Source: a virus. Taken from it: DNA of 30,937 nt. This document shows, one piece after another, positions 1 to 30,937 of this stretch; within the stretch, counting starts at the first letter, position 1; the number at the start of each line of letters is the position of its first letter. Position numbers and translations under genes: made by a program. The DNA is taken from positions 1 through 30,937 of IMG/VR virus record IMGVR_UViG_3300042295_000584; one strand, given 5' to 3'. Below the pieces are notes generated by a model. That model ran no database searches. It was not told the origin of the DNA and was given only the letters and a program-made list of their open reading frames with translations.

Positions 1-92
1 TCAAGGACTGTGTTGGTACCTTCTTCGTCAGGAATGTCTACTACGCCGTCTCGGGCATTCATAGAAAGATAGTGGATGGTTGCAATACCCAT
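1..92 (-). CDS. Partial small protein following the capsid connector gene (5' end only)
   Basis: Only the first 30 codons are inside the window; the gene runs off the left edge. It starts with ATG at 90-92 (MGIATIHYLSMNARDG) and has a good Shine-Dalgarno (AAGGAG, eight bases upstream) lying across the stop codon of the preceding gene, so it is the next gene of the capsid operon. Its position two genes after the major capsid protein suggests a head-tail connector or adaptor, but the visible part carries no family signature. The open frame, the ribosome site and the tight spacing are seen; the role is inferred from gene order only. Confidence 0.6.
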   Translation of the reverse strand, partial: MGIATIHYLSMNARDGVVDIPDEEGTNTVL

Positions 93-104
93 GGGGGTGG
101 CTCC

Positions 105-416
105 TTAGTGCCAAACCTTGCCGAGACCTTCAAGTTCTGCGGCAATGTAAATCGGGACTCGGTAACGATTACCTTGTTCAAAGGTGTATCGCTCTGTTCG
201 ACCAGCGGCAACGTAGGACATATCTTCAATGCTCTCGTTGACACGGATCACGACCGTCGGAACACCACCCTCAGTGCGGGCAGTGCTAGCGATTGGGTCA
301 ACTTCGACTTCGGGGAGGGGAGACGTGGTCATAACATTGGAAAGAGTTCCAATGCCCCCTTCAATTTCCTCATTACGTTCGTCGTTCTGAGGCTTTACTG
401 GCTTTGGTGCAGGCAC
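105..416 (-). CDS. Small protein downstream of the major capsid gene, putative head-tail connector
   Basis: About 103 residues. I chose the GTG at 414-416 (protein VPAPKPVKPQ...) because AGGAG lies eight bases upstream; a GTG at 474-476 would add 20 residues without a ribosome site. The N-terminal half is Pro/Glu-rich and probably disordered. The C-terminal half (TVVIRVNESIEDMSYV, then YTFEQGNRYRVPIYIAAELEGLG) has the pattern of a small beta-rich module ending in a helix, common in small actinophage proteins encoded just after the capsid gene. It overlaps the ribosome site of the next gene. A head-completion or adaptor role is inferred from synteny, not from a recognised fold. Confidence 0.7.
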   Translation of the reverse strand: MPAPKPVKPQNDERNEEIEGGIGTLSNVMTTSPLPEVEVDPIASTARTEGGVPTVVIRVNESIEDMSYVAAGRTERYTFEQGNRYRVPIYIAAELEGLGKVWH

Positions 417-476
417 GGTGTGTTCTCCTATGAAAGGTTCGATACTGATTGATACTGCTTCTATGTAGTATCGCAC

Positions 477-507
477 ACGGGGGCGGGCCTTGACGACCCA
501 CCCCCGT
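477..507 (-). terminator. GC-rich hairpin after the major capsid gene
   Basis: Arms ACGGGGGCGGG and CCCACCCCCGT pair almost perfectly (one mismatch) around a nine-base loop. It lies 30 bases past the capsid stop and before the next gene. There is no U-run, so it may be an attenuator or an mRNA-stabilising hairpin that raises capsid over downstream products rather than a full terminator. Confidence 0.5.
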
Positions 508-536
508 ATCCGAAAGGTAATTCGGGGTACTGAAGA

Positions 537-1805
537 TCAGCCGTTGGTGACGATCTTGCAGACTGCCGAATCGGTGATGAGGCCGAAGCCCCAAATGCTG
601 TACCACGCAAGGGCGTGCTCACGACCGAAGTCAAGAACGCCACCGTCACGGAGTTCCACCGGGAGGGAGATTGCATGACCGAATGCGTTGTCACCAAGCA
701 TAAGGGCTTCAAACTGCTCCGTGTCCGGGGTAACCGTGAAGTCTTCCGGCCAGTACTGATCCCAACCCGGGGTCGCAACTGCGTCCGGTTCGGCACCTGA
801 ACCCGGTGAATCTTCAATCGTGGCAGCGCTAACGTCAGGACCATCGGTCTGCGAGTCAGTACCACGCCATGCGGCAGGGGTACCATCGTCGTAGGCGGTG
901 TTGATGTAGTCAGACGGGTCACTCAGCGGACGACCAACCTGAGTCGTTTCGATGAAGACAACGTCATACAGACGACCGATTTCACCAAGCATGAAGTTGC
1001 CGGGAGCGGCGTACTTCGAAACTTCGATGAATTCGGGGGTGTCACGCAATTGACGGCTCTGCGACGGGTGGATGAAGCAGACATACGTCTCGCCAAGGCG
1101 AGGAATGTTCTTGCTTGAAAGTTCAAGCACTGCATCCTTGACCGCATGCGGGGTGAGGAAGAAGCCGCCGGAACCAATGGTACCGGAAGCGCCCTGAACG
1201 CCCTTGTTGTAGATGCCGTAGCCGGAGGTCAGGTCGGTCGGGGCCTTGTAGCCGTAAACCTTGCTGGTTGCCGACTGAAGCGTCTGACGTGCCTGCGTGT
1301 CCATGTAAAGCGCCATGTTACGTCCGAGAAGACGTGAAGCCGAAGCCATAACGTCATCGAACGAAGCGTTGAGAAGAAGTTCCGAAACGGCAATGGCGAA
1401 ACCATGCTCAGCAACCGTAATACGGTACTGCTGGGCGGTAATGCCATAGGTCTTCATACGGATACCTTCAACCAGCGGACCCGAAGGGATCGGAAGGTTG
1501 TTGTAACGCATGAAGTTAACCGTGAGACCCGGCATAACGCCGAGTTCGGTCTTCTTTACGGCAAACTGTTCGAACCGGAGAACCGGCATGGCCTGAAAGA
1601 GGATTTCCTTCGACCAAACAGTTTGAATCGCAGGACCCATGAGGGAGGTACCGGAAGTGATACCTGCGCCATAGCCACCTGTGATATTTGCACCTGCACC
1701 GGTTGTGTCATATCCGGCAGGAGCGCCGAATGCTGACCCGGCAACGCCACCAGCGACACGGTTTGTGCCGGTGATAGCAGACCCATCGGGGATCTGAAAA
1801 GCCAT
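537..1805 (-). CDS. Major capsid protein, N4-gp56-like (HK97 fold)
   Basis: 422 residues. It forms the icosahedral shell of the phage head. After a Gly-rich N-terminus (residues 1-60) comes the block WSKEILFQAMPVLRFEQFAV, then a segment with GLTVNFMRYNNLP and LVEGIRM, which is the usual start of N4-gp56 family capsid proteins (conserved E-x-F and F-x-R-Y features). The family commonly runs 300-420 residues, so this is at the long end. A region around residues 312-357 is acidic, Gly/Pro/Asp-rich and looks like an insertion before the C-terminal strand block. The start has a strong AGGAGG nine bases upstream, fitting a highly expressed protein. It directly follows the scaffold gene, the standard head-gene order. 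Family recognition is from pattern only. Confidence 0.9.
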   Translation of the reverse strand: MAFQIPDGSAITGTNRVAGGVAGSAFGAPAGYDTTGAGANITGGYGAGITSGTSLMGPAIQTVWSKEILFQAMPVLRFEQFAVKKTELGVMPGLTVNFMRYNNLPIPSGPLVEGIRMKTYGITAQQYRITVAEHGFAIAVSELLLNASFDDVMASASRLLGRNMALYMDTQARQTLQSATSKVYGYKAPTDLTSGYGIYNKGVQGASGTIGSGGFFLTPHAVKDAVLELSSKNIPRLGETYVCFIHPSQSRQLRDTPEFIEVSKYAAPGNFMLGEIGRLYDVVFIETTQVGRPLSDPSDYINTAYDDGTPAAWRGTDSQTDGPDVSAATIEDSPGSGAEPDAVATPGWDQYWPEDFTVTPDTEQFEALMLGDNAFGHAISLPVELRDGGVLDFGREHALAWYSIWGFGLITDSAVCKIVTNG

Positions 1806-1857
1806 TAGAAAGTCCTCCTATGGACTGGCTTGGTTAATAGGGTTGTACTTCTTCTGC

Positions 1858-2682
1858 TTAGCCTCGGTACTGACGGCCAGCAGCGTTCAGAAGGCTCGCC
1901 CGATACTTTTTATACGTTTCCATATCCATTGTCCTGATATCATCAGGACTGATCGATTCGTACGTCTGCATTTGCTCCAATGGCCCCACAGGAGGAGCAG
2001 TCGGTGCTGCTCCCCTCATAGCCTGCCGCTGAGTCGAAGCCGAAGCCTCAAATTGACCCATGATTGCGGCAGTTCGTGACTTCATCTCTTCGATGAAACC
2101 ATCGATTTCTTGCTCTGAGTTCCCAGTAATGAGATCTCGGAGTTCAGGAATGATGTACTCGGATTCTTGAGCAATCCGCTCGTTTCGGTACTGTTCAAGT
2201 TCAGTAAACCGACGCTCACGTTCAAAGACTGCCCGGTCCTGCTCGTAACGTCCTTCAAGTTCTGAAAAGCGGCTTGACCACTCTTCTTCCTTACGCTGAA
2301 GGAGATCACGAGTTTCCATTTTCTCTTCTTCCTCGCGACGAGCCTTTTCGGTTTCAGCCTCAAGTTCAGCAAGGCGAGCCGCTTCGGCTGCCTCACGTTC
2401 CTTTTGGATGGCCTTCAACTGCTCGTCCATGGTCTGAATGCGCCCGTAAAGTTTGTCTTTCTCTTCACGGCGAACTCGTTCAAGATCCTCGTCGGTATAG
2501 AAACGAGAATCCGCTGCGGTATGTGCGACGTTCTGTTCAACTTCCGGCAGGCTGTGCGCCAGCGGATTACCTGCAAGAGTTTCATTTTGAACTTCAGCCC
2601 ATGTGGCGGAAGTACGAACTGGCTCTTTGGGATCGGTTCCAACAAAGAAACCGTCGTTTGCTTCTGATACTTCCTGCGACAT
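1858..2682 (-). CDS. Capsid scaffolding protein
   Basis: 274 residues. Residues about 60-200 are highly charged (runs of Glu, Arg, Lys, with regular hydrophobics) and predict a long coiled coil, as in phage scaffolds that guide capsid assembly and then leave the head. The C-terminus carries a Pro/Ala-rich linker and a short conserved-looking helix (DIRTMDMETYKKYRASLL), the pattern seen at the capsid-binding end of actinophage scaffolds. The gene lies between portal and capsid, its usual place. The start at 2680-2682 has AGAAGGAAA about nine bases upstream. There is no protease signature, so this is a simple scaffold and not a protease-scaffold fusion. Confidence 0.88.
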   Translation of the reverse strand: MSQEVSEANDGFFVGTDPKEPVRTSATWAEVQNETLAGNPLAHSLPEVEQNVAHTAADSRFYTDEDLERVRREEKDKLYGRIQTMDEQLKAIQKEREAAEAARLAELEAETEKARREEEEKMETRDLLQRKEEEWSSRFSELEGRYEQDRAVFERERRFTELEQYRNERIAQESEYIIPELRDLITGNSEQEIDGFIEEMKSRTAAIMGQFEASASTQRQAMRGAAPTAPPVGPLEQMQTYESISPDDIRTMDMETYKKYRASLLNAAGRQYRG

Positions 2683-2739
2683 GAGATTTGTTTCCTTCTA
2701 CGGTGGTTTGTCCAATTACTGCTATTTGTTACTTATATA

Positions 2740-2771
2740 GATATACCATACTTTACGGCATATCATCGCAA
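2740..2771 (-). promoter_or_regulatory. Possible promoter for the scaffold-capsid operon
   Basis: Reading leftward, the 93-base gap between portal and scaffold holds an extended -10 (TGG then TATATC, 2740-2748), with TTGCGA at 2766-2771 as a poorly spaced (20 bases) -35. A start near 2733 would give a leader of about 50 bases with the Shine-Dalgarno of the scaffold gene. The A/T-rich gap stands out from the tightly packed neighbours. Weak evidence; placed by eye. Confidence 0.35.
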
Positions 2772-2775
2772 ACCC

Positions 2776-4425
2776 TTAACTCTCCTCAAAGGACTCACGC
2801 TGAGGAGGCTCTTGGCCGTATGCCCTCTGCATGATCTCCATTGCGAGATTCGGGTCTACACCGGGTGCCATTGTTCCGTCGCCCATGTCTTGACCGGGCA
2901 TCATCAATGGCTGACCATCGGGTGTCATACCCGTGGCCTGAATAATAAACTGAGAAGCCTGAGCCTGAATGAGGTTAAGAGCAGCCTGCTCCTTCATATC
3001 CTCCATCATCTCATCGTTAATCTCAGCGATCTTCTGCTCAGCGAACATATCGCCCAAGTCCCGAAGCGCTCCACGCTTGGACTCAAGACCCATAGACATA
3101 CGAGCCTGAATCTCATTGATCTTGATAAGCACGTCAACCGGAAGCGGTTCGGGCCAATGAACAGTGGTTTGATACGTCACGGGATCGGACGGGTCCAACT
3201 GCTCATATTGTCCCATTCGAAGGGGGACAGTAGCGACATACGGGTTATACATAAGAGCCTCAGGCTCCTTGATAGCCGCATGAAGAATGATCAGTTCATT
3301 TATCCGCTTAAATAGACGGGTGTACTGAGTCTTCTTAAGGCCATACTTCTGCATCAGAGGCTGATACTGGACAGCGAGAGCAGTTCCGCTTGTGTTGCTG
3401 ATCGGCTGCATCTGTCCGAGCGCCTGAGCAGGCACACCGGTCATTTCGTGCATGGCCTGCTTGATCAGTTCCATGTAACCCATAATCCCGGCGAAGTTGG
3501 TCTCCATCGACAGGTTTTGGATCTTTGCATCCTTGGAGCCGATGGTCCATACCTTCTTCGGACCCTTCTCAAGGTTCGATGCCTTAGCACCAATAATCAC
3601 GGTTACAGGAGAACCGTGATAGTTGATGATCTCGCTGACCTCAGTTGCCTTCTCGTTGAATTCACGGTTGAGGCTGATGATATCCGTGATATCCGCTAGG
3701 CCCCAAGGAGAGGAGGCTACAGGGATGTTCTGAGTGTAAGCGATCGGGATCTCACCGAGCGGATTTGGACGCTGGTCGATTCGCTCATCATTGATGTACT
3801 CCTCAATGAAGTCTTCAGTCAGGATCTCCGTATAGGTGAAGACCTGACGAGCGCCATCGGAAGCAGTGCCCCAAAACTTGTACTTTAGTTTGAAACGAAT
3901 CAAACGAGTACGGTCATGCGGGTGCCATTCGGGGAAACAGAAGGCTGGGTTGAGTGGGAGGATTCGGAACTTACCCTGTCGGGGACGACCGGAAGCATCT
4001 ACGAATGGTTCCTCGTAAGCAACCTTTACAAAAACATCCCCCGAGACCGACCCGTGCTGTCCCATTTCCCAAAGAGTTGTCTGCTTGTCGTTATCATGTT
4101 CCCAAGCACGCTTGAGTAGATACGGGACTACACCTTGAGTGGCCTCAGGAGAACCGAATTCTACGCCCTTACCAAAGGTGAAGTTCACCATATAATCGGC
4201 AAACGCCTTGACGTAGTTAAAAGAAAGTTGGGCTTCACCGAGTTCACGGCGGTACGCCCAGTGATGCCCTAGATACCAAGCCCAGTTGCTCGCATAGCGG
4301 TTAAGGCGAGGACCATGGACCTCAAACTCTTCGTCCGCAAGTTCCACCAACCCGAGCGGGCTAATGGCAATAGTAAGATCGCTCGCTGCCGCACGGTATG
4401 AGGGAGGATAAAAGTTAAGGGACAT
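2776..4425 (-). CDS. Portal protein
   Basis: 549 residues. Portal proteins form the dodecameric ring through which DNA is packaged and to which the tail attaches. The sequence fits the SPP1 gp6/HK97 portal type: an N-terminal helical part (NFTFGKGVEF), a beta-rich wing with conserved Trp/Pro segments, the stem and clip region (ITDIISLNREFNEKATEVSEIINYHGSPV), then GTALAVQYQPLMQKYGLKKTQ as the long crown helix. The C-terminal 70 residues are Gln/Met/Gly/Pro-rich and probably flexible. Length is within the family's range. It follows the 448-residue gene by 23 bases and precedes scaffold and capsid. No strong Shine-Dalgarno is visible before the ATG, so translation may depend on coupling to the upstream gene. 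Confidence 0.9.
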   Translation of the reverse strand: MSLNFYPPSYRAAASDLTIAISPLGLVELADEEFEVHGPRLNRYASNWAWYLGHHWAYRRELGEAQLSFNYVKAFADYMVNFTFGKGVEFGSPEATQGVVPYLLKRAWEHDNDKQTTLWEMGQHGSVSGDVFVKVAYEEPFVDASGRPRQGKFRILPLNPAFCFPEWHPHDRTRLIRFKLKYKFWGTASDGARQVFTYTEILTEDFIEEYINDERIDQRPNPLGEIPIAYTQNIPVASSPWGLADITDIISLNREFNEKATEVSEIINYHGSPVTVIIGAKASNLEKGPKKVWTIGSKDAKIQNLSMETNFAGIMGYMELIKQAMHEMTGVPAQALGQMQPISNTSGTALAVQYQPLMQKYGLKKTQYTRLFKRINELIILHAAIKEPEALMYNPYVATVPLRMGQYEQLDPSDPVTYQTTVHWPEPLPVDVLIKINEIQARMSMGLESKRGALRDLGDMFAEQKIAEINDEMMEDMKEQAALNLIQAQASQFIIQATGMTPDGQPLMMPGQDMGDGTMAPGVDPNLAMEIMQRAYGQEPPQRESFEES

Positions 4426-4448
4426 AGTTCGGTTACTTTAGCAGTCAA

Positions 4449-5795
4449 TCAGTCGAACAAAGAATCTTGGATGCCGCTTTCGTTCTTGCGACGGTCAGAG
4501 GCTGCGGCCTTATCCGCTTTGGCCTTCTGTCGTTGGGAGGCATTGAATGGAGCGTCGCTACCTGCTTCACGGCGAGCCTGAGTCCAAGCGACCTCCTGCA
4601 TCATCACAGAGGGTACTCCGATGTGCTGACCGAACTGGTCGAATGAAACAGGACCCACACCTTCAGCAGCCATACGAGTGGCCTTATTATTAAAAGCGTG
4701 AACAGCACCTACACCAGTAATCTCAGCGACTTTAGGAAGACCTGTATTCCTCTTCTGAAAGGAGGCCATATCTCCCGGCCCATTCTTATCAACCGCACGC
4801 TTAGCGGGTGAAAAGTTGCGACCATTATGCTTAGCAGAAAGTGCCTGACCCGAAGAAATAGCCTGCATCCAAGTGTCTTCAGCAGTTGCGTGATCCGGGC
4901 TGAGAATACTGTTTTTAGCAGGCTCTCCCGGCTCCTTTGCGGAGAACATAAACATCCCTTGATTAGGATCTCCAGTTACTAGATGTCTAGAGATGCTCTC
5001 GTAATCGATCTTTTCTTCCAAGGATGCTTCGCCTGCATCAACAATAGAATGAAAATATGAGGATGTCTTAGGAGCAGTCATTGGGTCATTTGTCGCCTCG
5101 GGAGACGTAACCCCACGCATAGCGTCAATACCCTTAACAGTCATTCTTTCGTGGGGCCTACCAGCCACATGGAATGTCTCAGATGAAGAAACTACTGTAC
5201 GCTCAGCGTTAGCCGAGTTCTCTTTAGCCGCTTGAGTAGCAAACCTAGCAAGGGTTTGGGAACTAAGATCACGAACCTTGCTACTTGTGTTATCCACAGT
5301 TACTGAATGGTCTTCATTATGAAGTTTCGCCAATTCAGCAAACGCTGGTAACTCGTCTACCTTAGGATCTTTACCGGGACTAAAAGCCGCAGCCGCTGCG
5401 GCAGCGTTACGGAAAGGAATATCACCACGAGACTGCTGGATAGAGTCAGAGTGATCTATATACCACCCAGCGCCCGGAAGAGTGGTGTTTTCGTTACGGG
5501 CATAGTCAATAGCACGACTAAACGCTGCGCCACGACGATTAGCAGCCCCTTGCAGAGTAATAGGCTTATCCTTGAAAGTACCTGCAATAGACTCAATGAC
5601 ATTGGCCTTTTTACCGGCTTTTTCCCTGTTAGTCTGCTTATTAGATTCTTTAGACTCAGTGGTCCGAAGTTTAGAGACAGATTCCGCTGCATTGGTCTTT
5701 GTAGACTTACCAATACGGTTAATTTCCGAAGCAATGTCCTTGCGTTCAGAGGTGGAGTAGTCTTCCCACTGCATCGGGGTATCTCTGTTAGCCAT
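4449..5795 (-). CDS. Unrecognised 448-residue protein between terminase and portal, C-terminal QxxLF
   Basis: I do not recognise the family with confidence. The N-terminal 80 residues are Ser/Thr/Lys/Glu-rich and polar. A block near residues 105-150 (GAGWYIDHSD, then an Ala-rich run ending in FSPG) recalls actinophage proteins with a conserved SPG-type motif. The remainder is mixed, and the tail is Lys/Ala-rich, ending in IQDSLFD, a QxxLF motif at the extreme C-terminus. The gene begins with ATG one base after the preceding stop (TGATATG), so it is translationally coupled. Position beside the portal suggests a virion or head-assembly role; this is inference. Its length and lack of membrane segments exclude a holin or simple connector. 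Confidence 0.75.
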   Translation of the reverse strand: MANRDTPMQWEDYSTSERKDIASEINRIGKSTKTNAAESVSKLRTTESKESNKQTNREKAGKKANVIESIAGTFKDKPITLQGAANRRGAAFSRAIDYARNENTTLPGAGWYIDHSDSIQQSRGDIPFRNAAAAAAAFSPGKDPKVDELPAFAELAKLHNEDHSVTVDNTSSKVRDLSSQTLARFATQAAKENSANAERTVVSSSETFHVAGRPHERMTVKGIDAMRGVTSPEATNDPMTAPKTSSYFHSIVDAGEASLEEKIDYESISRHLVTGDPNQGMFMFSAKEPGEPAKNSILSPDHATAEDTWMQAISSGQALSAKHNGRNFSPAKRAVDKNGPGDMASFQKRNTGLPKVAEITGVGAVHAFNNKATRMAAEGVGPVSFDQFGQHIGVPSVMMQEVAWTQARREAGSDAPFNASQRQKAKADKAAASDRRKNESGIQDSLFD

Positions 5796-5796
5796 A

Positions 5797-6066
5797 TCAG
5801 TTACCTGTCATACCCTTGGAAATGTTCTGATTCTTCTTGTTCAGAAGCCAGCGAGGTTGAAGACCAGTAGGCAACTCGTTTGTGCCATAGGTGTTCATAA
5901 GATCTTTAGCGCTTTTGAGATACTCGGGCATCCGAGACTCATTCGCATGGGGGGCAAAAGAGATCTTAGATGTTGAAGTCTTTTTCCCCTTAGGACGGCC
6001 AGTAGCGCCGGGACCATAGGCGTTCTTTTGAACGGTCTTAGACCCCGGCGCTTGACCGAAATTCAT
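5797..6066 (-). CDS. Small basic protein of the head operon, function unknown
   Basis: 89 residues, Lys/Arg/Gly/Asn-rich, with no recognised domain. The first half (GPGATGRPKGKKTSTSKIS) is a flexible basic stretch that could bind nucleic acid; the second half has one predicted helix (MPEYLKSAKDLMNTYG) and a conserved-looking LQPRWLLN. It ends one base before the start of the next gene and begins shortly after the 120-residue gene, so the three genes are one translation-coupled group. No clear Shine-Dalgarno precedes the start. Possibly a minor head or DNA-packaging accessory protein, inferred from location only. Confidence 0.65.
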   Translation of the reverse strand: MNFGQAPGSKTVQKNAYGPGATGRPKGKKTSTSKISFAPHANESRMPEYLKSAKDLMNTYGTNELPTGLQPRWLLNKKNQNISKGMTGN

Positions 6067-6077
6067 TGAAGTTGTGA

Positions 6078-6440
6078 TCAGTCGTTGACGACAGTGGCGT
6101 TGAATCGCAGGATGCGGGTTTCGCTGCCTGCAACACGCTCAAAGGTAGGATGATCAGCCATCGCACCCTGAACAAACTCCGACAATTCCATCGGAGCCTC
6201 AATCCAAGTAGCAGAACCGACATGAGCCTTCTCACGAAGGGTTTCCATCGGGGTCTTGATCATGCCAGCCATGGTCTGACGACCACGTCCGTCACCTTCG
6301 GTGTCGCCGTAAGCGCCACGACCGAATTCGAAAGGAATGTCGGTATCGGTAGCGACACCCTCTTCGAAACGAAGTGGGCCACGACGGGTAAGGTTCTCAG
6401 CGTACGCATATTCGTAGCCGGTCTCAGGCGCATAAGCCAT
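6078..6440 (-). CDS. Hypothetical 120-residue protein of the head operon
   Basis: 120 residues with no recognised family. The N-terminal part is rich in Tyr, Glu and Gly (YEYAYAENLTRRGPLRFEEG), and the C-terminal part has a mixed helix/strand pattern ending in RILRFNATVVND. AGGAG eight bases upstream supports the ATG at 6438-6440. It lies between the Gly/Pro-rich protein and the basic 89-residue protein, in the stretch between terminase and portal where small virion or packaging accessory proteins are often encoded. Function is unknown. Confidence 0.7.
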   Translation of the reverse strand: MAYAPETGYEYAYAENLTRRGPLRFEEGVATDTDIPFEFGRGAYGDTEGDGRGRQTMAGMIKTPMETLREKAHVGSATWIEAPMELSEFVQGAMADHPTFERVAGSETRILRFNATVVND

Positions 6441-6515
6441 TGGGGTGTCTCCTAGCGAGATAATGGGACGTAATTAGTATGGCACAAGTATCGATATCAA
6501 CGAAACCCGTAGATT

Positions 6516-7040
6516 TCAGTAATCGGGAACTTCCCACTCGTCTTTACGAGAAACTCCACGAGGAGGAGGTATGTAACCCGGACCCATCCAACTGGGGACA
6601 TCGCCTTGACTTGAACGACCGGGAGGTGGAGTTGAATCCCAGTCAAAGTCTGATGAAGATTGATGACTACCTGCACCGGGAATTTGAGCGTCCCATGCGG
6701 GAATGCTGCCTGAACCGGGAGGAGGAGGAAGATGTCCGAACTGTCCGAACTGTCCGGTAGGGCCGGAACTAACGGCTCCGGCACCACCACGAGATCCTTG
6801 AATAAGTCCGTGCGCTGCTTTACCTGCACGAATCTTGTTTCTAACTCCGGGTACAACAAGACCGGTCGCAATGTCAGCAACCTGTCCACGCTTTTCCCGG
6901 TCTCGGATGATTCCTGAAACCACGCCACCCGCTCTACCGCCCGTGCCTGTCTGATCAATAGCGTCAGCAGCAGCACCGGCAATACCGTGAGCGGTGTCAG
7001 ATTCTAGAAACTTACGAACACCTCTACCGATAAGACCCAT
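6516..7040 (-). CDS. Gly/Pro-rich hypothetical protein with a low-complexity tail
   Basis: 174 residues. Residues 1-85 are Ala/Gly-rich with weak amphipathic helices (HGIAGAAADAIDQTG, GLVVPGVRNKIRAGKAAHG); no segment is hydrophobic enough for a clear membrane helix. Residues 95-174 are Pro/Ser/Gly/Asp-rich and disordered, with PPPPG and PPPRG motifs. The C-terminus has aromatic and acidic residues (WEVPDY). The gene starts six bases after an extended -10 (CATACT) and is probably the first gene of the portal-side transcript. The internal opposite-strand frames here are shadows created by its biased codons. A virion-associated or DNA-binding role is possible, but nothing specific is seen. Confidence 0.7.
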   Translation of the reverse strand: MGLIGRGVRKFLESDTAHGIAGAAADAIDQTGTGGRAGGVVSGIIRDREKRGQVADIATGLVVPGVRNKIRAGKAAHGLIQGSRGGAGAVSSGPTGQFGQFGHLPPPPGSGSIPAWDAQIPGAGSHQSSSDFDWDSTPPPGRSSQGDVPSWMGPGYIPPPRGVSRKDEWEVPDY

Positions 7041-7046
7041 ATGAAA

Positions 7047-7055
7047 AGTATGACA
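7047..7055 (-). promoter_or_regulatory. Extended -10 element six bases before a start codon
   Basis: Reading leftward: TGT then CATACT, a six-base gap, then the ATG at 7040. This places the expected transcription start at the start codon, so the mRNA would be leaderless. It sits in the 29-base gap after the terminase gene, and there is no Shine-Dalgarno. Confidence 0.55.
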
Positions 7056-7069
7056 TACCTATACAAATA

Positions 7070-8677
7070 TCATCGAAACCAAGGCGCTTCAAAGGTTTCG
7101 ACGTAAGGCGTGGTGTCGTTGATACTCATAGCACAGGCGATAGCGAGTGAGTCCACGAAGTCATCATGGGAGTCACGCTCATCAGGCGGGGCCTGAATAA
7201 GCATGTAATTTCCCTTGATTACCTTCTCGGCATCTTCCATCTGCTGACGGAAACGCTTCCAAATGCGAGTACGACGGGCTTTGGAGTGGCCGGGGTACAC
7301 GATCATTCGGCGCTGGAGTAGGGCGATGAGATGCTTCCAGCGCTCGCTCTGTGTCTTGATATCGGACGATACGGGTATAACCTCACATCGGTGCTCCAAG
7401 AGCCTCTGAAGGCGCTCAGCGACGGCTGAACCCATACCCTGAGCATCTACGCCCACATAGGCGATGTTGTAGTTGTCCAAGAAGTCCACGATTTGGAAAT
7501 ACTGGTCTTCCCATTCCGTATTCTGAATCTCCAGCCAGTTGAGAACTCGGTGCTCTCGGAATCCGGCAGGGTCGGGATAATCCCAATCCACCCAGCAGAC
7601 CGTAACCACAGTGGAGTCCTTCACACGGGCGGGGTCAATACCGACCACTACCGGCGTACGATGCCATGACTTCACCAGTGGCATAGACGGGTCGGCCAAG
7701 AAGTCCAAGTCGTCCTCGGCTACTAGCATTCCTCGGTCAAGCATCCATTTGAGGTTGTAGGACATCTGAAACTCGTCAGAGTCTTCCCCGAGACGCATCT
7801 TTTCTTGAGTAATGAACTTGGCGTAGTACGGGTTGTACTTACCCACAGTCCGATAGTCATACTCAAAGTGATTCATACGACTACGCCTCTGAGTGCCTCG
7901 TCGCTTATTCAACTGGATGGCCTTGTAGAAGTCTCCCTTATGGAACGAAGGAGTTCCAATCTTTACCATGGTGCCTGCATAGGCAGCGAGCATGGGGTGG
8001 ATGGACTTACGGACCATCGTGTCATCGGCTTCCTGAGCCTCATCGATAACGACGAGATGGTACGACGCACCTTCGATCTTGGCTCGTGGGTTAGCAGTTG
8101 AACGACGGCAGATAGACCCTGAACGTAGTTTGATTACCTTGGACTTGCCGTCCACTCGCTCGTCTAGTTCGGGGTCATTGAGGAACTCCTGAGCATGCTC
8201 GGAGGTCAACTTATCCACAATGCGTCCATGAAGGAAGTCTGACTGGCTATCCACAGGTGCAAACACACCCACCCACATTCCCCGCTTGAATCGTTCCAAC
8301 ATTTCGAACGACATAGCCAATTTAGGGAGGATGACCATGCATCCAGCGACAATGACAGACAAAGTCTCGGACTTACCGCTCTGACGTGACCACAAGGCGG
8401 TGATTTCCTCACCGTCTACCATAACCAGTGACTCAACGATTCGATATGCCAACTGCCGCTGATATGGGCGAAGTTCAAGTCCAGCGAACTCTTCGCAGAA
8501 GATAATGATCCGCTTGATTAACTGATCAACAAAGTCGGCTGTCTCAGCATCTAAGCCGTAGTCCTCTTCTTCCTCTTCGATGTCTTCCCGATCATCATCT
8601 TCGACGTAGTGATTTTCTTCGATGTCGTCGGGGTTTCCTAGATCTTCGTAAGTTGGCACGACGACACTATAAAGCAT
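7070..8677 (-). CDS. terL: Terminase large subunit (ATPase and nuclease)
   Basis: 535 residues. It drives DNA into the prohead and cuts the concatemer. The ATPase domain has a Walker A variant SRQSGKSE (about 97-104) and Walker B VVIDEAQ (about 209-215). The C-terminal RNase H-like nuclease has VVVGIDPA (Asp348), YVGVDAQG (Asp411) and HDDFVDSLAIA (about 504-514) with the acidic metal ligands. An acidic N-terminal extension (residues 11-40, rich in Asp/Glu) precedes the domain. The start at 8675-8677 lacks a strong Shine-Dalgarno; a -10-like ATAT stretch sits just upstream, so it may be leaderless. No small terminase subunit is recognisable nearby; a small unrecognised gene may fill that role. 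Confidence 0.95.
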   Translation of the reverse strand: MLYSVVVPTYEDLGNPDDIEENHYVEDDDREDIEEEEEDYGLDAETADFVDQLIKRIIIFCEEFAGLELRPYQRQLAYRIVESLVMVDGEEITALWSRQSGKSETLSVIVAGCMVILPKLAMSFEMLERFKRGMWVGVFAPVDSQSDFLHGRIVDKLTSEHAQEFLNDPELDERVDGKSKVIKLRSGSICRRSTANPRAKIEGASYHLVVIDEAQEADDTMVRKSIHPMLAAYAGTMVKIGTPSFHKGDFYKAIQLNKRRGTQRRSRMNHFEYDYRTVGKYNPYYAKFITQEKMRLGEDSDEFQMSYNLKWMLDRGMLVAEDDLDFLADPSMPLVKSWHRTPVVVGIDPARVKDSTVVTVCWVDWDYPDPAGFREHRVLNWLEIQNTEWEDQYFQIVDFLDNYNIAYVGVDAQGMGSAVAERLQRLLEHRCEVIPVSSDIKTQSERWKHLIALLQRRMIVYPGHSKARRTRIWKRFRQQMEDAEKVIKGNYMLIQAPPDERDSHDDFVDSLAIACAMSINDTTPYVETFEAPWFR

Positions 8678-8694
8678 TTATCCACATATGCGAA

Positions 8695-8730
8695 GAGACC
8701 CCCCACCGATTTATAACAGTGGGGGGTCTC
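8695..8730. terminator. Strong 12-bp hairpin between the terminase and the upstream small-gene operon
   Basis: GAGACCCCCCAC pairs perfectly with GTGGGGGGTCTC around a 12-base A/T loop. It ends the leftward operon 9604-8813 just before the terminase start. It lacks a run of T on either side, so it may act as a weak terminator or an RNA-stability barrier. A second 11-bp inverted repeat with one mismatch (8744-8784) lies just upstream. Confidence 0.6.
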
Positions 8731-8743
8731 TATGCACATCTGA

Positions 8744-8784
8744 CCAACTCGGGGAAGGGGACCAATCCAAGCACCCTGAGTTGG
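8744..8784. repeat. Imperfect inverted repeat (CCAACTCGGGG / CCCTGAGTTGG)
   Basis: Ten of eleven positions pair across a loop of about 19 bases. It lies between the stop of the 78-residue gene and the stronger hairpin at 8695-8730, so the two may form a tandem termination region for the leftward transcript. No T-run is present. Confidence 0.5.
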
Positions 8785-8812
8785 GATTACTTTACATTAT
8801 TGACTTGTGACT

Positions 8813-9049
8813 CTACAAATCTTCGTCAGAAGTCTTTGGAACAGGGAGAGGGGTGACTCTTTCCATTACAAAAGTACGCATGGAGTTCTTGCCTCCGGGG
8901 TCTTTATCTCCCCCGTAAACAGTCACAGAGTTGTCACTCTCATTGATCTTTACAAACTTATATGGTCCACGCTCTCCAGCCACCGTCACAGGGTGATTTC
9001 TCTGTACCTCAGTGAGGGGAGGCGTTGTTAGTTCTTTCTTAGTGGTCAC
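8813..9049 (-). CDS. Small beta-rich protein, actinophage-type hypothetical
   Basis: 78 residues. The pattern HPVTVAGERGPYKFVKINESDNSVTVYGGDK...RTFVMERVTPL suggests a small five-stranded beta barrel (SH3- or OB-like) of the sort common among actinophage hypothetical proteins. The start is GTG at 9047-9049, sharing bases with the TGA stop of the preceding gene (GTGA), so it is translationally coupled. It is the last gene of a leftward operon that begins at 9604 and stops at the hairpin at 8695-8730. Function unknown. Confidence 0.7.
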   Translation of the reverse strand: MTTKKELTTPPLTEVQRNHPVTVAGERGPYKFVKINESDNSVTVYGGDKDPGGKNSMRTFVMERVTPLPVPKTSDEDL

Positions 9050-9330
9050 TGCTGCGTTTCAGCCTTTTCACGCTTCTTCTTAGCCCGGTAATCCGAGTAA
9101 TACTCACGGTTGATCTGCACACAACGCTCGCCCTGACATCCCTGCTGGTAACGGTAGATGCTCGCATCGGCACACGTTTTTGAGTCACAGTCAGGGTTAA
9201 TGCCGCAGATGCCATTCTGAGATGTGACGTTAGGACGCATACGGCGACCCGGACGTTCTTTTTCAAGAAAAGCAATTCGCTGCTCTAATGCTTCGATTCG
9301 CTCTTCGATTGTGATGCTTTTGTCACTCAT
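9046..9330 (-). CDS. Cys-rich small protein with an N-terminal coiled coil
   Basis: 94 residues. Residues 6-27 (ITIEERIEALEQRIAFLEKE) predict a short coiled coil. The second half has four or five cysteines in the pattern CGINPDC...KTC...GCQGERC, followed by VQINREYYSDYRAKKKREK. The segment YRYQQGC...C...NREYYSDYR resembles a Cys/Arg-rich module widespread in actinophage small proteins (an H/Y-G-C-R-C-x-x-C type motif), probably zinc-binding and perhaps DNA-binding. GAGGAG upstream supports the start, and it overlaps the preceding gene by 8 bases. Function is inferred only. Confidence 0.75.
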   Translation of the reverse strand: MSDKSITIEERIEALEQRIAFLEKERPGRRMRPNVTSQNGICGINPDCDSKTCADASIYRYQQGCQGERCVQINREYYSDYRAKKKREKAETQQ

Positions 9331-9604
9331 TGGATGACTCCTCGTGGGTTTCGATAACTAGTTGGTAAACGATGGACTGGTGGAGATCGTTCTTGATCCC
9401 GTACCAACCTGTACTCCGTGGGTCTTCTTCCCAGTCAAGACTGTAAGGGGACCTCTGTAGGAGACCAATGAGTGATCTCCTAGTACTTTCAGCAAAGGCT
9501 CTAAAATCCGGCTTCGTACAGTCCCCTGTGGGTTTGTAGTCTCGGTAGAGCCTTACTTTGTAACGATTAGTGTCAGGCGGTAATTTTAGTTGTAGTTGGT
9601 CCAT
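9323..9604 (-). CDS. Hypothetical protein, first gene of a leftward operon
   Basis: 93 residues with no recognised family. A mixed alpha/beta pattern: an N-terminal strand (KYKVRLYRDY-like), a helical middle (FRAFAESTRRSLIGLLQR) and a C-terminal strand (SIVYQLVIETHEE). The N-terminus reads MDQLQLKLP. A good -35/-10 pair ends eight bases before its ATG, so the mRNA is predicted to start at or within two bases of the start codon. It heads the group 9323-9046-8813, which overlap or share bases. Confidence 0.7.
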   Translation of the reverse strand: MDQLQLKLPPDTNRYKVRLYRDYKPTGDCTKPDFRAFAESTRRSLIGLLQRSPYSLDWEEDPRSTGWYGIKNDLHQSIVYQLVIETHEESSNE

Positions 9605-9612
9605 GCCCGCAG

Positions 9613-9640
9613 AGTATACGGATCATTTCGCACTAGTCAA
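9613..9640 (-). promoter_or_regulatory. Strong sigma70-type promoter, predicted near-leaderless start
   Basis: Reading leftward: TTGACT (9635-9640), a 16-base spacer, TATACT (9613-9618), then eight bases to the ATG at 9604. The promoter overlaps the end of the preceding gene (stop near 9637). It would drive the small operon ending at the 8695-8730 hairpin. Confidence 0.7.
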
Positions 9641-9876
9641 GTATTCCGACTACTAAGTTCCTGACAACCAAGAGATGCCGTCTCAAGACTGACGCTCATC
9701 CAATTCAGAATGGCTCCTCGGACGGATTCATCTCCTTGTCGGTATTGCGTGAGGGTGTACTGCGCTTCCATGAGATTGCTCTCAATGAGAAGGTACACAT
9801 CCTCTGACGGCATACCTTTTAACTTTGTTGGTTCAATCGCAGTCGGCTCAGTTACCTTGCGCTTTAGTAAACCCAC
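9637..9876 (-). CDS. Small helical hypothetical protein
   Basis: 79 residues, mostly predicted helical after residue 24 (SEDVYLLIESNLMEAQYTLTQYR, then VRGAILNWMSVSLETASLG). The pattern of amphipathic helices suggests a small helical-bundle protein. The start is GTG at 9874-9876, with GAGGAG eight bases upstream inside the end of the preceding gene; the two genes overlap by 13 bases. The downstream promoter at 9613-9640 begins at its stop codon. No family recognised. Confidence 0.7.
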   Translation of the reverse strand: MGLLKRKVTEPTAIEPTKLKGMPSEDVYLLIESNLMEAQYTLTQYRQGDESVRGAILNWMSVSLETASLGCQELSSRNT

Positions 9877-10106
9877 TTGCCAATCTCCTCAGGTGTCTTT
9901 TCCACCTCATGGATGATCGGCTTCTTGCTCTTACGACAGAAGCCTAGGTGGACGGCTCGGGAACCTACACGGAACCGGAGAGCATGTCCAACTCGGAATG
10001 GTGGTGCCGTTTCAGCCATCCATGCTGTGTCGATGACCTTACCTTCGGCTCCATACTCTTTGGCCCAATACAGAGGACCCTTACCTTTGATATGTACTTG
10101 TGCCAC
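9864..10106 (-). CDS. Small hypothetical protein of the Rpf operon
   Basis: 80 residues, basic. Begins with GTG (MAQVHIKGKGPLYWAKEYG) with AAGGA six bases upstream. The sequence has alternating hydrophobic residues that suggest a small beta domain (FRVGHALRFRVGSRAVHLGFCRKSKKPIIHEV). It starts nine bases after the stop of the KTSC gene and overlaps the next gene by 13 bases, so it is part of one leftward operon led by the Rpf-like lysin. Function unknown. Confidence 0.7.
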   Translation of the reverse strand: MAQVHIKGKGPLYWAKEYGAEGKVIDTAWMAETAPPFRVGHALRFRVGSRAVHLGFCRKSKKPIIHEVEKTPEEIGKWVY

Positions 10107-10114
10107 GATGTTCC

Positions 10115-10534
10115 TTACCTGATGTCCCAGCCTTCAGTTTCAAGGCCTGAACGATAGTCAATAGTAGGCTTCTTGCCTTCTTTTTTATCTTTAGCCGTCT
10201 GAGTTCTAGATACTAGACCACGACGACTAGTATTTGATGGTTCGACAACTTCGTCAACTGTCATTAAATCATATGAGAACTCATTGAAAGGGTTATTGAT
10301 ACGCCTTCCCTTAGAAGTTGAACGGGCGAACTGGACGTACTGAGAGTAAGGAATATCTTCGTAAATACCGTAGATGTATCCCCAGTTCTTCTGATTCTTC
10401 CACTGAACTTGAACTGCGTTATTGGCAAAGTCGTATCGATATCTACTTACTCGGGTAGAGGAAGGAGCCGAAGTCCAAGGGGACAAATCCCACTCGTCAC
10501 CCCAATCATCAGGGCGATCATAAACTCTTGGCAC
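10115..10534 (-). CDS. KTSC-domain protein
   Basis: 139 residues. Residues about 24-90 fit the KTSC domain: SSTRVSRYRYDFANNAVQVQW (start of the domain, SS then a Tyr-containing strand), GYIYGIYEDIPYSQYVQFARSTSKGRRIN (the Y-x-Y...VP...A-x-S-x-G pattern). The family is named for C-terminal residues of a lysyl-tRNA synthetase subgroup and is frequent in phages; its role is unknown but is often suggested to be RNA or protein binding. The C-terminal 50 residues are basic. The start is GTG at 10532-10534 with GGAGGAG close upstream. It follows the Rpf-like gene by 34 bases in the same direction. Confidence 0.78.
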   Translation of the reverse strand: MPRVYDRPDDWGDEWDLSPWTSAPSSTRVSRYRYDFANNAVQVQWKNQKNWGYIYGIYEDIPYSQYVQFARSTSKGRRINNPFNEFSYDLMTVDEVVEPSNTSRRGLVSRTQTAKDKKEGKKPTIDYRSGLETEGWDIR

Positions 10535-10568
10535 GACTCCTCCTCTTCCCTAGTAAGTATTACCTATT

Positions 10569-11126
10569 CTACAACCAATTAAATTTCCTGCTACAACCCG
10601 GCCAAGCCTTCCAGCCGGATGAAGCAAGTACTCGCTCAGCAACCACAATCTGTTGCTCTCGGCTTGCCTCCCATGGGTGTGGAGCAAACTCTCCTCCACC
10701 GAAAGACAGCCACGTTGAGTACGAGCGTTGGTGCATGAACTGGAGTCCGCCACCAAACCCGTTTCCGGTGTTGGTAGCCCAGTTTCCTCCAGCCTCACAC
10801 TGAGCCAATCTATCCCAGCGACTACCGTCACCCGGATCATAATTCGGCTCAACAGCGGGAGCGCTGTCTACTCGTTGTGCTTTTTGTGCTTGCTGAGCCT
10901 TTTCGGACTCAACACGGTTTGCTTCTGCCAAGAAGGAACTCAGTTCTGCGATCGCAACGTCAATGACGTATTGATCGGAGGGTAGTGGAGGCTGCTCCAC
11001 CGCTGGGGCTTCTTCGGCAACAATAGTTACCGTTGTAGCGGAACCGTCAGCAAGAGCGACGGTTCCGGCTGTGACTGTTAAGAATGAGATAACTCCCAGT
11101 CCTAGCAGTTTCTTTCCGTTTGTCAT
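10569..11126 (-). CDS. Rpf-like secreted transglycosylase (probable lysin or cell-wall enzyme)
   Basis: 185 residues from the ATG at 11124-11126 ([10 protein letters not shown]), chosen for the AAAGGA six bases upstream; a longer start adds nine residues with no ribosome site. Residues 1-27 form a signal peptide ending ALADG, predicting export. A Pro/Ala and Gln-rich linker runs to about residue 100. Residues 103-181 match the resuscitation-promoting-factor transglycosylase fold: [13 protein letters not shown] with the catalytic Glu at 111, [19 protein letters not shown], and WPGCS; Cys110 and Cys178 should form the family's disulfide. Rpf enzymes cut the glycan strand of actinobacterial peptidoglycan. 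An insertion around residues 131-150 is longer than usual. It pairs with the amidase 1 kb away, so host lysis is the likely role, but exported phage Rpf proteins may instead aid infection or alter dormancy. Confidence 0.9.
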
Positions 11127-11149
11127 GTGTTCCTTTCCCGAAAGCCCGA

Positions 11150-11172
11150 TCAAAAACCCTTGTAGTTTTTGA
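11150..11172 (-). repeat. Hairpin in the leader of the Rpf-like gene
   Basis: TCAAAAAC and GTTTTTGA form an 8-bp stem around a seven-base loop, in the leader between the predicted start near 11207 and the ATG. It could modulate expression of the lysin, or be a leftover terminator (its T-rich arm falls in the stem). Confidence 0.45.
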
Positions 11173-11218
11173 ACGGGTGGTCCTTCGTATTGGTTTCCGC
11201 AGACAAAGCGGTCTTACT

Positions 11219-11247
11219 ACTGTAACCTGCTATTCATCTTACTGCAA
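11219..11247 (-). promoter_or_regulatory. Promoter of the Rpf-like lysin operon
   Basis: Reading leftward: TTGCAG (11242-11247), 17 bases, TACAGT (11219-11224). The predicted start lies near 11212, giving a leader of about 85 bases that contains a hairpin at 11150-11172. The leader is much longer than those of the neighbouring leaderless genes. Confidence 0.6.
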
Positions 11248-11267
11248 ATAAAACATATCGCACTTTA

Positions 11268-11301
11268 CTAATCGTTAGGATTACCAAGGCTTAGCGATTA
11301 G
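11268..11301. promoter_or_regulatory. Inverted repeat at the divergent promoters (possible operator)
   Basis: CTAATCG at 11268-11274 and CGATTAG at 11295-11301 are inverted arms, extended on both sides with partial symmetry (CTAATCGTTAG against CTAATCGCTAA). The arms lie upstream of the predicted -35/-10 of the rightward gene at 11317 and about 20 bases from the leftward lysin promoter. A repressor that binds here could coordinate both directions; no repressor gene is seen in the window. Confidence 0.4.
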
Positions 11302-11310
11302 GTGTAGAGT
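11281..11310 (+). promoter_or_regulatory. Promoter for the 109-residue rightward gene, leaderless
   Basis: TTACCA (11281-11286), 18 bases, TAGAGT (11305-11310), then six bases to ATG 11317. No Shine-Dalgarno is present, which fits a leaderless start. Confidence 0.5.
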
Positions 11311-11316
11311 AGGTAC

Positions 11317-11646
11317 ATGATTGAATCAAATGACTGGGACCACGATCATTCAAACTGCGATCACGATGACGTTGATGACATTATGGTCATCGCCATTGCG
11401 GCAGATACTGAGACGTGGCTTCCTCATCTAGTACTCGGTGTTCCGGTCGATGAGGAAGAATCAATCGGTGGAATGGTACCGGTTACTCTTACTCCTGAAG
11501 AGGCTTATCAGGTAGGGGCATACCTCATTCAAGCCGCCTCAACGGTGTCGTCGTTCTACAACGAACTTCTTGATAAGAGCATCGAAGAGCGCAAAGAGAT
11601 CATCTCGCTAGAGAGTCACTTCTTGGATTCTTCGTACCCTCTTTGA
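11317..11646 (+). CDS. Hypothetical 109-residue rightward protein
   Basis: 109 residues. The N-terminus is Asp/His-rich (WDHDHSNCDHDDVDDI), a likely metal-binding or simply acidic tail. The middle is a predicted beta-alpha pattern (MVIAIAADTETWLPHLVLGVPVDEEE), followed by VTLTPEEAYQVGAYLIQAAS, resembling a common small actinophage module with L-T-P-x-E-A preceding a helix. The ATG at 11317 is six bases after a -10-like TAGAGT. Its 3' end overlaps the leftward 82-residue gene by 31 bases, so the two are convergent and antisense at their ends. Function unknown. Confidence 0.7.
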   Translation: MIESNDWDHDHSNCDHDDVDDIMVIAIAADTETWLPHLVLGVPVDEEESIGGMVPVTLTPEEAYQVGAYLIQAASTVSSFYNELLDKSIEERKEIISLESHFLDSSYPL

Positions 11647-11864
11647 GCGCCTAATCCTGCTACAGCGTCAATCACATAGGGCGCTGCAACAAAGGTTGCT
11701 TTATCGAAGAACGTGGTGTCCTCACCTGACATTGTTTGTACTGCAACGTAAGTGAGAATTGCCTCGTTTACCGGGGTAAGTTTTGCTTTACGGGTAGTAC
11801 TTTCCTGACGCTTTGACACCGTTGGCGTGATCAGGTCGCTGATGAACTTCCCAAATTTATTCAT
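11616..11864 (-). CDS. Small protein of the lysis region, possible membrane or holin-like protein
   Basis: 82 residues from the ATG at 11862-11864. I prefer this start over upstream ones because a consensus promoter (TTGACA, 17 bases, TACGCT) ends exactly six bases before it; longer forms would run antisense through the rightward gene at 11946. The N-terminal 30 residues are basic. The C-terminal half has one modest hydrophobic stretch (ATFVAAPYVIDAVAGLGA), which could be a single membrane segment but is weak. The position between two cell-wall enzymes makes a holin or regulator of lysis tempting; the hydrophobicity is too low to claim it. It overlaps the rightward gene ending at 11646. Confidence 0.6.
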   Translation of the reverse strand: MNKFGKFISDLITPTVSKRQESTTRKAKLTPVNEAILTYVAVQTMSGEDTTFFDKATFVAAPYVIDAVAGLGAQRGYEESKK

Positions 11865-11870
11865 GTTGTT

Positions 11871-11899
11871 AGCGTATGTGCTAACGGAAAGCATGTCAA
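11871..11899 (-). promoter_or_regulatory. Consensus promoter, leaderless
   Basis: Reading leftward: TTGACA (11894-11899), 17 bases, TACGCT (11871-11876), six bases, ATG 11864. The best match to consensus in this window. It is back-to-back with the rightward -10 at 11932-11937, so the two promoters are divergent and nearly touching. Confidence 0.7.
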
Positions 11900-11928
11900 G
11901 TCTTTTGTTCCATATTCCCATCACCGCT

Positions 11929-11937
11929 TGTGATAAT
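11929..11937 (+). promoter_or_regulatory. Extended -10 for the CxxC protein and endolysin operon
   Basis: TGT followed by GATAAT (11932-11937), eight bases before the ATG at 11946. The predicted start is at or one base before the start codon. No convincing -35 is seen; the extended TGn element may compensate. Confidence 0.55.
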
Positions 11938-11945
11938 CTTGATGC

Positions 11946-12164
11946 ATGGGAAAGAAGGCCATAGCCTTCCAAGTGAAGGAAACGACAGTAACTGGACTTG
12001 AACTTGCCTGCGGTAAGTGTCCAGTCGTTCTTCAACTGACCCATGATTCTAACTACCCCCTTCCTAAGCACAGATGCAATGGCGACATCAGAGATTTTGA
12101 CATCGTCATGGAATTAGATAGTTTGATTACCCGACAAAGCCGTATAGATAAATACTGGCGCTAA
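11946..12164 (+). CDS. Small cysteine-containing protein upstream of the endolysin
   Basis: 72 residues with a CxxC at residues 22-25 and a further Cys about 20 residues on (ACGKCPVVLQLTHDSNYPLPKHRC), a plausible three- or four-ligand zinc site when a His is added. The N-terminus has basic and hydrophobic residues without a signal. It begins directly downstream of an extended -10 (leaderless) and ends 13 bases before the amidase start, so the two form an operon. Its function is unknown; the position suggests a lysis accessory role, but small zinc-binding proteins of unknown function are common in actinophages. Confidence 0.65.
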   Translation: MGKKAIAFQVKETTVTGLELACGKCPVVLQLTHDSNYPLPKHRCNGDIRDFDIVMELDSLITRQSRIDKYWR

Positions 12165-12177
12165 ACATAGGAGAGAT

Positions 12178-13236
12178 ATGGGTTATTACCTTCTCGACAA
12201 CCCTCCGGCTTCACCACAGTTTTACCCATCTCGTAATAACGGACTGAGTGGTGGTGTTGTTATTCACACAACTGAAGGTTCCGGTGGAGACACCGCTGCC
12301 GAAAATACCGCATCGTTTATTTCCCGTAGGCGAGATCCGGGCAGTTACCACATGATCGTTGATACGGATTCGTCTGTTGCCATGCTGCCCGATGACTATG
12401 TGGCCTTCGGAGTGGCTGTCTCGGGATTCAATAGCCGTTGCTGGATGATTGCTATCGCAGCACGCTCATCGGACCTTGACCCCAATAGCCCATACACTCA
12501 GACTGAGATCGACCGAATGGGCGCTGAAATCGCCGCCTTTTGGAAACGTAATGGCATCAACATTGCTGAAGCATCACAGTTCATTGGTGATGGTGTAAAG
12601 GACCGACCCGGACTCGCACATCATGGCGACGTTCAGCCAGCAGATCGTTCAGACGCTTGGAGCCGTCGTGAAGACCGGTGGATCTTCGACTCGCTACTTC
12701 TTCAGGCCATCGAACGTCATGCCGGTGTTGCCCCTGTAGTGCCTCCTACGCCCACTCAGCCGGTCCCTGTGGCCCCTGAAACTATGTGGCGTGTTGGTTC
12801 TACCGGTGACAAGGTCCGATCGATCCAAGGTATCGTAGGCGTTGCTCAAGACGGAATCTTCGGTCCTCAAACCGAACGAGCCGTTATTCAATGGCAAAAG
12901 AACTTAAAGATCACCCCCGATGGCATTTGGGGACCAGCGACCGAACAGGCGACACACGACCTGTTTGTGTTCCTAAACAACCTTCCCGCCGTCGCTCCTA
13001 GTAACCCATTCTTTGATGCCTTGAACGATGCTCGTAATCAGGTGCTTCGTCAGGGATCAAGCGGTGGCGCTGTGAAGATTGCACAGTTGGCGCTTAACGG
13101 CAAGGGATACCGGCTTGTCGGTGACGGCATCTTCGGTCCAGCAACTGATAGTGCCGTTCGTCGTTTCCAATCATCCCGGGGACTTCAGGCTGACGGTATC
13201 GTCGGACCTCAGACGTGGGAAGCCCTTCTGTCCTAA
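12178..13236 (+). CDS. Endolysin: N-acetylmuramoyl-L-alanine amidase with two peptidoglycan-binding repeats
   Basis: 352 residues. The amidase_2 (PGRP-like) domain spans about 10-180: GVVIHTTEG (zinc ligand His30), SYHMIVDTDSSVAML, and GLAHHGDVQPADRSDAW (His148 or His149 and Asp159 as ligand and catalytic region). It cleaves the bond between muramic acid and L-alanine. A Pro/Thr/Val-rich linker (about 184-203) precedes two PG_binding_1 repeats, about 205-262 (DGIFGPQTERAVIQWQ, DGIWGPATEQ) and 285-350 (DGIFGPATDSAVRRFQ, DGIVGPQTWEALL). No signal peptide is seen, so release depends on a holin or another route. The start has AGGAGA five bases upstream, unlike the leaderless neighbours. A hairpin with T6 follows within the convergent gene. 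Confidence 0.95.
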   Translation: MGYYLLDNPPASPQFYPSRNNGLSGGVVIHTTEGSGGDTAAENTASFISRRRDPGSYHMIVDTDSSVAMLPDDYVAFGVAVSGFNSRCWMIAIAARSSDLDPNSPYTQTEIDRMGAEIAAFWKRNGINIAEASQFIGDGVKDRPGLAHHGDVQPADRSDAWSRREDRWIFDSLLLQAIERHAGVAPVVPPTPTQPVPVAPETMWRVGSTGDKVRSIQGIVGVAQDGIFGPQTERAVIQWQKNLKITPDGIWGPATEQATHDLFVFLNNLPAVAPSNPFFDALNDARNQVLRQGSSGGAVKIAQLALNGKGYRLVGDGIFGPATDSAVRRFQSSRGLQADGIVGPQTWEALLS

Positions 13237-13409
13237 ATAAGTTTCAGGTTGATAATTGATTCAACCGGAATCTCAATAGCAACAAAGCCGCTGCTGGAAT
13301 ACTCGGTAACGAGTTGAAGGCAGCGGTTTTTTGCTTCTGTAAGCCAACCAATGCTGTGGGTTGGATCACCGTTATTATCCCAAAGAACCTCTACGGCTAC
13401 ATCGTGCAT
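13233..13409 (-). CDS. Small 58-residue protein, overlapping the stop of the endolysin gene
   Basis: 58 residues (MHDVAVEVLWDNNG...), not reported by a 60-residue cutoff. The ATG at 13407-13409 shares bases with the TAA stop of the metallophosphoesterase (TAATG), so it is translationally coupled; the stop lies inside the stop region of the convergent amidase gene. The alternation of hydrophobic residues with two strand-like segments (VAVEVLW, GFVAIEIPVESIINLKLI) indicates a real small alpha/beta protein. Codons look like those of neighbouring genes. Function unknown. Confidence 0.72.
   Translation of the reverse strand: MHDVAVEVLWDNNGDPTHSIGWLTEAKNRCLQLVTEYSSSGFVAIEIPVESIINLKLI
13288..13332 (+). 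terminator. Rho-independent terminator for the endolysin transcript
   Basis: CCGCTGC (13288-13294) pairs with GCAGCGG (13320-13326), directly followed by six T (13327-13332). The loop holds a second hairpin (ACTCG-GTAA-CGAGT). It lies inside the antisense 58-residue gene, so that gene must code around a terminator on the opposite strand. Confidence 0.75.
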
Positions 13410-14221
13410 TAGAACTTCCTAGCCGTGTACTTCTCTAGTGATACGCCTTCATACTTACGACATAGGTACGCCATGGATACGAACATAGGGTCATAGGCAC
13501 CATTCTCAACTTCATGGCACACAATCAGTCCACGCCAGTGGGCGTTTCCTTGGTATCCCTTATAATCTTCATCGTGCATATAAAAAGCCCCAGCGATGAG
13601 TCCACAATGCTGGTCACCATTCGCTAGGAAGCGAGTGCTGTAATCAAGCGTCTGCTGGTGACCCATGGTGAAGGAATGACCGATGGTCTTGAGACGGGTA
13701 GATGCCACACCGCCTATAGGCTTCCCTGACATAGGATTAGCCCAATAGTGGGCATAATGTACCCCATCTAGTTCCAAGGGCTTTAGAAACGGATGTACGG
13801 CCCATTCGTGGTCCTCATAGTTGAGGTCCGATAGTCCGATAGCGCCTTCCATCTTTGCATCGCTGTTAATTGCCCTAGTGATGCGGTCTTCATGGTTTCC
13901 AAGAAGAATGTGCCTTTCAGGAGCGTAGACACCTTTACGCCATTTCTTCTTAGGCTCGTTGTATCGATCCATAGCGCTATTGAGGATGTCAAAGCCTTTA
14001 TTAGCCGCTTCGATATCCTGAATGTAACGCTTTCCTTCATGGGACATCTTTCCAAAATCATAACTGGAAAGACTGTTCATATCCGCATGATCCCCAAGAT
14101 GTACGATAACGTCCGGCTTGCGGTCGATGATGTACTCAGAAGCCCAGTACAGATGATCCAAAGGAACACCGGGCTTTACTTGGGTATCAGGAATAACGAG
14201 GTGCGTACGAGGAGCGCTCAT
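13409..14221 (-). CDS. Calcineurin-like metallophosphoesterase
   Basis: 270 residues from the ATG at 14219-14221 (MSAPRTHLVIPDTQ); a GTG nine bases upstream is possible, but AGGTGG spaces better to the ATG. Metal-binding motifs of the family in order: VIPDTQ (Asp12), VIVHLGDHADM (G-D at 43-44), ILLGNHEDR (N-H at 109-110), TMGHQQ and ANGDQHCG. Such enzymes hydrolyse phosphomonoesters or diesters with a pair of metals. In phages they may act on nucleotides, DNA ends or tRNA; the natural substrate is not predictable. The Gln in DTQ replaces the usual His, as in several phage members. It is divergent from the dCMP deaminase with 47 bases between them, and its stop overlaps the 58-residue gene. 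Confidence 0.88.
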   Translation of the reverse strand: MSAPRTHLVIPDTQVKPGVPLDHLYWASEYIIDRKPDVIVHLGDHADMNSLSSYDFGKMSHEGKRYIQDIEAANKGFDILNSAMDRYNEPKKKWRKGVYAPERHILLGNHEDRITRAINSDAKMEGAIGLSDLNYEDHEWAVHPFLKPLELDGVHYAHYWANPMSGKPIGGVASTRLKTIGHSFTMGHQQTLDYSTRFLANGDQHCGLIAGAFYMHDEDYKGYQGNAHWRGLIVCHEVENGAYDPMFVSMAYLCRKYEGVSLEKYTARKF

Positions 14222-14255
14222 CAGGCCCACCTATCGATAGAGTTCTCGGATGCTG

Positions 14256-14261
14256 TAGGGT
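14256..14261 (+). promoter_or_regulatory. -10 element for the dCMP deaminase gene
   Basis: TAGGGT at 14256-14261, seven bases before ATG 14269. No Shine-Dalgarno, so a leaderless start is predicted. No clear -35; the palindrome TATCGATA at 14232-14239 lies upstream, between the divergent starts. Confidence 0.45.
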
Positions 14262-14268
14262 ACACGAC

Positions 14269-14730
14269 ATGACCAACTCAGTACATAGTCACGAACAAAA
14301 ATGGTTAGAGGCATGTGACATGCTAGCGCCAATGTTCTCAACTTGCGCCAAGCGTCAATACTTTTCTGTCGTATTAGCACCTAATAAGAGGGTCGCTGGA
14401 GTGGGCTACAACGGAAGCCCACCCGGAATGGCCCATTGCGTCGATGGAGCCTGCCCGAGGTTGCATCAGGACAGCCCTAGTGGCTCCTCATACGACAACT
14501 GCATTTCACAGCATGCCGAACAGGGAGCGCTCTTGTGGAGCGACCCAGCCCTTCGTCAGGGAGGAACGCTCATTGTTAACGGACCACCCTGCATGGGATG
14601 CGCCAAACTCATCGCATCGTCAGGTGTCCACAGGCTTGTGCATTATGTGGACAAGTCTTACGAATCTTGGCCTTTAGTGTATAATTTACTAAGCCAAGCG
14701 GGCGTGACCGTTATTGGAGTAGATAGATGA
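14269..14730 (+). CDS. dCMP deaminase-like enzyme
   Basis: 153 residues. Zinc-dependent deaminase signatures: HAEQGALLW (His82, Ala83, Glu84) and PPCMGCAKLIASSGV (PCxxC, Cys108 and Cys111). The N-terminal part VAGVGYNGSPPGMAHCVDGACP is the typical start of the dCMP deaminase/ComEB family. The product converts dCMP to dUMP, feeding thymidylate synthesis in infected cells. No thymidylate synthase is in the window. The ATG has a -10-like TAGGGT seven bases upstream and no Shine-Dalgarno. The stop (TGA) overlaps the next start as ATGA. Confidence 0.9.
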   Translation: MTNSVHSHEQKWLEACDMLAPMFSTCAKRQYFSVVLAPNKRVAGVGYNGSPPGMAHCVDGACPRLHQDSPSGSSYDNCISQHAEQGALLWSDPALRQGGTLIVNGPPCMGCAKLIASSGVHRLVHYVDKSYESWPLVYNLLSQAGVTVIGVDR

Positions 14731-14927
14731 GCAATGCTCTTGCATCATTCGTAAGTTACAGCCGTCGTTTAGAAGCCTGTGCCGCTCAGTTGGCAGAGGC
14801 TCTACGGGCCGTTCAGGTGCGCCACCCATGTAACTGTTCGGACGGCTATGACCGTCACACAGCCTCTATGGCACTTATGGAATACGCAGAACTACTGGAA
14901 GAGATCAATACTAATCAGAAAGATTAG
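14727..14927 (+). CDS. Small helical protein coupled to the deaminase
   Basis: 66 residues. Predicted two-helix protein (ASFVSYSRRLEACAAQLAEALRAVQV, then TASMALMEYAELLEEINTNQ) with CNCSDG between. Its ATG overlaps the deaminase stop by four bases (ATGA), so it is translationally coupled. A perfect hairpin terminates the transcript just beyond its end. Unrecognised; a regulatory or structural partner for the deaminase is speculation. Confidence 0.65.
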   Translation: MSNALASFVSYSRRLEACAAQLAEALRAVQVRHPCNCSDGYDRHTASMALMEYAELLEEINTNQKD

Positions 14928-14930
14928 TAT
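14908..14930. terminator. Bidirectional hairpin terminator between convergent genes
   Basis: ATACTAATC and GATTAGTAT form a perfect 9-bp stem around AGAAA. It overlaps the last codons of the rightward 66-residue gene and ends immediately before the stop codon of the leftward gene ending at 14931. The following TTTAC is short of a full T-run, so efficiency is uncertain. Confidence 0.65.
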
Positions 14931-15206
14931 TTACTTCTCTGATTCCTCTTCGTTTCCGCTGAGGTACTCGGCACGCTCGTGATTCCACATGTCAGAGGTA
15001 TTTTCGTTCTCTAGACGGTGGACGGTACCCCACTGGTTCTCCATAGGCATGTCATCAGCCATATGGATGGAACCCTCGTTTTCAGGGTGCCCAACCATGA
15101 ACGACGACTGAGGCTCAAGAGCGCCCAGTACACGGTCCATAAGGTGGTTGGCAGCCGTCCAAGAGGCATTTCCAAGCCCTTGGTAGAAGTTAGCGCTGCG
15201 GCTCAC
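14931..15206 (-). CDS. Small accessory protein with a variant of the shared N-terminal tag
   Basis: 91 residues. Begins MSRSANFYQGLGNAS, which resembles the N-terminal tag of three other proteins (M-S-R-x-x-x-F-x-x-G-x-G). The remainder is polar and acidic, ending in GNEEESEK, with no recognised domain. The start overlaps the previous stop by four bases (ATGA), so it is coupled to the His-rich gene upstream. It is the last gene of the long leftward accessory cluster and meets the rightward group at the bidirectional hairpin. Function unknown. Confidence 0.7.
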   Translation of the reverse strand: MSRSANFYQGLGNASWTAANHLMDRVLGALEPQSSFMVGHPENEGSIHMADDMPMENQWGTVHRLENENTSDMWNHERAEYLSGNEEESEK

Positions 15207-15475
15207 ATCAAGCCCCGTCCGTGCATAGCGTCGTTGTATCCATGGTCTCCGTAACGCTCTTCCATCGTTTCAAACTCATCGTGGGAAGGTGAGTATGGTG
15301 AATACTCGTCGTTACGGTCTGCACGACCCTCATCCATGCGGGGGTCCATATGCATGGATTCGCCATAGATATTGGATGCGAAACCGAGATTATCAAGATC
15401 TTCAAGACGAGCGGCGTGGTGCTCACGGGTCACCTTACGATGCTCGTCGTGTTCTGAGTGATGTCCTCTAGCCAT
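15203..15475 (-). CDS. His/Asp-rich small accessory protein
   Basis: 90 residues, very rich in His, Asp, Glu, Arg and Tyr (MARGHHSEHDEHRKVTREHH). It has an N-terminal M-A-R start similar to one of the tagged proteins, but lacks the FxxG core. The middle contains ARLEDLDNLGFASNIYGESM. No hydrophobic core is evident, so it is likely disordered or metal-binding. The ATG is six bases after an extended -10 (TATCAT), a predicted leaderless start. Its stop is shared with the next gene (ATGA). Confidence 0.7.
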   Translation of the reverse strand: MARGHHSEHDEHRKVTREHHAARLEDLDNLGFASNIYGESMHMDPRMDEGRADRNDEYSPYSPSHDEFETMEERYGDHGYNDAMHGRGLM

Positions 15476-15481
15476 GTATAG

Positions 15482-15490
15482 ATGATACCA
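15482..15490 (-). promoter_or_regulatory. Extended -10 element six bases before a start codon
   Basis: Reading leftward: TGG then TATCAT, six bases, ATG 15475. The upstream gap (15491-15553) holds TATCGATAG and interleaved short inverted repeats (CAAAC/GTTTG, CTATC/GATAG) that could be operator sites. Confidence 0.55.
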
Positions 15491-15553
15491 CAGGGGTCTA
15501 TATCGATAGCACTATCAAACCATATGGGATAGTTTGAAAAGTGATCTATTTAC

Positions 15554-15757
15554 TCAATATTCCTCGGGATGACGGCGGTCAAGTTCCGTGTCATTGGAGA
15601 ACAACTGCATCTGCCCGCCCTCTCGTCGGAGACGGCGGCGTTCCTTAGCAGCAAGGGCGTTAGCGGTATAACCAGTGGCCTGAGCAAAGGCTGCAACCCG
15701 GTTAGTACGGGCTACTAAATTCTCAGGGCTGTTCTTGTCGTCGTTCTTCATCATCAT
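15554..15757 (-). CDS. Small basic protein with QMQLF motif
   Basis: 67 residues. The start is ATG-ATG-ATG at 15749-15757; AAGGAAG lies five bases upstream of the first. It is helix-rich with NRVAAFAQATGYTANALAAKERRRLRREGG in the middle, then QMQLF at 49-53 and a charged tail. It overlaps the 45-residue gene upstream by 35 bases in another frame. The basic helix followed by a QxxLF motif looks like a linear-motif protein that docks on a partner. Function unknown. Confidence 0.65.
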   Translation of the reverse strand: MMMKNDDKNSPENLVARTNRVAAFAQATGYTANALAAKERRRLRREGGQMQLFSNDTELDRRHPEEY

Positions 15758-15860
15758 TTTTCTTCCTTGGGGTCTCTTGACCCATATCAGACTTCTCTAA
15801 GCGCCAACGGAGATTCTCATCAAGTACATACTCTTCACGAATCTTCTTTTGCTCGCTCAT
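15723..15860 (-). CDS. Very small charged protein coupled to the upstream gene
   Basis: 45 residues (MSEQKKIREEYVLDENLRW...), highly charged and probably helical. The ATG at 15858-15860 shares bases with the TAA stop of the 278-residue gene (TAATG), and AAGGAT lies upstream, so it is likely translated. It overlaps the next gene by 35 bases. The short length and charged composition leave some doubt. Function unknown. Confidence 0.5.
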   Translation of the reverse strand: MSEQKKIREEYVLDENLRWRLEKSDMGQETPRKKNDDEERRQEQP

Positions 15861-16696
15861 TACTTATCCTTACGTCGGCCCTTTTTGGGTTCGAATACAA
15901 GATAGCGATGCTGCGGTGAAGTCTTTACTTCAGTGCTGTGCTCTACAGTACTAACCCGATCAGTATATGTGTCATCAAACACATGGGCGATTTCTGCGTC
16001 AGGCGGCAGAGAGGGACGATCAACGGTCATTTTGGTTGGACCCAAGTGCTCCATACCGGGCAGAGGAAACTGTACGTTATTGGTATTGTTTCGCTCAGAT
16101 CGCTTGTATAGAGGTTTACCCACATGGGCTACCAATTCGTGTGTCTGAGCCTTCTCACGCCAATGTGCGGGTGACTTAGGGTCTGACATGACATGTTCGC
16201 TCCACGTCATTAGATTCTCAGGAGCGGCACGGAAAGACACCGAACCGGAGTCTTCCATCTCGTTTAGATAGGGGACATGTTCCCCACGAGCGTTGGCGTT
16301 GTGAGCCGAGTTCGGACGATGCATATCAGAGTAGTTGTAGTGGTCATTAGCATCGTCGTCACGCCATGTGGTTTGATCGGTCTGATACTCCCCAAAAGTG
16401 GGGTTTAGGGCAGAACTACCGGTCATTCGGTAGGGGTATGACCTATCACGGCGACGACGGCTGTAACGGGTTGCTTCATCAGCAGATCGTCTTGAACCGA
16501 CGTGGAATCCGCTGTAGTCCCCATACATACCAATATCGGCAGTTTGATGAGGCGAACCCTTCTTTAGAGTCGAATGCCATACAGTCGCATCGCTTTGCGC
16601 CCAATTGGCAGGGTCATAGTGATCGGTTTCCGGCTCTTTGGCAGGACCGGGATCAAACAACTGAAGTTGTTCGCTGAGATTATGTTCCTGACCCAT
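15860..16696 (-). CDS. Possible ADP-ribosyltransferase-like accessory protein with N-terminal QLQLF motif
   Basis: 278 residues. Residues 10-14 are QLQLF near the N-terminus. Residues 39-79 (VWHSTLKKG... then GFHVGSRRSADEATRYS) resemble the H-x-T...G-F-H-x-G...A pattern of ADP-ribosyltransferase-like folds found in phage accessory proteins; a possible S-x-S strand with acidic neighbours lies near 141-160 (NEMEDSGSVSF). Residues 209-215 read QFPLPGM, echoing the C-terminal QLPGM of its two neighbours. Its C-terminus is basic (FEPKKGRRKDK). The enzyme assignment is weak and needs structure prediction. The start overlaps the preceding stop as TGATG. Possibly a virion-delivered or host-modifying protein. 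Confidence 0.7.
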   Translation of the reverse strand: MGQEHNLSEQLQLFDPGPAKEPETDHYDPANWAQSDATVWHSTLKKGSPHQTADIGMYGDYSGFHVGSRRSADEATRYSRRRRDRSYPYRMTGSSALNPTFGEYQTDQTTWRDDDANDHYNYSDMHRPNSAHNANARGEHVPYLNEMEDSGSVSFRAAPENLMTWSEHVMSDPKSPAHWREKAQTHELVAHVGKPLYKRSERNNTNNVQFPLPGMEHLGPTKMTVDRPSLPPDAEIAHVFDDTYTDRVSTVEHSTEVKTSPQHRYLVFEPKKGRRKDK

Positions 16697-17397
16697 CAGT
16701 CTTCCATACCCGGGAGTTGTGGATCTTCCCTCTTTTTCGTTTTCGCTTCTGCCCTTTCCGCCTTTATGCTGGAAGAGTTGCTCTCCAAAAGGCGGATACC
16801 TTCAGATACTTCCTCATTAGAATGAGTTTTCCAAGTTCCCGGTGAAGACCTGCTGAAGTATGAAAAATCATCGTCCCCCCAACCAACACTCATTGTATTT
16901 TTCTTCATTTCAGGATTATCAGGATGAGGTTTAACCCCGTATCTACGATTAATGGCTTTAGATATACGGGAACCGTCCTGAGTGAGAGTTTTATCTGCAT
17001 AGGGAATAGACCCATGAGCATGAACTGAGGTACCAATAATTCCTTTTAGAAGGCGTGATTGCTGCCTTGGGGAAAGACTTTCTCCATCCTCGTCAATAAT
17101 TCCGTCTGTATCCATGGCAAGCCAAGAAACGTGATCGACGGCATCATTCATAGTGCCTCCGGTCCATTTCATCTGTCCCGTATCTCTATCTACTCCTACA
17201 CCGTGCTCAATGTATCCTGAATTAATTAGATCTTGTTCTTGTTTATTACGGATTTTTTGGCTACCATTAATCCTCATCGTTGCTTTAGGGACAAATTTCC
17301 CTTTTTTATAAATACTAGCCACGGCACTAGTAATGTTTGAATCAGGATCGTGTGCCGTCTCAAACATGTAATCGTTGAACTGTTCTCCTAGAGCCAT
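16696..17397 (-). CDS. Accessory protein with N-terminal LGxQF and C-terminal QLPGMED tags
   Basis: 233 residues, no recognised family. It begins MALGEQFNDYMFE and ends REDPQLPGMED; both ends are nearly identical to those of the next upstream gene although the interiors differ. The interior has a mixed alpha/beta pattern (YIEHGVGVDRDTGQMKW, HVSWLAMDTDGIIDED, GTSVHAHGSI). The start overlaps the upstream stop as TGATG, and the stop overlaps the downstream start the same way, so the three genes form a chain. End conservation with divergent middle suggests shared docking or targeting functions rather than a shared enzyme. Function unknown. Confidence 0.75.
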   Translation of the reverse strand: MALGEQFNDYMFETAHDPDSNITSAVASIYKKGKFVPKATMRINGSQKIRNKQEQDLINSGYIEHGVGVDRDTGQMKWTGGTMNDAVDHVSWLAMDTDGIIDEDGESLSPRQQSRLLKGIIGTSVHAHGSIPYADKTLTQDGSRISKAINRRYGVKPHPDNPEMKKNTMSVGWGDDDFSYFSRSSPGTWKTHSNEEVSEGIRLLESNSSSIKAERAEAKTKKREDPQLPGMED

Positions 17398-19040
17398 CAG
17401 TCTTCCATGCCCGGTAGTTGGGGTTGGGTCCAGCCACCGTTCTGTTCACGATTACGGTTACGGCGGGCATCGATATAGGCAGAACGAGCCTGCTTACCAA
17501 CGTCGTATAGACCCTGTTCCCTAAGATGCTTCATAAGGCTGGGAGTAGTAGTAACCATATGACCGAGGGCCATCGTGTTTACAGAGTCAGCATGCTCTTT
17601 ATTTTCGTAATCTCGTACCTGATAGCGTGAGTCGTTGAGGGGCATACCTAGGGATTTAGAAAGTTCCTCACGAGAAGGATATTGGTCACGACCATTGTCC
17701 CCAGTACGAGCAGCAATCCGTGATGCAGTGTATAGGGCTTTGTGGGTCTTATTCTTCCACTGGGCATGATCTACGCCGTAACCACGTTTCATAGATCTAG
17801 TAGGATCGTTAGGATCGTGCAGTACGTCCTCATACATATCACCCATCCCGCCATGGGGAGTGGTGGCGTATCGATCACGTCTACCGTCAGCAAGACCTTC
17901 TTCTAACGGGTCTGCAAAGCCATATCTTTCTATATTCTTTGTAAAGCGCTTTCTATGAGAGTAACGATCATTTACCATAGATTCATCCCGCTGATGACCT
18001 ATCTCATGTACTAAAGTACCTTGATCGATATGGGGGGTTTTTGTGTACTTGTCCTTCTCAGGGATCGTTACTTCCTCAACCGATTCCGGTTCGAAACGTG
18101 AATGCATCTTTGACGTACTAGCAGCATCCTTGGTGTAACTGTATCCCTTTGTAAAATCAAAGGTATCACCAGCATGAACCTTATTTGAAGACTTTCCTTT
18201 GCCCGGAAACAGATTGGGAACGAAACCAAGCCCTCGCAAGTTCTCAACATTGCCTTCAGCCTTTTTAACAGCATCGCTGTTATCTAGTACTTCCCCTGTT
18301 CTAGAGTGCTGCCAGCGAATATTGGCCTTAGAAGGAACCCCATATTGTCCATGTGAGCGTGTGCCGTCTTCTTTGGTGTGATAACCGTATTTCTTAACAG
18401 TCCCCTCAGTATGACTAAGAAGATCTAATGAGGCATCCTCTTGATCCCTATTGATGTTCTTGTCGTACCAATCCCAAAACTTTGGGTTAGCAATGGGACG
18501 ATCAGAAGGAGTGGTTTTCAGTCCCTTACTCTCAGGGATTGTTTCCCATTTACCCCTTTTCTCCTTACCGATCATAATTTTATCGCTGTAATCTTCAGCG
18601 AAACCACCACCACGATCACGACGAGGATTCAAATAAGCGCTTACCTTAGTGTTTTCAATTTCTCTAATGGGGGTTTCAGAATTAACTAGACTGTTTCTAA
18701 GCAGTTCAGCATCTGACCTCGCCATATTGTCAGAAATCTTGACGTTAGAACCTTGTTTAACACGGCTTTTATAAGCGTCAATATCTGTCAAGCCAAGAGC
18801 CACATTGGATGCGGTTTCCCTGCGCTCTAGCGGCACTAGGGGATCGTCTTTAGTACCCGTAGCCGTAGCGGGATGAAAGAGAATACCCTGATGACCCGAC
18901 AATTCATCATCAGGGGCATTGGTCTTAGTAGTAGGACTTACACGAGGAACGCCGCTAACCCGTTCACGAGTCCATGACTTGGTTTCTCCTGATTCAGGAT
19001 CTTCCCAATATGTATCTTCGAACTGTTTGCCTAAAGCCAT
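17397..19040 (-). CDS. Large accessory protein with a zinc-metalloprotease motif (HEIGH) and terminal tags
   Basis: 547 residues, the largest product of the accessory block. It begins MALGKQFEDTYWED and ends QLPGMED. QGILF lies at 51-55, in a conserved-looking stretch with FHP...DPLVP..RR..A...LGLTDIDAY that recurs in actinophage proteins. Residues 343-349 read LVHEIGH (His345, Glu346, His349), the HExxH zinc motif, followed by EEGLADG near 380-386, where the third ligand or glutamate would be expected; this supports a metallopeptidase-type active site. The domain around it is otherwise unrecognised. It starts six bases after an extended -10 (CATAAT). Possible roles are cleavage of virion or host proteins. 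Confidence is good for the motif, low for the function. Confidence 0.8.
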   Translation of the reverse strand: MALGKQFEDTYWEDPESGETKSWTRERVSGVPRVSPTTKTNAPDDELSGHQGILFHPATATGTKDDPLVPLERRETASNVALGLTDIDAYKSRVKQGSNVKISDNMARSDAELLRNSLVNSETPIREIENTKVSAYLNPRRDRGGGFAEDYSDKIMIGKEKRGKWETIPESKGLKTTPSDRPIANPKFWDWYDKNINRDQEDASLDLLSHTEGTVKKYGYHTKEDGTRSHGQYGVPSKANIRWQHSRTGEVLDNSDAVKKAEGNVENLRGLGFVPNLFPGKGKSSNKVHAGDTFDFTKGYSYTKDAASTSKMHSRFEPESVEEVTIPEKDKYTKTPHIDQGTLVHEIGHQRDESMVNDRYSHRKRFTKNIERYGFADPLEEGLADGRRDRYATTPHGGMGDMYEDVLHDPNDPTRSMKRGYGVDHAQWKNKTHKALYTASRIAARTGDNGRDQYPSREELSKSLGMPLNDSRYQVRDYENKEHADSVNTMALGHMVTTTPSLMKHLREQGLYDVGKQARSAYIDARRNRNREQNGGWTQPQLPGMED

Positions 19041-19046
19041 ACCTCA

Positions 19047-19055
19047 ATTATGCCA
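19047..19055 (-). promoter_or_regulatory. Extended -10 element before the metalloprotease-like gene
   Basis: Reading leftward: TGG then CATAAT, six bases (TGAGGT), ATG 19040. The six-base gap resembles a Shine-Dalgarno (GAGG) but is too close to the start for normal use. Confidence 0.6.
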
Positions 19056-19057
19056 TA

Positions 19058-19615
19058 TTAGGTGTAATTGACTAGCCAGCGGTTAATAGCCTCTTCAAAG
19101 TCCATTAATTGATTTACATAGACGTTGTAGCAAGCGGTCCAAAATCTAGTGTTGTTGCTAGGGTCCACGGAGTCTTTTTCCCAATATTTGGCATCTCGCC
19201 TAAATTTACCCTTCCCAATAACACCTAGGACGTAGGCATCGGTGTAATGCTCTGCCTTCCCCTTCAGGTCCCTAGAAGGTCTGTATAGGCTCACAAAGGT
19301 GAACATGTTGGCCTGCTGGTGGTCAATGTTGTATGCAGGCAACGTGCAGTCGTAAAAAGGCTGGGGAACAACTGTTCGGTCTTTGGTTTTGATCTCCATA
19401 GTCCTACCGTCGGGAAATACGAGATCATGGGTAGTTTTGTATTCTCGGTCAAAAGGCACGCCGTTCTGCTGTAGAACGTGCTCAACGACTAGTTCACCTA
19501 GACACCCGACAGCGTTGGCAGCGGTACCCCTGTGTGAGTTCTTTAAAATGGGCATAGCGTCGGCACGACGCTGGGCTTCTTGCTGTAATTCATCAGTAAG
19601 TGGCACATGGATCAT
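19058..19615 (-). CDS. PD-(D/E)xK-type nuclease-like protein
   Basis: 185 residues. Active-site pattern of the PD-(D/E)xK superfamily: GCLGELVVEHVLQQNG (Glu41), THDLVFPDG (Asp64), then MEIKTK (Glu74, Lys76), followed by a beta-rich region (VPQPFYDCTLPAYNI, ANMFTFVSL). The fold occurs in restriction endonucleases, Holliday junction resolvases and phage DNA-processing nucleases. Substrate is unclear; a role in DNA degradation or recombination is plausible. The start is ATG 19613-19615 with a promoter ending six bases upstream, so probably leaderless. It stands alone, with its stop just upstream of the next extended -10. Confidence 0.8.
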   Translation of the reverse strand: MIHVPLTDELQQEAQRRADAMPILKNSHRGTAANAVGCLGELVVEHVLQQNGVPFDREYKTTHDLVFPDGRTMEIKTKDRTVVPQPFYDCTLPAYNIDHQQANMFTFVSLYRPSRDLKGKAEHYTDAYVLGVIGKGKFRRDAKYWEKDSVDPSNNTRFWTACYNVYVNQLMDFEEAINRWLVNYT

Positions 19616-19621
19616 ACGGAC

Positions 19622-19649
19622 ACTTTAGCCATCTGTCGGCAAAGCGCAA
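19622..19649 (-). promoter_or_regulatory. Promoter of the nuclease gene
   Basis: Reading leftward: TTGCGC (19644-19649), 16 bases, TAAAGT (19622-19627), six bases, ATG 19615. Confidence 0.55.
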
Positions 19650-19710
19650 GTAGTCCGAGAAGAAAAAGCCCTACAAACCGAAAAAAATGAAGAATAAGCC
19701 CTGATATGCT

Positions 19711-20238
19711 TTATTCGTAAGATCCACGAGCGTTTCTGTCGTAATCTTCCTGATTCGGCTTATAGGTCTCATCGACCCATTCTTTCGCAGAAGACTTGAT
19801 GTAGTCAGGATTGTGACGTACAGCACCCGGAATGTAGATTGCGTCAAGAGGAGCCTTCTGACCACGAGCATTCGTCTTGTAAGCCGTAGCGTAGAAGTAG
19901 TTTGTGTCAGGATCAGCCTCGGAGTGAGTACTGGTCTCATGTGGGATCGGGTACTCAACGTGTACCGAAGGAGTCACCTGATGATGTAGGACCGGGTAGT
20001 CCTCTTCATCAAACTTGATGTTCTCACCCTGAAACTTGTCGTGTGCGTGACCCGTAGCAGCAAGACCGATAGAAGCCTTGTAGGAACCCGGACCACCCAT
20101 CATTTCTTCCATAGAGTCCCAAAGATGTCCACCAAGTGCTTCACCAGCAATTCGATCCTGTTCACGCTTAGACATGATTCCCTCTAGAGAATGATCGGGG
20201 TTACCATGTCCTGAATCGAAGTGATCTCGTCTACTCAT
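19711..20238 (-). CDS. Accessory protein with MSRRDHFDSGHG tag
   Basis: 175 residues. The N-terminus (MSRRDHFDSGHGNPDHSLEG) carries the shared tag. After it come a helix with GGHLWDSMEEMMGG, a beta-rich middle (YPVLHHQVTPSVHVEYPIPHE) and NYFYATAYKTNARGQKAPLDAIYIPG. The C-terminus is acidic and Tyr/Asn-rich (KPNQEDYDRNARGSYE). No recognised domain. The ATG is six bases after GATACT, preceded by TGA (extended -10). It stands alone between gaps of about 70-90 bases, so it is likely expressed as a single gene. Function unknown; tagged proteins are discussed in the findings. Confidence 0.75.
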   Translation of the reverse strand: MSRRDHFDSGHGNPDHSLEGIMSKREQDRIAGEALGGHLWDSMEEMMGGPGSYKASIGLAATGHAHDKFQGENIKFDEEDYPVLHHQVTPSVHVEYPIPHETSTHSEADPDTNYFYATAYKTNARGQKAPLDAIYIPGAVRHNPDYIKSSAKEWVDETYKPNQEDYDRNARGSYE

Positions 20239-20244
20239 ATATCT

Positions 20245-20253
20245 AGTATCTCA
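20245..20253 (-). promoter_or_regulatory. Extended -10 element before the MSRRDHFDSGHG gene
   Basis: Reading leftward: TGA then GATACT, six bases, ATG 20238. No convincing -35. Confidence 0.5.
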
Positions 20254-20309
20254 CACTGACTGCTAAACGCTCAGACCCTAGGCCCGCCCTTAGTGCTCAA
20301 GAGGGAGAG

Positions 20310-20714
20310 TTAGGGTACCCAGTTAACAGGGACCCATGCTTTGGGGTCGATATCTTCTTGAGAATACACTCGGTGATGTCCGTTCCACAGAAGTCCCCGT
20401 GATGTATGAACACCAGTATCGTGATGCATGATATGTCCGTAACCGAGATCATCTTTGTGAACTAGATCTACAGGTTGCCTTACCCCATGAGCCGCTATGT
20501 CTTCGTAGAGGCCATCCTCGTGGGATTCAGTGAGTTTCTCCCTCTTTACTGAGTCCCTAACTTCTGCTGGGCTGATATGGCTCTCATACTGCCCGTCTTC
20601 ATCGTTCTCATATCCATAAGCGTCACCGGGGTAGAACTCCTTAGGATTCGCCAAATCCCCCGCTCGCTCAAACATTGTGAGTTGATTGGGGTTGATAACG
20701 TGTTTAGCACCCAT
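20310..20714 (-). CDS. ParB-like (sulfiredoxin-fold) domain protein with QLTMF motif
   Basis: 134 residues from the ATG at 20712-20714 (MGAKHVINPN); GGAG nine bases upstream supports it over a longer form that would begin at 20783. Residues 11-15 read QLTMF. Residues about 65-130 resemble the ParB/Srx fold: GLYEDIAAHGVRQPVDLVHKDD, then LLWNGHHRVYSQEDIDPKAWVPV (G-H-H-R in place of the usual G-x-R-R box). In phages this fold serves as a nucleotide-binding or DNA-nicking module in several unrelated proteins, so no partition role should be assumed. It is the last gene of the operon that starts at 21592. Confidence 0.75.
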   Translation of the reverse strand: MGAKHVINPNQLTMFERAGDLANPKEFYPGDAYGYENDEDGQYESHISPAEVRDSVKREKLTESHEDGLYEDIAAHGVRQPVDLVHKDDLGYGHIMHHDTGVHTSRGLLWNGHHRVYSQEDIDPKAWVPVNWVP

Positions 20715-20814
20715 TTTCGTACACTCCACGGCTTTTCTGTGAGACAACAAACCACTGGAATATTTTGAGAATAAACTCAGCATCTCGCTCTAAGAGTTCT
20801 TCCTTAGCACCCAT
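20704..20814 (-). CDS. Very small protein (36 residues) between the GNAT-like and ParB-like genes
   Basis: 36 residues (MGAKEELLERDAEFILKIFQW...). The ATG at 20812-20814 overlaps the TAA stop of the GNAT-like gene (TAATG), with AGAAGGAAG upstream. It begins with the same M-G-A-K as the next gene, and its stop overlaps that gene's start by 11 bases. A predicted amphipathic helix is followed by FVVSQKS. It is short, but the coupling at both ends argues for translation. It may be a leader peptide that couples translation of the ParB-like gene. Unrecognised. Confidence 0.5.
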   Translation of the reverse strand: MGAKEELLERDAEFILKIFQWFVVSQKSRGVYENGC

Positions 20815-21146
20815 TACTTCTTCCTTCTCGGTAAAGCGCCGCCTACTGACCTCGCCCAAGCGTCCCCTTCATCGGTTCGGTCTGCACTGTGCTTAGGTTT
20901 AGGTACCCGTGCGTTCTCTGCCGCCAATTGGTGACCATGTTCCCACATCGCCGTCGCTAGGCCCTTCCGGGCATATTGTGGGCTGACATCGATATTTCTA
21001 ACTGACTTGGATGTCCATAGCATGTGCCCGGCGTATTTATCCCCAAGGCGAGCAGTGATTCGATGTTGATACTTTGAGGCACCCGTATCTTGGGTGTCGT
21101 ACTCAATATCAAACTGATCCCCGTGGAGATTATCTGAAGCCGCCAT
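20814..21146 (-). CDS. GNAT-like acetyltransferase-fold protein
   Basis: 110 residues. Residues 52-72 (NIDVSPQYARKGLATAMWEHG) match the acetyl-CoA-binding motif A of GNAT enzymes (V-x-P-x-Y-x-R-x-G-x-A). The C-terminal segment HSADRTDEGDAWARSVGG is a pattern found in small actinophage proteins of this fold. At 110 residues it is shorter than classical GNATs and lacks a clear N-terminal acceptor lobe, so it may be a degenerate or minimal member. Its start overlaps the previous stop as TAATG. The acceptor substrate is unknown. Confidence 0.75.
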   Translation of the reverse strand: MAASDNLHGDQFDIEYDTQDTGASKYQHRITARLGDKYAGHMLWTSKSVRNIDVSPQYARKGLATAMWEHGHQLAAENARVPKPKHSADRTDEGDAWARSVGGALPRRKK

Positions 21147-21592
21147 TAGTAATCATCCTCAGCAAGTTGTTCTTGCCACGTCTTAAACCTTTGAGGAGAA
21201 CCAATTTCTTTATGATCTTGAAATGCTAACTCCACGGCCTGCTTACGACTGCTTACACCACCTTCATGTACGGAAGGGGAATGCCGAATGTTTCCTTTAC
21301 CAATTGTGTAGGCATTCTTTGATCCATAAGGGTCGGCACCGTTTGCCGTCCAAACCCATTTGCCTCGGGTGTATTTACCGTGTGCTACACGACGAGGCTC
21401 TTCACGCTTACGCTCAACGTATCCGACAGGTTCCCCGTCTACAAGTATATTGTGAGCACGCTCACCCTCATTATGGATTTCGGGGTCAACGATAGCCTCA
21501 GAAATCTTGTGCTTGGGGATCTCAAAAGCAGGCTGGGAGACATTGTGGTGCTCCATACCATGACCTGCATCGAAGTGCTCTGTGCGTGACAT
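21146..21592 (-). CDS. Accessory protein with MSRTEHFDAGHGM tag
   Basis: 148 residues. Begins MSRTEHFDAGHGMEHHN, the best representative of the tag. The rest resembles the 101-residue tagged gene at 22965: a segment with an acidic patch, then V-D-G-E-P-V-G-Y-V-E-R (against G-N-E-K-I-G-S-I-K-R), a Trp-rich W-V-W-T stretch and a C-terminal helix with A-V-E-L-A-F-Q-D-H-K. This indicates a small beta-rich domain with a final helix, shared by the two tagged paralogues. The ATG is six bases after an extended -10 (CATAAT), and it leads the operon 21592-20310. Function unknown. Confidence 0.78.
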   Translation of the reverse strand: MSRTEHFDAGHGMEHHNVSQPAFEIPKHKISEAIVDPEIHNEGERAHNILVDGEPVGYVERKREEPRRVAHGKYTRGKWVWTANGADPYGSKNAYTIGKGNIRHSPSVHEGGVSSRKQAVELAFQDHKEIGSPQRFKTWQEQLAEDDY

Positions 21593-21598
21593 ATATCA

Positions 21599-21607
21599 AT
21601 TATGACA
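21599..21607 (-). promoter_or_regulatory. Extended -10 element before the operon 21592-20310
   Basis: Reading leftward: TGT then CATAAT, six bases, ATG 21592. It follows a terminator at 21615-21640 by a few bases, so the unit is terminator, promoter, gene without space for a leader. Confidence 0.6.
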
Positions 21608-21614
21608 CATATAC

Positions 21615-21640
21615 AAAAGACCGGCCCCTAAGAGCCGGTC
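21615..21640 (-). terminator. Rho-independent terminator of the operon 22576-21662
   Basis: GACCGGC and GCCGGTC form a 7-bp stem, extendable by wobble pairs, around an eight-base loop; leftward it runs into CTTTTG. The T-run overlaps the following promoter region. Confidence 0.7.
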
Positions 21641-21661
21641 CTTGCATTAGGAAAATGAGTT

Positions 21662-22036
21662 TTAGTAACTCCAACCCTTGCGGCGGGCCACCTTATCTGC
21701 TTGATCTTCAGTGTTCCCAGCGCCGGGTGCGGGATACTTATTCATCATGGCAGACTTCTTTGTAGAAGCGGCATTGATGCGATCGATGTCGATGCCCTTT
21801 GAATTGTTATAGTCACGGATTTCGTTGTTCCGTTTACCCTGCTGACGAGCACTGGCGACAGCATTTGGGTCCCGCTTATCTTGGGGAGTACCTACCCCAC
21901 CCTTAAGGGGGGTTACGGGAGGCTGGCTACCCGGGCGTCGGGGTAGACCACCCATCAAACTACCGGTATTACCGCCGGAGTTCGCCATATAACCATGATC
22001 CCCACCACCGGGGCGAAAACGTCCGAACATACCCAT
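21662..22036 (-). CDS. Gly/Pro/Asn-rich accessory protein
   Basis: 124 residues from ATG 22034-22036 (MGMFGRFRPGGG), placed one base after the stop of the zinc-ribbon gene. It is Gly/Pro-rich and largely disordered (GGGDHGYMANSGGNTGSLMGG, LPRRPGSQPPVT), with a basic helical segment (ASARQQGKRNNEIRDYNNSKG) and a C-terminal helix ending in RKGWSY. No hydrophobic core, no recognised family. A flexible virion or assembly protein is possible. Last gene of the operon ended by the terminator at 21615-21640. Confidence 0.65.
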   Translation of the reverse strand: MGMFGRFRPGGGDHGYMANSGGNTGSLMGGLPRRPGSQPPVTPLKGGVGTPQDKRDPNAVASARQQGKRNNEIRDYNNSKGIDIDRINAASTKKSAMMNKYPAPGAGNTEDQADKVARRKGWSY

Positions 22037-22037
22037 T

Positions 22038-22301
22038 TCAACCCATCCTAAACATGTTCTGAAGAGCGTCAGGCCCCGGAGAATCGGTAGCGGGACGTGG
22101 GGGATTGCTGGTGTGCCCACAGTCGTAGCAGTCGTGCCCACCGGCTGAAGATACGTCGGTGTTGTAGGAACCGCAGTTATTACAACTAGGACCGTGCATT
22201 CCGTCCATAGCGGCCTTTGAGGTAGGGGTTACCATCCCAGCGGCAACAGCGCCCTGAGGGGACATACCTGCACCCTTATGAAAGTGTTCCCGCCTAGCCA
22301 T
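22038..22301 (-). CDS. Zinc-ribbon accessory protein with a variant tag
   Basis: 87 residues. Begins MARREHFHKGAGM, a variant of the shared tag. A zinc ribbon is visible near residues 40-62: CNNCGSYNTDVSSAGGHDCYDCGH (two CxxC knuckles). It was probably acquired as an adapter for DNA or RNA. The tail is Pro-rich (NPPRPATDSPGPDALQNMFRMG). It starts two bases after the stop of the 90-residue gene, and precedes the Gly/Pro-rich gene by one base, so all three are coupled. Function unknown. Confidence 0.75.
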   Translation of the reverse strand: MARREHFHKGAGMSPQGAVAAGMVTPTSKAAMDGMHGPSCNNCGSYNTDVSSAGGHDCYDCGHTSNPPRPATDSPGPDALQNMFRMG

Positions 22302-22303
22302 AA

Positions 22304-22576
22304 TCAGTATCCCAGCGATCCACTATCACGGCGGCGCTGATGAACAGAGAGAGCAGCGGGAGAAACCGTATCAAGGTAACTCTCATACTTCCTGTTAGCC
22401 TCACGAACAGCAGGTACCTGATGCGGGTCTAGCATGTTGCCTTCGTCATCTTCAGAGCCGCTGCTATCAATTGAGTATTGATAGTTCTGCCACATGCGAT
22501 CTGCCATGCGAGCCTCGTGTGCCGCACGACCGATCTGTCGTCCGGGGTGGTACCCGGTGTCTTGTCCTTGTGCCAT
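22304..22576 (-). CDS. Hypothetical helical accessory protein
   Basis: 90 residues from the ATG 22574-22576 (MAQGQDTGYHPGRQIGR), chosen because an extended -10 ends six bases upstream; an upstream ATG would add 22 residues antisense to that promoter. Helix-rich, with RAAHEARMADRMWQNYQYS and VPAVREANRKYESYLDT; acidic centre; basic end. It leads a three-gene coupled operon. Function unknown. Confidence 0.7.
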   Translation of the reverse strand: MAQGQDTGYHPGRQIGRAAHEARMADRMWQNYQYSIDSSGSEDDEGNMLDPHQVPAVREANRKYESYLDTVSPAALSVHQRRRDSGSLGY

Positions 22577-22582
22577 ACACCA

Positions 22583-22591
22583 ATTATGACA
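22583..22591 (-). promoter_or_regulatory. Extended -10 element before operon 22576-21662
   Basis: Reading leftward: TGT then CATAAT, six bases, ATG 22576. It lies downstream of the tRNA-Tyr gene. Confidence 0.6.
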
Positions 22592-22659
22592 CATTTTCGC
22601 CATTTGGAAGAAAATCAACATTTTTAGTGTGATTTTAGTCACAGGTGATTCATTTATCG

Positions 22660-22746
22660 TGGTGGGAGTGGACGGAATCGAACCGCCGAAGCCAAAAGCG
22701 CCTGATTTACAGTCAGGTGAGACTAACCAACAGTCCCCTCACTCCC
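22660..22746 (-). tRNA. tRNA-Tyr (anticodon GTA)
   Basis: Leftward, an 87-base cloverleaf: acceptor GGGAGTG/CACTCCC, D-arm containing GGTTAGT, anticodon stem CCTGA/TCAGG with loop CTGTAAA (anticodon GTA), a long variable arm of about 13 bases typical of bacterial tRNA-Tyr, T-arm with TTCGATT, discriminator A and an encoded CCA end. It is 16 bases downstream of the 69-residue gene and probably processed from that transcript. Phage tRNAs usually offset codon differences to the host; only Tyr is present here. All major structural elements are intact, so it looks functional. Confidence 0.92.
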
Positions 22747-22762
22747 GAGAGGACGTAATGTA

Positions 22763-22972
22763 TCAGACCTGCGGGGGTCGAAGAGCATCCATAGCGTCAA
22801 AATGCTCTTGCGCCTTCCAATAGTTCTTCCGAACCATCTCCATAGACCGGCCAACATCAGGATGATCGGCACCAAAAAGGGCCTTAAGTTCCTTGTTGCG
22901 CTTCAGATGATGGTCAGTAATAGCCTGATGCTCCCACGCCTTAGCGTGGTGGTAATCGTAGTCCTCAGCCAT
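22763..22972 (-). CDS. Small helical accessory protein
   Basis: 69 residues from ATG 22970-22972 (MAEDYDYHHAKAW), which overlaps the end of the tagged gene by eight bases; a longer frame upstream is antisense-like and unsupported. It is a His/Lys/Glu-rich two-helix protein (AWEHQAITDHHLKRNKELKALFG and VGRSMEMVRKNYWKAQEHFDAM). Helical packing residues are regular, so a small stable bundle is likely. It lies just upstream of the tRNA gene. Function unknown. Confidence 0.68.
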   Translation of the reverse strand: MAEDYDYHHAKAWEHQAITDHHLKRNKELKALFGADHPDVGRSMEMVRKNYWKAQEHFDAMDALRPPQV

Positions 22973-23270
22973 CAGCCTGATCCTCGTTCTTTTTAGCGAT
23001 GTGCTTGTTCCAAACAGCGACAGAGGCTGCACGACGGGTTTCGTGATAATCGCCAGCACCCTTCCACGCCCCATACCAACCATCAGGAGTGTCGATGTTA
23101 CGTTTGATGGAGCCGATTTTCTCGTTACCAACGTGTACGGCTAGTTCGTCGTCAACAGGAATCTCTTCCCCGCCATGCTCGTAGGTGTTCGGTTTGTAAC
23201 GAAACCGGCCCGGAGTAGTGTTGTGCTCAGGCATATTATGGCCTGCATCAAAATGCTCTGTGCGTGACAT
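22965..23270 (-). CDS. Accessory protein with MSRTEHFDAGHNM tag
   Basis: 101 residues. The N-terminus (MSRTEHFDAGHNMPEHN) matches the first 13 residues of the 148-residue gene with a single change. After about 40 residues a small beta domain follows (LAVHVGNEKIGSIKRNID, GWYGAWKG) with a helix (RRAASVAVWNKHIAKK) also seen in the 148-residue paralogue. The ATG is six bases after GATAAT with TGA ahead of it. The 30-bp sequence upstream of the -10 is repeated before the 143-residue gene at 23758. Function unknown. Confidence 0.75.
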   Translation of the reverse strand: MSRTEHFDAGHNMPEHNTTPGRFRYKPNTYEHGGEEIPVDDELAVHVGNEKIGSIKRNIDTPDGWYGAWKGAGDYHETRRAASVAVWNKHIAKKNEDQADG

Positions 23271-23276
23271 CCCTCA

Positions 23277-23285
23277 ATTATCTCA
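23277..23285 (-). promoter_or_regulatory. Extended -10 element before the tagged gene 22965-23270
   Basis: Reading leftward: TGA then GATAAT, six bases, ATG 23270. It overlaps the left end of the 30-bp direct repeat at 23281-23310. Confidence 0.6.
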
Positions 23286-23310
23286 CGCATACGCAAATTT
23301 TAGAAAAAGG
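23281..23310. repeat. 30-bp direct repeat, copy 1
   Basis: Exactly repeated at 23769-23798. Both copies sit immediately upstream of a start codon and include the TGn part of the extended -10, so they look like a duplicated promoter and not a random repeat. Copy 1 precedes the tagged gene; copy 2 precedes the 143-residue gene. Confidence 0.9.
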
Positions 23311-23326
23311 TTGTCTACAGTAAGAA

Positions 23327-23758
23327 TTAGCGCCCTGTTCTTGGATTTCTATTGCCGATTCGTCTACTAGCCATCGCATCGGCGGCAATTCTCGCTCTAG
23401 TGAGCGTGCGGAATGATCCCTCATATCCGTATTTATCGCCCTGATCCATTGCGTCAGCAGCGCTAAACATAGGAACAACCTCATCCGACTTCATTTCCGA
23501 CAAATTAGTCGGAATATAACTAGTCGCCAACGAAAAACGCTGCTTACCGTTGTTTTTCCAGCGATCAACATAGGCATTGGGGAGACCAACACCGTCTTCT
23601 GTCGGCTTAGGAGACCCGTAAGCATGAGAAGGACCCCCTGAAACCGGATGGATCGGGGACGATACATTGGTGTACGCCTCAGTAACCCCTTCTTTTCCTA
23701 CCAGTTGAATAGGCTCGTTCCAGTTATAGAACTGCCGACCTAGTTTTGAAGCGTCCAT
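23327..23758 (-). CDS. Accessory protein with an LGRQF N-terminal motif, first of the leftward block
   Basis: 143 residues. The N-terminus MDASKLGRQFYNWNEP echoes the LGxQF of the two large neighbours at 16696-19040. The central part is Gly/Pro/Asn-rich (SSPIHPVSGGPSHAYGS), the second half has basic helices (FRTLTRARIAADAMASRR). The start is six bases after GAGAAT, with TGA ahead. It is the first gene left of the gene-poor region and is presumably transcribed from it. No recognised domain; function unknown. Confidence 0.7.
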   Translation of the reverse strand: MDASKLGRQFYNWNEPIQLVGKEGVTEAYTNVSSPIHPVSGGPSHAYGSPKPTEDGVGLPNAYVDRWKNNGKQRFSLATSYIPTNLSEMKSDEVVPMFSAADAMDQGDKYGYEGSFRTLTRARIAADAMASRRIGNRNPRTGR

Positions 23759-23764
23759 ACCTAC

Positions 23765-23773
23765 ATTCTCTCA
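23765..23773 (-). promoter_or_regulatory. Extended -10 element before the gene 23327-23758
   Basis: Reading leftward: TGA then GAGAAT, six bases, ATG 23758. The weakest hexamer of the set, but the surrounding 30 bp is identical to that at 23281-23310. Confidence 0.5.
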
Positions 23774-23798
23774 CGCATACGCAAATTTTAGAAAAAGG
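23769..23798. repeat. 30-bp direct repeat, copy 2
   Basis: Identical to 23281-23310. In both copies the T-rich segment reading leftward (TTTTTCTAAAATTT) lies where an upstream promoter element would be. Confidence 0.9.
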
Positions 23799-24045
23799 GG
23801 GGCGGCGACTGAGCACTTGCATGGCCTATGCCTCAGCGCTCACCACTACTTGGCACTTCCCCCATGCCCCATTTCCCCCAAAATTCTAAGTCCCCCTCCA
23901 CTACTCCACATGCCCTATAGCCCATGGTCCACATGTGTTCCCTACGCCCGGACCCCGTGTGCGGCGAACTAAAGGGGCGGGGGTTATCGCAAAAAACCCT
24001 TATTTTATATGACTTTTTTGAGGGTGCGTGATCGAGGGGGCGCAT

Positions 24046-24070
24046 AAAACCCTTATTTTATATGGTTTAT
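24046..24070. repeat. 25-bp inverted repeat, left copy
   Basis: Exactly the reverse complement of 24378-24402 (over 300 bases apart). Nineteen of its bases also occur in direct orientation at 23993-24011. A/T-rich with ACCCTTATTTTATATGG core. Confidence 0.9.
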
Positions 24071-24272
24071 TTGAACGTGTGCGTGTGCGTGCGTGCGCCG
24101 ATGACGAACGGTGCCGAAGTACGTCAAGTACGCACGTCAATAAGTCAATGAAATAAAGGCTTTTCTGATGCATGCACGAGCGGGGGCTGAGAAGAGGAGC
24201 AGTACCTACACCTACATGCATGTGAGAACACTCTTCGGCCCCACTTCGGTCGCATGCAAATAACCCTGTATT

Positions 24273-24300
24273 TATATGACGATATGCACGTCGTCATATA
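24273..24300. repeat. Hairpin, 10-bp arms
   Basis: TATATGACGA and TCGTCATATA pair perfectly around an eight-base loop (TATGCACG), inside the gene-poor region. No T-run follows, so it is not an obvious terminator. Confidence 0.75.
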
Positions 24301-24313
24301 GGTGTGCAGCAAA

Positions 24314-24334
24314 CGTATGAAACGGAAACATACG
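24314..24334. repeat. Short inverted repeat (CGTATG / CATACG)
   Basis: Six-base arms around nine bases (AAACGGAAA). Close to the hairpin at 24273-24300; together they may form a protein-binding region. Confidence 0.5.
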
Positions 24335-24377
24335 GTTGTGCATGCATTGCAATGCTGCCGATTCATACGAATGCACA

Positions 24378-24402
24378 ATAAACCATATAAAATAAGGGTT
24401 TT
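24378..24402. repeat. 25-bp inverted repeat, right copy
   Basis: Reverse complement of 24046-24070 with no mismatch. The flanking bases differ, so the repeat ends are sharp, consistent with a conserved functional element and not a large duplication. Confidence 0.9.
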
Positions 24403-24692
24403 TTACACTTGCACATCCACTACACGAGGCTCGATGAGCGTGTGTGTCCCCTTGTGTACCTAGGGAAACAGGGGGGTGGGGCATGTGCGTAGTTGATATG
24501 CGAGGGGATATGCGAGGGCTGAGAACGTCATACAGGCGTGCATGGATGAACGCTGGAGCATGCATGCCTATCTCTTACATATGTCGATGGATCACTTTCT
24601 CTCGCCGCCCGTTGGTGCAGAAATTTCTGACAGTTGTGCATGGAGCGTTGCTCGTACTGGATGAGAGCGAGAGACGCTCGTGAAAGGAATGC

Positions 24693-24878
24693 ATGTATCC
24701 CCCTGACTTCAGAGAGCACGTTGCTGCTCTCCACTCGCCGCCCGTCGATGTCGATGAGACCTGTCCGTGGTGCTCGGGCACTGGTACCTACTCGGGACCG
24801 ATGATGGGTCGCCAGTACGTCGGTCCCTGCATGGTCTGCGAGATCGACCCTCAAACAGGCCCCTCAGAGGCTCTCTGA
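24693..24878 (+). CDS. Small zinc-ribbon protein (DnaJ-like CxxCxGxG), rightward
   Basis: 61 residues. The motif CPWCSGTGTYSGPMMGRQYVGPCMVC holds two zinc knuckles (CxxC twice), the first as CxxCxGxG of DnaJ-type zinc fingers; a typical single small zinc-ribbon protein of actinophages. GAAAGGA five bases upstream of the ATG supports the start. It is the only rightward gene in the right part of the window, isolated at the end of the gene-poor region and upstream of the leftward helicase terminator. Probable nucleic acid or protein binding; function unknown. Confidence 0.7.
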   Translation: MYPPDFREHVAALHSPPVDVDETCPWCSGTGTYSGPMMGRQYVGPCMVCEIDPQTGPSEAL

Positions 24879-24884
24879 GCGCCG

Positions 24885-25010
24885 CCCAGCACCTCGGGGT
24901 GGTGGTTACACCTGAACGGTATGCGAGGCTGCGAGAGAGGCATACAGAGGGCAATGAAGCGAAATCCTTGTTTCAGCGGTATCGACATCGATATCGATTG
25001 CCCCGGAACG
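24885..25010. repeat. Intergenic cassette, copy 1 (related to 28196-28320)
   Basis: Begins CCCAGCACCTCGGGGTGGTGG and continues with AGAGGCATACAGAGGGCAATG, GCGAAATCCTTG, then a TATCGA/ATCGATATCGAT tract and AACGCAAA before the helicase terminator. The same order of words is found at 28196-28320 and, in part, at 26929-27010 and 30125-30177. It is noncoding. Confidence 0.7.
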
Positions 25011-25012
25011 CA

Positions 25013-25046
25013 AAGAACCCCCCGACCTACCCGTCAGGGGGTTCTT
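25013..25046 (-). terminator. Terminator of the SNF2 helicase gene
   Basis: AAGAACCCCC pairs with GGGGGTTCTT (10-bp stem, 14-base loop). It begins 35 bases past the helicase stop; T residues are partly in the stem (TTCTTTGCG leftward). Confidence 0.7.
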
Positions 25047-25081
25047 GCTTGAGCGTCGGGCCTACCCGCCCGTGCTCAGGA

Positions 25082-26623
25082 TCACCAGCCGTAGGACTCC
25101 AGCACGGCCTCTTGAACGCTGTCGAAGTCGATGGTGGTGGCGGTGCCGGTGTTGATCGCATCGGCCACGGCGACCTTCGACTGGAGGACGTTCCACAGGT
25201 GCTCGGACACGCCCTCGTTCATGTTGAGAACGTGGGTCGTGACGTGACGCTCTTGACCAATTCGGTAGATGCGGTCAGCGGCCTGTCCGTAGGTGCCCGG
25301 TGCCCATGGGAGTTGCACGAAGGCGAGGTGACGGGCAGCGGTGAGCGTGAGGCCAGTGCCAGCCGCTTCGATGTTGCCGATGACGACATCGAGGTTGCCA
25401 GCCTGAAACGCATCGACAACCTCGGCCTTCGCTTCGGACGACATGCCGCCGATGATCGCACCGACCTTGAGGCCCTCGGCCAGCAGCGCTTCGTACATGG
25501 CGAGGACGACGCTCTTGTGGTGAGCCATGAGCACGACCTGCTCGCCCTGAGAGGTGAGCGAGGTGGTGTACTCGGTTGCTGCCTTCACCTTGGCGAGACC
25601 GTCGGCCTCCCACAGCGCCATCAACTTGGTGATCGCTTCGGCCTTGGCCGCACGAGCGAGAGCAGCGTCGCCCTTGGTCTCGCGCACCCATGAGAGGAAG
25701 TTCTTCTCCATGCGGCGGTAGTTCGCAGCGTCACCGTTGAGCACGAGCGAACGTACGGCGGTGGTGCGGGCCGGGAGATCAAGCACGTCCTCGCGAGGCA
25801 CTGAGATCATGCAGGTGCTCGTGAGAGCCGCACGGAGGCCCTCAGGGTCCTTCGCACCCGTGGCAACGAGGATGTTCGCACGACCGGTCCACACGAGTTC
25901 GGTCTCGCACCAGCGGTCAAGGAACACGCTGTAGGACGATCCACCGGAGACGGCCTTGGCGTTGTCGTTGCCCGTGATCGACAGCGGCTGGTACACGTCG
26001 ATGATGCGATTCGACACGAGCGTGCCGGTAGCCATGACGACGACAGCGTCGGCAGCGAGGGTGGCGGCGAATGCCTTGAGAGCCTTGGAGCGCTTCGCAT
26101 CACGGCTCTTGAAGCGGTGGGCCTCATCGACAAACACGGCATCGGGAGCGAACGCTTCGACATCAGCGATGCGCTGGGCGAGGACGGAGTCGGGCACGAT
26201 CACCACGTCGGCCTCGGGGAACGCTGCGGCCTTGGTGCCGGACACGAGTGCGACCGACAGGTGAGGGAAGTCGATTGCGAATTCGTTGGCCCATGGGGAG
26301 ATGCGAAGTGACGGGGGCACGACGATGACGGAGCGCTTGCCCTCGGCAGCGAGAGCGGCAGCAGCGGCCTGCATGATGGCCGTCTTGCCAAGACCGGGCT
26401 GGAGACCCAGCAGGACACGGCGCTGGTTGAGGATCATCTCAACAGCGGCCTGCTGGTAGGCGTACAGCGTCTTGGTGGCCGGAGCGACCGGGAGCACGAA
26501 ACCCTCGGTCGGCGTGGTGACGGTGCCGTCGAACGTGCTGGTGGCACGAGCGTGATCGATGAAGCCATCGACAGCGCCCTTGGCAGCGGCGGTGCTGAGA
26601 AGTGAGTCAAGGATGTTGGTCAT
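25082..26623 (-). CDS. SNF2-type DEAD-box helicase / translocase
   Basis: 513 residues. Helicase motifs in order: Walker A LQPGLGKTA (about 74-82), Walker B VFVDEAHRF (DEAH at 166-169), VMATGTL (motif III, about 197-202), then in the second RecA lobe IEAAGTGLTLTAARHLAFVQL and GQAADRIYRIGQ (Gln447, Arg451, Arg454), the Q-x-x-D-R-x-x-R-I-G-Q signature of the SNF2 family. It translocates on double-stranded DNA using ATP. Actinophages encode such proteins near their replication genes; here no primase or polymerase is in the window. The start at 26621-26623 has AGGAG upstream and a promoter at 26665-26693. It is a single-gene unit with its own terminator. Confidence 0.92.
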   Translation of the reverse strand: MTNILDSLLSTAAAKGAVDGFIDHARATSTFDGTVTTPTEGFVLPVAPATKTLYAYQQAAVEMILNQRRVLLGLQPGLGKTAIMQAAAAALAAEGKRSVIVVPPSLRISPWANEFAIDFPHLSVALVSGTKAAAFPEADVVIVPDSVLAQRIADVEAFAPDAVFVDEAHRFKSRDAKRSKALKAFAATLAADAVVVMATGTLVSNRIIDVYQPLSITGNDNAKAVSGGSSYSVFLDRWCETELVWTGRANILVATGAKDPEGLRAALTSTCMISVPREDVLDLPARTTAVRSLVLNGDAANYRRMEKNFLSWVRETKGDAALARAAKAEAITKLMALWEADGLAKVKAATEYTTSLTSQGEQVVLMAHHKSVVLAMYEALLAEGLKVGAIIGGMSSEAKAEVVDAFQAGNLDVVIGNIEAAGTGLTLTAARHLAFVQLPWAPGTYGQAADRIYRIGQERHVTTHVLNMNEGVSEHLWNVLQSKVAVADAINTGTATTIDFDSVQEAVLESYGW

Positions 26624-26664
26624 GGTGTCGCTCTCCTGTGGGTAGACGATGGGACGACCTCGTG

Positions 26665-26693
26665 ATCATTCCACACGGCAGCGACAGGATCAA
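26665..26693 (-). promoter_or_regulatory. Promoter of the helicase gene
   Basis: Reading leftward: TTGATC (26688-26693), 17 bases, AATGAT (26665-26670), then a leader containing CTACCCAC and the Shine-Dalgarno AGGAG. The -35 and its upstream bases (AAGGGAACCAATGACTTGATC region) match those before the gene at 29825. Confidence 0.6.
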
Positions 26694-26897
26694 GTCATTG
26701 GTTCCCTTGCCCTCGGGACCGACGCTCGGTGAAGGCTCGCGAGGGACCGCCCGGGGCACGTCGAAGTGCCAAATATGCATATTTGCCCGTAGAAACCGTT
26801 TATTGGACTTTCGAACATGTCATCGATCAAGAAAGTCATATAAGTAGGCACTTATTTGCACGTCGATAGGCAATAAAGCATTTCGTGCCCTTTCCCC
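26683..26897. repeat. Duplicated intergenic element, copy A
   Basis: Homologous to 29875-30076. Shared words in order: CAAGTCATTGGTTCCCTTGC, AAGTGCCAA, GTAGAA.C.GTTTATTGGACTTT, TCATATAAGTAGGCACTT, GTCGA...AATAAAG..TTTCG. It contains AAGTGCC (26764-26770) inverted against GGCACTT (26847-26853), and the perfect 14-bp palindrome AAATATGCATATTT (26771-26784). It lies upstream of the helicase promoter; no coding frame. Confidence 0.75.
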
Positions 26898-26928
26898 TGA
26901 GAGGCTCTGAGAGGAATCGATATGGGTG

Positions 26929-27010
26929 AGAGTGGCCGGAAGGGCCACGAGGCGCTCTCAGGGCCATACAGGGGCCTCTCAGGGCAAGTGAGCGAAAGCC
27001 TTGCTGATTG
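26929..27010. repeat. Intergenic cassette with GCGCTCTCAGGGCCATACAGG
   Basis: Contains CGAGGCGCTCTCAGGGCCATACAGG then a divergent remainder (GTGAGCGAAAGCCTTG in place of the ATGAGACGAAATCCTTG of the other copies). It follows the copy A element upstream of the helicase and precedes the terminator of the next gene. Related copies at 24921, 28233 and 30131. Confidence 0.6.
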
Positions 27011-27024
27011 CCTTCAGGAACGAA

Positions 27025-27058
27025 AAAGGCCCTCTCCGGGGGACTGGAGAGGGCCTTT
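27025..27058 (-). terminator. Terminator of the zinc-finger gene 27078-28091
   Basis: AAAGGCCCTCTCC pairs with GGAGAGGGCCTTT, a perfect 13-bp stem around eight bases, followed leftward by T5. The best terminator of the right arm. Confidence 0.85.
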
Positions 27059-27077
27059 CTTGGGGGAGGTGTGAGAG

Positions 27078-28091
27078 TCAGCGACGCTTGGCGGCTCGCT
27101 TCTTGGCCGCTTCGATCTCGGCCTCGGGAGTAGATCCGATGCGAGCGGCGTACACGTCGGCCACGATCTCAAGAGCGCTCGGCGGGTACGACGGGTGGTG
27201 GTGGACCACGGTGCCGTCTTCCCACGTCCGGGGGTAGGCAGCGTTCCAGTCGAAGTAGTCCGTGAGCCACGCCTTCGCAGCGGCGATGGTCTTGAGGCGT
27301 TCGTTGCGAGGTTTGTCGTTGACCCATTCAAGAACGAACGTGAGACCGCCATCGATGTCGTCGGGCACGAGAGCCTTGGCGACCTTCTTGGCATGACGAT
27401 CGGCCTTGAGCGCTGCACGTTCGGCCTTCGCTGCTTTGTCGTTGTTCGACGTGCCGTTGGTCCATTCGACCGGTGCCGACGGGAAGCACACGGAGCAGAG
27501 AATCTCGCCCTGATCAGCGACAGCGTCGGCCTCGGTCAGTCCCGACAACTGCGGGAGCCAGCCGAACTCGGTCGTGATGAAGCATGTGCTGCACGACGTG
27601 TCGCGATGGATGTGACCGTTGCTGTTGAGCACGAGGAAGAACCGGCTCCAGCGGTGCTCGCTGTAGAGGTCGTGGAACGGAGCAACTTTGGCATCAAGGC
27701 GGGCGATGACGGATCGACCGTGGGAGATGGAGTCGTAGAACTTCTGCGGGTCAAGACCATTTTTTTCCGCACGTTCGATCTGACGCTCGTGATGCTGAAT
27801 GTACGAACGCTCCTTGGCGATCTCGCCGTTGATCTCAGCGATCACGGTGTCGATGGCGGCAGCAGCGGCATGGGTCGCTTCGTCGTAGGACTTGACCGGC
27901 TCGAAACTGAGTTCGGTGTCGTCGTTCACGATGACCCCGTCGATCAGCGTGTCGATGTAGTCGCAGTCCTGACAGGTGCGCTCGGTGACGGCGAAGACGA
28001 AGCCACTGTGTGGCTCGTAGTTGCCAGCGAGCGAGAGGGAATCTTCTTCGCAGTTCGGGCAGATGTTGGTGGTCGTGATGGTCGTGGTCAT
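27078..28091 (-). CDS. Actinophage-type zinc-finger protein with central coiled coil
   Basis: 337 residues from ATG 28089-28091 (MTTTITTTNI), with GGAGGG upstream. Residues 11-14 and 40-43 make two CxxC knuckles (ICPNC, TCQDC). A charged helical section follows (AIDTVIAEINGEIAKERSYIQHHERQIERAEKNG). Two more knuckles occur in the second half (DTSCSTCF and ILCSVCF) around FGWLPQLSG, a motif combination common in actinophage proteins of unknown function. The C-terminus is basic (EIEAAKKRAAKRR). It has its own promoter, leader and terminator, being a single-gene unit. Probably nucleic-acid binding; the exact role is unknown. A longer upstream frame is not supported by a ribosome site. Confidence 0.82.
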   Translation of the reverse strand: MTTTITTTNICPNCEEDSLSLAGNYEPHSGFVFAVTERTCQDCDYIDTLIDGVIVNDDTELSFEPVKSYDEATHAAAAAIDTVIAEINGEIAKERSYIQHHERQIERAEKNGLDPQKFYDSISHGRSVIARLDAKVAPFHDLYSEHRWSRFFLVLNSNGHIHRDTSCSTCFITTEFGWLPQLSGLTEADAVADQGEILCSVCFPSAPVEWTNGTSNNDKAAKAERAALKADRHAKKVAKALVPDDIDGGLTFVLEWVNDKPRNERLKTIAAAKAWLTDYFDWNAAYPRTWEDGTVVHHHPSYPPSALEIVADVYAARIGSTPEAEIEAAKKRAAKRR

Positions 28092-28127
28092 GGCAGGCCC
28101 TCCGGGGCGGTAGTGGGTAGGTCCCTG

Positions 28128-28156
28128 ACCGTAATGCGGCCATTCGACGGGTGCAA
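28128..28156 (-). promoter_or_regulatory. Promoter of the zinc-finger gene
   Basis: Reading leftward: TTGCAC (28151-28156), 17 bases, TACGGT (28128-28133), then the leader CCTACCCACTACCG and the Shine-Dalgarno GGAGGG. The best spaced promoter of the set of four. Confidence 0.7.
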
Positions 28157-28195
28157 GCCTTTCGAACCCCTGCCTGTATGGCCCTGTGAGGGCCT

Positions 28196-28320
28196 CCCAG
28201 CACTCGGGTGGGGGGTATATACCCGACCACCCCCACGAGGCGCTCTCAGGGGCATACAGGAGGCAATGAGACGAAATCCTTGATATCGACGGTATGGCAA
28301 TATCGATACCGCCCTGAAAC
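28196..28320. repeat. Intergenic cassette, copy 2 (related to 24885-25010)
   Basis: Begins CCCAGCACTCGGGTGGGGGG and continues CGAGGCGCTCTCAGGGGCATACAGG, CAATGAGACGAAATCCTTG, GATATCGA, CAATATCGATACC and AACGCAAA, the same order as copy 1. Between them the T/A and loop sequences differ, so selection rather than recent duplication may maintain the words. Confidence 0.7.
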
Positions 28321-28324
28321 GCAA

Positions 28325-28349
28325 ATGACCGCCCACGAAGGGCGGTCAT
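28325..28349 (-). terminator. Terminator of the gene 28379-29278
   Basis: ATGACCGCCC pairs with GGGCGGTCAT (perfect 10-bp stem, five-base loop), followed leftward by TTTGCG. It ends 29 bases after the stop. Confidence 0.75.
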
Positions 28350-28378
28350 CAGCACGATCGTTCTGATCAAGCGGTCGA

Positions 28379-29278
28379 TCAGAAGCCCATCTTGCTGGCG
28401 CAGTCCGGGCCAAGACCAGCGGCTCGCGAGTCCTCATCGGTCAGGGTGCGATGGCAGCGGCCACAGCGACCGATCTCACGGCCATAGGCGGCGAGGGCAC
28501 CAGCGACATCGTCGGTGCATGCGATGCGCTCCAGCACCTTGACAGCGTCTTCGTACGCAAGGTGCTGGTCGTGGTGACCGCCGATGATGCGGTAGACGGC
28601 GACACCAAGCGAGATGCGAACGACTCGGAAGAAATCAAGGTCGTTCGAACCGGTCACGTTGTCGATGGCGAGATGAAGGTCGGGCTTCGACTGACCAGCA
28701 ACACCGGCACGAGTGAAGAGATCACGGGAGAGGGCGATGGCATCGGCACGAGCGGCCTGACGGGCCTGTTCGAAAGCCTGACGCTCGGCCTGCTCGGCAG
28801 CGACACGGGCCTGAGCCTCGGCACGCTCGGCAGCGAGGGCCGCTTCACGCTCGGCAGGATCAATCTCGGCACATGCCTTGCAGATCGTGAGCCATGAACC
28901 GTTGACGAGAAGAGCGTGACCGGCACCGGCATCGACACGCTGGGAGCACACGTTGCAGCCCTTGGCGAAGCGGTTCGAAATGACTCGCTCGGCATTGAAC
29001 GATGCGAGACCAACGGGGAGGGCGACAGCGGTGAACGGCTTGAGCATCGGATTGATGTTCTTGAGAAGAGCGTCGATGGCCTTCGAAGCCTCGCGAGATT
29101 CGATGAGCGTCGAACCTTCACGGACTGCCTGCATCGCTGTGGCGATCTCGGGAGTGAGCGCCTTGGACACGGCGGCGAGCACATCGGTTGCGCCCTTCTC
29201 AGAAGCGGCGGCGAGTCCAGCCTCGGTCTCAGCGAGGAGGGTGGTGAGGAAGTTGATCTGCTTCGTTGATGCGGACAT
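28379..29278 (-). CDS. Ala-rich coiled-coil protein with CxxC and C-terminal DUF6011-like zinc motif
   Basis: 299 residues from ATG 29276-29278 (MSASTKQINFLTTLLAE), with GGAGGT six bases upstream. N-terminal helical region to about residue 100. A central CxxC pair (GCNVCSQRVDAG and ICKACAEID), then a long Ala/Glu/Arg-rich helix (AEREAALAAERAEAQARVAAEQAERQ), and a C-terminal GRCGRCHRTLTDEDSRAAGLGPDC that fits the DUF6011 module of actinobacterial and phage proteins. Such modules are thought to be zinc ribbons, of unknown function. The unit has its own promoter and hairpin terminator. The opposite-frame open stretches here are caused by the high Ala/Arg GC bias. Confidence 0.82.
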   Translation of the reverse strand: MSASTKQINFLTTLLAETEAGLAAASEKGATDVLAAVSKALTPEIATAMQAVREGSTLIESREASKAIDALLKNINPMLKPFTAVALPVGLASFNAERVISNRFAKGCNVCSQRVDAGAGHALLVNGSWLTICKACAEIDPAEREAALAAERAEAQARVAAEQAERQAFEQARQAARADAIALSRDLFTRAGVAGQSKPDLHLAIDNVTGSNDLDFFRVVRISLGVAVYRIIGGHHDQHLAYEDAVKVLERIACTDDVAGALAAYGREIGRCGRCHRTLTDEDSRAAGLGPDCASKMGF

Positions 29279-29315
29279 GGCGTGACCTCCGGGGTCGTTG
29301 GTGGGTAGGTGGACG

Positions 29316-29344
29316 ATATTGGCATACGGGTGCGACAGCCGCAA
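29316..29344 (-). promoter_or_regulatory. Promoter of the gene 28379-29278
   Basis: Reading leftward: TTGCGG (29339-29344), 17 bases, CAATAT (29316-29321), then a leader CACCTACCCACC and the Shine-Dalgarno GGAGGT. Confidence 0.55.
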
Positions 29345-29352
29345 GTATCCCA

Positions 29353-29370
29353 ATCGATATCGATATCGAT
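29353..29370. repeat. ATCGATATCGATATCGAT palindromic tract
   Basis: An 18-base palindromic run of ATCGAT units between the terminator at 29387-29412 and the promoter at 29316-29344. Shorter versions are found at 24979-24998 and 28283-28310 at the same relative position between terminator and promoter. The position suggests a protein-binding site or an insulator. Confidence 0.7.
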
Positions 29371-29386
29371 CGGGCCTGAGAACGAG

Positions 29387-29412
29387 AAGAGCCACCCCGG
29401 AGGGTGGCTCTT
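29387..29412 (-). terminator. Terminator of the gene 29436-29825
   Basis: AAGAGCCACCC pairs with GGGTGGCTCTT (11-bp stem, four-base loop). Leftward continuation is CTCGTTCTC with few T, so efficiency is uncertain. Confidence 0.7.
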
Positions 29413-29435
29413 AGTGCGCCTCGGTTGGCGGTGGA

Positions 29436-29825
29436 TCAGTCGGTAGCGACCCCCGATGCCGTGGAGAGCGCCCGGAGCACCGGGAGGGAGACCTCGTGGA
29501 CGACGTGTTCGGATGAAAGCGAGACGCTCCCAACGGAGAGGCTGTTCGTCGTGAACGGGAATTCGGGCATGTCGTGATTCACGACGGCGTACTTCACACG
29601 CTGTGAGATCAGGCCCTTGAACGATCCGTCCCGGTAGTAATCGGCGCTCAGTTGAGCGACCTCCACGCCGTTGAGCGTGATGGAGACGATGGTTCCGGTT
29701 TCGTCCAAGATGGCTCCGATGGTCGGTACTGCGCTTCGGCGTTCCTTCCATTCCTTGACCTCGTCGCTGCCGTAGAACTCAAGGTCGGCATTGAACTGGG
29801 CGATGGTTCCGATTGATTCTGACAT
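29436..29825 (-). CDS. Hypothetical 129-residue protein
   Basis: 129 residues, no recognised family. It is beta-rich in pattern: VPTIGAILDETGTIVSITLNGVEVAQLSADYYRD, KGLISQRVKYAVVNHDMPEFPF, SVGSVSLSSEHVVHEVSLPVLRALSTASG. The start ATG 29823-29825 has GGAGGTCACC directly upstream. The leader has CTACCCACTACCG as in the other right-arm units. A terminator follows 24 bases after the stop. It is single-gene, without membrane segments. Function unknown. Confidence 0.72.
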   Translation of the reverse strand: MSESIGTIAQFNADLEFYGSDEVKEWKERRSAVPTIGAILDETGTIVSITLNGVEVAQLSADYYRDGSFKGLISQRVKYAVVNHDMPEFPFTTNSLSVGSVSLSSEHVVHEVSLPVLRALSTASGVATD

Positions 29826-29860
29826 GGTGACCTCCGTAGGTCGGTAGTGGGTAGGTCTCC

Positions 29861-29890
29861 ATTAAGCGCACAGCCTCAAGAGGGATGCAA
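29861..29890 (-). promoter_or_regulatory. Promoter of the gene 29436-29825
   Basis: Reading leftward: TTGCAT (29885-29890), 18 bases, CTTAAT (29861-29866), then the leader ACCTACCCACTACCG and GGAGG. Upstream bases GGGAACGAATGACTTGCAT match the helicase unit. Confidence 0.6.
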
Positions 29891-30076
29891 GTCATTCGTT
29901 CCCTTGCGCTCGGTCGAAGTACGTCGAACAGGGCCTTCTCAGGGCCACGAGGCACGAAAGTGCCAATTCATCCGTAGAACCTGTTTATTGGACTTTTGAG
30001 CATATGCCTGTTCAGAAAACTCATATAAGTAGGCACTTTTCTGTCGAATTCTATCGAATAAAGGATTTCGCTCCGT
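29875..30076. repeat. Duplicated intergenic element, copy B
   Basis: Homologous to 26683-26897, with the same ordered words and the inverted AAGTGCC (29958-29964) / GGCACTT (30032-30038) pair. The sequence between the arms has diverged, but the arms and the CATATAAGTAGGCACTT block are kept. Confidence 0.75.
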
Positions 30077-30124
30077 TGCGTTCTAAGCGATTGAGACCCC
30101 GAAGTGGGGGGTTTGTCTCATTCA

Positions 30125-30177
30125 GGGGTGCGAGGCGCTCTCAGGGCCATATAGGGGGCAATGAGACGAAATCCTTG
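30125..30177. repeat. Intergenic cassette with GCGCTCTCAGGGCCATATAGG
   Basis: Contains CGAGGCGCTCTCAGGGCCATATAGG and GGCAATGAGACGAAATCCTTG, in the same order as in the copies at 24921-24971 and 28233-28282. It lies just past the stop of the gene 30200-30529. Confidence 0.65.
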
Positions 30178-30199
30178 TACAGGGCCATATTCGACGTTC

Positions 30200-30529
30200 T
30201 CAGGTCCAATCGACCTGTCCGAAGAGAGCCACCTGAAGAATCTCGTCGGCCTCCTCGGGATCGAACGGGTGGTCGTTTCGACCGAAGAACCGGTCACGGA
30301 CGTAGGACCGTGTTCCCTTCGACAGTCCCATGCCATGGCCGTCGCTGAGCACGATGGTGAGCAGACCTTCGACCACGAGCGTGCTGTCGATGGCATATTC
30401 GATCCCGTCGTCGTCCTCATCGATGGTGACCGTCGGGACCGGCGCTCCGGGGATCAACGTGGACCAATGTCCGATGGCCGGGAGACCGACGGTGAGCACC
30501 TCGGCCACCATCTCCTCAAGCGTGCTCAC
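30200..30529 (-). CDS. Acidic hypothetical protein, second gene of a partial operon
   Basis: 109 residues. Begins at GTG 30527-30529 (MSTLEEMVAEVLTVG) with a GAGGAG-type site upstream; overlaps the preceding gene by 14 bases. The sequence is acidic (TIDEDDDGIEYAIDS) with a predicted alpha/beta pattern and a C-terminal PEEADEILQVALFGQVDW; QVALF is another QxxLF, here in a predicted helix near the C-terminus. No terminator hairpin is visible before the repeat cassette at 30125-30177. Function unknown. Confidence 0.7.
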   Translation of the reverse strand: MSTLEEMVAEVLTVGLPAIGHWSTLIPGAPVPTVTIDEDDDGIEYAIDSTLVVEGLLTIVLSDGHGMGLSKGTRSYVRDRFFGRNDHPFDPEEADEILQVALFGQVDWT

Positions 30530-30937
30530 AGCATCTCCTCACGAGGTCGTTGATGAGTATCTCTATGCACGATCCAATCGCTTCGTAGCCGCTGTCGTCG
30601 GTCCCTTCATCAGTGGCTAGGTCGCCATCGGGGGAGCACACGTTGATCCAGTAGTGCGTTGAGTACTCATCAGGCTCCTCGCGATCGCGAGAGACGAACG
30701 TGCACTTCTCTTCGGACGTGACGGTGATGTCGTATCCGGCGGTATCGATGAGCAGTTTGGGATCGTCCCGACTCGTGCCCAAGAGGGCGAGCACGCTGTC
30801 GTCGGTATCAGTAATCCATCGTTCCAATAGCCAGTCACGGAGGAGCACGGTGCCATCGAAATCCAAAGCGTCACGGGACAGCACGTCAGCGACCTCCTCG
30901 TGATCGTCGGGAGCCGGGAAGAGTTCCAAGAACCTCA
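30516..30937 (-). CDS. Acidic hypothetical protein, probably cut by the window edge
   Basis: About 137 residues from a TTG at 30927-30929, but the reading frame stays open to the edge and the codon at the edge ends in TG, so the true start may lie just outside. Very acidic (DDHEEVADVLS, WITDTDDSVLALLG, DEGTDDSGYEAIG), with a strand-rich middle (YDITVTSEEKCTFVSRDREE) and a C-terminal helix containing CC. It recalls acidic DNA-mimic or immunity-type proteins only by composition. It is in an operon with the following gene by 14-base overlap. Function unknown. Confidence 0.6.
   Translation of the reverse strand, partial: RFLELFPAPDDHEEVADVLSRDALDFDGTVLLRDWLLERWITDTDDSVLALLGTSRDDPKLLIDTAGYDITVTSEEKCTFVSRDREEPDEYSTHYWINVCSPDGDLATDEGTDDSGYEAIGSCIEILINDLVRRCCEHA

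Follow-up and report, generated by a model that had tools for sequence, protein, structure and literature searches.

The window analysed here, 30,937 bases long, comes from an uncultivated phage (IMG/VR) and encodes a transglycosylase and an amidase besides terminase, portal and capsid genes (Table 1). The terminase has 47-49% identity to those of the Streptomyces myophages BRock and GiJojo and, because of these Streptomyces phage relatives, the host of the window phage is likely to be actinobacterial. Between 14931 and 23270 lies a series of small minus-strand genes, several of whose products begin with one of three recurring peptides, referred to here as tags A, B and C. The tag A motif, M-[SA]-R-x-[ED]-H-F-x-x-G-x-[GN], occurs on four window proteins (starts at 20238, 21592, 22301 and 23270). 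A tRNA-Tyr gene is located within the tagged gene cluster at 22660-22746. Positions 23988-24402, without clear genes, contain AT-rich 39-nt repeats and perfect 26-nt inverted arms, and a 47-nt repeat recurs between 24924 and 30177 at four intergenic sites (24924, 26948, 28236 and 30131; 70-94% identity to a reference copy).

Table 1. Tagged genes, motif-bearing genes and landmark features of the window.
Feature	Position	Strand	Remarks
Major capsid protein, scaffold-like coiled coil, SPP1-type portal	537..4425	-	
Terminase large subunit	7070..8677	-	Landmark for head genes
91-aa protein	14931..15206	-	Doubtful tag VSRSANFYQGLG; profile score 5.1
Tag C protein	15860..16696	-	MGQEHNLSEQLQLF
N-terminus MALGEQF	16696..17397	-	C-terminal QLPGMED
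N-terminus MALGKQF..TYWED	17397..19040	-	HEIGH zincin-type motif; C-terminal QLPGMED
Tag A protein, 175 aa	19711..20238	-	Tag MSRRDHFDSGHGN at 20200-20238
Tag C protein	20310..20714	-	MGAKHVINPNQLTMF; body ParB-like by motif
Tag C-like protein	20814..21146	-	MAASDNLHGDQF; body acetyltransferase-like, below Pfam cut-off
Tag A protein, 148 aa	21146..21592	-	Tag MSRTEHFDAGHGM at 21554-21592
TGTCATAATTG	21597..21607	-	4 nt upstream of start 21592; near copies at 23275-23285 and 19045-19055
Zinc-ribbon protein, 87 aa	22038..22301	-	Tag A MARREHFHKGAGM at 22263-22301
Tag B protein	22304..22576	-	MAQGQDTGYHPGRQIGR at 22526-22576
TGTCATAATTG	22581..22591	-	Directly upstream of tag B gene
Tag A protein, 101 aa	22965..23270	-	Tag MSRTEHFDAGHNM at 23232-23270; orthologue in G001

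The first-pass annotation had read a shared N-terminal peptide on five proteins of the window, and all five N-termini that it quoted were confirmed on re-reading. The fifth protein, starting at 15206 with a GTG codon and the N-terminus VSRSANFYQGLGN, is unsupported as a carrier on its own, as its profile score lies within the noise. The tagged window proteins are short (87-175 aa), and a Pfam scan of all except 22965-23270 gave at most one weak match region each. The ParB match is weak, the zincin and other bodies of effector type are recognised by motif only, and acetyltransferase bodies exceed the Pfam cut-off in contig L182. BLASTP detects no similarity between the bodies of 21146-21592 and 22965-23270, which might still share a very remote fold. 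In the predicted structure of the 175-aa tag A protein residues 1-22 have low confidence and the body is poor (mean pLDDT 50); an ART-like protein reached a mean pLDDT of 36. Foldseek with the predicted structures gave no significant match, and comparison with PHROGs gave no useful family match. The tag of the 175-aa protein is kept in its orthologues in G001, G006, G007 and G009, and a scan for further relatives of its body returned five loci only, all in already known contigs. A remote homologue in G021 (20525-20995) has a different N-terminus, MNPEHFGKQFN, which looks like tag A blended with the GKQF-type N-terminus. Unrelated proteins (16696-17397 and 17397-19040 in the window, and others in G009, G006 and G018) end in QLPGMED, QLRFDL, QMQFDI or PKLPGLEDY, and these endings are possibly a C-terminal short motif.

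On a tag A profile the four window carriers score 32-37, compared with 11 for the best of 226,345 internal positions in the same proteins, three real internal copies aside. The seeds of this profile include the four carriers themselves, and an untrained comparison of N-termini is therefore the fairer test. For this, 954 proteins encoded by the window and by 32 further contigs were grouped by clustering their bodies with the N-terminal 22 residues (16 in the shortest) cut off, and the opening 18 residues were compared across groups. Ninety-three cross-family pairs scored 45 or more, against 1, 4 and 0 in three draws of random internal 18-mers. The three largest N-terminal clusters, with 16, 16 and 15 members, correspond to tags C, A and B, respectively; a few members of the tag C cluster and one of the tag A cluster look accidental. 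The consensus is RxEHFxxGxG for tag A, RGxDTxxHPxRxVxR for tag B (MxRGxDTxxHPxRxVxR in the cluster) and NLxxxQLxxF for tag C (MAAxxNLxxxQLxxF in the cluster). At least three N-terminal tag classes were thus found without prior assumption, so that the single tag described initially is real but is only one of several. C-termini show far less cross-family sharing than N-termini, the QLPGMED-like motif excepted.

Tags and bodies are not fixed to one another. The zinc-ribbon body at 22038-22301 has 93% identity over 70 residues to a protein of G006 (25460-25747), whereas the N-termini differ, being MARREHFHKGAGM (tag A) in the window and MARGQDTGNHPGRRVSR (tag B) in G006; the zinc-ribbon body of G010 likewise has tag B. 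The DNA of the window and that of G006 have CTTCCAAATGGCGAAAATGTGTCATAATTG in common, and the 5' flank with TGTCATAATTG also precedes tag B and the zinc ribbon in G006. After this common flank, G006 continues with tag B joined to the zinc ribbon and the window with tag B joined to a different body, the zinc ribbon following as the next gene with tag A. A body homologous to 14931-15206 bears tag B in G010, and the ParB-like family has tag A in one protein and tag C in others. Similarity is weak in another candidate for a swap (G011 9809 and G022 8965). The portability suggested by the first-pass annotation is thus borne out, with one tag on different bodies and one body with different tags. The full-length paralogy that it had named as a reason to abandon the idea is rejected for most pairs. 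These swaps point to tags that are mutually interchangeable.

When the motif was searched for in related uncultivated phages, as had been proposed at the outset, it was found on at least 13 body families. An exact tag A DNA pattern retrieved 11 stretches from IMG/VR and a looser pattern 26, several of them by chance. Genuine tag A carriers occur in the window's relatives, in two contigs of 70-84 kb, in a group of contigs reaching 95 kb whose carrier has ~208 aa, and in contigs with a carrier of ~240 aa. The tag B pattern retrieved 60 stretches, frequently with two to four adjacent tagged genes. A stretch of G016 (15195-16595), GRIKHFMGG, resembles tag A and was not counted. Eight scattered matches to the tag A pattern turned up among bacterial genomes, in unrelated organisms, about the number estimated for chance, and these give no evidence of prophages. 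The phage group with tagged proteins probably infects actinobacteria. A tblastn search of cultured phages with the tags returned no match, the queries of 20-28 aa having little power.

Contrary to the first-pass annotation, the tag is not strictly N-terminal. Tag A is found at the C-terminus in G020 and G023 and internally at residue 54 of 78 in G010, residue 28 of 262 in L150 and residue 19 of 118 in L182, which suggests that the motif serves docking and is not cut off as a leader. A search for an S78 prohead protease, in which the controls worked, found none in 10 related records; the search for an S77 protease was made without a control that gave a signal. Given the internal and C-terminal copies and the S78 result, the protein probably keeps its motif, and removal by a prohead protease seems unlikely.

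Among 12 tag A genes the same codon was used at 163 of 427 identical residues, where 162.8 were expected from codon usage. With the residues kept and the silent sites randomised, selection acts on the peptide. This largely refutes the explanation by a recombination cassette, in which promoter and start region spread by copying as a shared 5' end and the peptide is functionless. That explanation could account for TGTGTCATAATTG, common upstream of several tagged starts, and for the 21146/22965 pair, in which the tags, unlike those of other pairs, are almost alike in codons and look like a recent copy of a 5' end. It is opposed further by the copies away from the N-terminus and by the 15860-16696 family, in which tag C is kept at only ~30% whole-protein identity, and we regard it as very improbable. 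Equally slight is the chance that the N-terminal sequence serves to tune translation initiation or protein turnover. None of 13 tag A starts has a Shine-Dalgarno sequence, so that initiation may be leaderless, which would suit such a role, but conservation of amino acids extends to residue 12 and the motif also occurs inside and at the end of proteins. The sequence TG[N]SATAATTG stands 4-5 nt ahead of four start codons that have no Shine-Dalgarno sequence (19045-19055, 21597-21607, 22581-22591 and 23275-23285), a spacing that would suit leaderless transcripts.

We favour, with slightly better than even confidence, the explanation that the tags are a portable docking motif that would load small effectors into the phage head for delivery with the DNA. 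The scaffold, portal or capsid protein of the head would serve as the binding site for the tags, packaged carriers would go on to be injected, and the three tags would be alternative addresses to one compartment, with the motif probably remaining on the protein after loading. Judged from gene context, the kinds of bodies and a structural homologue in Rhodococcus phage E3, capsid loading fits best. The effector-like bodies are acetyltransferases, ParB-like proteins and proteins that are zincin-type by motif. The interval that separates the terminase and capsid genes contains the tagged genes found in G024, except for one located shortly past it, and all of the tag A and tag B genes found in G025 and G016; one tagged gene adjoins the portal gene in G018 and one immediately follows the terminase gene in G011. 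Context tests gave P values of 0.0085-0.25 per contig, under a relaxed definition and for contigs chosen after the fact, and such modest values make the head-gene context supportive, not decisive. Against capsid loading, the tagged cluster of the window's own clade is not in the terminase-capsid interval but past the lysis genes, at a distance of ~6 kb from the terminase gene, tag B genes adjoin replication genes in G022 and L177, and no tags were found in 26 proteins of the cultured relative GiJojo, mostly from head and neighbouring genes.

The link to E3 comes from the ~240-aa tag A carrier of L182, which matches E3 gp205 (E 5e-38) and also gp99 of Bxz1-like mycobacteriophages. E3 gp205 is annotated as "structural protein", a label that we take to come from virion proteomics. 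It joins a gp99-like domain and a DUF7178 domain in a single chain, and the cultured mycobacteriophage Alice has these two domains as separate proteins, gp99 and gp98, both of which start with an AREQF[DE]MLxPW stretch. Acetyltransferase-like gp115 of Alice has the same N-terminal stretch with Y replacing F. In an untrained comparison covering two thirds of the Alice genome, N-terminal pairs of gp98, gp99 and gp115 yield scores of 70-85, whereas the best random pairs reach 36-47. A packaging address would most simply explain why the peptide is copied when a virion protein is split. A solo acetyltransferase of Alice, named as gp113, has been proposed by Iyer et al. 2017 on other grounds to be deployed in the capsid (PMC5512222). 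Two adjacent small proteins of Alice, gp102 and gp103 (L201:45905-46135 and 46138-46359), have RGI[QE]GHPELPGPP near both N-termini and may be plain paralogues.

Two further explanations give the tags a binding role of another kind. The tags could dock proteins to an intracellular phage or host machine, such as the sliding clamp, RNA polymerase or a phage hub, and not to the capsid. Tag C (QLxLF/QLxMF) is close to the bacterial clamp-binding consensus, some tagged clusters are close to replication genes, and the position of the motif along the chain varies. However, tags A and B are unlike clamp motifs, though tag A alternates with B on some bodies and with C on others, several lineages have tagged genes inside head operons, and the E3 homologue is annotated as structural; we consider intracellular docking unlikely. 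The annotation of gp205 and the occurrence of the genes among head genes would also suit minor structural or decoration proteins that the tag attaches to the particle and that are not delivered into the cell. This is rather less probable still, because many of the bodies look enzymatic or nucleic-acid-related and close relatives differ widely in body content.

Returning to loading of the head, a broader and more tentative possibility, which we rate below even, is that large multi-domain injected proteins have been replaced in actinobacterial phages by sets of single-domain effectors, each with one of several interchangeable head tags. Splitting of a chain would then require the tag to be copied, and tags would be freely exchanged. 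If loading is correct, a search for short motifs would give access to the injected protein arsenal of many phages with unannotated small genes, and selected proteins could be directed into actinophage heads with the tags as tools. The idea is testable now, as Alice is cultured on Mycobacterium smegmatis.

Several known systems resemble this arrangement. Polyvalent proteins (Iyer et al. 2017, PMC5512222) have ParB-like, acetyltransferase, zincin and ADP-ribosyltransferase domains, kinds of domain that tagged bodies appear to share, and their delivery in the capsid has been proposed. The proteins described here are mostly single-domain and individually tagged, and the two or more domains that define a polyvalent protein were not found in the tagged window proteins scanned; a shared N-terminal tag is not described in the part of that account cited here (PMC5512222). 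MuF polymorphic toxins of temperate phages share the head-associated delivery of variable effector domains that we propose, but they deliver by way of a whole MuF domain, unlike short tags, and no Pfam match to this domain was found among the tagged proteins scanned. E3 gp205 and gp98, gp99 and gp115 of the Bxz1-like Alice have homologous bodies, and Alice likewise has one tag, AREQ[FY][DE]MLxPW, on different bodies. The tag sequence is another one, those phages are larger (about 142-153 kb), and E3 has an annotated prohead protease. T-even internal proteins are highly diverse and have only the conserved capsid targeting sequence (CTS) in common (PMC3012670). The tags differ from the T4 CTS in having several classes instead of one, in their internal or C-terminal copies and, by appearance, in their sequences; no S78 prohead protease was found in the 10 related records. 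They are like it in being a short conserved terminal peptide on otherwise unrelated small proteins and, by analogy and without evidence of common descent, they most likely work in the way that the T4 capsid targeting sequence does.
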